Below, one piece after another: positions 1 to 64,000 of a stretch of 64,000 nucleotides of DNA. The notes under the pieces were generated by a model that ran no database searches, was not told the DNA's origin, and was given only the letters and a program-made list of their open reading frames with translations. The DNA comes from Hymenopellis radicata (taxonomy: Eukaryota > Basidiomycota > Agaricomycetes > Agaricales > Physalacriaceae). The translations under genes and the position numbers were made by a program. The stretch spans positions 62,001-126,000 of the forward strand of contig JADNRX010000114.1 of the NCBI GenBank assembly GCA_015501595.1. The letters are read 5' to 3'. Position 1 is the first letter of the stretch, and the number at the start of each line of letters is the position of its first letter.

Positions 1-1006
1 GCGGTTATGCGCCGACTTAACGAGAGGAGAAGGAGGATTAGACCAGCAAAGAAAACACCCAATGCGACGTGCATCAGGACGGGCAGTAGGCCAATGATGA
101 CCGGGACGTGCCATTCCGACAAGTTTGTGAAGCGAAACTGTCGGATGCGACCGCGCTCACGATAGGTCCCCAGTTCGATTGAGGTCCGGTATTCATGTAT
201 CCATTGCTTTGTCAGGACAGCAATGAGCGCGGTGGTCAGGCTAAGCGCCAAGCTGGTAAACCAGAGTCCGTTAACCCAGGAGGCTGTGGACGTTGGACGA
301 AATGTCATATATGGGGAGAGAGGGGAATGGGGCACGCTGCTCGAAGGAAGGCCATCCATACTGGCCCGTTGAAGGTGCACAAGCTCGAAAATCAAATATG
401 ATGTGACTTCGCTGTTGTCGATCTGAAGGGTTTGGAAAGTTTGAGAAACGAAGGTTGAAACGACCGCGGAGAATAAACCTGCCTGAAGATTGCGGGTCAG
501 AAAAGTGGGAATGTGAGAAGCGAGTCAACGTACGAAGACTAGAAGCACGTCAAGGGCATCGGTCCAGTTGGCTACCTTGTCGGCGTCGACCTTTGCGCTC
601 TCCGCAAGGTATGTCTTCCACATCCTTCCTTTTTCTCCCATTTCTTCGTGCGGCGCATCCTCGCCATATTTGTGTACATAATCGAAGGGGTCCTGAGCTA
701 AACGGAGGAATATCAGGGAACAGATAGAGTGCAGGAATGCAAACACGAACCTTGCTGTAAACGTAGATTGGTATGTCTCACTCCGAAAAATGGGCTACCC
801 CTCTGGTTGTGATCTTTCTCTTCGGGAAGGGCAGTTGCGGGAGCATCCTGGTGACTTGCAGCTCCGACGTCCTGAAGCAGCTCTTTGGAACCATCCCTAG
901 AATCGTTCTGAAGGGGATACGGTAGATCGATGGCTAAAGGCGGCGGATTATATGTTTGGAGAGAGTAATCATCGTCTGAGCATGGCGAGTAGGTGGTAAA
1001 AGACAT
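1..1006 (-). CDS. DUF6535 domain protein, 5' part, cut by window edge
   Basis: The minus strand encodes the N-terminal part of a DUF6535 membrane protein of unknown function. I take the start at 1006 (MSFTTYSP) because it matches the start of the copy at 14,386; an in-frame ATG also lies at 1033. Exon 1 ends near HTNLR. Exon 2 begins near LAQDPFDYVHKYGEDAPHEE and ends at DALDVLLVF. Exon 3 starts AGLFSAVVSTFVSQTFQTLQ. Exon 3 contains LWFTSLALSLTTALIAVL and IIGLLPVLMHVALGVFFAG, both likely membrane helices, then runs off the window at position 1. This copy has one N-terminal repeat unit, where the copy at 14.4 kb has two. Nothing in the visible part breaks the frame, so it may be the functional member. 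Confidence 0.75.
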
Positions 1007-1545
1007 GTTGCAGGGATTCCAAGAGGAGTACAAGACTCGGGGCCCACATATAAAGCGAGTTTTGGCCCGAATGATCCTCTACAGCATGGGACGGCCTTTC
1101 ATCCTAAAAGCGGATAAGGCCACGTCTGAACGCGCTCTAAATCGAGAACTGACCACTGACAAGCTGTCCAGATACCGCGCCTTGTAATCCAATGGGGTAA
1201 TATGAATCCAGACGCATTTGCGACTTGTTTTTAACGAAAAATGACACTCAGAAAGGTCTTGCTGGCTGTGAGTGCTGATGAGTGGGCTTTCTTGACGATG
1301 CTGAACCCCACAATACGACACCGCCGTGGTATATCGTGGTGACACGCAGACACTGCTTTTCTTCCCACGCGCGCACAATTTTTCCGGATCAGCAATTTGA
1401 TGTCGCATACGATCAAGGGCTTGTCCACTCTATGCGCTTGATCATCAGAGCATCCAGGAGGATGAGAGCGAGGACCCACACATCTAATTGCGCCACGCAG
1501 TCGATTCCGTCAGATGTCTGATTACGCCGGCGCTAACTTTTAAAT
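1..1545. repeat. Left arm of ~1.5 kb inverted repeat
   Basis: This segment reads as the reverse complement of about 13,885-15,506 with high but imperfect identity. It contains the 5' part of a DUF6535 gene on the minus strand and its upstream flank to about 1,545, where the block with TCAGATGTCTGAT pairs with ATCAGACATCTGGCC near 13,900. The upstream flank (about 1,050-1,500) looks formerly coding (it shows CVSPR..YCGVQHRQ and YKARYL), but I cannot assign a family. A DUF6590 relation crossed my mind and is weak. Confidence 0.85.
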
Positions 1546-1830
1546 CGGCTAAAATTGGAACGAATGTAGCGCCACGTCGCCACAGCCTTGAGAAGATAAT
1601 TCCCTTGCTAGACAAGGGTTCTCAGTCGGATTATTGTCCCACTTTTCATGTTAAATCGTAAACATGTGCAAATACATCTCACAGCCCCTGTCTTTGCCAC
1701 TCTTAGTAGACTCTTACGCCCATCATCCAATGTGATTTCATTCGTCTGTGCGTGTAATTTCTAACCATCTTTGTTTCGTGTCGTCATTCAACATCTCTAG
1801 CCTCTCATCTTCCTGCATCAATTCAACATC

Positions 1831-2720
1831 ATGTCCTCCCTTCAACGCAACTACGTCAATATCGCGCAATAATCGAATCGTCTTGCAACCAGAACTCCGT
1901 GACAGCGCGACGTACATGTTGAACAAACTTAACCGTCCGCTTGGCGGCTTTGCGAGGTCGGCGAGGACACTGGCAATCGTCTGCCCCTACGATCACCAAA
2001 TCTTTTGTCAACATCAAATTATCATGTACCGGCGTCGCTCCTGACACATCCAGCGTTGCCTCTGTCTTCAATGCAGACTGGCAAGTGGCAAGATCGATGA
2101 TTGACAAAATCGAAACCATGGGCGCAACAGTACGATTCGAGGAGAAACAGTGCTTGGTCGGGGACGTGGTGCCATCGACAAATTCAAAGTAAAACACGCA
2201 CTCTTTTAAGTATGTTTCTCCACACCTTTCTAAATGTTAATCTTCATCACTTTTACCAGAAACGAGACCCTGACGAGCCCAACGACAATGAAAGCACCCA
2301 TACAGCTGAAACAGGTAACCATCTCTACATCCTACACGGACTCATCCAATAATAGACGACGACACTCCCTAGACTCTATCCAACTGGCCTACAACTACCG
2401 ATGAAGCCAAACAGACCCTCGATGTTCTCCAAGACGGTAACACACATGATCTCATCCCTCTCCCCGCATACGACATCGACGGAAAACTCCTTGATCCTCA
2501 CCACTATTGAAACAAACTGCGCGGTGCAACTGTCGTCGTGTCCTCTCGATGACTCACTGGACTATTGACCCGACAGCCTAAGAAACCACGGGCCAATAAG
2601 AAGCAGCACGACCAGTTCTCCGCTGCAATGGAAGACATGATCACTCTCGTACCGCCCGTACCATCAGCAGTTATGCCTTCCCCAAAGAAAAGAAAAGTCG
2701 CCGCGATGCATCCAGACTGA
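1831..2720 (+). pseudogene. Degraded gene for a nuclear protein with PKKRKV signal
   Basis: Several blocks read as one split gene: MSSLQRNYVNIA at 1831, then WQVARSMIDKIETMGATVRFEEKQ (about 2,080-2,150, written here as two joined runs: WQVARSMIDKIE and TMGATVRFEEKQ), then KRDPDEPNDNESTHTAET (2,261-2,310). A last exon has WPTTTDEAKQTLDVLQDG, then LIPLPAYDIDGKLLDPHH, and ends SPKKRKVAAMHPD. PKKRKV is an SV40-type nuclear localisation signal. Likely introns are GTAAAA..CCAG (about 2,190-2,257) and GTAACC..AATAG (about 2,313-2,353). In-frame stops occur just before WPTTTDEAK and at HHY-stop-NKLRGA, and the early part needs several frame changes. I read it as a decayed gene of a conserved basidiomycete family; its function is unknown. 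Confidence 0.45.
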
Positions 2721-3556
2721 GACACGTCACCATCAAAAAACGCTAAAACCACGTAGTAACAGATCACGATTGTACAGTGTGTACTTACCATTCCTTACCC
2801 TTCATACAATAACATTCTTTGCCTCTCAAATAAACGGTGTACTCGTAGCTGAAGGTCCTTACATCGTCATTTTCAATTGAGGTTCAGAGTCAGTCTGGCA
2901 AGGGCCCTGCCGACGCAGTCGGCTCCTCCCAAGTCCTAAAGGATTAGGAAAATGCGGAGTTTGTAGAAGAAAAAGACGCGATCACGCGATTCGCTGTCTT
3001 CGGGCAACCAGGCGGATTAGCTCGCTATTCTATCGCACCTAGAGACAACCAAGCCAGGTAGGACTCAACATCAGAGTCCGAGTCACACTCAAGACTGTGA
3101 GAGTCGAAGAGAACAAGCATCCCGTAGGGCGAGAGACCGAAGAGCGAAACCTGTATTGCCTGAACTCGGTACTGTCGAGTGTTTTGATGATAAAGGGGTT
3201 TATCAAACTCGACGACCACAACTCGCCCCATACCTCAAAGGTCGCGCATTCATTTAAGGAAGGAATCGAAAGTGGAAGAGCAAACCAACGAAGGTGGGTG
3301 GTCTATTTGGTTATTTCGGCACCTCTCGGCGCTTGGAGCCGCACCCGGCACGGTCCTTCTTTCAGCGTGCAATTTCTTCCTTGCAAAAGCGCCTTTGTGA
3401 CCTGGACGCTCAAAATCCCTGCGACAAAGGCTTCAATTAATTGCTTACAGCGTCCCGAATGATCTATTGCGACACTGGGTAATGGATACATAGTGCGATT
3501 GACGAGACGAGTCAAACCAGCCATCACGCTGATTCATGGCTTCCGAGCCGCAACGA
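2721..3556. other. Intergenic, contains an R1 edge fragment
   Basis: I found no gene here. At about 2,965-3,035 the motif GCGATCACGCGATTCGCT followed by GGCGGATTAG matches one edge of the R1 module seen at 9.4-11.1 kb. The ORFs at 3,025-3,530 have no recognisable family and no supporting context. Confidence 0.4.
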
Positions 3557-3562
3557 TATAAA
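3557..3562 (+). promoter_or_regulatory. TATA box of the F-box gene
   Basis: TATAAA lies 116 bp upstream of the F-box start codon. A likely 5' leader intron follows, with GTACGT at 3620 and TTTCCAG ending at 3669, just before the ATG at 3673. Confidence 0.5.
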
Positions 3563-3672
3563 TCTCTCTTTCGCACGACGTTTAAGGTTCCCTATCGACA
3601 CTTGCAATCTGCTTCCACGGTACGTATTTGCTTCCGACTTTCAAGATAACCAACTGACATTGTTTCCAGACG

Positions 3673-4962
3673 ATGTCTAGTTCCAAGATCTTCCTCCCCG
3701 ACTCGTTTCCTCAAGAAATAATCGACCTCATCATCGACTTTGTCAACACAGACCAAAAAGCCATGCGTCGCTCCTTCGCCTTGACGTCCTGCGCTGCCGT
3801 ATCCAGAAAGTTCAGGGCCCGCGCCCGGACATGCCTCTTTCATACGGTCACCTTTGACAGCCACTCTAGGACTGCCTCTCGACTATGCGCACTGCTAACA
3901 GATGACGATCACCTTCAACAGAGCGTCCGCGAAATGCGCTTTGACGGTCCTAAGGGTGGCACGACGGTATACCCGTGGTCAGACAAGTCCTTCCGGGATC
4001 TCCTACCTCAGCTCACTAACCTCACCCACCTCACGCTCTCTTCGTTCGACACTTCCAAGTTCCTCGCATGCTTTCCGGCTGACTCATTTCGCTTCGTCAG
4101 ATGCTTGCAATTGAACGGCTGCATCGTCCAGCTTGCGAATGTTCATCTACTACAGTTTATGGAAAGGTTCCCCGCTCTAAAATCACTCACACTCGGCAAA
4201 CGGTGCAAATATCCTGATCGTCCCGACCTGAAGAGATTGGAAGCGGAGACGGTGGCTGCTATCCCTTATCCCACTATCAAACGGCTTTCCGTCCTTGTCA
4301 AGCGCGAGACGGACGACTGGCGTCGCCTCTTCTCTAGCATCGTATTCCGTAAGCTAGAGCAACTGTCTGTCCCCGACAACTCAACCTGGGTGGAGTTGAA
4401 CGCCATCGCCAGCGTGGCGCCGCATTCCATCACCTCGCTTACCCTCCCATACACTCCGACGGCCTCGCAAGACTGGGATACGGAGACGGGTGAGTGATAT
4501 CGATCCTCGTCGATTCTTAACAATACTGATCTGGAACTCGTGTTAGGCCCTTCACATCCAATCGACATCCTCCTCCGAAAGATAGCGCACGCCACGGTCA
4601 CGTTTCCTACGCAGGAAGTGAGTATCACCCGCGGAAGGACCCCCTTTCCCACCTGGTGGGTCCATAAACTGGGCCAAAGCATGGATCATCTCCAGACTTT
4701 GAACATCATTGTCGACTTTGTTTCCCAAATGGACGAGTCCTATGGGGAATTCTACGATCCGGCGTTCTGGAGGACGTTTGACGTGGCGGTGTTGAGGAAT
4801 GTTCTTCTAGATTCTGTTGAGATCATCGTCAAATGCACGATCAACGGAGACGACAAGAACAAGGCTGACGTGACGCGGTTCTGCGAGATGGTCAAAAGAC
4901 ATTGCAGTGAGTTGGGCAAAGGTGGAGAGGAGAAATTTAAGATTGTACGAGATATTGCGTAG
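3673..4962 (+). CDS. F-box/LRR-type protein
   Basis: Predicted substrate adaptor of an SCF ubiquitin ligase. Residues 5-60 resemble a fungal F-box: LPDSFPQEIIDLIIDFV, then ALTSCAAVSRKFRARARTCL. The rest has leucine-rich spacing (LTNLTHLTLSSF, FPALKSLTLGK, SITSLTLPY), as in Agaricomycete F-box/LRR proteins. CDS is join(3673..4489,4547..4962), about 410 aa. The intron has GTGAGT at 4490 and TTAG ending at 4546, and skipping it removes the TGA at 4495. A second, leader intron is likely at 3620-3669. Such genes are strongly expanded in mushrooms, and the target cannot be inferred. The frame is intact, so this looks functional. Confidence 0.8.
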
Positions 4963-6006
4963 GGTTGTTCGTCACGTCTCCCGTAATATGGCCTTCCGTT
5001 TGAGTTGTATATCGAAGTGGCCTCTACGCTTAGGCAAATTTGAAAATGAACATCCAGATTGAAAACTGCCATCATCAACTGTCAAAGGAGAAAGCTCGCT
5101 CGAAGAAGCTAAGAACAGAATGAGTCAAATGGCATCCCGAACATCAATGAATTCTTGCCTTTCAATTGGTTCCTCTTCAAAATCGTCCCAAAAAGGAGAA
5201 GGACGTCTGCGCAGTGCGCCACATCTGCCAACATCACGAAGTTTCCGAAAAAGCTCATGCGCATCACCGTATTTCGTCAGGATGGGTGTGTTTCCCCAAC
5301 CATGACGATCCTGAGTGGGAGAAGAAATGTAAGACATAAACGAGCGCAAAGGCCGTCCAGAATTCCATCTTTGGTATCAGGCAATGATTACCTGGTACCA
5401 CGTTGACGGGATGCGAGGAACGTCGACCAGCGAAACCGTCGAGCGTCAACTTGTCATGGACTCGATGTATAGATATGGACTGGCAGTTCGGCGGATATCC
5501 TAATAGTCGGCGGGATGAGATTAGCAAGCTCACGATAGGTGCAGAAATGTCGGGATGACCGAAACACCTTCCAGAGAGCTTTTCACACTATACGCGAGAG
5601 GAAGGGGCCTGAAAGAGTGTTTTGGGTGATCGCAGCATGTAGTTTCTCTCTGCCAGCTGGGCACAAAACACTATTGGGTATTATCTGTAGCAACTCTGTA
5701 CACTCACAAGGGCTATTAGATACAAGCCCTTCCATGGGCGCGCTGCGTAGAGCGTCAGATAGACAGATGGAACTAATACAAGGTTCTCAAGCTGGTGGTC
5801 AGAAGAGAGAGGAAGTGAATTATGTAATCACAGCAGCAGCCGACGAATATCCGGACCGGAAAAAGACCTATGTACCAACACACCATACGCCGCGTATTCA
5901 TATGAACTTGAGTCTACATTTGTGCCAGTGATGTACATTCTACTGATTGTATGCTATGTTCCATAGGTATAAAATATCGTAAGAGAATACTTAATGCGTG
6001 CGTGTA
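4963..6006. other. Gap with a C-terminal gene fragment (5125-5533, minus) and unsupported ORFs
   Basis: On the minus strand at 5349-5125 an exon reads HGWGNTPILTKYGDAHELFR, continues to FEEEPIERQEFIDVRDAI and stops. The same ending, DEKPIEGGAFIDVRDAV, occurs on the plus strand near 13,790-13,840, so the two are homologous remnants of one unidentified gene. An upstream minus exon with HPVNVVPGNHCLIP (about 5,390-5,440) may belong to it. A 130 aa ORF at 5539-5931 (+) has no recognisable domain and I do not support it as a gene. Confidence 0.35.
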
Positions 6007-6250
6007 CTGTAGCGTTTCGACCGTAACTTCACAGCCTGTGACCCGTTATGGTCTGAAGTTACAGCGAATAGCTTCACAGACCCTTAAATTGCCTTATTTG
6101 GACAGTCCCGCCATAGGCGGGACCTGAAATTTCCTTATTTGGAGGCTCTTGCCTGGCCAAAGTGGTCTGTGACCCATTATGATGTATATATAGCTTCACT
6201 TCAAAGACCTCCGTGACCCGTTATGTGAATTTGCGGTCGAAACGCTACAG
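6007..6250. mobile_element. TA-flanked MITE, CTGTAG family, copy 1
   Basis: A 244 bp element lies between TA dinucleotides at 6005-6006 and 6251-6252. The left end CTGTAGCGTTTCGACCG and the right end CGGTCGAAACGCTACAG are perfect inverted repeats, and similarity continues inward (TTCACA). TA duplications and CAG/CTG ends suit a Tc1/mariner-type non-autonomous element. It sits in the 3' untranslated region of the paralog-1 gene. The interior has the small hairpin GTCCCGCC-ATA-GGCGGGAC. A second member of the same size is at 61,074. Confidence 0.85.
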
Positions 6251-7162
6251 TAGTTGCCTGAAACCCAGAAAAGAAATCATAATGGAAAAAGATCGTGTTC
6301 GTCGTTCAAAGCAAACTCCGTCTCGCCAGATATTCCATGCGTCCTTCACCCTCCTCCGCTCGAGTCTACGTGCTTGCGGTGGCGTGGGCTCCCATTCACT
6401 TGTGATGTCGAAAATATTCATCCGCTCGTACAGAAAGCGACGCTTTGCAGCAACCGGGTCACCGATATCTTTCAACATCGGCACCGACTGCTGATCGTGA
6501 CTGGCCTCTGCGAGGGTAGTATGCGCGGGTTTGTCATGGAGCGCATCGTTCTGCGACTCATCGGACCGCGGATGTTCAACTTCCTTCGTCGCCGCTCCAG
6601 TAACTATGATGTCGGTCGTTGGATTAGAATCATCAGGATCGGCAACGTATGACTGCTTTTGGCGCTTATTTGACTGGAGTGAAAGTGCTATCGGCGAGGT
6701 AGATGGTACAAGTGGTCGTTTCAAAGCAGAAGACGCTGCGGGCGAGCTTGGGACAACCGCACCAGGACGAGTGACATCGGGCAGAATATTCGAGATGGAG
6801 GAGAGGGCTGGTCTAGGGGGCTTAGGCGTTTCTTTGGCTAGCGGGGCGAATGTTTGAGCTGACTGTTCATGGGAAGAGATCCTTCGCAAAGAAGTCGGGT
6901 CATCGCTAGCCGACTCGTCTATAGTAGAACGCGATACCGCCTGGATAGCCTCTTCAGGTGGGCACGGCACTGAAGGTTCCATGAGAGGGGGCGTAGATGA
7001 CGGTGCTGCTGCGGCAGAGGACGTCTCACTGGGAGTCTTGATAGGTATATGGGCGGGAGACGTGGTAGGAGGTACATTCTCCTTCTCTACAGGCGTCGGT
7101 GAGGTTGTTGATGGGCCAGAAAGAGGCGCCATATCGCGCTTCTCCCACCAAGCCGTCAGAAC

Positions 7163-7546
7163 TGTACCGTTCGTGCACTCCCTGTGCACGAAACGGTAAC
7201 AATCCCTCTGTTCGGGATTGCCCAGTTAGGATTCCCCTTGTTCTCTCAGGAGACTTCCCTCTGATCTTATCCTTCTTGCACCCTCGTCTCAGCTCGGGTG
7301 CCTTGATGACCCTTTCCTCTTCATTTTCCTTCCCATTTGATTCCCTTAGTTTAGGAGACTCCTTTTCATTATAGTATTTAGTCTACATACAAGCCTCCTT
7401 TGTACAGTAGTTAGGAACCCCCACAATCGAGGCCTCCTTCTGCCTCTCTCTCTGTGGGATTCTCTCCGAAGCTCACTCCCTCTCCGTGATCAGTGGGTCC
7501 CGTGCGCATCGATACGTTCTTGCGCACGGCCGGACTCGGGTGCACA
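7163..7546 (+). repeat. Left LTR of the 1.7 kb element
   Basis: 384 bp. The first 40 bases form a strong hairpin (ACCGTT-CGTGCAC against GTGCACGAAACGGT), followed at once by CAATCCC..GGGATTG, so the start of the LTR carries two consecutive stem-loops. Confidence 0.9.
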
Positions 7547-7609
7547 AGTGGAGCCCACCGCGAGGGATCCGCTTTTCACGGTGTTCCGCTCATCACTGGC
7601 CAATAATGT

Positions 7610-7960
7610 TGGTCAAGTTGATGAGCTCCTCTCCATTGGATGTCTGGATCCATGGAGTTCTTTTCTTCTGAAGACAGGTGTCTGGACCTGTTCTTCCTCT
7701 GCTTTGGGTGTCTGGACCCATTGCAATCTCTTACTCTGAGGACAGGTGTCTGGACCTGCTCCTCCACTTTTTCTCTGGGATGGGTGTCTGGACCCTCTCT
7801 TACTTACTACTCCCCGGCTGGAACACTCTACACTGAGGACAGGGTACTCCACCTGTTCCTCCACTCATCACTCCCCGGTCGGGGCACTCTACACTGAGGA
7901 CAGGGCACTCCACCTGTTCCTCCACTTATCACTCTGGGATGGTGACTGGACCTTCCTTAC
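7610..7960 (+). repeat. Degenerate 60-70 bp tandem repeat inside the 1.7 kb element
   Basis: Units begin TGARGACAGG and contain GTCTGGACCTGTTC or, in the last two, ACTCCACCTGTTCCTCC. At least four units are recognisable, the last two very similar to each other. Reading frames across it are repeat artefacts. Confidence 0.8.
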
Positions 7961-8499
7961 TCATACATCGAGTCTGATCAACTCGACATCACGACACTCT
8001 TCGCGTACTCGTATCGAGTACGTTCACGATTATTCATGTCACTTTGGATTCGCTATGCGAATCCAACGAACTTGTCATGACCACAGGCTTTTACGCCCAT
8101 TCAAATTCCCTTCACAAATCCTCCGAGTTCATCAAATCAAAAGACGGAACACCTTGTTCATAGAGGGTGTTCCTCAGCGTTCATTACCATCTCTGTCTCC
8201 ATCCCTTGCGGCCTTGCCCATCTCCATCTCCACCTTACCCACACCCTTCTTGGCTCTTGGAAGTGGAGCAGCACATCGTCTGCCATGGCGTGCTGTGAGT
8301 GTGCATGTTCATTGGAATGGGACATAATGGTTGAGAGGAAGAGAGGACGACAAGAATCGAGTCTATTGGGTGTGGGCGTCTATGTGGCTTCGCAAAGCAA
8401 AGCTACCGCTTGCATGTGTGCTTGCTGTTGAACAATCAGCATCCACCATTTTCGCGTATTTCTCCACCTTCGGTTCCGAAATCTTTGGTCCGGGGGAGA

Positions 8500-8884
8500 T
8501 GTACCGTTCGTGCACTCCCTGTGCACGAAACGGTAACAATCCCTCTGTTCGGGATTGCCCAGTTAGGAGTTCCCCTTGTTCTCTCAGGAGACTTCCCTCT
8601 GATCTTATCCTTCTTGCACCCTCATCTCAGCTCGGGTGCCTTGATGACCCTTTCCTCTTCATTTTCCTTCCCATTTGATTCCCTTAGTTTAGGAGACTCC
8701 TTTTCATTATAGTATTTAGTCTACATACAAGCCTCCTTTGTACAGTAGTTAGGAACCCCCACAATCGAGGCCTCCTTCTGCCTCTCTCTCTGTGGGATTC
8801 TCTCCGAAGCTCACTCCCTCTCCGTGATCAGTGGGTCCCGTGCGCATCGATACGTTCTTGCGCACGGCCGGACTCGGGTGCACA
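8500..8884 (+). repeat. Right LTR of the 1.7 kb element
   Basis: 385 bp, almost identical to 7163-7546. Visible differences are GGAGTTCCCC for GGATTCCCC and CTCATCTC for CTCGTCTC. It is preceded by a G-rich polypurine tract. Confidence 0.9.
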
Positions 8885-9439
8885 GAACCTCGCGTGGCAT
8901 CTCTGGGTACAAGGTCCGCACGGGCGCCGCCGCCTTTGACAGCGGTCCGTGGAGTAGGTTGCGTCGTGAGAGGAGTTCATAAATGTTTTTGGCCAAGTTC
9001 TTGGATGAAGGCGGCGAGATGGATGGAATCTGGCTGGCGGATTTGTGATACTCGTCAAGGAGCCAGGCAAGGCGTTCCTGAGTATACTTCGGGACAGTGG
9101 TTGTCGTGGTAGAGGGAATGGGTAGTCGTGGAGTCACGGCCTTAGGCTCGTCGTGAAGGTTCGTCGCGTTCATTACTAGATTCCTCGTCATCGTCGGCGA
9201 TGTTTCGGGCGCATATATGCGTACCTTTCGATGCAATGTCGTACTGTTCAAAGGGCGAGGAAAGAACAAGGAGAGTGGGGCGCGCGGCGGGCAGAAAGGG
9301 ATGGATGGCGCACGGGAGAGACTGTGATGGTGGTGGTGGAAGGAAGAGAAGGAACTGCTACGTCACGGAAGCCAATGACGCGTCTTCTCGAACGCATGGC
9401 ACCACAGATCAGTGCTGTCGACGTACCCTCCACCCGAAG

Positions 9440-9830
9440 AGAATATTTGCACAGTAAAAATAAAAAAGACCGTGCGCGATTACGCGACTCGCTGATTAGG
9501 TACTAGATCGCCTCTGATGATCATTCCTCGGCGGATTAAGCCGCTACTCACACGAGGAGGTACCTATTGCGCCGGAACAGAGAGAGAGAGAGAAACAACT
9601 AACCTGAGATCCAGAGTGAAGGTTCGACAAGTAATAGTAGACAAGCATCCAGATAGGCAGAGACGAAGGTAGTTCATACCTGTAATGTATGAGCTTTCTA
9701 CTGCCAATGTGGTTTTCCATTTAAGCTTCAACTGCAGGGTTAGAGGGGGTATTTAACATCTCCAGACCTGTAAGGAGGCAAATCGGTACAGGAAGAAGTT
9801 GATCGGTCCCCTCTTACCGCAATGCGCGAC
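9440..9830 (-). repeat. R1 module, copy a
   Basis: About 390 bp. On the plus strand it opens with GACCGTGCGCGATTACGCGA, then CGGCGGATTAAGCCGCTACT, and ends near GGCAAATCGGTACAGG. It reads toward the start of paralog 1 when taken on the minus strand, and an R1-like module occupies the same relative position upstream of paralogs 2 and 3. On the minus strand it contains a conserved exon-like stretch that ends in CAG followed by GTATGA, a possible splice donor. Confidence 0.7.
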
Positions 9831-10073
9831 GTTAGGATGCTTTAGAGGGAACCACGAACGGTGCGCTATCCAGACTTATCATCAACAGGTATCCAGTAGC
9901 TCTACAGGCTGGGAGTCGGTGTCAGGAACTCACATAGTTTACGGCGCTTGTAGATTAACGCACCTCTCGTCAGACCACAGTCAGTAGTTCGGACAAAAGC
10001 GCACATTTCCGTCTGTGGCGTGTTACCTACGTAGCCCGTCACCTAAAGCATTTCAGTCTCAGAACCTCTGGGT

Positions 10074-10480
10074 CAGTCAAAACATCCATACCGATACTAC
10101 ACCGTGCAAAAATGGCAGAAAGAATCAAAAAGACCGTGCGCGGCGCTGATTAGGTACTAGATCGCCTCTGATGACCGTTCCTAGGGTGGATTAGGCCACT
10201 ACTCACACGAGGAGGTACCTATTGCCTGCGCCGAAACTGAAGTGAGAACGAAACGTGGAGGCGGCTTTAGAGTAAGAGTAGTCAAGCATCGAGGTAGACA
10301 GAGAAGAAGGAAGTTCATACCAGTATAGCTTGCACTTTGTACGGACAAGGTCGTTATGCACTTTCATCGCTACACTAGAGTAACAGGGTTAACGTTCATC
10401 GCCAGCTTCCGTCTACAGTCGGAGAAGGGCCCCGATGAGGGAACCCCTTACTGCAGGCGCGAGCGTTGAAGGGCGTGATG
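10074..10480 (-). repeat. R1 module, copy b
   Basis: A more divergent copy of the 9,440 module, opening near GACCGTGCGCGGCGCTGATT. The sequence just after it (10,455-10,625) recurs at 19,545-19,690, so a composite block was duplicated. Confidence 0.7.
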
Positions 10481-10739
10481 ATAGCGACTACCTTGGCACA
10501 TGCACATTGCACGCTGAAGTATCCGGCCTCCGTCCACGAAACTATTCGTAGCTGATAAGACAAGAATACGGATAGCACCCGGAAGGAACTGCAGGTAACG
10601 AACCAACTGGTGCGCAGCATGCACAGAGAACGTCATCATTTGCACACCGCCAGTTAACCTCTAAGCATCGAAAACATAGACGATGATAAGACAGACCTCG
10701 AATGCAAGAAAAAGAAGCATAATAGCTAAAACAAGACGA

Positions 10740-11112
10740 GTACTTGGACACAAAAAAATACCATGCGCGATTACGCGACTCGCTGATTAGGTACCTACCA
10801 CTAATGACCGTTCCTAGGGTGGATTTGGCCACTACTCACACGAGGAGATACCTATGGCGCCGGAACAGAGAGAGAGAAACAAACTAACCTGAGATCTACA
10901 GCGAAGGTTCGACGAGTAACAGTAGGAAAGCATCCAGATAGACAGAGACGAAGGTAGTTCATACCTGTAATGTATGAACTTTGTACTGCCAACGTCGTTT
11001 TCCGTTTAAGCTTCGACTGCAGGGTTAGAGGGGGTACTTGACATGTCCAGACCTGTAAGGAGGCAAATCGGTACAGGAAGAAGTTGATCGATCCCCTCCT
11101 TACCGCAATGCT
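10740..11112 (-). repeat. R1 module, copy c
   Basis: Close to copies a and d (GCGCGATTACGCGACTCGCT, then GGAGGCAAATCGGTACAGG). Copies a, b and c form a tandem series with a period of about 650 bp. Confidence 0.75.
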
Positions 11113-11250
11113 CGGTGGCGCACGAGGATGTTTACGTCCTACATGGTTGTCAAGTTAGATTCAAAACTTGACCCCATCGAGTGGTACTTACCTGCATTCA
11201 CCAGCGCCGAGAGCGTATGTAACGGGCCATCAACTGAACCTTCACCATCT
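11112..11250 (-). pseudogene. Fragment of the small secreted protein gene
   Basis: GGTGGCGCACGAGGATGTTT and the following bases match the plus strand of 54,190-54,250, the exon 2/intron 2/exon 3 border of the secreted-protein gene. Only this border region is recognisable, so it is a truncated duplicate. Confidence 0.5.
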
Positions 11251-11639
11251 TAGGCGCCGGGTTCATGCGACTGGTAAACCCCGCCTCGCTTCTTCACACA
11301 GATATCACAAACACACAGCGGACAGGACGAGAATGGGAGTCTCCCGACCATGATGACCTGATGGTCAATTTGGAGAAGAAAACGCAAGAACCTGAAACAA
11401 ACGAGCCAGTGAAGGCGTCCAAGATTGAACCCGAGTGTATCAATGCGGCAACAGATCAGGAAGGGAGACGCGTGAGGCGCGTCTCTGTGATTGTATGTGT
11501 TTGTCAGGAGCATTAGACACGATTCCGTCCTGTACTTGCACCAGACTTGCACCATCGTTAAGCACGGCCCCATCGTGATTCGGTCCACGCAATTTTAGGA
11601 CTGTCATACGCAAATCGAGCCCTTGCATTGGCGACGACG

Positions 11640-11815
11640 ATGTTTATCCGGTAACAGCTATACTTGGGGAGGACAAGGAGCGTTATCTCGTAGAATGGGA
11701 CGGGACCGACCCAAAGACCGGAGAGCCCTGACCGCCGAGCTGGGTGGGGAAAGACGAGGTGTCGAGGGACTCGATCGTGCAGTGGGGTGCGTCCATTAAC
11801 ACAGTCCATTTCGAA
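11640..11815 (+). pseudogene. Chromodomain-like fragment
   Basis: The plus strand reads VTAILGEDKERYLVEWDGTD, then PKTGEP, a stop, then PPSWVGKDEVSRDSIVQWG. This is the chromodomain pattern (V..IL......YLV.W.G......TWEP). The single stop replaces the expected W. A second fragment of the same gene is at 19,400-19,545 on the minus strand. The preceding 11,250-11,600 is the reverse complement of 20,310-20,520, so both remnants come from one gene or element. Chromodomains occur in chromatin proteins and in some retrotransposon integrases; too little is left to decide. Confidence 0.5.
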
Positions 11816-11999
11816 AGGTCCTGACGGCTACGTTAGCCGGACGAGCGGGATCCAGCGTTGGAGGCAAAAAAGCGTACGGGGGTGGTCAAGTTGAAGCCTA
11901 CGAAGATACACGATGATATTCTGCTTGTGATACGTGGCGTGATAGGTATATACATTTTGGTTACCATCTTTCCATTTTGCTCTACTGAGATTTTTCTCT

Positions 12000-13860
12000 A
12001 GGAAACACCCGGGTGGAGGAAAAAGCAGGAGGAGACAGCGGAAGAGTCGCGAGACGAAGGAACGAGACAGACGGAGGCGAAGCATCCGAGGCCGACGCGT
12101 GGGCTTTCAAGTCGTTTTCGGCAGAGCGCGCCTCCTCTTACCACCATCATGTCCATCGCCCCGGTCACGTCTGCTGCTCCATCCGTACGGCTCGGTTTTC
12201 CTTGCCAATGATGGACTGTAACCAACCGGTGCGTCTCCCAGTTTCTGGTTGTCTCCATCTCTCATTCTTTTCAAAACAGCCGCCTCAATGGACTAGAGCG
12301 GCGTGGCGAGAAGGTGGTAGCGGCTGTGGGTCTGGAATTGCATTCCCAATATGTGTCCCTACCTTTTTATCGCGGCGGTAGTCTCAGTTCGAAAAGCAGG
12401 GCGCTCCGCAAACTCGTTCTATGTTGACGCGAAGCTCTAACGGGAGTAGACGGCATCGGCCCTCCCAAATTATCCCCTCACTGTGACTAGCATCGTGCCT
12501 CAAGCTCCTAAGTTCGACTTGAAAGAGCGGAGGAGATGGTAGGAATTCTATTAAGACTGGTACGTCTTATTGCCCCTTCTTTTGCGGCGATGGATTCATT
12601 ATTAGCGCAGCAATGCCCGCCCTCCACTTTGTCGTCCACCTTCCCCCAGTTGTCGTATTCGACTTGCATACGACTGCGAGGAATAGTTGCCATGATGTAC
12701 ATCGAGAGGCTGCCCATTCGGTTCTCGTTCTCATCTTGGACTGCGCAGGGCACTCACATCGGTGACTTGACGTCTCCAATCGATATTTCCCTCCTGCGGA
12801 CATGCTACCGTCTAGTCAAGGGGTCCTGTTGGCGCGTTTGACCTCGATCATTCCGAATGTTAACGTCCTCACCATCACCCGTCTGAGTCCCTAAACCCAA
12901 ATCTGTTGCGCCGCACTCGCGGAAGCCTTCCGCCGACTCCCACCTCTCTCCTTCTTGAACCCCATGGTGGCCGATTCCAACATTACAGACGAGACCAGCG
13001 TGGCGTAATGCCTCACGCGTGTGACAAGGTAGGTAGGTAGGTAGGTGCTTATCAAGACGGCGATGGCATCTATACGGGAGTACTGTACTGGCGCTACTAG
13101 AAGCAGGAAAGGAAGCTGGCGAGAAGAAGTCTCACGATTGAGATAGTGCGAGATGTGGACGGGCGCTATGGTTCGGAAAATGGTGTTGTTGGGAAGGGAG
13201 AGACGATGACCGAGTGGCATGCCTGGCGCCCCTTTTTGTAGCGCCAGGCGCTGGCAGAGGATCCTAGCATGGAGGCAATCCTTGCGACGAAAACGACAAA
13301 CTACCAGACGTGGATACCCTTCCAATCCTTCTGCTGGATACACTCTATGTGTAGACTCTCGTCTCGAAGCTGTTCTTATCTACGGACGCGTACGAACTTC
13401 CTTCTCGTGCGCGCGACATGTATACCGTAACGTGTAAGACTGCCGCGGATGACGAAAAGGTGTTTGGACGATGGATGGGTGGTACATTGAGTTGGCAAAG
13501 AAGGATGTTATCGCTGCGGTTAGGAAGGAGCTCATATTTTCCAGGTACTATCGGCTGTTGGAATAGACTCTCGTTGCATGATAACGACCGTCCTTGGTGG
13601 TGATTGTTGATATCTTCCGATTCGATTTTGGACGCGCTGGTTTGTGTCTTCTCCCAAGCATCAGTATTATCGTGGACGGGAAGAACGGGCATCCTGACCA
13701 GATATGGTGATGTCCATTAGCTGTTGCTTCGCTATCCAGTGTTTGCGTTGCGCCGACGTCCTTTGCTTCTTTGAAGAGCTCGATGTTGATGAGAAACCAA
13801 TTGAAGGGGGAGCATTCATTGATGTTCGAGATGCCGTTTCTATTGAATAGCGTGGCGCTA
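12000..13860 (+). pseudogene. Unrecognised degraded gene region
   Basis: Coding-like stretches appear in changing frames: MPALHFVVHLPPVVVFDL with SVLVLILDCAGHSHR (about 12,613-12,770), IIPNVNVLTITRLSP (about 12,845-12,890), and a C-terminus DEKPIEGGAFIDVRDAV (about 13,790-13,840) shared with the minus-strand fragment at 5.1-5.3 kb. The middle block faintly resembles leucine-rich F-box proteins. Stops interrupt all frames and I cannot name a family. Confidence 0.3.
13027..13046. repeat. AGGT microsatellite
   Basis: About five AGGT units in a row inside the degraded region. Confidence 0.9.
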
Positions 13861-13884
13861 GATTTTAGCTTCTACGATTTCAAA

Positions 13885-15506
13885 GTTAGGGCCGGTGGTG
13901 ATCAGACATCTGGCCGGATCGAGGGTCCATGATGCTGCGTGGCGCAATTAGATTGTGCGTCCTCACTCTCATCATCCTCGTCATGCTCTGATGGTTAGGT
14001 GCACAGAGTGGACAAACCCTTGACCGCCGTATGCATCATAAATTTGTTGTTGTGCGGGCGTGGGAAGAAAAGCGGTGTCTGTGTGTCACCACGACATACG
14101 GCTATTGTGGGGTTCAGCATCGTCAAGGAAGACCACTCGCTAGCAACCTTGGTCGGCAATCGCTTTATGGACGTCCCTTTTCATTCAAAACAAACCGCAA
14201 ATGCATCTTACCCCATAGATTACAAGGCGCGGTATCTGAACTGGTCAGTTCTCGATTTAGAGCGCGTTCAGACATGCACTTATCCTCTTTTAGGATGAAA
14301 GGCCCTGTAGATGAGGATCATTCGGGCCGAAAGTCACTTTATATGCTGGCCCCAGGCCTTGTACTCCTCTTGATATTCCTGCAACATGTCTTTCACCACC
14401 TGTTCGCCACGCTCAGGTGATAAGTACTCTCTCAAAAGATATAACCCGCCGCCTTTAGCCATCAATCCGCCGTATCTCCCTCGGAACACCTCTAGGGATG
14501 GTTCTAAAGAACTGGTCCATCCCAACATGTCTTTTACCACCTATTGGCCAGGCTCAGACGATGATTACTCTCTCGAAACATATAATCCGCCTCCTTTAGC
14601 CATCGATCGACCGTATCCCCCTCGGAACGATTCTATGGATGGTTCAAAGGAACTGCTGGCTCCCGCAAACACCCTTCCCGAAGAGAAAGAGCAAAACCAG
14701 AGGGGTAACCCGTTTTTCGGAGCGAGACACACCAATCTACGTTCACAGAAAGGTTCGTGGTTGCGTTCCTGCACTGTATCTGTTCCCTGATATGAGTCCT
14801 CCGTTTAGCTCATGATCCCTTCGATTATGAACGCAAGTATAGCGAGGATGCGCCGCACGAAGAAATGGGAGAAAAAGGACGGATGTGGAAGACATACCTT
14901 GCGGAGAGCACAAAGGTCGACGCCGACAAGGTAGCCAACTGGACCGATGCCCTTGACGTGCTTCTAGTCTTCGTACGTTGACCCACCTGTCACATTTATC
15001 CTTTTCTGACGGGCAATCTTCAGGCAGGTTTATTCTCCGCAGTCGTTTCAACCTTCGTTTCTCAAACTTTCCAAACCCTTCAGATCGACAACAACGAAGT
15101 CACATCATATTTGATATTCGAGCTTGTGGATCTTCAACGGGCCAGTATGGATGGCCTTCCTTCGAGCAGCGTGCCCCATTCCCCTCTCTCCCCATATATG
15201 ACTTTCCGTCCAACGTCCACAGCCTCCTGGGTTAACGGACTCTGGTTTACCAGCTTGGCGCTTAGCCTAACCACCGCGCTCATTGCTGTCCTCACAAAGC
15301 AATGGATACATGAATACCGGACCTCAATCGAACTGGGGACATATCGTGAGCGCGGTCGCATCCGACAGTTTCGCTTCACAAACTTGTCGGAATGGCACGT
15401 CCCGGTCATCATTGGCCTGCTGCCCGTCCTGATGCACGTTGCATTGGGTGTTTTCTTTGCTGGTCTAATCCTCCTTCTCCTCTCGTTGAGTCGGCACATA
15501 ACTGCA
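13885..15506. repeat. Right arm of ~1.5 kb inverted repeat
   Basis: Reverse-complement partner of 1-1545. It carries the 5' part and upstream flank of the DUF6535 gene that begins at 14,386. The arms differ by point changes and by a 141 bp tandem duplication present only here. The left arm may extend beyond the window. Confidence 0.85.
14386..14667 (+). repeat. 141 bp in-frame tandem duplication in DUF6535 exon 1
   Basis: The unit starting MSFTT at 14,386 is repeated at 14,527. Both copies contain YNPPPLAI and DGSKEL. The spacing of 141 bp is 47 codons, so the frame is kept. The copy at 1006 has one unit. Confidence 0.85.
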
Positions 15507-17334
15507 TCGATATCTGTCGTCGTAGCTGCCGCACTAGCAGCATATCTCGTCACCAATGTTATCCCTGTTTTCAATCCTGCATGTCCCTATAAGACTCCCT
15601 TAACCCACTATGCATACCGCATCACTTGCCTTGTCCGAAACACACCGTTCGCAAGCTACTGGAGCGTTTTCTCGGCTCATAGACTTGAGAAGTCTTGCAG
15701 TCGTACGGCATCTCCCGACAGACAGCGAATAGCCATCGCCGTTGGATTGGACTGTCGATATTGCATCCAGCTCGGAGACGCTCAGCAATGCGCCGTTGTC
15801 ACTTGTCGAAGCCGAGAAGGCTATTGTCCAGGAGATTTCGTATATTATCGACGCGCAAGCAACTGTTTGGCTCTACGGTGTTTCGTCAAACTCTTCTGTT
15901 CAAACAATTGTATTACAGGCCATCTGTAATCTTCCGTTGAAGAGTATCCCTCTGATTACACGTTCTATTCCCGCCTCATTTCTCGAACGTGCGATTAGGA
16001 ATGCGATGGATGCCCCCGACAATCGGGAGACTTCGGCCCAAACAGTGTACGAGCGTCTACAAAGATCTCTCATTCGTATCTGTCCGGAGAAGAACTTGTA
16101 TTGGCCTCCGCGTCAAATGCGGTCTTTGGAAACCCTTCCCCAGTTACTCAATCACTGCGAGTCGGAAAACGCAGCGGCATTCCTGTCTAGACAAATTTTG
16201 GCACCATCTGCCACGTACGACATCACCGTGTGGGTTCAGATCCTACGAAACGCGTTGGACTCAGGCCCGGAGTGGCTTGGGATGAAGGACGATTCGCCTG
16301 TCTGGCGCACATTCATCTCTTGGTTCATTTCACAACGTCATGCCTGTATGCATTGCACGACCTCAAGGATTGTGTACTCATGTAGCCTTAACAATTACGA
16401 GGAGACGCAGCGAAGCAGCCCAAGTTATTTAGATTGCAAGCTCGCTGTCTTCGAGGATCCCTCCGTCAGTGTCAGCACCACTCAGCCATTAACCTTTAAG
16501 AAAGCGGTGACAACTTTCCTCCTGTCATCACTTTCAGGATTCATGATGCGGGTTGTTTTCCCTCAGCATGATCGGGAACCGGTTTACGCTGGTGTCCCAA
16601 GCGACATTCGACTTCGTCACGTCCTTATCCAACTTCCCTCGATTCAATCTACCGGCTTTCCCAATGATTTTAACATAACCTCGCTGATTGCGCAACTCAT
16701 TGCGGGCATGAAAAACGACATTGATATTCGCGGTCAGGCAAACCATATCCGTCACGCGCGTGTTCTTCACGCGACGTTCCACACCTTGGCATCTGTTGTA
16801 TCGCATTCTTTTGGCCACGAGACGCTGCTTACTAGCGAAAAGCAACGACTTCTCCATCCCCTCTTCACAGCACTGGTGCTCGATGCAAATCTGTCCGCTC
16901 AGTTCCAGGGCCTCGGTGAGGAGTATAAATGCCTTACAAAGGACTACCGCGCCTGGATGACTGGTCTAGTCGCAGACAACATTATCCAAGCGATCTTTGT
17001 AGAGGCTGTCAACCTCTCAGAAATCTCGCCTCTCATTTCCAATCTCCTCCAGAGTTCAGTACACTTTGGATGCACGAAACTCTTGCCACAGATCTACGAG
17101 AAGCTCTGCAGCGGGCACTGGCTCGACGTAATTTGCGCATCTCACTTTGGGCAAACAAGATACCGTCCAACGTTCGGGGTGAAGACATCACATACGTTCC
17201 TCGCTGCAGCGTTTGTCGAAGGTTTGGACATCCTCAAACAGATTTCCATCTACATATGCCCAAGTGATGAAGTATATCCGAACGCCGTCGAACCTGCTGT
17301 CGCTCTGCAAGATCCTCATGATGTCCGATGTTGA
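14386..17334 (+). CDS. DUF6535 domain protein, frame-disrupted
   Basis: Large membrane protein of a family common in Agaricomycetes; function unknown. Exon 1 starts MSFTTCSP at 14,386. An intron ends at TTTAG near 14,809. Exon 2 begins near HDPFDYERKYSEDAPHEE and ends DALDVLLVF; GTACGT follows near 14,972. Exon 3 begins AGLFSAVVSTFVSQTFQTLQ. DUF6535 helices are LWFTSLALSLTTALIAVL, LLPVLMHVALGVFFAGLI and VVVAAALAAYLVTNVIPV. The frame shifts by one base near 15,733-15,745, after which a 530-codon frame continues to 17,334. The family-typical C-terminus continues beyond that stop in alternating frames: LCKILMMSDVERRKVYRLL, then GAELWESALRDLDAFI and SVPEGLSVFIRDLRAS, to about 17,530. It is either a recent pseudogene or needs introns I cannot see. 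Confidence 0.7.
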
Positions 17335-17534
17335 ACGTCGAAAAGTTTACAGACTCTTACATCGCTCATCGGTGCGGAGCTGTGGGAGTCCGCTTTACGG
17401 GATCTAGACGCGTTCATTAGGAACCCTGCCGTTCGAGACAGTTATGAAGCGCCACCGTTCGCATGCTCGACATCCGTACCTGAAGGATTGTCCGTTTTCA
17501 TACGAGACTTACGAGCAAGTGCTTGCAGCGGTGT

Positions 17535-18223
17535 CTCAGTTTAGATTTGACCTTCGAAAGCGTTGTATGCTTCGGAAGGTCGCCTCCGAACGACCGGGAA
17601 ACAAGGTAAATTTTTGATTGTCTTCATGGTGCTCCAGTCTGATATGTCCAACATAGATCTCATTGCTGATTGCGACCCTTTTTTCTGGGCACTCCAGTTC
17701 TGCTGTGAGGGACGCAAATGAACATGAGATGGCTTGACCGAAGCGCTTCCTTATCTTTGAAAGTCTGACATTATACCAGCGACAGTAGTTCTGTAAAGTA
17801 ACAGTGTATATCAAATACGAGGCGAAATTCGTCCATAGCTCTGCGTTTTGTGGCGCAATTACCGTGGCAGTGATTTGACACCTCGGTGGTAGTACGAACT
17901 TGAGCTCGTTCGCATAATGCACAGGCTGTGAAATAGTCTACTGCTCAGTATTATCTGTATGCTTAAGGGAGCCCTCGCTCATTGATTTCGACACTTCAGA
18001 GACAATAATCAGAAGCCCAGCCGGATGCCTTGTTCAAACACAAGGGACAAAAGCCTGTTGACTGATCTTACGCGACGCTTTGGTAAGCCATCTGTAGTTC
18101 GGACTATTGTTTCTCAGGAGAACAACCTCGGGACGAGGACATCGTTCCTGCTATTGTTCAGGTTTCCTATAAGTCGTAATACGTCTCTGGATAGTATGAC
18201 AACAATTCCTTCACCTCAGCGTT
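17535..18223. other. Intergenic after DUF6535
   Basis: A 128 aa minus-strand ORF (17,922-17,536) has no recognisable domain and overlaps the decayed 3' end of the DUF6535 gene. I see no other feature. Confidence 0.4.
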
Positions 18224-18953
18224 ATGTCTCGAGACCCTTCCTATCGCAGTCCCTCTCGACAGGGTCCTGAAGTCGATATATCTACACTACGAAGGTGGCG
18301 CAACATATACAACGAATATCTTGCCGACGTGGCCAGCTGGAAAAACACAAACGAATATCGAGAGGCCGTAGTCGAGCGCTTCGCTAGACTTGTAACTCCC
18401 ATGCCTCCCATGACGTGGATAATACCCCTGGCAAGACGTCTATATGGTCTTCGGTATGCACACGTACATTACCACGGTACGACAGAATTGACTGATGGCC
18501 TTCCTTCGAAATTTAGGCCACTACAGTCCACAGTAACGGACTCAGCTGGTAATCAGTACGTTCCTGTTCCTGTCGCGTCAAACGGAGAACTTAGAGGCAA
18601 GCACCTCTAGACGTCAGCTTGCTGAGACCAACGAGAGTTTTAAACAAACCACGTGGAACACTATCATGCCCATTATGAACCAATACTTAGACCGCCACAA
18701 TATCCAGCTCGACAATTTAGAGGAACAATGGGAGATTGACCCCGAGACAGAGACCCACATCAGGCTGCAACCACGTAGTCGTAGGGAAGGAATGACTCTC
18801 GAAGAGACATACTCTCGTGGTCTGCGTGACGCTGAGCAGGCTGTTCTGAATAGCCATCGCGCGCCTCCACCACCCGAGCTTAGAAATGGCCAGCGGATCG
18901 GCGCTCTTTTAGACAGATATGACCCTCATGGGGCGTACACTGCGAGGAGCTAG
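18224..18953 (+). CDS. Hypothetical protein, with one frame change
   Basis: Two consecutive ORFs read as one gene. The first (18,224-18,610) begins MSRDPSYRSPSRQG and has RRWRNIYNEYLADVASWK. The second frame picks up around ENLEASTSRRQLAETNES (about 18,590) and contains WEIDPETETHIRLQPRSRR before ending GAYTARS at 18,953. Composition is charged and probably helical, with no signal peptide or membrane segment. No family is recognised. The frame change near 18,590 may be an indel. Confidence 0.4.
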
Positions 18954-19399
18954 GTTCGAAGATTCCTTTCCTCTCTGTATTCATGCTGACCGAGGCTTCA
19001 GAGTCGGTTCGATACCGATATAATGGAGCAAATCTGCGGTGATTACCGTTGATGCTGGACACTCGACAACAATAATACATACCTTAAACTAGTTTACTTC
19101 CTGGACATCCTGTCCTATATACTTAATGGACGCTCAACGGGTAATAATTTCTTGTCGCATATCAATGAAAGTGTGCGGCGGAAGAGGATGAACTACCTAC
19201 AACGACGGTCTGCTCTCAAAGTCTACTGCTCTGAAAGTCGCAGTGTGTTGACCGTTGTAAGGTAGACCCCTGCTGAATGTCGCCTAAAAAGGTCGGAAGA
19301 CAGGAAAGCCAAGGCCGCGGTTTGCATCGCCGTCTACACTGCCAGCTGCATCTGTTGTGGGGCGTTCGTGGTCAATGGTGGCAGATCTAGTACTTCGGT

Positions 19400-19545
19400 G
19401 GAGGCAAGATACCTTGCAAGACTGCGAGCGCAAGTGTAGTTCAAAACTTCGAGCAGTAGCCAGCTGGCCGGTCTTTGGGTCGGTCTCGTCCTCTACGACA
19501 TAACACTCCTTGTCCTCCTCCAGTATAGCCGTTACCGGATAGGAC
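19400..19545 (-). pseudogene. Chromodomain-like fragment, second copy
   Basis: The minus strand reads YPVTAILEEDKECYVVEDET, then DPKTGQLATA. It aligns with the fragment at 11,640 (VTAILGEDKERYLVEWDGTD, PKTGEP) but has lost the W of the domain core. R1 copy d sits between it and the block 20,310-20,520 that belongs next to it, so R1 entered or was duplicated into this remnant. Confidence 0.45.
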
Positions 19546-19737
19546 CGCGAGCGTTAAAGGGCGTGCTGATAGCGACTACCTTGGCACATGCACATTGCAC
19601 GCTGGAGTATCTGGCCTCCGTCCACGAAACTATTCGTAGCTGATAAGACAAGAATAAGGATAGCACCCGCGGAAGGAACTGCAGGTAACGAACCGACTTG
19701 CGAAAAAATGTAAACAAGACATGTACTTGAACACAAA

Positions 19738-20105
19738 AAAAACACCATGCGCGATTACGCGACTCGCTGATTAGGTACTAGATCGCCTCTGATGACCGTT
19801 CCTAGGGGTGGATTAGGCCACTACTCACACGAGGAGGTACCTATTGCGCCGAAACAGAGAAAGAGAGAGAGAAACAAACTAACCTGAGATCCAGAGCGAA
19901 GGTTCGACACGTAATAGCTAGAGTAAGCATCCAGATAGACAGAGACGAAGGTAGTTCATACCTGTAATGTATGAGCTTTGTACTGCCAACGTCGTTTTCC
20001 GTTTAAGCTTCGACTGCAGGGTTAGAGGGGGTACTTGACTGTCCAGACCTGTAAGGAGGCAAATCGGTAAGACGACAGACTTGATCGGTCCCGTCTTTAC
20101 TATGG
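19738..20105 (-). repeat. R1 module, copy d
   Basis: Nearly identical to copies a and c over about 365 bp. It opens with CACCATGCGCGATTACGCGA and has GGTGGATTAGGCCACTACTC. Confidence 0.8.
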
Positions 20106-20564
20106 GCAACGAGAGGCGTTATGACGTGTTTTCGACTGATTATTCCGACCATGTTTCTTTTTTAGAGCTAGTTTTTCTGTTTCCGCTGAAGATTCTCGTC
20201 TGTCGTCTCCAGATGCTCATCTCCGAGAGCAGTTGGATACCTCGTTGACTTGCTTCTACAGGGGTGTCGAGAACTCAAATAGTCGCTCGTAGGTTGGCGC
20301 ACTAAAGAAGATTTAGATTGTTAAAATTTGGAATCACAAAGACCACCGGATGTAGCCACGCGATTCGCAGCCTCACCACCAAGTGGAGCGATGGGTCCGT
20401 CGATGATGGTGCTAAAATGCAAGACGGAATTGTGCTCTCCGTGCCTAATGCTCATGCAAACACACACAAATACACAGACGCGTCTCACGCGTCTGTCCTC
20501 CTGATGCTACTAGGAGGTCGCTAATCGGAGCGCCTAGTCCGACTTTCTCCTCACAGATCTTGCC
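20106..20564. other. Gap holding part of the chromodomain-gene remnant
   Basis: 20,310-20,520 is the reverse complement of 11,430-11,600. Both contain the imperfect palindrome GACGCGTCTCACGCGTCTG or its equivalent. No intact frame. Confidence 0.5.
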
Positions 20565-20825
20565 GTACCCCTCTTACCCTCCAAGTACAGGAAATGCGCA
20601 GACCGACTTGGCCGGTACAAGGCACGAGCAGTACAGGTATGAACTTCATTAAGTAATCTATGTTACCAGTATTACCACCTTGCCAGCTCGTGACTGGCTG
20701 TGGAATATTGGCGCACTAAGCACTCCCTTCTCGCGAGTATCGGCCAAATCCGCTCAAGGAGGATGAGGGTGCCTAAACAGCGAATCGCGTGATCGCGCAT
20801 GGTGTTTTTTATCCTTTGTTTGAAT
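20565..20825 (+). repeat. R1 module, copy g (reversed)
   Basis: R1 in the opposite orientation, ending CGCGTGATCGCGCATGGTGT. It lies 310 bp upstream of the paralog-2 leader intron. It contains PLLPSKYRKCADRL followed by GRYKARAVQ and then GTATGAAC at 20,637, which looks like an exon with a splice donor. Confidence 0.7.
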
Positions 20826-21190
20826 TCATGGTTGAAAGGCGGGTTCGTAGTTTTACTATCTGTGCCATTCGCTTGCGCCACCGTATTACGATTCATAAAC
20901 CATTTTGGTAGCGCGCCACAGATGGACATGATCTGCGATGTCATCAATTCGAGAAGGCGTGTCATTAGCTTCTGTGACGTACGTGTTCCCTTTCTTCCTC
21001 TTACCACCATCATCTGCGTTCTCTCCCGCGCGTCATCTCTCCCTCTCCATTTCTTGTTACCCGCCCTTTCGTCGCCGTTCGTGCCTGCATTGGGCAGATC
21101 AATCCGCCTTGCCCCGACTCCTAACGACAAAAGGTACGCACCACATATGCACCGAAAACGTCGCCACCGACACTGACACCGTCTTTAGCA

Positions 21191-22460
21191 ATGAACGCCA
21201 CGACAATCCATGACAACAGCCATCCACGCCCACCCACACCACATATGCGTACACAGGAGCGCCTGTTCTGGCTCCTCGACGAGTACTGCGAGTCTACCAA
21301 CACTTTGTCCATCTCGCTGGTCCAGAATGCAAGCAAGATCTCGTCTAGAAAGCTGACTCAAGACGTATTTGCATATATCTCTTCCCAAAGACTGATTGAT
21401 CTACCGCTCTCGAAGGCGGCTCAGCCCTTGCATATACTTTATCCAGACGTGCCCTGCGAGGTTCTCGCGGCTTGGTGGGAGCAGCGGGACTTGATGCCTT
21501 CTACAAACACATTGATGACGGCATTCAAGCTCTCGGAGAAGGAGAATGTCCCGCGCGCCGTGTCTTCCAACCAGATCCCCATCCCGAGTCCCAGGTGGAA
21601 GCCATCATCGCTCGTGCCATCGAATCCTATCCTTCAGTTTCAACCATAACGCCATCCCGGTCGCCAGCGCCATCTGCCCAAGTGTATCGCGCACTTAATG
21701 AAGCGGTTCAGCGGGCATCTCGGAAGGCTGGATACTCAACGATCCGGGGGAAGGAGCGTATTCTGCCTGCGACGTCTTCCAACTGCATTCCAATCACTAT
21801 TTTCCAGTGGAACCAGCATCATCCACACCATTGGTATCTACTCCTTCTCGCGTAGCTGAGCGATCCTCCAGGCCAGCGCCGCCTGCGAAACCGCCAAGCG
21901 CGCCTGACGCGGGAGTCCAGGCGTTAACGTGCCCGCCAAGTGTAACAACTAGCTTTCCGACGGTACAGGACAAATCACAGTCAATTTCCACGCCAAGCGT
22001 CCCCCTGCATGAACCAACACCAACATGCTCTACTCCACCAATCGAAGAACTCCCTACCGCCTCTGTATCAACTCCTTCATGCGATGCTCCCGCCTCGACT
22101 ATCCTTTCCATTCCTACCCCATCCTCGCCAGCTGCACATTCCTCTGTCTCGAAACGTCCACTTGAATTACCTGTCAGTCCGCTACCAATGTCGCTCCCGT
22201 CGAACAAACGGCGAAAGGTGAACGGTTACTCGTCCCTTGCTCCTCCAAGGATTCCGCAACGACCGCGGACGTGTCTTCTGTTGCCGCAGCGAAGGAAGTT
22301 CCCTGTCAGCCTCAGACAGCGAAGCAGACGACCCGCGACGAGTCAGTCCACGCTGTCCACGCTGAGGACAATCACAACGTTGGGGCCGACTACTCGCAAG
22401 ATGCGGACTCGAGCTAGAAGAACGTGAAGGGCAAAGAGGTGATCTAACGAGGCGTGGTAT
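21191..22460 (+). pseudogene. KENVPP/AAKRRFLY-family gene, paralog 2, frame-broken
   Basis: The start is MNATTIHDNS at 21,191 after a leader intron 21,134-21,188 (GTACGC..TTTAG). The first frame has ERLFWLLDEYCEST, LYPDVPCEVLAAWWEQRDL and SEKENVPRA, then stops at 21,649. The disordered P/S/T middle continues in another frame (21,807-22,427) with SVSKRPLELPVSP and SNKRRKVNG. The conserved C-terminal AAKRRFLY..NIFDIT block of the other paralogs is missing, but downstream untranslated sequence with CTGGGTCTTAGGCATTTGTA resembles the 3' flank of paralog 3. It is therefore a frame-shifted copy with an internal loss. Confidence 0.65.
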
Positions 22461-22679
22461 GTTTTGAATCGTGAACACAATCTTTATATTACAATTACAA
22501 TTTCTCTGCTGGGTCTTAGGCATTTGTACAACTATTACGCGCATCATAGCTCCATTATTCTTTACCCACGAAACATAGCATATAATCAGGACCATGTACA
22601 TTACTAGCGAGAACAAAGCTTCAAATTTTGATGTAGCCTACTGAACTGGTGCAACATCACATCAAAGCGTAGCAAAAAA

Positions 22680-23075
22680 AAACATCCATCAAAAATACCA
22701 TGCATGCGCGATTCGCACTGGTAAGGCCCATGAATTAATTCCTCGGACAACCATTAGGGCGGATTAAGCCGCTATTCAGCCGCGGATGGTACCTAGTGCG
22801 CGAAGGGCCTGCGTAAGGCAAGCCGTTATTCCACAGCCAATCACGAGTTGACAAGGTGGAGGGAAGGAAGGAAGGAGGTGTATTCCTCAGCTGGGTACCG
22901 AAGGCACTGCTGAGGTTAATACTGGAAAATGGCATATAGATATATGCTCATACCTGTATTGCTCGTGTCTTGTACTGACAAAGTCGGTCTGTGGATTTGT
23001 TGTACTTTGAGGGTAAGAGGGGTAAGATGTGTGAGGGAGAAAGTATTCGATCAGCCTGTGATCTCCTTACCACAA
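22680..23075 (-). repeat. R1 module, copy e
   Basis: Divergent copy: CATGCATGCGCGATTCGCAC, then GGGCGGATTAAGCCGCTATT. Together with copy f at 31,905 it formed a tandem pair about 530 bp apart before the 8.7 kb element inserted between them. Confidence 0.7.
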
Positions 23076-23154
23076 GGAGACTTGTGGTTCATCGTAGCCA
23101 GTGATGTAGATGTTTAATTGGTAGGCGGTGGTCGTTCCGGATGCTGTGGATCAG

Positions 23155-23480
23155 TGTGATACGATGGAGTATTGGAATCGTGGGAAGGTAGATTAGTAAT
23201 CCTTCCCATATCCGTGTTTGTACGTGTCACAGTAACTAGCTTTTGAATTACCATCTTGTTTCTCGTTTCTCTCCCTACGGCGGACCCCATGTCCTATGTT
23301 GTAACTCGATAACCGACTCGTCAGGCCCGCTGAGCACCCGTGTTAACGGCTCCCCGAGTGCGGGTCAAACACTCCCTTTCTCAGGATTACAGAGGGGCTA
23401 TGACGCGAGCCCGACGCGTCAACACACTTATTCAAGGTTGACTCCTCTGGCGAGAAGTCCCGAACTGTGCTCGATTCACA
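23155..23480 (+). repeat. Left LTR of the 8.7 kb element
   Basis: 326 bp, TG..CA ends. It contains the hairpin TGGGAAGG..CCTTCCCA near 23,178. Read by eye it has no difference from 31,529-31,854. Confidence 0.93.
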
Positions 23481-23481
23481 G

Positions 23482-23499
23482 TGGTGGGGACACCCAGAA
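23482..23499 (+). promoter_or_regulatory. Candidate primer binding site of the 8.7 kb element
   Basis: TGGTGGGGACACCC begins one base after the LTR. It would pair with a tRNA 3' end of the form GGGTGTCCCCACCA. The tRNA is not identified. Confidence 0.55.
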
Positions 23500-23538
23500 C
23501 TTCACCAAACCGGTGGAGTCAACCTTACTTGTCCTCGA

Positions 23539-23748
23539 TGGCCGCTCATAGCGCCGCCGGACCTTCATATGGTGGCCGCTCATAGCGCCGCTGGACCTCA
23601 ACAGTCGTCGTCCTTAATCATCCATTACACTGTTCAAATCCTCCAGAACGTTGTAGACCGCTCTGTTTGGTCCCCGCGTGTCGATCGGCATATTATGGAT
23701 CTCTCTTCCACCAACGAGCTGTCCCAGGTGGCTGCTCATAGCGCCGCC
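23539..23748 (+). repeat. Hairpin copies 1-3
   Basis: Copies at 23,539-23,556, 23,571-23,592 and 23,727-23,748. Core GGC-N-GCT-CAT-AGC-GCC, with bulge C, C and T. Outer pairs are T.G, then GTGGC/GCCGC and GGTGGC/GCCGCC. Copies 2 and 3 lie in a roughly 150 bp duplicated unit (CATCCTCCAGAAC and TCCCCGCG in both) whose flanks have diverged more than the hairpin. Confidence 0.85.
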
Positions 23749-24588
23749 GGACCTCAACCCATCCTTCATAATCATTCTTCATGCTGTTCACATCCTCCAG
23801 AACATTTCTCACCGTGTTTTGTCCCCGCGGTCCAAGGATTACCAAGGAAGTGTCACCAGCAAGTTTCCACTTACATTATTGAGCGGCTCGACAATCGCTT
23901 TTCCGAATTGCTCTCCGACCATGACAAGGGTAACACGAAGTGCACCTTGCTCGTGTTCGACCCCAACCCAGCGCTTCAGGCTCGAAAAGCCCAAAGGTGG
24001 CCGCTTCCGTCGCCCACGACTTTCTCACTCCGAGAAACAGCCAGCGGCAGCACAGTCGCGTTTTCCGCTGCGACATTCATCCCAACCATTGTTTCGATCC
24101 GTGGCCCACTCCACCAACATTTCCTATACCGCTGCGGTCAGGGCCGTCTTGTGAATCATGTCCATATCCATCGCGTTCATTCTTCCTCGTGTCAACTCGG
24201 TTGATTCAGAGACTTTCATCTCCTTTATCGTAGCCGTCGGGATCGTCATGACTTACAGTGTCGACTTCTGGCTACCGAGTGCACATGAACGGTTCACTGA
24301 CCCCGTCCAAGGATTGCTGCCGAGGAAATGGACGTCAACGTCGAGGAGCTCCCTCCTCCATCGCATATTCCGCGTAAGCCCTGTCAAAACAGGCAGCGTC
24401 TTGCCATGGACATCGTCGTTGATTTGGGCGCCCGGCATCGAACCGCGTTACGTCTCGCCGCAGCTTCTCACCACCCTTTCGACGTCCGCGAATCCAAAGC
24501 GAATATCATCGTTAAGATGACTTCGTCTCGCCCCGTTCCACGACTATGCTTGCCCTCCGCCCACCTCGAGGACCACGAAACCTCAAGA

Positions 24589-24647
24589 AGGAGCTGCTCA
24601 TAGCGCTCCTCTCGTCAAAGAAGGGATGGCTGCTCATAGCGCCGTCC
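24589..24647 (+). repeat. Hairpin copies 4-5
   Basis: Copy 4 (24,589-24,610) has the fully paired outer stem AGGAGC/GCTCCT, so the third pair is A-T where nearly all others have G-C. Copy 5 (24,624-24,647) has GGATGGC/GCCGTCC with one T.G pair. Start-to-start spacing is 35 bp. Confidence 0.88.
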
Positions 24648-26307
24648 ATTCAGAGACTGATGGCAGGATTTCGTCGGTAAAGGACTCAGCCGGGATCCTC
24701 CTCAATATCGGGTAGCACTTTGCGCTCTACGACAAAGATATCAGCATTACTGTCAACCAGTCCCGTAATTACCAGCTTCTCAAAGATGAAGACCCACTTG
24801 CGGAATTCGGAGCAGACGGCGGGTACTCACGAGGCCTTTTCTCACTAGCAAAGCATGTATACGGGTGGCTTAGTTCATTAGATGTGGCCGTCGAACGATT
24901 TCTGGAATGACATGTCGTCCGCCATTGATGACCGAATTGATTATGAAAGGATGAAAATTTGGTGCCAGAACTTCAAGATCAGACTGCGGAATTGCATAGG
25001 ACAGAGAGTTTAGTCGATTGGCAAGGGTAATAACGACTTAGGCGATTGGGGTAATCTAGTTCAGGTTGTCATGCGAATTTTTAGAAGTCTTCCAACAAGA
25101 ATTGGGTTCGAAATCTTCCAAGGAGCCCCCGTTTGTGCTCGACTCGCACGACGAGTTCATGAAGCACGATCGCAGTCAGATTGTCCTTGATGTCGGAACA
25201 ACGCCTCGCGGGGATGTGTTAGTCGGGGTACTCGCATATGTCGCGGGCAGCAACATTCTCCCGTTATTCTGCGCGAACTGTCGATACAAAACTCCTTGGC
25301 TTCACGTTACTCAGCTGGGTTGGCAGGAGGGTAGATATCACAGTTCATCAGTCATACCTTACCCGTTGAAGAAGATGGAGAGTGCAGACATCCGAGGAGC
25401 TGCATACCCTCGCTGTGTCACATCTTCCACTCTTCCCGTTCAGAGGTGCAATCTCTGGGTAGTCTTCTGTTACATACTATCAGGGTGGTTACGCGTTCTG
25501 AGGGTGTAACCCGTTCCATATTCTGATACGTGCCGCACACTCGATATCAGCCCGGCTCACGTAGGATTGGGACAACCTTGATGCAGCGGCGGTGACGATG
25601 GCGGCACCAGTAGATGCGACTTCGCCACGATCGGACGGGTTCCAGAGGGGTAGGATTTCGTCAGGCTGGGATAGTCACAATGCGATATTTGGTGTCCTCG
25701 TATGCACGGGACTGCAATCCTAGAGGCCCGAGCACAGATATCGCCGGCGTCTCCTTTATCGTTGATCTTCGACATTTTCGGCAACTCCGCCTAATGCGCC
25801 TCACATTGTCTCTGTCTGTGACTCCGGATTTCCCGACGTCGTTCCGTCATGATGTAAAGCGTGTCGGACATCATCCTTGAGTCGCTCTCGCCGCATGGAC
25901 AAGACGACGGCGAACAGTGTGTCAGCTAGGCTGCGACCAATAACACAGGTGCTCGAGACTACCGGATTCACCCGCGGCGATGGATCTCTGTCTGCTGTAT
26001 AGTGTCAACTCCTGATATACGCTGTACCAGGACATGACTGTTCCTTCTGAGACCCGGACAATTACTCGAACGTACCGGCATCGATTTCATCCTTGACCTC
26101 GTTCTTGTTGTCTACGGCATCGTCCTCGTCCTTATAGACATCCATTAAAGCAAGGAGAGATAGTGGGTTTCTTGAAAGACTCAGACAGATACTGCCAGAT
26201 TCGGAGGAGGAGGCTGAGGAGTGGCGAAGGTCGGCGAGGGTTCTGGGAGAAGTTGTGAGCGTGAGGTTGAAGGAGGAAAAGGAGGATTAAGACAAGGTTG
26301 GAAAGAG

Positions 26308-26472
26308 TCGGGCCGCTGATAGCGCCTGAAGTGAGACGGAGCAGATGAACATAGAGGAACAGAATCGGGCAGCTGATAGCGCCCAGAGCAGCAACTTGAG
26401 GAAGTAGGAACACAAGCGGGCTGCTCATAGCGCCCAGCTGAGAGCAGATATTGTGGCTGCTGATAGCGCCGC
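26308..26472 (+). repeat. Hairpin copies 6-9
   Basis: Copies at 26,308 (TCGGGC/GCCTGA), 26,367 (GGGC/GCCC, bulge A), 26,415 (AGC-GGGC/GCCC-A-GCT, with an extra unpaired A on the 3' side) and 26,453 (GTGGC/GCCGC). Three of the four have the triloop GAT instead of CAT. Confidence 0.85.
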
Positions 26473-26569
26473 GGAAGAAAATATAGGAAGGATTTGCTAG
26501 AGTCCTGAGGGAGATAGTAGAGGCGAGATTAGCTAGGGAAAGGAAGGAACAGGAAAAAGGAAGAAGACC

Positions 26570-26731
26570 GGGCTGCTCATAGCGCCCATGATACGAAAGT
26601 ACTAGCGGGCTGCTCATAGCGCCCAGCATGAAGAGAGGGCCACGGCTGCTCATAGCGCCGTGCAAGAAGAGAAGCGGGCTGCTCATAGCGCCCAGCTAGA
26701 CGGAGAAATTGCGGCTGCTCATAGCGCCGCA
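26570..26731 (+). repeat. Hairpin copies 10-14, the densest group
   Basis: Copies start at 26,570, 26,605, 26,641, 26,673 and 26,710, a 32-37 bp periodicity. Outer stems are GGGC/GCCC, GCGGGC/GCCC-A-GC, CACGGC/GCCGTG (six perfect pairs), AGCGGGC/GCCC-A-GCT and TGCGGC/GCCGCA. The fourth outer pair therefore switches between G-C and C-G with compensation, while the core and CAT triloop do not change. Confidence 0.9.
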
Positions 26732-27350
26732 GAGTTCGAGAGAGACAATGACAAATAGGACTTTTGGCATAGGAGCAACACCTTCTCGTAATCAAACCGT
26801 CAGTCAGCCTTGGAGGGGATGGTGTGTAGTAACGGAAAGGCCAGACTGGCGGTACATTATCATAAACTCGTCGGGGTACTATGGTGCATGCTTGCTCACC
26901 GGCGTCGTTGGGACGCCTCGGCACACCCACCATTCTGCGTCCCGTAGGCGCCAGCACGAGATCTCACCCCCTTCTACCTTATTTGCCATGGTTTTCCTCT
27001 CGTCGTTGTTCTTTGTTCTTCCCGCTCTTGCTCAGTGCTTTTCCCAGTGGTGGCGACCATCATAGTGATGATGATCATAAATTCATTGCGCCTGGTCCCG
27101 ACGATGTCAAGAGCCCTTGTCCTGGATTGAACACTCTTGCCAACCATGGTCATCTTCCTCGCGATGGCAAGAAGATCACTATCCCGATCATGATGAAGGC
27201 GGGGAACGATGGCTTCAACGTCCAGGCCGGGGTGATCCTCCTCGCGGCCAGAGTCAGTCTTATGACCTCGACATACGCTTGAGCTGCCTTCAGCTTGGAG
27301 GACGTCAGACTTCACGGCAACATTGAGCACAACGCACATCCGTCTCCCGC

Positions 27351-27725
27351 ATGGACGAAGCGCTCGGGAGTGACTGGGATTTCAACGAAGAGATCTATTC
27401 CGTCCTAGCCAACTCGAACCCAGGCTCGGATAATTACAATGCATCATCTGCTGGGACAGTTCAGCACGAGCGCCTTCAACAGTCGTTAGAGGATAACAAT
27501 CAGACGCATGACACACTCAGCGAGATGTTGATCCAGACCAGGGAGAGCGCGCTCTATTTGAGTGTTATGGGCAATGCAACAACCGGGGAGGCGCCGAAGA
27601 AATTCGTCGATGTCTTCTTTCGTGATTCAAATGATGTGGTGATCTCTGAGATTTGGGCGCCAGAGCTGAAGGAGGAAAGGGAGGATAAAATGAGGGTACG
27701 AATCGGGTTTCTGATAGTGCCCTGA
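27351..27725 (+). other. 124 aa ORF inside the 8.7 kb element
   Basis: The ORF begins MDEALGSDWDFNEEIYSVLA and is the cleanest open frame in the interior, but it has no recognisable domain and runs into hairpin copy 15. It may be captured host coding sequence; I do not assert a gene. Confidence 0.25.
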
Positions 27726-27926
27726 ATGAGGACAACAAGGAAAGAGTGCACACGCGGGCTGCTCATAGCGCCTAGCGAAGAGCGGATACCGTGGCTGCTC
27801 ATAGCACCGCGGGATAAATCATGATTAGCACGAAGGAAATGGTGAAGATAGAGGAGGACCGGGCTGCTCATAGCGCCCAGGACCAGATGAAGATCGAAGA
27901 AGACCATGGCTGCTCATAGCGCCGTG
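27703..27926 (+). repeat. Hairpin copies 15-19
   Basis: Copy 15 (27,703-27,725) is degenerate (loop region TTCTGATAGT). Copies 16-19 start at 27,753 (GCGGGC/GCCT-A-GC), 27,789 (CCGTGGC/ACCGCGG, one C.A mismatch), 27,859 (CCGGGC/GCCC-A-GG) and 27,905 (CATGGC/GCCGTG). Confidence 0.85.
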
Positions 27927-28060
27927 CAAGAGGAGACGCTCCAGGATCCGCAACACGCTTGTTGACATATGCGCTCTGCCCAGCCTTGGCTTAGACATTC
28001 TTCGTATACTCAACTTCATCCGCTGCGCTCTCGACATCCGTTAGGAATCCTTAACCACTC
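27920..28060 (-). repeat. Internal duplicated module, copy 1 (partner 30,043-30,180)
   Basis: Follows hairpin copy 19 directly. The minus-strand reading VESAADEVEYTKNV, stop, AKAGQSAYVNKRVADPGAS matches VKSAAVAAEYTKDIEVKAG..YVADSGAS after copy 25. Homology of reading frames on the minus strand hints at an old coding sequence that was duplicated with its hairpins. A shorter third relative follows copy 22 at about 28,990. Confidence 0.6.
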
Positions 28061-28895
28061 ATTCCACCCATGTCTCTTTCTGTAATGATGACAGTGCCCC
28101 AAGCACCCCTTCAACATGTAACCGCCGTCTTCATCTCCGGCCAGTCAGCCTTTGGGGGGCGCGTGTAGTAGCATTCAGGAAACGGAAAGGTCAGACTGGC
28201 TGTCGATTACTGCAGATAGAACGCGATGACAATCTTCCACCCCGTCAATCCGATATGTTACAAGTCTTATCCGGATCACAGGTCCTATCATCATTCAAGG
28301 TGTTAGCAGGTTCCACGCAGCCAAGGATGACCATGACGACTCACTGGTTCCGAGGATGGGCGTATCGCATGCCCTATCTAAGAACGTTCGAACAAGCTAC
28401 TTTCCGCATCCGGCCCGTTCAACTGCCAGGCTATCATTCGCAACCATCGATTGATCTTTCTAGATGTTCCCGACCTTGTCGATGAGGACTATCAACGTTC
28501 AGCAGCGATGGACATTTCGGCAAGATGGAACATTGGATCTGGTTGTACGAAGCAAGTGACGGGATCGGGAGCAGGAAGAGTCCGCCTGTGGTGGACACAG
28601 TGAAAGACGCAACTTGAACACCTTGGTGGAGCCCTAAAGCGAATCGTTACACCATCCCAACACGGTCAGCGGAGAATGGTAATGACCGGCAAAAGTAACA
28701 CGAGTTTCGCCGAGGACGCAACTTGTACTACGAGATTGACTGGGTCCCCGCTGACTAGGCCTCCTCCGTAGGTCAGGAGGTATACAAGCACGATGGAATC
28801 GTCGAATGCGCGCGGTAATAAGAGTTTCAGAGGATAACTTGAGGAAAGCTCGGAGAATGTGGCTCTGGATACACGGGACAATGATGCAGCAGAAT

Positions 28896-28998
28896 TGGGC
28901 AGCTAATAGCGCCCATGATTCGGAGCATGGAACGAAAGTAGCGGGCTGCTCATAGCGCCCAGCGTGAGGAAAGGATCACGGCTGCTCATAGCGCCGTG
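28896..28998 (+). repeat. Hairpin copies 20-22
   Basis: Starts at 28,896 (TGGGC/GCCCA, bulge A, triloop AAT), 28,941 (GCGGGC/GCCC-A-GC) and 28,977 (CACGGC/GCCGTG). The order GGGC type followed by CACGGC type repeats that of other groups. Confidence 0.88.
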
Positions 28999-29158
28999 TA
29001 AGAGAAGAAGCATTAGTACCCGGATCCTCTGACACACTGTCATCATCACACTGCTCAATGCGATTCCAAGCTTGTACAACGTTTCCAACCGTGCTATCAT
29101 GTCCTCGAGGTCTCAGAATTTATAGGAACGACTACTGCTAACCAACTACTGCGAAGAG

Positions 29159-29521
29159 ATGCACTTCCCTGGCGGCCCATGCTCCTACATCGCAGAGCCT
29201 GAGGAACGAAGCCTTGCCCTGGTATCATTCTCTGTGGGCCGAAATCAGCTAGGGAGCGTCGCATATGAGACCATATACTCTGCCTGGTCGGAAATGCTAG
29301 GCGACGCGGAGAGATGGGGCGGAGTAAGGCTAAAAACTGTGGTGGCAGCTAATAGCACCGCCGGTATATCAGCAGCGGCAGATCGACGTGCTTACTTCTT
29401 TCTGTCTGCTCTATTCTTCGATACTTTCAAGCGGAACGACTCTGAGACGGCCTGGTTTCACAAGCCACTTCTCTATCTGAGGGCTCAGTGTCATCTTCGT
29501 TGTCCGAAACAGACATTTTGA
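29159..29521 (+). other. 120 aa ORF inside the 8.7 kb element
   Basis: Begins MHFPGGPCSYIAEPEERSLA. No family recognised. Hairpin copy 23 lies inside it, where it is read as VAANSTAG. Unsupported as a gene. Confidence 0.2.
29341..29361 (+). repeat. Hairpin copy 23
   Basis: GTGGC/ACCGC outer stem, bulge A, triloop AAT. It shares the C.A mismatch of copy 17, so these two may be related by duplication. Confidence 0.7.
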
Positions 29522-29995
29522 CTACCCAGGACATCACCTTCCTTCTCGTCATCCTCATTCATATTATCGTCGCTTCCCTCATCTTCATTTGTATCGATCT
29601 GCCCCTATATTTCCAGGATGGTCTGGGACATATTTCGTACTTCCAGGCTTGTTTGTGGTATGCGAGTATGAATGCAGCCAACGCCTCAGAAACCTTGTCG
29701 TGTCCATACGCTCGAGCAAGATTCCGAGTTCTGTTGGATTCAAGTGACAGACTTACTGCTAAGAGCGTCCGCTGAAATTCCGTTTGTCGTCTGCGGCCCA
29801 CCAGATATCAATTCCAGCCTTGTCAGGACTGGTACGACTGCCGTCAACGAGTCCTATGAATTGACAGTTTGCGGATAAAGCACGACGATGCTGGATCGCC
29901 AGTCCGAGAAGGAGAAGGGTTACATCCCGGTAGCTCACAACGAGTCACAACTATAAAGTCCCAGCGCGACACATAGGAGATTGGGAGAGATAATC

Positions 29996-30043
29996 GGGCT
30001 GCTCATAGCGCCCAGAGTGGACCACGGCTGCTCATAGCGCCGT
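29996..30043 (+). repeat. Hairpin copies 24-25
   Basis: Starts at 29,996 (GGGC/GCCC) and 30,024 (ACGGC/GCCGT), again a GGGC type followed by a CGGC type. Confidence 0.88.
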
Positions 30044-30180
30044 ACAGGAGAAGAAGCACCAGAATCCGCCACATACTCCTTTGTTAGGAACATACTCCGT
30101 CCAGCCTTGACTTCAATATCCTTCGTGTACTCGGCCGCAACCGCTGCGCTCTTAACAGCCGCTGGGAATCCTTGTCTGAG
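30043..30180 (-). repeat. Internal duplicated module, copy 2
   Basis: Partner of 27,920-28,060. Shared blocks include GTCCAGCCTTGACTT against GCCCAGCCTTGGCTT and GGGAATCCTTG against AGGAATCCTTA. Here the minus frame is open. Confidence 0.6.
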
Positions 30181-30713
30181 ATTTTCCACGGATGCAGCAA
30201 GAGGATCAATCAACGTTTTCGATGGTAGTCTCGCTTTTTCCGGCCGAGGCCTTCTTCGAGCCAGCGATGTTACCTAGCACGTCGTCGTGCATCGTCACTG
30301 TCATTATCGTCATGAGCTCGTGCTCAGTGCTGTACATACTGAGCTCATCTCTAACTATCTCGTGTTGTTGCTGCCGTTGTGTGCGCGTTGGCATCACCGT
30401 CGCCGTCACTACCGTCGTGGTTGTGCTCGTCGCTGTCATGCTTGCAGTCGTCGGTTTGATCCTCGATACTGTTTGTGGTATTCTCATCGCTGCCGGTATC
30501 GATGCAGTATGCTACCGTAGATGCTGCCACGCTCGCTGCCTCAGCGCTATACCGTATCGTGCTTATTGCTATCGTGGTCGTGGATGTATCCGTTTCTGCT
30601 CGTTTCCGTCGTAGCTATGGTTGCACGAATCGCAGCCGGTTGTTAACAGTACCACACGTGACGCGGATATGCTCTGAGGGACAAGAGGAGCTGGACGCGA
30701 GTCAGAGGGAAGG

Positions 30714-30824
30714 AGCGGGCAGCTCATAGCGCCCAGCTACGCACAGATGAGGTGGAGGAAGATAAACGGGCTGCTTATAGCGCCCGAAATAAGGATGAGT
30801 CCGTGGCAGCTCATAGCGCCGCGG
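30714..30824 (+). repeat. Hairpin copies 26-28
   Basis: Starts at 30,714 (AGCGGGC/GCCC-A-GCT, bulge A), 30,767 (CGGGC/GCCCG, triloop TAT, no extra A) and 30,801 (CCGTGGC/GCCGCGG, seven pairs with one T.G, bulge A). Confidence 0.9.
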
Positions 30825-31125
30825 AGGTTGATACCAAGGGAGACTTGCAGAACTGACAATGGAGCCCAACTGATCTGGGGGGCGCAATTAAGGTAGTCGT
30901 GCATCTGCAACATTCCTACACGTTCACTCCCCAAACTCTACCTCTACTTTGCCATCGCCGTGCTGCTCCGCTGCTCACCGTATAGGTCATGACGCTCCCA
31001 TCCATTTATCCACCACCACCCCCGCCACCACCTAGACTTCCATTATCGTCAGCCACTGTTAGGATGTTCATATACCACGTGAGGTCTGGGGGGCCACTGT
31101 TCATTTGAACTGCATTTTTGTAAAT

Positions 31126-31163
31126 CAGAAGTGAATCTGTGTGGGCATTGGATTCATTTCTGA
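31126..31163 (+). repeat. 13 bp stem-loop near the 3' end of the 8.7 kb element
   Basis: TCAGAAGTGAATC pairs with GATTCATTTCTGA (one G.T) around a 12-base loop. Runs of six G (about 31,087, 31,166, 31,175) surround it. A further stem GAGCATTT/AAATGCTC lies at about 31,396-31,424. Confidence 0.7.
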
Positions 31164-31528
31164 TGTGGGGGGCTGTAGGGGGGTACCAGGTATCAGGGAT
31201 GGCGAGTGCAAGGAGTCATCCTTCTGGCAACTGGCATGGCAAACACAGTGAGCCATCATTACACTACTGAAGGCAGGGACAGCGCACAGCAAACCATATT
31301 ATACGCCTGGATCACTGTCCGTTGGCAGCATCATGCCGGAGTGATTGTCACTACGAGGTAGTCCAAATAGCACATTGGACTGCAATCGACTCTCGAGCAT
31401 TTCAATTTTGAAATCAAATGCTCAAAACTCTCGCAAGATTTTTGACTCAGAAGGCCAAATTTCAATGCGAGTTTTCAAATCAATTAACCCAGGCCATTCG
31501 AACCTCCCTTGCCACGATTGGGGGGCAC

Positions 31529-31854
31529 TGTGATACGATGGAGTATTGGAATCGTGGGAAGGTAGATTAGTAATCCTTCCCATATCCGTGTTTGTACGTG
31601 TCACAGTAACTAGCTTTTGAATTACCATCTTGTTTCTCGTTTCTCTCCCTACGGCGGACCCCATGTCCTATGTTGTAACTCGATAACCGACTCGTCAGGC
31701 CCGCTGAGCACCCGTGTTAACGGCTCCCCGAGTGCGGGTCAAACACTCCCTTTCTCAGGATTACAGAGGGGCTATGACGCGAGCCCGACGCGTCAACACA
31801 CTTATTCAAGGTTGACTCCTCTGGCGAGAAGTCCCGAACTGTGCTCGATTCACA
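31529..31854 (+). repeat. Right LTR of the 8.7 kb element
   Basis: 326 bp copy of the left LTR, preceded by the polypurine tract ATTGGGGGGCAC and followed by the target copy ATCAG. Confidence 0.93.
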
Positions 31855-31904
31855 ATCAGCGTGAACCGCCGTCTGCGGTGCGTCATCTAGATTATCATCA
31901 GCCT

Positions 31905-32185
31905 TGGTCAAAATACCCACACCGATGCTGCAAGGGCAGAATAAATCAAAAGGCCGACGCGACTCGATGTTCCTAAAGGGTGATTAAGCGGCTACTCACG
32001 AGGAGGTAGTACCGGAACAGTAAGTAGTAGGTTAGGCCGCAGTACCTGAGATCCAGAGTGGAGGGTTGACCAGTCACCAGTGGAAGATAATAGACATTGT
32101 ACTATGAACTTTCTAGTGGCAATATAGCTTTCGGCTTGAGCCTCTCCAATTTCAGGAGGTTCGTTGATAGCGACAAATGGATGGA
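31905..32185 (-). repeat. R1 module, copy f
   Basis: Divergent copy that starts near ACCCACACCGATGCTGCAAG (copy b has CATACCGATACTACACCGTG) and contains AAGCGGCTACTCACGAGGAG. It lies 50 bp after the 8.7 kb insertion. Confidence 0.6.
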
Positions 32186-32792
32186 CGAACAGTGAACTTA
32201 AAGGAGCTCTTCGTTACCCCAAGGCAACGGCGCGTTTATCTGGCACTGTTTATTAGATCACCGTATAGCAGGCCGCTCGAATTTCAAGACGCATACTGTA
32301 CCCGAATGCTCACCTTCAGCAATCGGACGAGAGACTCTATTCAGCAAGGAGAGACTCTATTCAGCAAGCTCCTGATTTGAGCAATGAAAGGCATTTGCAC
32401 GTCCTGCACTGAAAAACCAAGCCAAGAATCGCAGTCGTAGTCAATGAGAGTAAGGTCCAGGATCACACTGACAGTAGTCTCCAAAAGGTGATATAGCTTA
32501 GTAATCAAGTATCGGACATTTCGGTCTTGGCTTGACTACGACTTTCCTTCCACCATCATGTCATACGCCCCCACAACAGATGCGACAGAGGCTTTATGCG
32601 GTCGCGAAGACTGCAGCCTTGTTTCCCTATTAGTAGCCCCATGGCTAACGCATACGCCGACTTTTAAGGCAGAGGGTGTAAACGCGACGCAAGAATCTAG
32701 ACAGATGGACACGACGCGACGTGCTAGACGGTTCTACCCGAAACGAGTGCGTTTACGCCAAACTGCATCCTGAACCCGACGACTGACACGCT
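32186..32792. other. Intergenic with a short tandem duplication
   Basis: GAGAGACTCTATTCAGCAAG is repeated directly at about 32,329-32,371. No gene is recognised. Confidence 0.5.
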
Positions 32793-34268
32793 TCAGACCA
32801 GCTCCCATCCTTCATCAATCCCCGCATGGACCGCTCGCACATCCTCCTCGCTTGGTCCAAGCGGCGCGTCCGACGCGGCGAGATTGCACTGGTGGAATAA
32901 CCGCACTTGGTCCTTTGTGAAATGACCAACAACGGTGTGCATGAGGCCGCGGTTATTCCAGAGCATCAAATCCTTTTCTTGCCTGCGGACTATCAGTCGA
33001 CGTCTTTCCATGTTTTCGCGGACGCTCACCATGGGTGCGGATACACGAGCTGTTGGAGCGTCAGCCCCTCATTATCAAACAAGATGAAGGAAACGTACGT
33101 TTCGGCGCGATACTAGGACGCTGGATCCTATAGCAGAGTTCGCGCACTTCCTTGAGGTCGGTGAGATGGGCGCCATTGGGATAGAGCATGTCATCCTTTC
33201 TTGGCATTCGGTGGAAGCGGGTCGACGAACACCTCAAGAATCGCCCAGCCGTGTACCATCAAATGTAAGTCACCAGTAACTGGATTCTTCCACGTCTAAT
33301 GAGGATATCAGGACGTCTGTCGCAATATGCTCTAGCTCACGTACGAATGGATACACCTTGATCTCCTCCTCCTTCCACGGGCTCAGCTCCTCCAGACTCT
33401 TCTCCCTCCAGGATCGGATTCAATTCCCAACGCCGTTGATCTCGCCTTTCGTCGGCCCATCCATTCGAACGGATGCGGTGCGTACTTTGCCGTGCTCGTA
33501 CGGCAACGGTCTTCAGCTCCGCGGCAGAATATCGAACATCACCTTCCCGACACGAACGCTGTCGTACCCAGCGGAACACGTAGCTCGTCGCCCGTGCCAT
33601 CGTCGTACCGGACCGTCTGCGCAGGACCTTCGGGCACCTTAACGCCGTACAGCGCTGTCACCTTTGGCGGGTCCAGAGCATACAGCGCCGCATCCATGTG
33701 CCAGCGGAAGAACGCGTCACACCGTTTGTTTCGTCTTCAGCAGATACATGGGTTGTATGCGAGGAGGAGTGGTGCCCATGTTTGAGGGCTATCTCCGCGA
33801 TGCCTTCGTGGTCGTGGACTGTGCCGTGCCCGATGATCTGGACTTGAGGTGTGCGCGGGAGGCTGTTGATGTAGGAGTGTATGATGTTGGCTTTGGCATT
33901 GTCGACTTTGTTGTTACCGTGGCCGTAGCTCGTCGCCGTTGGGTCGAATCTCTGGATATCCCTGGTGTTATCGCTCGATTAGCATGCAGAGGGGTGGAAA
34001 TGCACCTGACCAACGCATACTGTTCCTCTGGCGTCAAATCGACGTTGCGAAAGAGCAGGGCATCGTACTGCCAGTCAAATTCAATTCGAAATCTCATTAT
34101 CAACGATACTCTGCGCACCTTGTACAAGGCCCGCTCTATCGCCGGAAACGTCTCGTCATCGAGGCTCGCGGGATGGATACCTATCACCTCGCGTCCAAAG
34201 TCGCCGAGCCTAGATTTGTCGATGGATGGTGGGAAGGGTAATGGGGCGAACTGGATTGTGATGGGCAT
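32793..34268 (-). pseudogene. TauD/TfdA-type dioxygenase pseudogene
   Basis: Paralog of the intact gene at 44,831-46,208. The N-terminus has IDKSRLGDFGREVIGIHPAS, exon 2 has YDALLFRNVDLTPEEQYAL, and the last exon has LMLWNNRGLMHTVVGHFTKD and FHQCNLAASDAPLGP. It keeps the distal-His motif region. The middle (33,300-33,560) changes frame: RYSAAELKTVAVRARQ and LPYEHGKVRTASVRMDGPT come from different frames, and stops intervene. It is a decayed copy without a continuous catalytic domain. Confidence 0.75.
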
Positions 34269-34719
34269 GATGGTGTGGGGTAGGACATGTTGGGGTACGC
34301 TCGTTGGTTTAGGCGCCTGATGGTAAATTTAGAGCGGAAGTGACAGGCAGATCATGACGGGATCAGACAAGTTCTGCGGTTCCAAGACTTGGAGTTTCTT
34401 CAGGTGGCCATGCATAATGGATTAATGTAATTCAGAATGGCTGTCAGTTCAGGTTTGGAATCGTACGTGGTTTCTCGTCTATGTTCTTGGGCTCATATCT
34501 TGTCCTTCCAGAGTTTGTCGGTGTTCGTGTAGGCATCTGCATCAAAGCCTGACTGCTTGGTCTATGTTGTAACCCGTCACCGCACGCCTCAGGACCAGCT
34601 CTGTCCGAGATCTCGTGCGTAAGTCTCGGTGGTCAAGTTGACAGGAAGAAGGAAAGGCATCATGTCATACATGTGTGGTATCTGGTGTCTGGTCCCGGCT
34701 CGAGGTTAGCATTTAGGTG

Positions 34720-34885
34720 CAGCTCCGTATTAAGACCATGTTGATCACCCTTTAGACTAGTCAGGTACGCCTCGAGCGAGCCATTATCACCGCAGTTTGG
34801 TGTTCTTCGGGACGTGGCTTTCGCCGAAAGGTGGTGGCGTCGGATGCTCCGGCTGTCGTCAAATCTCGCCTTCGTCGCCTACATA
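34720..34885. repeat. Repeat U, copy 1
   Basis: A block with GTTGATCACCCTTTAGACTA and, further on, GGTGGCGTCGGATGCTCCGG then CTGTCGTCAAAT. Related copies are at about 35,485-35,620 and 36,950-37,085, and reversed at about 58,225-58,350. Confidence 0.75.
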
Positions 34886-34899
34886 GACGTGCTGTCGCG

Positions 34900-35121
34900 A
34901 ATAACTCAATAGCATGCAGGGGGTGGAAACGCACCTACTGCGCCTCTGAAGTCGACATTCCGGAATACTTAGCAGTGCAATGTCGAGATCCAGTCGCCCA
35001 CTATCATCGGTTCCCTGCGCACCTTGTACAAGGCCTGTTCTATCACCGGAAACGTCGTTCCTATCACCTCGCGTCCAAAGTCGCCGCGCCTAGATTTGTC
35101 GATGGATGGTGGGAAGGGTAA
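34900..35121 (-). pseudogene. TauD 5' fragment
   Basis: Duplicate of the 5' end of the 34,268 pseudogene. CGCGTCCAAAGTCGCCGCGC and GATGGATGGTGGGAAGGGTA are nearly the same as at 34,190-34,245. No downstream exons follow on the minus strand. Confidence 0.65.
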
Positions 35122-36227
35122 TGGGGCGAGCTGGATCATGGTGTGGGGTAGGAGATGTTGGGGTAATGCTCGTTGGGATTAGGCCGCCCTGGGTCGCGGG
35201 AATAGTGGCGATCATGACGGCATACGAGTTTACTGGGACGTTTGTTCTTGCTGGCATTCAGGATGGTTGTCATTTGGGATTGTACGTGGTTCTCCCGTCT
35301 TGGTACTATTCTCTGACTGAGTTTTTGGGGTTCATAGTTGGTCGGCGGCGTTCGTGTTGATGAGTCGGAGGCATCAACGCCTGACTGTCTGGTCTACCCA
35401 GGACCAACCTTGCGCTGTCCTGGTTTTCATTTTCGTTGTCAAGAAGTATGTCTGGCGTCTGGCGTCTCGGAGTCCGTGTTTGACTGCAGCTTTGTGTTGA
35501 TCACCCTTTAGGCTAGTCAGGACGCGCTCGTGTCTTCTGGGTTTCTGTTCTTCGGGATGTGGTTTTCTCCGAACGCTGGTGGTGTCGGATGTCGTCAAAT
35601 TTCTAGATCTGTTGTTGCCGAATAGCTCAATGGTCGGCCGATGATTCTCACCTCTTACGAACGTGTGGCGAGGGATTGAGTAATGTTTTTTTTGAAACTT
35701 ACAAGGTGCGCTCTCTTGACATCTTGGCGGTGACAACACTCATCGTCATTCTAGTAGAACATTGAAATGCTGATTACTGCGGCGATACAGAATAACAAGT
35801 TGACATCAGAGCAGGCGCTGCACTCGGGTGCATACACATATAGAGGCGACTCGGTCCACATCGGATGTCGAGAATAACCTGTCATCTGCTCTGTAAAGCG
35901 TTGAATTCGGGCGGGCACTTCACATGATACAGAGAACACACCTCTTGTAGACGCAAGAACACGTCGCCCGAGCACTATTATTATTCACTGGCAACTTCAT
36001 GCCGATGGAGTCTTTAGCCTGTGCAGTACACGCTTGTAACGCGGTACTCTCATCTTTTTGACAGCCATCATGTGACATCACTTGCACTACTTGGCTGGAG
36101 CTCCAGCGTTGCAGTTCTAGACCTGTCCCTGTGTTCACACAAGGTATTTTCGTTGTCAACAAGTATGTGTGGCGTCTGGCGTCTCGCTTTCGGCTCGAAG
36201 TTCGTGTTTATCTGCAGCTCTGTATTA
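35122..36227. other. Repeat-rich gap with repeat U copy 2
   Basis: Repeat U copy 2 is at about 35,485-35,620 (GTTGATCACCCTTTAGGCTA, then GGTGGTGTCGGATGTCGTCA). The remainder has no recognisable gene. Confidence 0.5.
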
Positions 36228-36944
36228 CAGCAACTTGCGGTACTTAGGGCGCGATCGATTTTTTCCTAAATCGGTCAAACCTCCGATCGCACATCTTCCA
36301 CGGGCGATTGTGAGCTCAATTCTTGACGGAATCCTTTGAAATTTTGTCCAAACTGTAGGGATTGACGAGAGGCAGGTGTGGGTGCAACTTACAGGCCCCC
36401 AAAAGATGTAATAAGCATAGGCCCTTGTATATGATGGGTATAGCACCTCACAGCTGATTGCTTCGGATTGAGATACCTTATGGCCTCTAGGTACAATTAC
36501 AGTCAATGATTTATATTATACTCAGGTGCTATAGGTGGCAAAATGGCCAATGAGCATCACTAGAGTCACCATTTATGGTGGCAGCACAGAAGCTACCATG
36601 TTACTCGGCATACAAGTGTTCAGCCACCAATAAAATGTGTTGTGCACCTGTATATCATCCCTATGGGTCAGGATATGAAAGTTCTCATCTGTATCTTCGC
36701 GGTAGGACCGACAATCCACTATGAGGCAGCTAAAATAGTGTTGCATGGGACTGTGATGTGTTACATGATACATTATAGGATATGTGTGGTACCACACCTG
36801 CCTCCGTCAATCCCTACAGTTTGAACAAAATTTCAAAGGATTCCGTCAAGAATTGAGCTCACAATCGCCCGTGGAAGATGTGCGATCGGAGGTTTGACCG
36901 ATTTAGGAAAAAATCGATCGCGCCCTAAGTATCGCAAGTTGCTG
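36228..36944. mobile_element. TA-flanked MITE with ~160 bp terminal inverted repeats
   Basis: A 717 bp element between TA at 36,226-36,227 and 36,945-36,946. The left end CAGCAACTTGCGGTACTTAG and the right end CTAAGTATCGCAAGTTGCTG are inverted repeats that extend about 160 bp (for example CCTCCGATCGCACATCTTCC and its complement). Related repeat U copies at 34,720 and 35,490 lack the insertion. The interior has no transposase frame. The CAG ends and TA target suggest Tc1/mariner mobilisation. Confidence 0.85.
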
Positions 36945-36949
36945 TAATA

Positions 36950-38860
36950 TCGTGTTGATCACCCTATAGGCTGGTCAGGTGGCTGAAGACGCGCTCGTGT
37001 CTCGCGTTTCCGGTTCGGGATGTGTCTTTCTCCGAAAGCTGGTGGCGTCGGATGCTCCGGCTGTCGTCAAATTTCTGCCTCGTCACTAGAGTTTTTGAAG
37101 CTTCCAAGGTGCTCTCGGCCAACGTCTTGGCGATGACACCACTCAGCGTCATTCTACCCCCGAACATTGGCGTTGTCGAAGACGCCGATTACTGCGGTGG
37201 TTTGTGGCTGGCCTCTTCGGTTTCCGGCGCGACAGCCACCCAGGAACACCGCGCGCGCCCAGAAGTATGCTCTAGTACGTTCTCACTGTGCCCAACATTA
37301 GGGAGGCAGGGTCTGTTAATTGCTGGTTAATTGATGCCAATATCCCGAACACGACCAGTGACACGAAACAAAACCAGACGTGATCACCTGAAGGTCCCAA
37401 GTACATGTCCAGTAAAGAGTTCTACGTTTCACGAGGGTACTGCACGGGTTCGGGGTTGTGCTCCATCGGCATCGACAGTGCCGGTGAATACTAATGTTGC
37501 TGTCGCGATGGGACGACTGGTCAGGTTCTCTCTCTTTCTGCGGAACGTGTGTGCTCACTTCTATTCAGTTCGATATATCATGTGCCGCTACCGAACATGG
37601 CAGGATATTTTGGACGTCCATGGCAACATCTGACATGACAGACCTGGACCGAGTCCCGCACCAGCAGTACAGCGCCTTAGATGTTGACACCCATACTTCG
37701 TGTTTTCTCTTTCATCAATGGAAGGTTCGGCGCTCGGAATTCGCTGTATTAAGCTGCTGTAGGCTGACCTGTACACAGGGTGTTATACTCCTGCCGGCGA
37801 TGAACACGGCTTTCGGCTACTAGTCCTGACAATTCATCAAAGGGAACATGCTGAATTGACCGGCTAGGTATTCCGAGCCTCACCTCAGAGGGAGAAGACA
37901 GCTGCATGGGGATTGCTTCGTCATACTGCCGTAACACTTAGCTGAAGCTTTGTCCAATCTAGATCGCCTTCTGTCTTCTTGGGGACAATGCAAATCTGAT
38001 CCCTGCATTGTTGTCATTCATATATAAACTATTGTGTTCCCCGGAGTCTGTGGCTGTTCAAGTTTTCCCTCCCTTTTCAAGTCTCGTCTCCCTCCATCTG
38101 ACATGTACGGCCAATCACACGTCCTCCCTACGTTCTCGAAGACCGCACGGGGGTCAACACCGCGTCCGACTTTGACGAGATGTACGACCGCGTCTTCTAC
38201 CACATCGCGCGCGCGCCTCTAGTCCGGGCTGCTACCACGATGATATACGAAATGGGCACACGCGCGTCGCGACATCGCGACACGCTCCCCGTTACACAGC
38301 CGCCCATAGTCATATTGGATTTCCAGGAGGACGAGAGTCTGGGGACGATATCGTATTTGAGGCCTACGGGAAAGACGACGGAGTTGATGTCGAGGTATTT
38401 GAAGAAGACTGGGTTGTTCTCTTCGTGAGTTCCATCAGTTGACGTTTGAGGAGGAGGCGTTGACGGTGAGGGTAGATCGTTGTCGAGAAAGTTTATGGGC
38501 TCGGATGGGCAGGAGTATAGGTGGAGTCATCGGTCGGTTGAGGGGCAGGAGTGGATTGTACGCTTTCTCCATCTGTCTTCTTCTTTCTTCGGATACTGAC
38601 CATGATTGGCAGTGTACCGTCGGCCCAGACCACCGTCCCATAGCGCACTATGACTTGAAGCCGCCGAATGTGAATGCCTATGGCATATCGGGACACACGT
38701 TGACGGTTGAAGAAGAATATGTGCATGTGCTTGTCGGTGAGCCCGTCCCTCATCCTCGTTGTTATTGGCGGGCGTTATTGACCTTCCCACCCGTAGAGCT
38801 CCTGGCTTCTTTCACGATCATGAGGCATATTGCGCTGCATAACCTGTGATCGCTTATGCT
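36950..38860. repeat. Left arm of inverted segmental duplication
   Basis: Matches the reverse complement of about 55,905-58,350. It includes repeat U copy 3, an unassigned middle with conserved GGGTCTGTTAATTGCTGGTT against ATCAATTATCAGACCCTG, and the DUF6593 gene. The right arm carries an extra 397 bp MITE that is absent here. Confidence 0.85.
38103..38849 (+). pseudogene. DUF6593 domain gene, left copy with a frameshift
   Basis: Same structure as the right copy at 55,909-56,659. It begins MYGQSHVLP, but CCTCCCTACG replaces CCTCCCCTACG and shifts the frame after residue 9. Downstream exons are intact: PPIVILDFQEDESLGTISYL, SRKFMGSDGQEYRWSH, GPDHRPIAHYDLKPPNVN and MRHIALHNL. The loss is in a C run, so a sequencing error is as likely as a real mutation. 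DUF6593 proteins are small, of unknown role, and common in Agaricomycetes. TATATAAA lies about 80 bp upstream. Confidence 0.65.
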
Positions 38861-39049
38861 CCATTCCCCCACATTGACAGCAACACTGTAGCATTTGAAT
38901 ACTAATCTTCTCCCGTAATTGAAGAGACCTGGAGTCTCTCGTATTGTAGCATAGCGGCAGTAATAGTACGGCAGCTTCGTGAAAGAACTTCGGGCACCAA
39001 CCCTGGACATCTTATAAGTGCCTCAGTGCCTGCCACGAAGAAAGGCAGG

Positions 39050-39300
39050 AAGGAACGGTAGAACGGCAATCACACCCATCTATTAAAGGTCGTCGGCACC
39101 GGGCCCTACAGGATCATACGATGCAGTCAGGTTACATCGAGGACTTGTATGCGATCACAAGATCCCGTTCCTTCAGGTCATGCAGGTACACTAGCTGTAT
39201 ATCGCACATTTAGCACACGCAGTTGATGATGAAGTGAGCTTACTTTCGGCGCGATCTGAGATTATACAGCAGTTCCCTGATCTCCTCAGCTCGTCAAGCA
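39050..39300 (-). pseudogene. TauD 3'-exon fragment
   Basis: GGCACCGGGCCCTACAGGAT, AAGATCCCGTTCCTTCAGGT and TATACAGCAGTTCCCTGATC match the last exon, last intron and end of exon 3 of the intact gene (44,860-45,115). Small deletions break the frame. Confidence 0.7.
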
Positions 39301-40274
39301 TGAAATCCTACAGATGGTCGCGATCGTACAATACTTAGCTCTTCAAAGCGCGTGAGGCGGGACGTAAAGTTTGCCGTTCTCATATCGTCGCGGTGGAGGA
39401 GCGAAGCCTCGTTCTCATCATTAGAGCCTGAGGATATTATCAGGCAAGCCAGACAGTGGCAAACGTCATGGGCTCTCTTCAGGAAGCTGAAGAAGGAAGA
39501 GGGGCACATCTTGGCATCGTGATTTCGTGTATTTCGTCCCTTGTACATCTTTGACGCTGTTGAACGTTATTCTGCAGTGCGACATTCGCGTAGGTCGAGG
39601 TGTTTTCAGGAAGTGGTGGTTAGACATCAAGGAGCGGGTCACCGGGCCGATGACAGTTCCCCTGTCGCACTCTGCTCCCAACTGTCATCTCTCTACGTCC
39701 GCAGAGTAACGAACAGAACTATTTGAAAACTGGAAACGACCTCATACGGTAAGAAGATTAATTGTGTATGCCCGAACAAAGTGTTGACCGACGACTTTTT
39801 CCATAAGAACTTGCAACAAGTTGATCTCTTCCCGCCAGCTCCGAAAACGCTTTCCATGTCTAGCACTCGGACGGTGGACCATTCGACAACAGTCACGTTT
39901 TCTCCCAAGTTGATGCCGCAGTTGCAGCTCAGTCTCGGAATCTGGAGACCGAAATCTTTAATCACGATGATTGTATCAGCGGAAACTCTCCGTGTTCTCA
40001 GAGCGCTCGCTTCATATTAATGTCATGGGATATGATCTGCTAGATGTAAGTGATTTATCACATTCCTCGTCTGTTCTGCGAGGCTCATCGTCCTTTACCA
40101 GCGCGACTTGAAGACATCACTATGAGCACTTCTACCGCGACATCTGCCAATCTTATTGTTCTCGTCTAGATTGCGATGGTCCCGACGACGACGGAGTGTC
40201 AAAACAGTGATGCTCAAAACGCCAGATACCTCTTATAAGTGCTCACTGTACCTGATCCCATTGGTGTACTGATC
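39301..40274. other. Intergenic
   Basis: ORFs of 60-90 aa occur on both strands with no recognisable domain. I see nothing I can support. Confidence 0.4.
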
Positions 40275-41781
40275 ATGTCTGCATCTCCCCATTGTCATCC
40301 TGTTGTGCCAGTAGACCTGCCCACGACTTATGGTGCATACTTCTTTGGCCTTATCGCATCAGCTACGTAGGTCGGTGACAATTTTCCACTACACACTTGC
40401 TCACGTTCTCTTGAACAGCCTGTTCGGCGTGGTGTGTATGCAGGTCGTCGCGTACTTTCGTCATCACTCGAGCTCAGATCCGGCTCTCATGAAGTGCACT
40501 GTATGGAAATTTATCTGACGGCGTTCATTTCCTAAACATCTCTACAGGTCGCCATCCTCTGGCTTCTCGAGTCAGCGCACTTCGGCAACTCGATATACGG
40601 AGTACATTACTATCTCGTCGTGAACTACGATAATCCGAGTGCGCTCATGGACATTATTTGGGCGCCTCCCGTCAACGTGGGCCTCCTTGTGGGTGACATT
40701 CCCTCCGTGTTGTCTGTCTTAGGCCTTATGTTCGCGGGAAGGCATGCGCGGTGGTCCTCGTGCACTTTATCTACGCTCGCAGGATCTATATTCGTGCGTT
40801 AATACGTTCATTGAATGCTGCCGTGTCGTGCAACATCTCCGCAGTGACAGATAGAAAGCTCAAAATGTTACCTGTTTCCATCGTACGTTTGTCTGGCAGA
40901 CTCCGTCGTGTTTCTGTTGTTGATGATTGATAAAGTGCTTTTTTGCTATTGTAAACCTCGGTACGTCATCCCGTGTCAACAGGCCGGTATACTTACCTCG
41001 ACAGCAGCTTTTTCTTGGGGTGAGTCTGTCAGATTCCTCAGATGGACGAAAAGCTAATACGAATACCGCACACTTTAGTCGTGGCAGGATTCATGTGAGC
41101 CTTACACGCAATTCCTCTATCATCTCAAGCTAACCTACTATACAAAGACTGTTGGGAGATAACCACCTTGGCGACCTTCCTCTCGTACGCCAGTCCAGCC
41201 AGCTTCGTGACTTCGTCATTGACAAGAAAGTAGACTCTGTCCAAAGTGACTCTTGGCATAGCCGCTGTTCTTGACATCGTTATCGCCACCTCATTGACAG
41301 TGATCCTGCATAAGCGCCGACCGAGGACTCCCAAGAACTTGCAAGTATCTGTCGTTGATACCTCGGGACATCCGCATCTTATCCATCATTTTATCCAGGT
41401 CTACGAGTTCGGGGGCATGGGGTAGGACAGACACTCTCATCAATCGATTGATTCTGTACACGATCAGTAACGGGATCCTGACTACGGTGCTGGCGCTCGT
41501 GGTAATGTTCTTTGTATGTCGAACTGCCAGGTGTCCAGTCATGCTCAACAATCTGACGCCATCTGCAGATCGTCTTCGACAGCCGTGATCTCATATACCT
41601 TGCTCTCGGTGATATTATGTCTAAAGGTGAGCTCGGTCGATTCTCTCGGGGTTATCCCCGCTCATCTCGAGAGACAGTCTACACCATATCGCTAGTGACA
41701 ATGCTTAACTCTCGGAGACGGCTGAGCGAACAGCTTCGTCCTGATCCGTCGAAGCAGACCTTGACTACCTACACTGACTGA
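40275..41781 (+). CDS. DUF6534 integral membrane protein
   Basis: Seven-helix-type membrane protein of unknown function, a family expanded in Agaricomycetes. Exon 1 40,275-40,366 (MSASPHCHPVVPVDLPTTYG, then AYFFGLIASAT), exon 2 40,419-40,500 (LFGVVCMQVVAYFRHHSSSD), and exon 3 from 40,548 (VAILWLLESAHFGNSIYGVH, then YLVVNYDNPSALMDIIW). The two introns keep phase exactly. Later exons include GIAAVLDIVIATSLTVILHK, then SRSTSSGAWGRTDTLINRLI, LYTISNGILTTVLALVVMFF, IVFDSRDLIYLALGDIMSK and YTISLVTMLNSRRRLSEQL. The RTDTLINRLI block and the final YT.SL...LNSR are diagnostic of DUF6534. Stop at 41,779-41,781. Borders between 40,800 and 41,350 are uncertain. Confidence 0.82.
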
Positions 41782-41879
41782 AAAAAAATGCCTTTCAACT
41801 GCGGGCTCAGTGGGAACGTACACTCTTTTGTACTGCTACTACAGCGTGAGCGTACCGGGTACATCTCACAAAATCAATC

Positions 41880-42240
41880 GTCAGTAATCAACGGACCATA
41901 TGCACTGGAACGTTCAAGTATTAGTCTCGATTCATCCTAGGAGACCTGGAGTCTTGTGTGCCATAGCATTAATAGGAGTAGTATTAGCGAAGAACCTAGT
42001 TGACCCCCTCAGGATCATGCGATGCAGCACTGAAGAAGAGGGAAAAGGACGTCCTTTGACCGACACAAGCACCGGGTAGACCAAACAACGCGTGCGCGTC
42101 GGTTTGTGGGGACCAAATAACGCGTGCCTGTTGCTCTTGACTGTCATCACGAAATTTCGTTGTTTCGTCTCATGTCCATACCTTAGTCTGCGATGTCCCT
42201 TCCCCCTTTTGACATCTGGTGATAGGGCCTGAGAGGACAC
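41880..42240. repeat. Inverted duplicate of 55,420-55,900, with a TauD scrap
   Basis: AATCAACGGACCATATGCAC, GGAGTAGTATTAGCGAAGA and ACGCGTTATTTGGTCCCCAC (complement) recur reversed at 55,450-55,860. Both carry a short remnant of the TauD last exon (CAGGATCATGCGATGCAGC here; GGCTGCATCGCGGGGCCCAG at 55,667). Confidence 0.7.
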
Positions 42241-42394
42241 CGATCTGTTCCTCCTCCTCATCGCGAGCCAGGCGTTGACTAGGTACGGGAAACAACAGGA
42301 TTTGTGTCCTTGTATCGGTGGCAAGGGCTGACACCCTCAAAACGAAGAAATTAAGTCCCGCTGAACGCCTAATTGTTTCTCTAATAACGGAAGT

Positions 42395-42775
42395 GGGCCG
42401 GACCGATCTCTCCTAGCACTCTCAAAACGTGTTGGATTTGGAAAATGACTTGAAGCGTTCCAATCGTGGGCTATACAGGTATGAATTACTTACTACTACA
42501 ATCTCTTGCTATGACTTTTCTGAACAACAAAGACCAGGGCCACAGTGCTCAAGTCCATAATGCTTCGTCTCTCGAAGATGGCTTAATCCGTCTGATATGG
42601 TTGACCGAGGGGGTGTTCTGACGGTGGTCTACCACATGCCTTTTTTCAATTCAGCTTGACGGTCCGTTGAATTTGAGTGTGTTAGTCCTTGCTTCTTGGC
42701 TCAGTGCGGGAAGGAATGGTGGGCCGAGGTATATGCCTGAAGAGCGAGCGAGTCGCGTATGGTCTTTTTCGTCGA
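42395..42775 (+). repeat. R1-like module, copy h (reversed, divergent)
   Basis: Ends with GCGAGTCGCGTATGGTCTTT, the complement of the R1 opening, and has GCTATACAGGTATGAATTAC like the exon/donor in copies g and i. It lies upstream of paralog 3, as copy a does for paralog 1 and copy g for paralog 2. Confidence 0.55.
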
Positions 42776-43237
42776 AACAGCGTCGCTATAATCGCGGTGT
42801 GGCCGGTTCTATGCTGACTTGGTATTGCAGGCAAGGGTGTGTCCAGAGACCAGATTTTGTATGTTACTCGCATTTCTTCGCAAACGTTCCTTCAGTTGAA
42901 TATAGCTTTTATAGATTGTGATTTGGCTTAGACAAACACCACCACAAATGGACGGGAATGCCACTGCGATCGGGCAGAGAAGGCGCGAACAGCCGACAGC
43001 GTGACGCAGCGATCCCTGCTTCCTTTCCACCACATCAGCGCCATCCCCTCCATCCCAACACGCTCTCACCTGTCGCTTCAGCGTTACCTCCTTCAGCGTC
43101 GCGGCCAAGACCTATTATCGAACCTTTCCTCGCATCGCCTTTGATACGGTTCGTGTAACAGCACTGGAATGGGGTTAAAACACTGACTAGCCGTCGCTAG
43201 TTCGTCGACGTCCCGCCTAGGCGATACCCATCACAAA

Positions 43238-43287
43238 GTACGCATATATGCGCCTCATTCTGCTCCAATTAAGTCAACTTCTTGTAG
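43238..43287 (+). promoter_or_regulatory. Leader intron of paralog 3 with palindromic 5' end
   Basis: GTACGC..TGTAG, 50 nt. The donor runs into the palindrome CGCATATATGCG. Paralog 1 has the same GTACGCATATATGCGC at its donor (minus strand, 9224-9209); paralog 2 has the related GTACGCACCACATATGCACC. Accepting the intron moves the start from 43,248 to 43,290. Confidence 0.6.
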
Positions 43288-43289
43288 AA

Positions 43290-44492
43290 ATGGAATCTCT
43301 ACTCGCCATCAATCACAACGACCGGAATTCCATCGCAGACGTCCAGTACGAGCGATCGCCGCAGCGCCTATACGAACTACTCGAACAGCACGCGTGCCAG
43401 TCCGTACCAGAACAGGGTGGGAGATTGACGGACGCCGATGACCTGGCACGGAGCGTTTTTCTGTTCGTCAGAGACAATAATCTTTTCCCGTTCAACATCT
43501 CCAGCGCTGTCAAATCTCTTTTGACGCGTTATTCCGACTTGCCGCGCGGCGTTGTCACTGCGTGGTGGAATAGAATGGACCTCCCACCTTCCGGCTCCGA
43601 CGTAGAAAAGGAGAACTGTCCGCCTACGCACATTGAAAATGCCCCAGCTACACCCCGCCGCACCCGCACGCGTACTGCGTCTGCTCCTCGGAGACGTATA
43701 GAAGTGGGCGCCTTTCCCTCGTTACTCCGATCTCCAAAGACGCCAAAGGGCGCGCCAATGTCAAAGGCATCACTGTCGAAAGACCCGCAGCCCATCACTC
43801 CTTCATGCCCCGAAGATCGCCAGCACAGCTCCCCTCCTACAACGAAGCCATCCTTTCTACCCTCTTCTCCAGCAAAGCAATCCTCAGTTCTGTCGTGCAA
43901 GCCCAAGCCGACCACTCCTTCCGTCGTCGCACAACCGCCACACACCCTGACGCTACCTCAGGTGTTTTTCCCAGCTGCCAAACGAATACGCGATAGTCCG
44001 CCCGTCACACCACTACTCTCCCACCCCCCAAGCAAGCGTCACAAGGTGTGCTTTCAGGAATATTTCGCTAATCCGAGAGGCTCCTCAAACGAGAACGTCC
44101 TGAGCAAGCTGCCGGAAGACGTTTCGTCCTCGACGAACGACAATACAGCGAAACAGCCAACTGTCGAAGACATTGTCTTTTCTGAAGTCATCAGTAACAA
44201 GTCAACTGCACAGCGGCAAGGGTCGAGCGTCTCTCTGAGTATGCCGACAAAGGAAAAGATCACGCATGTTGTTTCGACAAACACCGATAGTGATGGACTG
44301 GGGAAACCGTTGGAACCCACGAGGAAGGCTGCGGACGTCATGATCGCTGCAAAGCGTCGCTTTCTATATACACGGATGAACATTTTTGATATCACAACAG
44401 ATTGGGAGCCCTCGCCACCGCGAACGGGTAGAGTCGAGCGGGAGGAGGGCGAAGGGGCGATCGAATATCTCGCGAGGCGTGGTCTCCTTTGA
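43290..44492 (+). CDS. KENVPP/AAKRRFLY-family protein, paralog 3 (intact)
   Basis: 400 aa, single coding exon, unknown function. I use the ATG at 43,290 (MESLLAINHN) because the paralogs show that 43,238-43,287 is a leader intron. The N-terminal 110 residues are probably folded and helical (QRLYELLEQHACQS, YSDLPRGVVTAWWNRMDLPP). Then comes VEKENCPPTH, a long P/S/T/K disordered middle with several SP/TP sites, HPPSKRHKVCF, and a C-terminal block AAKRRFLYTRMNIFDITTDW ending EYLARRGLL. The KR clusters suggest nuclear location. This is the only one of the three paralogs with an unbroken frame. The conserved C-terminus looks like a short interaction motif. Confidence 0.8.
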   Translation: MESLLAINHNDRNSIADVQYERSPQRLYELLEQHACQSVPEQGGRLTDADDLARSVFLFVRDNNLFPFNISSAVKSLLTRYSDLPRGVVTAWWNRMDLPPSGSDVEKENCPPTHIENAPATPRRTRTRTASAPRRRIEVGAFPSLLRSPKTPKGAPMSKASLSKDPQPITPSCPEDRQHSSPPTTKPSFLPSSPAKQSSVLSCKPKPTTPSVVAQPPHTLTLPQVFFPAAKRIRDSPPVTPLLSHPPSKRHKVCFQEYFANPRGSSNENVLSKLPEDVSSSTNDNTAKQPTVEDIVFSEVISNKSTAQRQGSSVSLSMPTKEKITHVVSTNTDSDGLGKPLEPTRKAADVMIAAKRRFLYTRMNIFDITTDWEPSPPRTGRVEREEGEGAIEYLARRGLL

Positions 44493-44830
44493 GCAACGAA
44501 CACTATCTTTCCATTACGATTTTTCTTCTGGGTTTTTGGTATCTGTACAACTACACACATCACTGTATCTTCAATCTTTTCTACCTACAACATAGTAGTA
44601 CTGTTACGATGTACCTTAGCACCAAAAAGGATTTCCCCAATCGCATGTCGCCAGCTTGAATGTGATACTTGCGTTTTAACAGGAGTTGACGCACAATAAT
44701 GTGGAAGTTGAAAGAGAGCAATGATCTAAGAAGCGTAACATACATGGTAGTAATGGACCAATATGCGCCACCCCATTATACAATAAGGTAGACAATACAC
44801 CGACGTAGGTACATACATCAGAGACGGTAA

Positions 44831-46208
44831 TCACGCCCATCTCTTAATGTCATCGACACCGGGCCCCAGAGGATCATCCGACGCAGCCAAGTTGCACTGA
44901 TGGAACGCACGGACTTGATCTTTCGTAAATGCACCCACCACACTGTGCAAAACCCCGCGATTATGGAATACGACGAGATCCCGTTCCTTCCAGTCATGCG
45001 GGTACACCAGCTGTAGATCGACACTTAAGCGCATGCATAAGAGTCAGTTGACGATGAACAGCTTACTTGAGGAGCAATAGCAGGTCTCTGCAACTTATAC
45101 AGCAGTTCCCTGACCTCCTTCAAATCCGTGAGAAGCGCGCCGTCGGGGTAGAGCGCGTCCTCTCTCGACGCGCCCTCCGGAAGCGCATCAACCAACAGCT
45201 CCGCCACGCCACACGGGTGTACTTGAAAATGCAGCTCGCCCGTCACAGGGTTCTTCCACAGCACCGGGAGCACCTTGCACTTCGTCTCATCCCACTCCGG
45301 GAGCTCATCCAGTGGGAGCTCCAGGCCCTCCGTCTCGATCCCGAGCCCCGTCGACATCGCATGGGCGGGCGCCATCCAGACGTACGGATGCGGCGCATAC
45401 TTGACTCTGCTCCGCACGGCGAGACTTTTCAGCTTGGCGGGGAGGATATCGAACATCGTCTTGCCCGAGACAAAGGCGGTCGTCCCCAGGGGCACAGAGA
45501 GTTCGTCCCCCGTGCCGTCGTCGTAGCGGCATATCTGGTGCGGGCCTTGCGGGACGGTTATGCCGTAGAGGGTGGTTACTTTGGGCGGGGAGAGGTCGTA
45601 GAGCGCGGCGTCAATGTGCCAGCGGTAGAAGCGGGTTACGCCTTGCGCTTCGTCTGCAAGGGATACGGAGGTTTTGTGAAAGGTGTGATGAGAAGGATGT
45701 TTGAGTTTGGCCTCGGCGAGGCCTTCGTGGCCGTAGACGACGCCGTTTCCGATGAGCTGTACTTGTGGGACGCGAGGGATGGTCTTTAGGTCGGGATGGA
45801 GGATTGATTTCTTCGTGGATTCGGTCTTGTTGTTTCCGTGTCCATAGTTTTCGGATTGTGGATCAAACGCCTGTTAACACGTTATCCTCGAGTCGGTTTC
45901 AGCGTGGTATGATTTACCTTTGTTAAAGCATACTGCTGCTCTGGCGAGAGGTTAGCCTCTCGGAATAGGAGCACGCTATGCTGCGCGGCGATCAGTAGTG
46001 ACAAGCAAGCCGTTAACCGCTAAGCACTTACCTGGTACAGCGCCTGCTCAATTTGCTTGAACTGTTCCGGCGTGAAGTTGCCAGGATCTACTCCCTTCAC
46101 CTCACGCCCAAAGTCCGTGAAATACGCTGCATCAGCGGAAGCAGGAAGAGGAAACGGGACCAGTTCGATGGCCATTAAGGTATGGGTGGGCGTCCAAGGA
46201 GGTTTCAT
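44831..46208 (-). CDS. TauD/TfdA-family 2-oxoglutarate-dependent dioxygenase
   Basis: Fe(II)/2-oxoglutarate oxygenase of the family that includes taurine dioxygenase; the substrate is not known here. CDS complement join(44831..45010,45067..45870,45918..45980,46032..46208), 407 aa. All introns have GT..AG, and I chose the last acceptor at CTACAG so that exon 4 reads LVYPHDWKERDLVVFHNRGV. FYRWHIDAALYDLSPPKV carries the HxD iron ligands, and FHNRGVLHSVVG carries the distal His. PVTGELHFQVHPCGVAEL is also family-typical. The frame is intact and ends DDIKRWA. A second candidate start, MAIELVPFP at 46,175, matches the start of the pseudogene copy. At least five fragments of this gene are scattered in the window. 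Confidence 0.88.
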
Positions 46209-47085
46209 TTTTATATGTCGTCGGCCTTGAGAAGCGGCGTTCGGTTCTAGCCCTTGATAAAAGCCACGCCCGAACAGCAATGCGGGGAGATAATGAACGA
46301 AAGTGGTCTGGGCCGGGTCTACGCGAAGCCTCCTTTGATAGCGCACGGTGAGCCGATTTCCTCGTGCATGATACGCGAAGATCACGAGGCTTGGGCGTAT
46401 CCTGCCTCCTGAGGGGTTTGTTATCGCCAATCCGTTAGAACTAAGTATGTACGTTGCTTTTCTCTGTTCAGCAGGGCATAGTCCGGACTCGGGAGATGAA
46501 ATTAATGTCTTACATACTAAGTTCATGAGGGTATAAAGAGCGAACGAGGTGGCGTTTCAGAGAGCCGAAGCCGCCGTGTGGAGAAGTCCATTCCATTTAT
46601 ATACTGTAGTGTAAAGACGGAAAGTAAGTAAATGCGGTCAGGGTATGAATCGTGAATTGGTGCTCACCCCGTTTGGTATAATTTATCTACCCATAAAGGA
46701 GACGAGAGTTCACAGCTGGCAGAGACGTATGAGAGTACTATAGAACGACGAACATCCCGGCATTCCGTAGGACAAGTATGTGATCAAGTTCAACATGACG
46801 ACGAAGTTGACGGCGCTCCAAGCTCGGGAACGAACGACCTGCATCTTTCGCCAATAGTCATGGTCGCTATCGCTTCCGGGAAGTCATGATGATGATGGTA
46901 AAAGGAAAGAGTGGAAAGATTGGAAATTAAACTAACCGGAAGTCGGGCCGGTGTTTACCTCTCTTCCATAAATGCTGTTCGCTCCTTAGTGCAATAATGT
47001 TCCTTGCAACCCTTATGATCATAAGACAAGTGAACAGGAATCAAGTAACAGGTTACTATATGGTACAGGTACTAATACTCGAAGT
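46209..47085. other. Intergenic between dioxygenase and helicase
   Basis: No gene recognised. A long minus frame continues upstream from the dioxygenase to 46,526, without homology to the pseudogene copy. Confidence 0.45.
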
Positions 47086-50000
47086 CTAGGCCCAAATCTT
47101 TCTATACTTCTCATTGAATTCGGCAGTCGCGTTCTTGACGACGACATACACGCGCCAATCTTCGTCGGACACAGCCTGGGGCCGCGAGAAACCATCTCCA
47201 TCTTCTGAATCATTATCCATCTCCGCCAAATCCGCACCAACCGCCATAACATCCTCCGACTCATCTGATCCCAAACCTATCCTCGTCAGATACTGCTCAA
47301 GCGAGGCTTTCACAGTTAACAGTGTAAGCATGAAATCCTGTAGCAGGAACCAGAGGTCGCCCTTCCTGATACCGTTCGCTGCAGCGAGGGTCTGGCCCTG
47401 TCCGTGGATGTAGAAGTCGAGCAGGTACGCATTCAGCGTGTGTTCGCCCTCTCCTTGGGTGGTGTATGGGCGCATATTGGGGATGGCTGACTCGCTGAGA
47501 TGGATCCTACTACGCGCAGCACGCGCCAATTCCTCGATGGTCTCAAAGGTATCGCCGTGCCCTGAGTTTGCCACGAAATGAGAGCGGATGAGAGGGCGGT
47601 GTGCGGTCTTGCGGAGGGCGGCTACAAAAGAACTGGTATCGGCAGGTGAACCGGGGTACTGAGCCCCGCTGAGCGGGAGCTTGTCGTCGCTGCCTAGCTC
47701 ATTGGCGTACTGGACGACATAAGTCATGGCGTAGTTTCGGAAGATTCGGCGGATTTCCTCATCGTGCGCGATAAGGAGACTGCGAGCATCCTCGCGCAAT
47801 GGTGGGAGTTCAATCATTGATGGGTATGTCCGCTTTAGTCGGATAAACTCTTCGCTTCCTGAAAGTGCGCTAGGGAGGTATCGTCTGCCAAAGAGATGGC
47901 TCATCAGGCAAATGAACTCGCGTTCGGGTTCGACTTCCTCAGAAATACGATGTAGAATGCCGCGATGTAAAAGAGTGACCAAGGCAAAGTTGCTCGGCTC
48001 GGTGTACTGTGAACAAATAAGATGAGTTGCTTCAGGTGGTCGGAGAAGTATCTGGAAGAACTTACATAGAGATGAGCGCAAATCGCTGATAGATTGATGG
48101 GTGCGCCGCTCTGGTCAATGAGACGAGCACGCCGCAAGTATTCAATGTTGAAGCGCAAGTGCTGCTGGAGCTGACTTCTGCCCATGCTCGACCCGAAGCT
48201 TATCTGCGGTAGCTGCATTATATTCCGGATAGCATTTGCTGCATATGGCGCATTATTGGATCCGTGGAGGAGGTTCAATAATCGGAGCGTCAGCGTCGCT
48301 GTCAAGGGGAAGGTGCCGCCGAGGGACGGAAGCTTTGAGAGAACTAATCGCTGTACTCGGTCGATGGGAAGTCCATAGAATATGACGTTGCCTAGCAGGT
48401 CATACCCGCGACGGCCTGCTCTTCCAGCGCATTGACGATACTAGCAGAAGAGGATTATGATTAGATCTTCAATGTTGAACAATACACATCACATCCTTAC
48501 TATAAGGGCGGTGAGGAAAGGCGAGTCTCCACAGAACACTGATGTTTTGGCTGGCGCGTTGATACCTAGAGCAAGGGTGCCGGTTGATATCATTATTCGA
48601 ACAATGCCGCGACGAAATAGACTGCGAGTGCGACATGAGTACTAGAAGATGTAAACTCAATCTGAGAACGCACCTTTCAATCAAGCTTCGGTATTGCTTG
48701 TTCATTCCAGCATGATGAACCGCGATTCCACGGCGTAGCGCCTGAATGAGCCACGAGTTCTTATCAAATTTCCACAGCTCCTCCCTGATCTGCTCGCCCA
48801 ATTCGCTACTTGAGTAGAGTCCGGCAAACGAAAAGTCGGGAAGGGGCGCATCCGGGTCGAAGGTGCTTTCCCATGTACGTCTTTCGCTAGCATCGTCTGG
48901 TTGGTCATCGGGATCCTTCTTGCGGGCTCTTGTCGCTCTGTCCTCCTCCCTCTGTCTCGTCTTCTCGCTATTCTTCCAGGCCTCCCATTGAGAGAGCTTC
49001 CGGCTCCAAGCAGGGCTTTCGGTTTTCCAGGCCGTTTCAGCTGCAACCAGTCTTCGCAAAAGGTTGTGGGCTATGGCCTCGCACGAAGATCGGTCGAAGT
49101 TGAAGAAGATAGCTGGCTGTTACTTCAAATTAGACTACAAACTTCATTCAATCTGAGCAATGAACATACCAGGAGCTGGCGCTTATGAAGATCGACTGCC
49201 AGATGCAAAAATCCAGCTTCGATGTCCTTCGATTCCGGATCTGCCTGATGAGGCAGGTCACTGTCGGTGAGGTTGTCAACGATTTCATCAACATTGAGTG
49301 AAGCTGTCGCGTCGTTCATCACATCCATGGACAGGAGCTGCTTGAGTTCGGTTTCATAGCAGAGAATGTCGCTCTGTCTGAGTAATCTGCATCCCACTGA
49401 GTCAAAGAATGTAGTAGGATCAAGATGGGCAATCAAGTCCGGTGCAGCCATCTTCTGCTTGGCGATGACATCGAAGAGGGAAAGTGTATCTGCAGGTTCA
49501 AGAGCGAGGTCGTCCGGAAGAGTTTTACGTCCGACTTGAAACGACAGCATCGAGATTGGATGCAAAAACCGCAATCTGTCTGTCGTCTGAGAAGCTTGCA
49601 AACCGCGAAACGCTCGTTCGTTTTTCAGGTCATCGAGCCGATAGTAGAACTTTCGGAGATGAGAGTACCGATGCTTATGTTGAATGAACGAGTGGTTCCA
49701 GCCGTGCGCTTTCGCCAAGGATGCTAGCCAATCATTGAAGCGATCGGGCGATCCCACAGTCGCAGATAAACCACTAGGCACCCCATGAGATCGCAGTCAG
49801 TGAATGTGGAAAGGACGTACATGAATGGACAAGGTGCCAGCAAGAGGATCTGTTCCCACACAGCGCCCCCGTCTTGCTGTCCAATCGTATGGATTTCATC
49901 AAGGATAATCCTGGAAAGAGATGGGTCAAGAGCAACCTTTCTTCGATATAGGAACACCAACCTCTTCATGCGCGGTGTCCATTTTGATGCCAAAGGCGGA

Positions 50001-52932
50001 GACAACAACATGATTGCCAATACTTCGGGCACTGTTACGAGGATCTGGCAGTTCTGTGGATCGTTGACGCGGTAGTCTCGAGTGTGTATAGCCCACAATG
50101 TGCCTATTTCGAAATGATGAGTGATAACATGTACTAGAAGTTCGAGCATCGCACCATTTTCCAGCTTCTTGCTAAAGCGAGCATATATTTCGGCGACAAT
50201 CTGGTTAACGAGCGCCTTGGTGGGCGCAATATACACAATGATCCCGTCGTCTGAATCTCTCAGAACTTTCTCCATGGCGTAGAAGGAGACGAAGGTCTTG
50301 CCGGCACTTGTCGGCGCTAAACAAAATATTCAACATCAGTATCTTGCTAAATGCTAAATTGGCTGGCAACTGACCAACGACAAGGACGGAATGTTTGGGA
50401 TCGTCGATACAGTCCAGCGCCCTCCGTTGCCATCCATCAGGCTTAAAATCAACCCTCGCGTCCAGAGCGCCGTCCATACTGCGGTCCATGTAAGGCCCGA
50501 AGACGCGCAGCTGCCATCGAATAGGATGCTCCATAATCCGCATCCACGCGTACAGCGGTCGAGTCGATTTCATTACTTTGACGAACTTGAACGCCAGTGG
50601 AGACGGCGACGTCTGTTTGGCTACGGACACAATCTGAGGTACATACGCTGCAAAGCCCAGGACCGAAAGCACATCCGAGACGACAGCGGCCCTTTCTGTG
50701 GAAAGAGGGCAGGAGTCGGCGATCTTTCCAATGATCCTCATGATTGAAACAGTGAAGTCGTCGCGAGTGGAAGCAGAGTCTCGCTCCGGATGATCAATCC
50801 ACGCACAGATTTTGAGGTGCATTTCGTAGAATCGTCCCTCGACACTGAGCCAAGGTTCGGCAAAACGTGGACTGCGCTGGAGGCTGTTGAAAGACGCGTA
50901 TTTGGTGACAATGTCATCGTCCTTATGATCCCTTAGATATTTTTGGAACCACAAACGGCTGCTGTTATCCTGCTCGTTCGCCTTCGCCTCGGCGATCTCA
51001 AGCTTCATCCTCTCTGTTTTGGTGAGAGGCTTTGGTTTGCTCTTCTTGTTTGCATGCTAGAAAGTACGTGAATGCAAGTAATGACTCGGCAATCGCTCAA
51101 ACATACCTGCTGAAGAGTGGCCTTCTTTTTCTCGCCCTTATCCTTCCTTGTCGCGACCGTCGCAATCGTAATCTGCCGCAAACCTTGACCCAAGGCACCC
51201 GTCAACGTCTCGGCTTGTCGATGGAGACTCCTCATGTACCGTTGATTCGAGCGAAGAGCCCAAGGAGACAGCTTTTTCGAGCCCGTTTCGCCCAGTGTGA
51301 TGAGTTTGTTCTGGTTATGCCAGTGCTGGCTATCTGTAAAGACGTGCGAAAAGTCGAGATAGGGCATTGAAGGATCGATATCCGTGGTAGTCGTGGCTAC
51401 ATCGACGGATGACAGGACATCATCGAAGACGGGATGAGAGAATGGTAATAAAGAGGTGGTCTTCGGATCCTCGACCAAATCAATACCAGGCTCGGATGGC
51501 TGCCCAGCGCCTATTTTGAATATCTTCAGCGCACTGAACAATTCCTTTTTGCTTGGTACGACTCCAGCGCCGGAAGAAGCCCAGATTTCGGATGTTTTAG
51601 ACAGAACGGACGGGGAAACTGCCTCTTCAACTGCCACTCCCGTACGTAAATACGCAACAAGCGCACAGAAAATATTCATGTCCATGTCCAAAGCCACCGA
51701 CGCAGCCTTGCTGGCCAGATCAGCTGTAAGAAGAAAGAGGGTAGGGCAGAAGTCGTCCCTTAACGTAGACTGCGCGATGGAGGAGAAGTGTGGCGGCGTC
51801 TGAATCCGGTCTTTCAAAGACAGCGTGTCTAGCATGAAGACGTGCAGGATGAAGATATAAAGAAGTGTGCGATGAATCGACGACAATCCACCCTGAGACT
51901 GAACAAAGGCGCGACAGATGGCCGCAAGCAGCTCCGTGCAACTAGAAAGGTTGTGTTGGACGGGTAAAACAGATGGCGCGCGCATTGCAACTGCAAGATC
52001 TGATAGCTTGGCTATTATTGGTTGTATGGACCAAGCTGAGGTCGGGAGAAACTGCCGTTCAAGAACGAAGGTCAACACCTACGATATAACAATGAGCTGG
52101 ACAAAACAGGACCGTCCGATGAGACACTTACTTTGGAGTCACGAAATTCAAGGCCGTTAATCAGTGCCACCGGAAGGCCGTAACTAATTATATCGAATAC
52201 GAGGCCACGATGGGATCCAAGATAGTGATCAGTGAATCTATCCGCCGCCAACGGAGACTTGACGGTATCGGCAATTAACACGAACATTGGCTTCGAGAAA
52301 TTCAAAGTCAATTCACTTGTTCGGGCATTTGCTCACCTTGTATTCGGCCTCGTGGTCGATCCAGGCCGGGTCCTTCAAGCTGTTAAAGTGATACACGGGA
52401 ACGGATAGGCGTTCGAGATGCTTCAGAAGCAACTGACGTGCTAGTACTCGAGATGAGTAAGTATAAAATGTCGCTCCAGGACGCGTTGTGGCATAGAGCG
52501 TGGCTGGAGGTGGTTGTCAGAGGAACAATGTATTTCCCGGACGAGTAACTTACGTTGGAAGAAAACGATCTCGATGTTGGCATTCCGTGTTAGTAGCTGG
52601 GAGAGAAAAGACTCCAGTATGTATACGGCGTGGATGATCTGAAAACTACACCCTTCAATAATGTCAGAAGGAGGCGCTTTCGACCTGTACATATAACCTA
52701 CCATTGCCGCGACCGATATTGAGAAGAGGATCGTCCAGAACAAGCTGGAGAAGAGATTCGCCTGTAGGAGTGCAAATATGTCTATCAGAGATAGTAGACG
52801 TCGTAAGAATCGCGTACCATCGACGACGAAGAGTTCGTCACCGGCGTAGTCACCGATGAGGTCCATCCATCTCGCTCCCTTGGCCGTTTCGACATACCAA
52901 GTGTTGATTTTTTTCAAGATTTCACTAGACAT
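47086..52932 (-). CDS. DDX60-like SF2 (Ski2-related) RNA helicase
   Basis: Large cytosolic DExH helicase; animal DDX60 acts in antiviral RNA sensing, and the fungal role is undefined. The gene spans 5.85 kb with about ten exons and encodes very roughly 1,700 aa. It starts [20 protein letters not shown] at 52,932. Exon 1 ends LFVVDG at 52,817 and exon 2 starts [19 protein letters not shown]. Helicase motifs appear in order: [16 protein letters not shown] (motif I, about 50,320), [10 protein letters not shown] (Ia, about 50,220), [13 protein letters not shown] (motif II, DEIH, about 49,900), [18 protein letters not shown] (about 48,710) and [15 protein letters not shown] (motif VI, about 48,420). 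The C-terminus ends NEKYRKIWA. The frame is preserved through all exons I checked. No partner gene lies next to it. Confidence 0.85.
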
Positions 52933-54043
52933 GGTGATGGTGGAAGGAAGGAAGGTAACGAGGCTTAGGTGAGGCGCGAAGCCTCTTTAAGCGCCGAGTT
53001 CAAAGACGGATGCTCGTGGTATTCTTTCAAGCCGCATGTTCGGAATCTTCCGGCCCGATCGCCTTTCTCACGCCGGTTTGTTTACTTTCAGCCAGCTTTC
53101 AACGAAATTTCAACCATCGTCCAACCTTCATCGATCATCTGTTAACTATGGCTCCACTCTATTTACGGAGTACATCTGACTCGCGCTGCTTTTACTGCTG
53201 GCAAAAAATCTGCTCGTGTGCGACTGTGATATCCATCATGACTTCATGGTGTGCCGTTTGATACAGATCCAGCGCTACTAGTAAGCCCTAGCGTCTCTTC
53301 GATTCCGTATGCCATCTTTCGCGATTGTAGTAGTGCTTCAATATGTGCCTGCGAGTCCACATCATATACCTCATGTCTTCAGACTTCACAACGAGCCGAA
53401 CATAGCATTCTTGAGAATTCCTTCCCTTGAACCACCGCTAGAGGATGCCTCGAAGGACAATTCTGGTGCCCTGATCCCGTCGTTGGATACTACAGCTACA
53501 CTCCTATTGATGACGTTGAGGTGCGGGAACGTGCTGTACGTTTTAGCACGTCTGCTTCAAGATTAGCATCTTCCTCTGGCTTTTCCGTGCATATTTGCGT
53601 GTACCGGGCGCTTAAGGAACTGCCTCAGTTGCTGCTGAAGCCTCTTACCACGGCACGAGTATCCACACTAACGTCACGATGTCAGTAACGACCCGCTTTG
53701 AAAAATGCAGTGCAAATCAAAGGGGGGAGTCGGGCAGCATAACGACCCAATTCGACCTCTACACCCATCCGGATCACAGTACTCGTATCCTCCATTACAG
53801 GCCAAGGTGATTCACTGTCAGCAGATCGTGTTCCGAATCCTAAATATTTTCTCATAGTAGGAGCTGTAGAAAGCACTTTGTTAACAACGCGTTGAGCCTA
53901 ATTCGACTGCTTGATCTTTTATTGTAGTTGTCTCAGGCTTCGTAAAGCAGTATGTCGCGCATATGGAGGCATAAACCCACATTCAATTTTAGACGACATT
54001 AAACCTAGTAATAACTTGAAATTTGGCCGCTATTTACGGGTGC
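52933..54043. other. Intergenic
   Basis: Plus-strand ORFs at 53,010-53,261 and 53,309-53,566 lack a recognisable domain. The first begins beside the helicase promoter. I cannot support a gene. Confidence 0.4.
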
Positions 54044-54504
54044 TTAGAAGCAGTTGGCAGCGCCGACAGCCCACTGAGCGCTCAGTCCATCGAGAACGGT
54101 TCCTTCCCAAGCCTCAACAGTCGCGCCAACATCAGCGGCGGGTACATCAGTGACCTCGATGATCGAGCGGACGTCGTAAGTGCCATCGTTGTGGCGCACG
54201 AGGGTGTTTACGTCCTACAACCTGGATGTTAGATTTCAAAACTCGACGCCATTATCGTCGCGCTTACGCTGAGGACAGTGTTGGGGTAGGCGACGCCGAC
54301 GCTGTGGCCGACAGCTAAAGGACAGTCAGTTTCAGTGGGCTGACAGTGCAAAGGGAGAAACGCACCATAGTTGATGGACGTCTGGAGCTCTTCAGCACCG
54401 AGGTCGGGCGTAGGGGTCATGATAAAGTCGCATGTCGTGCTCTCAGCGGAGACGATGGCGACGGTGGCCAGGAAAATGGTGGCGAAGAATGATTTGGAGA
54501 ACAT
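54044..54504 (-). CDS. Small secreted protein, 118 aa
   Basis: Starts MFSKSFFATIFLATVAIVSA, a clear signal peptide with likely cleavage after VSA. CDS complement join(54044..54214,54268..54314,54366..54504). Introns are GTGCGT..TTTAG and GTAAGC..TTGTAG, and the phases fit. The mature protein is about 98 aa with two cysteines, ESTTCDFIM near the start and AANCF at the very end, which could form one disulfide. The middle reads VGHSVGVAYPNTVLS and DVNTLVRHNDGTYDVRSIIE. No enzyme motif. Its role could be cell-wall or interaction-related, like other mushroom small secreted proteins; I cannot assign a family. A fragment occurs at 11,112. Confidence 0.75.
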
Positions 54505-54584
54505 GATGATGATGAGCAGTGAGTGCGTACGACTTTTCGTGAGGGCGAATGCTGAGGTTCACTACCAGAAGACGCCTCGTATTT

Positions 54585-54592
54585 ATACTCGA
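54585..54592 (-). promoter_or_regulatory. TATA box of the secreted protein gene
   Basis: TATAAATA on the minus strand, about 80 bp upstream of the start codon. Confidence 0.5.
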
Positions 54593-55419
54593 GTCGCGAC
54601 GGTCTTGTGAGACCGATGTGTGCTGCCGTCGGCGGGCGACAATCGAGTACGTACCGAGCAGTGCAATGGAAACGTCACGCGGCGTATATTGCCCTCTGAT
54701 GAATATAATGCTCTGGATGTCTGACGGCCGTCACACCCGTTGAAGAGGTGGAGAGTTTCTCGATTTTATCTAGTTAGTCTGTGTATCGCATTTTTGTCGC
54801 TGCCTGACCTTCTCTGGCACGAATTATTCCTCTAGCAGGCTTCAGAAACTATACTCTAAATCATTGACACGTAAATCCAGCCACCCTCCTTGGGCCTCGT
54901 ACCGTCACCAAGGCGAATTGCTGCCGTTTTTGCACTGGTAACAATCGTGCGAAGGCACCATCGTGACTCGGTCTCTTGATGTCCCCTAGATGTACGCACA
55001 TGCGTGAGTTCAGCGGACTATGCCAGCTCCTTCCACATATACTTCAGCACCGCTAGCATATGAACTACGTACCTCCCATCAACATGCTTCAAGTGGGGGG
55101 CTGTTACAGTGCTATTCCTTGACAAAGCAGAGGGCTTGTACGTACCAGGTACCCAGCTGATTTGACTGTGGAAGCCGTAGGTGGGGCCAAAATACGGTTC
55201 ATTTCGGCGCACTCAGTCAACCCCGTCCTTGTGACGTGGACGAGTCTTCTTCATGTAAGGAAACATCGTAATCCAGAGACGTCACGCGGAAATGGGAACG
55301 AAGTCATCAAAATCCAAAGCGACACTCGGCTGAAGAGGAACAGACCAGCGTCCTCACAAGCCCTATCACTGCAACAGCACAATCAACACAACGAAAAGAC
55401 GAAATATGACTCGTATGCC
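54593..55419. other. Intergenic
   Basis: No gene recognised. Short ORFs only. Confidence 0.4.
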
Positions 55420-55900
55420 GAGTGAGGTGAGGTATGTCCGTGAGATGAACCGACAAAATTTCGTAGTGACAGTCATGAGCAAACCCGACGCGCAGTGCGC
55501 ACGCGTTATTTGGTTTACCTGGCGTCGCCGGCATGCTCTTCCACCCGTACCTCTAGGGTAAGAATTTGAACAGGAACACGACGACAGAGTTTCGAGGCCA
55601 TGAGCTCCAGCGTTGGTGGGAGCGTTTACGAATTATCCAGTCAGTGCGTTCCTTCACACGGTGCAACTTGGCTGCATCGCGGGGCCCAGTGCGACGACAT
55701 TGAGACATGCCTCAAGTTAGGGTCTTCGCGAATACTACTCCTATTACTGCTGCTATGGTACAATACGAGAGACTCCAGGCCTCTTCAATTAGTATGGATG
55801 GATCGAGACTAATACTTGAACGTTACTGTGCATATGGTCCGTTGATTACCATGCTCAATGTGGGGAGGAATGAATTGTGGGATGGAGCGTGTGTCAAGGT
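55420..55900. repeat. Inverted duplicate of 41,880-42,240
   Basis: Reverse-complement match described at 41,880. It includes a plus-strand scrap of the TauD last exon at about 55,655-55,700. Confidence 0.7.
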
Positions 55901-55908
55901 TGAAGGGA

Positions 55909-56659
55909 TCACAGGTTATGCAGCGCAATATGCCTCATGATCGTGAAAGAAGCCAGGAGCTCTACGGGTGGGAAAGTCAGTAACGCCCGCCAATAACAAC
56001 GAGGATGAGGGACGTGCTCACCGACAAGCACATGCACATATTCCTCTTCAACTGTCAACGTGTGTCCCGACATGCCATACGCGTTCACGTTGGGCGGTTT
56101 CAAGTCATAGTGCGCTATGGGGCGGTGTTCCGCGCCGACTGTACACTACCAGACGCGGTTAAATATGTGAAGCGTGATGAAGAAAGGGAAAAGAAGCTTA
56201 CAGTCCACTCCCGCCCCTCAACTGACTGATGACTCCACCTATACTCCTGCCCATCCGAGCCCATAAACCTTCTTGACAACGATCTTTCATCATCCACTTC
56301 TTAGCTACAGTCATCTGCGCCGGAAAGTTTACTCACGAAGAGAACAGCCCCGTCTTCTTCAGATACCTCGACATCAACTCCGTCGTCTTCCCCGTAGGCC
56401 TCAAATACGATATCGTCCCCAGACTCTCGTCCTCCTGGAAATCCAATACGACTATGGGCGGCTGTGTAACGGGGAGCGTGTCGCGATGTCGCGACGCGCG
56501 TGTGCCCATTTCGTATATCATCGTGGTAGCAGCCCGGACTAGAGGCGCGCGCGCGATGTGGTAGAAGACGCGGTCGTACATCTCGTCAAAGTCGGACGCG
56601 GTGTTGACCCCCGTGCGGTCTTCGAGGACGTAGGGGAGGACGTGTGATTGGCCGTACAT
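55909..56659 (-). CDS. DUF6593 domain protein, right copy
   Basis: Small protein of a basidiomycete family with no known role. It starts MYGQSHVLPYVLEDRTG at 56,659. Exon 1 ends LKKTGLFS before GTGAGT. A middle exon has SRRFMGSDGQEYRWSHQSVE, then one with IAHYDLKPPNVNAYGMSG and LTVEEEYVHVLV. A last intron (GTGAGC..CCGTAG) leads to ELLASFTIMRHIALHNL. The Y.W core and the final MRHI pattern fit DUF6593. The IAHYDLKP string mimics a kinase catalytic loop, but no other kinase motif exists. The frame is intact here, unlike the left copy. Exon borders in the centre are approximate. Confidence 0.72.
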
Positions 56660-56982
56660 GTCAGATGGAGGGAGACGAGACTTGAAAAGGGAGGGAAAAG
56701 CTTGAACAGCCACCGACTCCGGGGAACACAGTGGTTTATATATCAATGACAACAATGCAGGGATCAGATTTGCATTGTCCCCAAGAAGACAGAAGGCGAT
56801 CTAGATTCGGACAAAGCTTCAGCTAACTGTTACGGCAGTATGACGAAACAATCCGCATGCAGCTCCCTCCTCCCTGTGAAGGTGAGGCTTCGGAACGCCT
56901 GGCCGGTCAATTCAGTATATTCCCTTTCATGAATTGTCAGGCTAGTAGCCGAAAGCCGTGTTCATCGCCGGCGGGGAGTATA

Positions 56983-57379
56983 CAGTGCGTTGCAGTGAAA
57001 TGTGCACTCTCCCCAGTTTGTTCCGCTCAGGATTTCTGCTTAGGGTTGGACATCAGACCCTGTACATGTATCCTAATTAGGAAATAAATCTCGGTTCGGT
57101 CATGCTACGTCGCAGCTACGATGATACGACCAAACCGTTAACGCGACCGCGCCCACTCTAAAAAGTGTACATCCTTCTCAAGATATTTTGCATGTTATAG
57201 CAGTGTTCTCTTGCCACTAATTTGGCTCGCTCTACCTACAAGGCGCGCGAGAATGGAGGCAAGATCCGAACGAGATTCAATTGACTAACTAGGATATATG
57301 TACAGGGTCTACCCAACCCTAAGCAGAAATCCTGAGCAGAGCAAACTGCGGAGAGTGCACATTTCACTGCAACGCACTG
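56983..57379. mobile_element. 397 bp TA-flanked MITE with a visible empty site
   Basis: Ends CAGTGCGTTGCAGTGAAATG and its exact complement, with terminal inverted repeats of about 85 bp (GGATTTCTGCTTAGGGTTG in both). It is flanked by TA at 56,981-56,982 and 57,380-57,381. The left segmental arm has one TA at the equivalent place (GTTATACTCC near 37,782), so the insertion followed the duplication. No coding capacity. Confidence 0.92.
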
Positions 57380-58706
57380 TAACACTCTGTGTACAGGTCA
57401 GCCTACAGCAGCTAAGCGAATTCCGAGCGCCGAACCTTCCATTGATGAATGAGAAAACACGAAGCGCCAGCCACCCTAATAAGCGATGGATGTCAACATC
57501 TAAGGCGCTGTACTACCCATATAGAAGCGACACGAGGAAACTCGGCCCAGGTCTGTCATGTCAGATGTTGCCATGGACGTTCAAAATATCCTGCGGCGGA
57601 CTCTTCATATGATCTAACTGAATGGCATTGAGCACAGGTCTTTGAGAAGAACAGAGAACCTGACCAGTCGTCCCATCGCGAGAACAGTTGACAGTAGTAT
57701 TAGTATTCACTGGCAGCGTTGATGCCGATGGAGCACGACCCGTGCAGTACCCTCGTGAAACGTAGGACTCTTTGCTGGACGTGTACTTGGGACCTTCCAG
57801 GTGATCACGTCTGGTTCTGTTTCGTGTCACTGGTCAGGACGACCGCGTTCGGGATACTGGCATCAATTATCAGACCCTGCCTCCCTAATATTGGGCACAA
57901 TCAGAACGTACTAGAGCATACTTCTGGGCGGGCGCGGTGTTCCTGGGTGGCTGTCGCGCCGGAAACCGAAGAGGGCCAGCCACAAACCACCGCAGTAATC
58001 GGCGTCTTCGACAACGCCACTGTTCTGGGTAGAATGGCGATGAGAAGTCCTGAGTGGTGTCATCGCCAAAACGTCAAGCAACAGCACGTTTTAAAACTTC
58101 AAGAACATCTCGTCATGGGGGCATTGTCCCGCACATTCGCAATCAAGAGTTAGAGGACCATCGGCCGATGCAATTTAAATCAGCCTATCCCTACAAAACA
58201 TCTAGGTGACGAGCTGTGCCGAGGCAGAAATTTCACGACACCCGGAGCATCCGACGCCACCAGCGTTCGGAGAAAGCCTCATCCCGAACGGGAAACGCGA
58301 GACACGGGCGTGTCTTCAGCCACCTGACTAGCCTAAAGGGTGATCAACACGGTATTAATATACAGATTCAACTGAGCAAACCTCGGGCTGAGAGGCACCA
58401 GACGCCACACATCGTCATGACGCCTTAACCTTCTTCTTGTCGACGTGAACACCGCTGCGCGCAATGAACTGTAGCAAGTTACCCAAGACCAGGCGGTCAG
58501 GCGCTGATGCCCACGCGAACGCCGACAAACTCTGGAACGCCAAGATATGAGCCCAAGACTAAGCAAGCAGGAAGAAACTCCAAGCTTTTACAACCACGAT
58601 ACTCTCTCATGCCGGCATGATCTGCCTGTCACTTCCCGCTCTAAATTTACCATCAGGGCGGCTAACCCCAACGAGCGTTACCCCAACATCTCCTACCCCA
58701 CACCAC

Positions 58707-59209
58707 GATCCAGCTCGCCCCATTTTACCCTGCCCACCGTCCATCGACAAATCTAGGCGCGGCGACTTTGGACGCGGGGTGATAGGTATCCATCCCGCGA
58801 GCCTCGATGACGAGACGTTTCCGGCGATAGCGCAGGCCTTGTGCGCAGAGTATCGTTGATAATGGGATTCTGAATTGAATTGACTGGGCAGTACGATGCA
58901 CTGCTCTTTCGCAACGTCAACTTGACGCCAGAGGAACAGTATGCGTTGGCGTTCCACCCTCATACATTCTAATCGAATGACAACAGCAGGGATATCCAGA
59001 AATTTGAACCCACGGCGACGAGCTACGGCAACGGCAACGACAAGATCGACAACGCCAAGGCCCACATCATACACTCCTACGTCAAATTCCGCAAAGAAGC
59101 AGAAGACGCCAACTGACGGTCCGCCAGGCAGGAGAAGGATTAGATGCTCTGGAATAATCGCGGCCTGATGGACACTGTTGTTGGTCGTGTTGCGAAAGAC
59201 CAGATCTAT
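58707..59209 (+). pseudogene. TauD pseudogene, 5' part
   Basis: Plus-strand copy with RRGDFGRGVIGIHPASLDDE, then DALLFRNVNLTPEEQYALAF, HIIHSYVKFRKEAEDAN and LMLWNNRGLMDTVVGRVAKD. The centre of the catalytic domain (HxD region) is deleted. It stops at the cargo element inserted at 59,210; the 3' remainder resumes at 60,773. Confidence 0.75.
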
Positions 59210-60772
59210 AGGGTGTGAATTGCGCGAGCGCAATTCAGTCCAGAGTAAGATATAAAAAATAAATTCTTCCATAAAGCACTATGTTTAGCTCCCCTCAATG
59301 TTGATAACTCTTAATTTTGTAGGAACCCAATTCACCAATTGAAATTGTTTTGCATGAACAACGAGGACCTGGGGGAGCGATGCGAACTTGTTTTGTCTAT
59401 TATACACATGTCAGCCAGAGAACGACGAAGAAGAAGGTTTAAACCCTCCCACTTTAGTGCGTGCACCGACTTTGCGCACGACGGACAAGCGTACTCCAAC
59501 ACCTCCACACCAAGTAGCGTTCCTAGGCAGTCCCAAAGCGGCCTCATAGCGCGTTTTGCCCTCCGCATCTTTCCCCGTCTCTTTCACCGGTAAAGGCACA
59601 CTAACAACATCCATGCTATCCACGCTATATCGAACCTTTTTGCACTCGCCACACTGCAGCGTCTGCTCCATACCGTACGAGAAAACAGCGGTGGCATCTG
59701 CGAAAGAATTAGTATTGGACACGCTCAAGACAGAATGCATACCAGGGTCAGCTCGTTCCTTGTGCTTGTGCGCGTCCCGTCTCAAGACAGTGAGGAGATG
59801 GGTCAAAAACTCTTCTGAATCCTGCTGCCTCATCATCGAAAATTCCTCGTGTCCCTTGCCGATCAAGGCCTTGAAGCCAGTAGGTTTGATCCCAGCCTGG
59901 AACACCGGAGCGTCGTCGTTCTCTGGCTTGAAGTTGGCATAGTTGGCGGGATGAGAGTAACGCCTGCTCAACAGTCCGTCGGCAAATTTGTGCATCTGAC
60001 ACTCAATGCAATCTGCGGGAAGTCGCTCGTCGCACGCCATGGAATGGTTCTTGGCGACGACGTGGTATCGCTCCTGGAAAGCGGACAGAGAGAAGAGAGT
60101 TTGAAGGACGGAAGCCATGTAACACTCACTACATATAAGAACCAGAAAATATCAACATCGAGTCAAGCATGCGGAATGCATGTTTACACCTTCACCAGGA
60201 CAATCTCCTATCAGAAAGACTTAGACAAAGTCTGATTTGAGTCGGTCATGGTATACACACCTGTTCCGTTCCAAACGGTGAGCTCGAGACAGTCCTGGCT
60301 CCACGTAGGCCGTGCAAAGCGTGTCAGCCTTCAATAAACCACATCCCGCCCAAAGATGTCCGAAGTGCCCACCGACGCGAAGTCAAATGGAAAAAGGAGC
60401 TGTCACGAAAACAACGTCCAACTTGGAGACAAATTGTCTCCCATGTCCAACCACGCCGACTCTAAGTCGAGCGCCGGTGTCGTGGTCGCCGACGTGAAGT
60501 CGAGCTGTCGTCGCCGACGCGAGGTCGGCGACGGGTCGTGGTCGATGGTCGATGGTGGAGAGAGCCGAGTTGGACGCCTACGCGTCCTTAGGATCACGGC
60601 CCGATCGCCGGATCGCTTGCATACACACAGTCGGAACGGAAATGATTAGATTGAGATTAGATTGAAGATAAGTGATAGCAATTCGGAAGCTGAAAAGCTA
60701 GGTAAAGGCCAGAGTTCTATAAATAGACACTCGCTTCGCTCATATCTATTTATATCTTACTCTGGAATTTTG
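59210..60772. mobile_element. 1.56 kb insertion with a captured UBP14 fragment
   Basis: Inserted in the TauD pseudogene, between GRVAKDQ and LFHQCNLAAS. A possible target duplication CTAT is at 59,206-59,209 and 60,773-60,776. A 17 bp inverted match CCAGAGTAAGATATAAA lies near both ends (59,240 and 60,749-60,765), and GAATTGCGC-GA-GCGCAATTC is a palindrome at the left end. It contains the UBP14 fragment plus GC-rich sequence with repeated CGCCGACG motifs (60,480-60,540). No transposase. The class is uncertain. Confidence 0.6.
59440..60126 (-). pseudogene. UBP14: Ubiquitin-specific protease UBP14/USP5 fragment
   Basis: Starts at CYMASVLQTLFSLSAFQERY, the region of the catalytic cysteine, after an intron-like TTATATGTAG. 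It contains IECQMHKFADGLLSRRYSHP, then QAGIKPTGFKALIGKGHEEF and RQQDSEEFLTHLLTVLRRDA, all typical of USP5/UBP14. The frame then breaks, and GVEVLEYACPSCAKSVHALK follows in another frame before homology ends near 59,455. The full enzyme has about 780 aa with ZnF-UBP and UBA domains and a catalytic His box, all absent here. It is a captured, inactive segment. Confidence 0.8.
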
Positions 60773-60885
60773 CTATTCCACCAGTGCAATCTCGCCGCCT
60801 CCTCAGGCGCGCCGCTTGGACCAAGCGGGGAGGATGTGCGAGCGGTCCAGCGAGGATCGACGAGGGCTGGGAGTTGCTGTGAATG
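60773..60885 (+). pseudogene. TauD pseudogene, 3' part
   Basis: FHQCNLAASSGAPLGPSGED then VRAV continues the plus-strand TauD pseudogene after the insertion. It aligns with 32,793-32,900 on the minus strand. Confidence 0.7.
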
Positions 60886-61073
60886 CCTGGAGGTTATTGT
60901 TGAATGTACATTCACCTGCCTCTGCCGAACAAATGGAAACACGTCAAACACGCCTAGGGAGCTCGCGTCCATCCGTCTAGATCCCTGCCGTGCCGCATGT
61001 CGGAGTATGCTTGTCGTCGGGTGGTTCTGCTATAGCGACTATGAGGGCCAGAAGATGGGAGAGCCCACGACTA

Positions 61074-61318
61074 CTGTAGTATTACGACCCCATGTTCACG
61101 GGGTGTTACATGTTATGCTTGTGAACTAGCGGATTACTAGTTCATGCAGGGTTCAGTTTCCTTATTAGGAGCGGCGGCGCGAAGCGCCGCAGCGGAAATT
61201 GCCATTTTGGGTATGTACCAGCAAAATTTTGGCTATGTTACACGTTACATACAAAATTTTAGTTCAGTTCACGACCCCGTGTTACGCGTTACGTGAACAT
61301 GGGGTCGTAACACTACAG
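61074..61318. mobile_element. TA-flanked MITE, CTGTAG family, copy 2
   Basis: 245 bp between TA at 61,072-61,073 and 61,319-61,320. Ends CTGTAGTATTACGACC and GGTCGTAACACTACAG. The ends share CTGTAGYRTTWCGACC with the 244 bp element at 6,007. The interior has the hairpin GCGGCG-CGAAG-CGCCGC and further copies of ACGACCCC. Confidence 0.85.
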
Positions 61319-61813
61319 TATTGTCGGCATCGCCGTCTCAGCGTTGTGGGGTTTCTCGTGAATGACATGGTAGTGCAAGAGCAAAAGGCAGTAAATACTA
61401 AAGCCGAACGGCCGAATCCTCCTCGGTTATCGTTTTTCCGGTCCAGATATTCATCGGCTGTTCATTCATGTCCTCAAGTTGCTACCAGCCTTAAATATTT
61501 GAATGGGCACTCCTCCGCGTAAGAACAATCTAATACGAATCAGGAAGGGTCATCTGGAGAGGGTGCCAACACAGGCTTTCGAACTCTAAAAACACTCTGA
61601 ATCGCCTTTACTAAGTTTTTCCACGGAAAGCCTTAGGATGTTTTGGTTCCAAGTCATCGCTATCACTCTGCAACTTGAGTATTTAAACAGCACAGTGTTA
61701 GGACGAATTTGATCGTTCCATGTAATTAAAATCGATTCTGACAGAAATGATGCACGTCGAAAGCTAGGCGAATGTCACCTTCACGCAAATCATCACACAA
61801 CCGAAGGGATAAA

Positions 61814-62879
61814 CTAGACTTTGCCCAAGGTCTGTTCCTTCGCCACTAGCTCCGCCGTGACGGTCTTAATAACGTCCTTTTTTTCACCAAATCATTATAC
61901 CATCCATCCAGCCGCACCGTCCAAAAGGTCTTATCCTCATCCGCATTCCGTCCCATACCAACAGCCCGCCAATCCGCCATAGACAGCGCCACGGTATCGG
62001 CATCATTTCCCAAGTTCGCTGCGCGTAAAGCGCCAGCATCGTACGCGTCCGTGGAAAAGAAACAGAACAACGCCGCGACAAGCGTATGCAGAACATGTCC
62101 AGTGGAAGGAAGTATGTCTTCCTCTGGCAGCTTATCCTCCTTCATCCCAAGAATGACCTTCATAATGGGATGCTCTGTATCGAGATCATCGCCCGTATAC
62201 GCCAGCGCCTGTCTCAGTTTCGCGTTCTCATACGGAAACGGGCAAAGTAGCGCAAGACATCCCGCTTGGTCATCGTCTCTCCATTCGCGGCAGCACGGCA
62301 TGAACCCGCACCAGGCGCCCGTCCACACCTCACAGGCCTCTTGGCATATCTCATTCGGGTGCGTCGTTAGACTGCTTCGCCTCGCCAACTCTCTCGCTTC
62401 CTTCTCATCGCGCCAGTATAACACTCCCACGGGGATAACACGCACCAAGCTCCCGTTACCCGAACACCCTTCTCCACCAGACTTTGCTGGATCGTCTTCA
62501 ACGCGCCCGGAAGTAGATCTTTGACGTAGATGCCGACTGCGTGTAGAATCGTATTCCCAATGTCGAAGCATTTCCCTGTCGCACTGAGTACGCCATCCTT
62601 CCACCAACGAGTATACGCTGCAAGTTGATCCTCCTCGTCGAATCCCTTGTCGGACGCGATGGAGCGCGCGAGGCAGAGCGTCATGCTCGTGTCGTCCGTC
62701 CAGACCCCTTTTGGTAGGTGGAGGTTAGGATTGCGGATCATTCGGTCGACGAAGGGGAATTTAAAGCGGCGGTGGCACTCGTTAGGACTTCCTAAAGCGT
62801 CGGCGAGAGCCGTGCAGAGGATAGCGCAGCGAATCTTGGTCGAAGGAGGGGCGGCAGTGACGATTTGGGAGAGAGACAT
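61814..62879 (-). CDS. ADP-ribosylglycohydrolase (DraG/ARH type), frame breaks
   Basis: Predicted Mg-dependent hydrolase that removes ADP-ribose from proteins or metabolites. Start MSLSQIVTAAPPST at 62,879 (an upstream in-frame ATG is at 62,918). Conserved blocks: ADALGSPNE, GVWTDDTSMTLCLARSIASD (metal-binding TDDTS), TGKCFDIGNT, CSGNGSLVRVIPVGVLYWRD, LTTHPNEICQEACEVWTGAW and NLGNDADTV, which supplies the second metal site. The frame changes at about 62,465 (G run), near 62,000 (the expected VYGGLAGCWYG is in another frame) and at about 61,885 (A run); the last frame gives DVIKTVTAELVAKEQTLGKV and stops at 61,814. All active-site motifs are present. It is either a very young pseudogene or a functional gene with homopolymer errors in the assembly. 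Confidence 0.75.
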
Positions 62880-62918
62880 GGTGGTTCGGTGCAAGTTAAG
62901 CGGGACGATCAAAGTCAA

Positions 62919-63889
62919 ACATTCCGCTAGCTAAACATGCCTGGTGGCAGGAGGCTGTGTCACTGGTGCTTTGCGCGGGGACGGCTATCTTTGACCCTAA
63001 CAGGAAGTGCCAACGCGGCAGAGAACACGATGCCATCATACTGAGCGTCTGCTTCCCTTTGTTAACAGACCATTTAGTAACGGAACGAAAGAGATGTCCG
63101 GGCTCTGAACTTCTCGATACCGCAGTGCATGATGTCAAGGCAAATGAGCAACGCGTAGCGCGTTGACAAAGTCGATTATGCGGTCGATAACTTCTTGAGG
63201 AAACGATCTTTCAACTGGTCATAGTGATCTAGGGAACATGTTACCGCGTTGAATTCAGACACGAAAAATCATGTACCGTGGAAGGAGAAGCCCTAAGAGT
63301 CAGAGGTACGCCTGCACGGTGCGTGAAGGAGATTTATATCGCATGTTGATCGCTCCGAAGCCACGAACTTCAGCGTGATGCGCATCAACTATCAGTTACA
63401 GCCATCGTAAGCGTGCGCCCTAACATAAGAAAAGAAACCTTTGTGCCCAGGATTTTCACGGTCAGAGCGACAAGGGCGCTTTCACAAACAAGAAAGGAGG
63501 ATGAAAGAAATGAGCGGACCCAGGCGGGCCGGGTGAGGCGGCAAGCGCCGATTATAAAGCAGCTGCCTCTCCTTTTATCTGTGCTGCATGAACGACTTCG
63601 GTAGAAGAGGAAGCCTTGACACGTCTCCGCGCGATTTTCTGGTCAGCAATAAAGGTATGACTCCCTTTGGCTCTCGTCTCTGGTTCTATCTGGGTGCTCA
63701 CGGCTTGACTCCGACTCTGACTCGCGCACATGGACTTTTTGGAAGGGTGGACGACGCGAGATGCTGTTACCGTGTCTCGAATATCCTACTGGTCTGTCCG
63801 CCAGATTCCCCAGTAAATGCGATGCAAGTCCATGGCTAAACCCGCGCGCTGGTTAGGAGGTCTCTCGTCTTGCTGAAAGAGGCTGCTGA
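62919..63889. other. Intergenic
   Basis: No gene recognised. ORFs at 63,413-63,604 and 63,588-63,839 have no domain. Confidence 0.4.
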
Positions 63890-63975
63890 TCAACCCCCTC
63901 TTACCCTCAAAGTACAGGCAATGCGCAGACCGACTTTGCCAGTACAAGACACGAGCAATACAGGTATGAACTCCC
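63890..63975 (+). repeat. R1 module, copy i, at the window edge
   Basis: CAGGCAATGCGCAGACCGAC, then CAATACAGGTATGAACTCCC, matching the exon/donor part of copy g. It points right, so another paralog of the KENVPP family may start beyond the window. Confidence 0.65.
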
Positions 63976-64000
63976 ATCGTCTATCTATCTATATGCCATT

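Follow-up and report, generated by a model that had tools for sequence, protein, structure and literature searches.

The window, a 64,000-nt stretch of the Hymenopellis radicata genome, contained an LTR element at positions 23155-31854. The 5' LTR (23155-23480, + strand; 326 bp, TG...CA), which has relatives genome-wide, and the 3' LTR (31529-31854, +) differed at none of their 326 positions, and the element was flanked by a 5-bp target-site duplication, ATCAG (23150-23154 and 31855-31859). Directly 3' of the 5' LTR is TGGTGGGGACACCCAGAA (23482-23499, +), which from its position and its TGG start is probably the primer binding site, and GATTGGGGGGCAC (31516-31528, +), directly 5' of the 3' LTR, is a probable plus-strand priming tract. 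Scattered and decayed remnants of gag and reverse transcriptase were located at 24539-28332 (+; element coordinates 1383-2032, 3009-3317, and 4988-5176), with 42-54% amino acid identity to proteins of the related element C686, stops in some pieces, and shifting frames. The longest frame measured 266 codons from stop to stop. With intact LTRs, a target duplication, and no coding capacity, the element is of the LARD type. It is ORF-less and, because its LTRs are identical, a recent insertion. Identical LTRs without long frames suggest that it moves with the proteins of an autonomous partner. Segments bearing hairpins recur inside the element.

Hairpins of the window element

The window hairpin has the form (outer stem)-N-GCU-NAU-AGC-(outer stem). 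The earlier note had reported 28 such copies, all on the same strand and inside one LTR element. The strand and the placement were both confirmed, and the GCT-NAT-AGC core was intact in 27 copies, 27/27 on the + strand, but no 28th was found; a degraded match at 27706 (three mismatches) is one route to the higher count. The string GCTNATAGC occurred 28 times in the window against 1.45 expected, with none of 100 shuffles reaching 28, and a bare occurrence at 19565 lay outside the LTR element and lacked an outer stem after the core. Rfam 15 gave no matches to window positions 23000-32000 up to E = 1.

Three hairpins were found in the leader (23539-23556, 23570-23593, and 23727-23748), the first about 60 nt 3' of the 5' LTR and the second 34 nt downstream of the first. 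Hairpin 4 (24589-24610; AGGAGC/GCTCCT) has the arms of an in-frame C686 hairpin at element position 1184, and hairpin 5 (24624-24647; GGATGGC/GCCGTCC) follows at 36 nt. Hairpins 6 (26308-26329) and 7 (26367-26384) precede a pair spaced by 36 nt, hairpins 8 (26418-26435) and 9 (26451-26474). After hairpin 10 (26570-26587) comes a run of four, hairpins 11 (26607-26624), 12 (26641-26662; CACGGC/GCCGTG), 13 (26676-26693), and 14 (26709-26732; TTGCGGC/GCCGCAG), at spacings of 36, 33, and 36 nt. Hairpins 15 (27756-27773) and 16 (27789-27812; CCGTGGC/ACCGCGG, with a single C-A mismatch) are again paired at 36 nt, and are followed by hairpins 17 (27861-27878), 18 (27905-27926; CATGGC/GCCGTG), and 19 (28896-28915; TGGGC/GCCCA), the 36-nt pair 20 (28943-28960) and 21 (28977-28998), and hairpin 22 (29340-29363), which has one C-A mismatch. 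The remaining copies are a pair at 29 nt, hairpins 23 (29996-30013) and 24 (30024-30043; ACGGC/GCCGT), hairpin 25 (30717-30734), and a pair at 36 nt, hairpins 26 (30767-30786; CGGGC/GCCCG) and 27 (30800-30825; TCCGTGGC/GCCGCGGA).

The outer GGC/GCC, earlier described as unchanging, was nearly so: 24 of the 27 copies matched GGC-N-GCT-NAT-AGC-GCC exactly, two had ACC for GCC (27793 and 29344), and the one copy said to be altered on both sides was recovered as AGC/GCT at 24592. The compensating stems quoted for the copies were all present (GGGC/GCCC, ACGGC/GCCGT, GCGGC/GCCGC, AGGAGC/GCTCCT, GGATGGC/GCCGTCC, and, at 30800-30825, CCGTGGC/GCCGCGG). Eleven of the 27 copies had just four outer pairs, mostly in the CGGGC..GCCCA class, in which C stands opposite A at the next position.

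Distribution, covariation, and conservation

The exact cores listed across the 75.5-Mb genome numbered 98, of which 95 belonged to a set of five related LTR elements and three lay elsewhere, one in a stretch of C687 resembling C686 gag and two in copies of one other repeat. The core was thus confined, and a genome-wide search for cores scattered outside elements, which would have spoken against the structural reading, did not find such a distribution. Each of the five elements carried 19-27 hairpins with a common core and covarying stems.

The covariation survey took in 83 distinct arm pairs. Among 80 distinct hairpins, there were 108 double-changed cells against 44.0 after shuffling, and the score was 0.284 against 0.084 (0/500 shuffles). 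With one copy per locus (68 locus clusters), the paired sum was 216 against 140.3 in whole-arm shuffles (0/5000), so the covariation remained significant. These 68 clusters, and 41 clusters of a sister type (the C type, described below), were obtained by masked, register-checked clustering. An initial clustering by flanks was replaced, as it lumped 93/106 hairpins and 94/99 C-type hairpins through neighboring hairpins; with just 6 and 4 clusters it was a weak test, in which shuffling gave a sum at least as high as the observed one in 184 and 16 of 3000 trials.

All model matches (116/116) had the sense orientation of their element. Outer pair 4 showed 34 G-U against one A-C combination, whereas pair 5 ran in the opposite direction (32 A-C/C-A, no G-U), an effect of one shorter-stem class. 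Pair 5 was C opposite A in 26/68 loci, and the stem of that class is therefore short. Neighboring hairpins tended to recur at about 30-36 nt, with 60 of 192 neighbors 28-38 nt apart against 3.4 expected.

Three of the five elements, including that of the window, lacked a long frame yet carried 20-27 hairpins each. In collinear local alignments of these ORF-less copies, mapped hairpins were 0.946-0.975 identical, flanks 0.827-0.874, and the rest 0.838-0.906; these ranges come from three copies in six non-independent comparisons, only 17-42% of the remaining sequence was alignable, and requiring a collinear counterpart favors conserved hairpin copies (in C158, 18-19 of 27 hairpins had one in the other ORF-less copies). 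C824 and C224 each had repeated pieces of reverse transcriptase. The collinear alignments replaced a global three-way MAFFT alignment that had forced unrelated stretches together (hairpins 79-83% identical, the rest 47-64%), and removed the bias of an earlier local comparison, in which hairpins had been picked in one of the two copies compared. The structural-RNA reading of the earlier note was supported by the covariation, the sense-strand-only matches, the conservation above flanks in ORF-less copies, and the G-U excess at pair 4 (though not at pair 5). Because they covary, lie on the sense strand, and are kept in ORF-less copies, the hairpins are, on this comparative evidence, selected RNA structures of the sense strand and not peptide repeats.

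Related elements and sister hairpin types

Long gag-pol frames of the Ty3/gypsy type were present in two of the five related elements. In these elements, the hairpins were found in linkers, in frame as Ala-x-Ser, and also in the leader. Domains above the cut-off in C686 were RVT_1, RT_RNaseH_2, RT_RNaseH, Integrase_H2C2, SH3_Tf2-1, and Chromo, and rve was below it. The order of reverse transcriptase, RNase H, and integrase followed by a chromodomain places C686 among the Ty3/gypsy chromoviruses; the domain scan covered C686, and the reverse transcriptase of C707 was 95% identical. Gag contained a single CCHC zinc knuckle motif. All 17 hairpins within C686 frames were in one reading frame, with inner codons GCT (17/17) and AGC (17/17), whereas Ala and Ser codons were mixed elsewhere. 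In these hairpins the codon positions that pair were fixed, and the bulged third base was variable.

Other LTR relatives carried the C-type variant, (outer)-NNN/C-AGCU-UNU-AGCU, whose outer stem also covaried (41 clusters, 177 paired against 135.9 in whole-arm shuffles, 0/5000). The pattern matched exactly at 81 places, against none for a reversed-pattern control. A shorter version (117 places against 11 in the control) gave scattered single matches on other contigs, and the longer pattern was therefore preferred. C-type hairpins were not conserved above their flanks in 2/9 comparisons. A scan for perfect 5-bp stems brought out the sister types and missed the A/B type because it is bulged. The hairpins of C464 represent another sister type. 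C113 has four hairpins in frame, with the C architecture and the loops AGU, GAU, AAU, and ACU; sister-lineage loops were mostly UNU, with UCC also present, and C-type elements carry one CAU site. Judging from these sequences, the loops are biased by lineage, but not strictly lineage-specific. No complete coding partner of the C-type elements was found, and a 500-base linker of C551, a coding relative, contained no GCTN3AGC.

The hairpin evidence comes from one genome. A pattern of two cores 5-35 nt apart, with the first loop restricted to CAU, matched no viral contigs and one bacterial MAG, which was judged a chance match; no related locus was found in viral contigs. A protein collection contained 470 pol homologues at E ≤ 0.001. 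In a comparison limited to protein sequence, AA[HDNY]SA occurred in 0/120 of the pol homologues listed, and a looser A-x-S pattern gave 7 matches against 14 in a swapped control. No relative scored in a protein search with the hairpin-rich linker. Among the papers listed by topic searches of open-licence literature, none was seen to describe such hairpins, and those listed for the sequence string dealt, by title and abstract, with other subjects.

Candidate functions of the hairpins

Each hairpin has a three-base loop, a constant inner stem whose end is GCU/AGC, and, on the 5' side, a bulge of N or of NNN opposite C. We propose, with a probability of roughly 0.5, that these are cis-acting RNA recognition elements along the genomic RNA of a Ty3/gypsy clade, read by Gag for encapsidation and used in trans by ORF-less elements. 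The protein-binding or packaging part of the earlier interpretation is a plausible candidate. The inner stem, loop, and bulge would be bound by a protein that the element encodes (Gag, with its one zinc knuckle, is the most probable candidate), and simultaneous binding of many hairpins would select the RNA into virus-like particles. ORF-less elements would retain hairpins as a means of using the proteins of a coding partner, and the lineage-biased loops and bulges may set which Gag takes which RNA. More tentatively, the hairpins could form an address code, in which the bulged triloop hairpin of each lineage matches its own Gag and marks the RNA along its length within coding sequence, and retention of the code is what allows elements without proteins to persist.

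Multiple stem-loops with one motif along a genomic RNA are also what defines the dispersed packaging signals of ssRNA viruses (MS2, STNV) and HBV pregenomic RNA, as outlined in the relevant part of PMC6281560. What the two have in common is a recognition feature that recurs in numerous short stem-loops spread through the genomic RNA. The present hairpins, known from sequence alone, differ in belonging to LTR retrotransposons, in their near-uniform core and openly covarying outer stems, in being often paired, and in being retained in relatives without long frames. Among LARDs and TRIMs, the available account of Cassandra describes LTR-LTR super-hairpins, whereas here a single small, covarying hairpin recurs about 20 times, and the window element also holds remnants of a decayed gypsy element. 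The dependence of ORF-less elements on coding ones is treated as an assumption in the pertinent section of PMC7215508. C686 is linked to yeast Ty3 by its matches to reverse transcriptase, RNase H, the zinc-binding domain of integrase, and a chromodomain. The packaging sequences of Ty3 lack precise definition in the relevant sections of PMC4974528 and PMC11381356, which mention no repeated hairpin family. Nucleotides 429-4979 of Ty3 are dispensable when proteins are supplied in trans (same section of PMC4974528); dispersed internal signals are therefore unneeded in yeast Ty3, which counts against the mechanism proposed here.

The conservation, sense strand, and covariation would also fit hairpins read by a host factor acting in nuclear export, stability, P-bodies, translation control, or protection of the ORF-less transcript from decay. 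Long non-coding ORF-less transcripts would need export and protection, and the hairpins occur in the leader as well as the body. However, a host-factor site need not vary by element lineage, yet loops and bulges do so within one host, and exact cores are almost missing elsewhere in the genome, so we consider this rather unlikely. A role in reverse transcription or RNA dimerization, with hairpins as pausing or strand-transfer sites or AGCU stems pairing two genomic RNAs, appears quite improbable. C-type hairpins have a self-complementary AGCU in the inner stem, and hairpin-bearing segments of the window element and reverse transcriptase pieces of C824 and C224 are repeated, but the NAU and UNU loops are not self-complementary, which excludes a simple loop-loop dimer, and fixed loop bases and a bulge seem unnecessary for a pause site.

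Rickettsia palindromic elements and mitochondrial byp elements are short palindromes in coding sequence, mobile inserts in genes. That the hairpins spread in this manner within these elements would suit their compact palindromic form, their in-frame position in C686, and their varying number among related elements. It is nevertheless very improbable, as the hairpins are nearly confined to one element clade, have a single orientation and covarying stems, are conserved in ORF-less elements, and have counterparts with another core at the same kind of place in sister lineages; spread into unrelated genes was looked for and not seen, given the distribution of exact cores. A double-stranded DNA site, for a chromatin or integration factor or a cruciform, might be suspected from the GC-rich palindromic sequence, but is highly improbable considering the single orientation, the one-sided bulge, and the G-U excess at pair 4 (reversed at pair 5 in the shorter-stem class). 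Selection on an A-A-x-S-A peptide repeat, with the hairpin incidental, would account for the single reading frame in C686 and deserves scarcely any weight: it is rejected on the grounds that the same hairpins are found in the leader and in ORF-less copies, and that the outer bases change as pairs while only the bulged third base of the codons varies.

In these retrotransposons, a candidate RNA-selection signal can be read in the sequence, present at about 20 copies per RNA, covarying, differing among lineages, and retained despite divergence. Because this candidate signal is visible, both RNA selection and the dependence of ORF-less elements become directly testable. Were the hairpins read by Gag, they would lend themselves naturally to use as RNA tags for packaging into particles.

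Distribution of the hairpin in the window and the genome

The window contains an LTR element (23155-31854, + strand) with two 326-bp LTRs that have TG...CA ends, display 0 differences over 326 bp, and are bordered by a 5-bp target duplication (ATCAG). Between these LTRs, the hairpin core GC-N-GCT-NAT-AGC was identified in 27 copies, including 24 exact GGC-N-GCT-NAT-AGC-GCC hairpins and three variants; in 11 of these copies the outer stem is limited to four pairs. The earlier note had described 28 same-strand hairpins within one LTR element. Their placement between identical LTRs and their + orientation hold for all 27, and the 28th may be a degraded core match at 27706. GCTNATAGC occurred 28 times in the window versus 1.45 expected, with a single occurrence outside the element, at position 19565. 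The window also harbors large inverted repeats (1-1315 with 14103-15505, and 33866-38855 with 55903-59085; up to 709 bases at 95%) and an interrupted series of further arms, apparently with no relation to the hairpin element. A near-identical direct repeat of ~370 bases (7163-7531 and 8500-8869, 1.3 kb apart) may mark the two termini of a short LTR element.

Across the genome (75.5 Mb), the 14-letter core occurred without mismatch at 98 places among the matches listed, a count taken from a list that ranked exact matches first. The core is almost wholly confined to elements rather than scattered genome-wide, as 95 of the 98 places fell in five LTR elements whose LTRs are related to that of the window element (C158, the window element, 24; C224, 19; C824, 18; C686, 17; and C707, 17), with one place each on contigs C687, C797, and C1339. 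Allowing one mismatch yielded 122 places versus 30 for the reversed pattern. The C687 core sits within 90 bases that match the gag region of C686 at 82% identity. The other two sites, L020:4220 (G000:C797:12220) and L021:5700 (G000:C1339:10700), belong to two copies of one different repeat (99.4% over 315 bases) with a single hairpin and its own compensated outer stem, CTGGC/GCCAG. Long direct repeats ~6.2 kb apart enclose the hairpin at L020, thus another LTR-like element may have borrowed one hairpin. A covariance model trained on 80 distinct hairpins and searched against the window and nine loci (150 kb) returned 116 matches, training copies included and with rough E-values, all of them on the sense strand of one or other of the five elements. 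The weak matches among them, beyond the training copies, include two neighboring short-loop hairpins directly after the C686 integrase frame (L014:5222-5305, G000:C686:25222-25305; GATGGC-T-GCTATAGC-GCCGTC and GTGGC-C-GCTATAGC-GCCGC). The survey covered one genome; the LTR relatives C88, C519, C1351, and C1157 and the rest of C113 lay outside the sequence read.

Covariation and conservation of the stems

The inner three pairs were fixed by the search pattern and are uninformative on covariation, the significance of which was assessed by shuffling. Outer pair 4 was Watson-Crick or G-U in 81 of 83 distinct arm pairs (41.1 in shuffles), with 34 G-U versus one A-C. Pair 5 was paired in 50 (21.6 shuffled), its mismatches including 28 C-A and four A-C, mainly in a CGGGC...GCCCA class with a shorter stem, and pair 6 was paired in 55 (35.4 shuffled); outside pair 6, no clear pairing excess was found in these arm pairs. 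Across 80 hairpins, paired cells (91.7% versus 78.7%), double-changed cells (108 versus 44.0), and the covariation score (0.284 versus 0.084; slid structures reached at most 0.113) all exceeded the shuffles (0/500 each). Pairs changed on both sides (188/500) and further pair types (487/500) showed no excess over shuffles in the same 80 hairpins. Because the copies are related, 106 hairpins were collapsed into 68 locus clusters defined by masked flanks, and whole arms were shuffled for the null. The covariation of outer stems proposed previously persists at one copy per cluster, with 216 paired over pairs 3-6 versus 140.3 shuffled (maximum 166; 0/5000), and when each distinct 5' arm was represented by a single hairpin (n = 21), 68 were paired versus 45.4 (0/5000).

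The window element, C224, and C824 carry 27, 21, and 20 hairpins, respectively, but their longest frame is at most 266 codons, and their coding traces are decayed gag and RT pieces only. In six non-independent comparisons among these three copies, in which the copy left out of each comparison served to define the hairpins, so that neither of the two sequences compared had been selected for a match, identity was 0.946-0.975 in hairpins versus 0.827-0.874 in 40-base flanks and 0.838-0.906 elsewhere. Aligned bases made up 72-88% of mapped hairpins versus 17-42% of the rest, a figure that favors hairpins since collinear mapping (17-19 of 20-27 hairpins) was required first. The gap in identity between hairpins and flanks suggests purifying selection on the hairpins in RNA that lacks long frames. 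At the level of sequence, these results show a sense-strand RNA structure with covarying stems, ~20 per element, that is better conserved than its surroundings independently of coding, which agrees with the structural RNA element that had been proposed.

Coding relatives and sister hairpins

The C686 and C707 elements (Ty3/gypsy, ~13 kb) code in several frames rather than a single continuous one, the longest having 1481 and 1263 codons, respectively. C686 encodes Pfam reverse transcriptase, RNase H, integrase zinc-binding, and chromodomain domains, as well as a Gag frame with one CCHC motif; the best-scoring homologue bearing an organism name was from Mycena chlorophos. Two of its 19 hairpins lie in the leader and 17 in open frames, outside the Pfam-assigned domains, where all share the frame GCN GCT NAT AGC GCC (A-A-x-S-A). 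Both inner codons are invariant (GCT 17/17, AGC 17/17), whereas across the same frames, counted stop to stop and without removing the hairpins, GCT accounts for 109 of 341 Ala codons and AGC for 65 of 342 Ser codons; the third base, which is bulged, is variable (T in 13/17). An extra RS/SPSPRR-rich frame downstream of integrase (L014:6897-8918, G000:C686:26897-28918) contains three in-frame hairpins, and no Pfam match to it was found. The ~13-kb gypsy element C464 also has extra long frames downstream of integrase (element positions 9430-12734).

The shared LTR also led to relatives that lack the full core. Ten of these relatives, including two pairs alike by hairpin list, contained 7-22 GCTN3AGC each versus 1.1-3.9 expected, and their longest frame was 339 codons; for the eight C-type relatives compared with C686 proteins, no hit was obtained at E 1e-3. 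Two LTR elements, C1162:133189-147559 and C567:74629-84086, have matching hairpin lists and differ by ~4.9 kb in length, as if one copy carried an insert. The C-type form is [outer stem]-NNN-AGCU-UNU-AGCU-C-[outer stem], for example GGCACGA TGC AGCU UGU AGCU C UCGUGCC. GATNNAGCTTNTAGCTCTC occurred at 81 exact genome places versus 0 for the reversed pattern, always on a contig that holds an LTR relative and on the strand of that LTR. Covariation was likewise observed over 41 C-type locus clusters (177 paired versus 135.9 shuffled; 0/5000). Hairpins were more identical than flanks in seven of nine third-copy comparisons, the two reverse cases falling within C1138/C818/C1162 (0.909 and 0.890 versus 0.916 and 0.919). 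C113, with an RT 84% identical to that of C686 and no gag-like long frame within 4 kb upstream, contained four hairpins of C-type architecture within the two linkers that were read; these, too, follow the A-x-S frame, and their loops are AGU, GAU, AAU, and ACU. C464 carries GGAGCU-UCC-AGCUCC in frame, and this 15-mer occurred at seven genome places (C464, C1157, and C1351; reversed control 0). No hairpin was found in a 500-base linker of C551 (RT 74%). The hairpin thus appears to be restricted to one clade, its loop and bulge varying between lineages, with some overlap.

Neighbor spacings of 28-38 nt exceeded random placement in the window type (25/65 versus 1.63 expected), in C686/C707 (8/36 versus 0.51), and in eight C-type elements (27/91 versus 1.27), an excess partly inherited between related copies and via repeated segments. 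The commonest spacing was 36 in the window type and 32 in the C-type.

A putative encapsidation signal

In the favored explanation, an element-encoded protein, most probably Gag, would recognize the hairpin-bearing RNA, and the hairpins from the leader to the 3' end would sum to an encapsidation signal. The main rival is recognition by a host factor, which is made less likely, though still plausible, by the variety of loops in a single host. Dispersed packaging signals offer a working analogy rather than a class to which the hairpins are assigned, since such signals are defined by a protein contact that is predicted here. In yeast Ty3, the element interior is dispensable in trans (PMC4974528), which argues against dispersed signals of this kind being general to gypsy elements. 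In H. radicata, recently inserted copies without open reading frames would keep their hairpins so as to be carried in trans.
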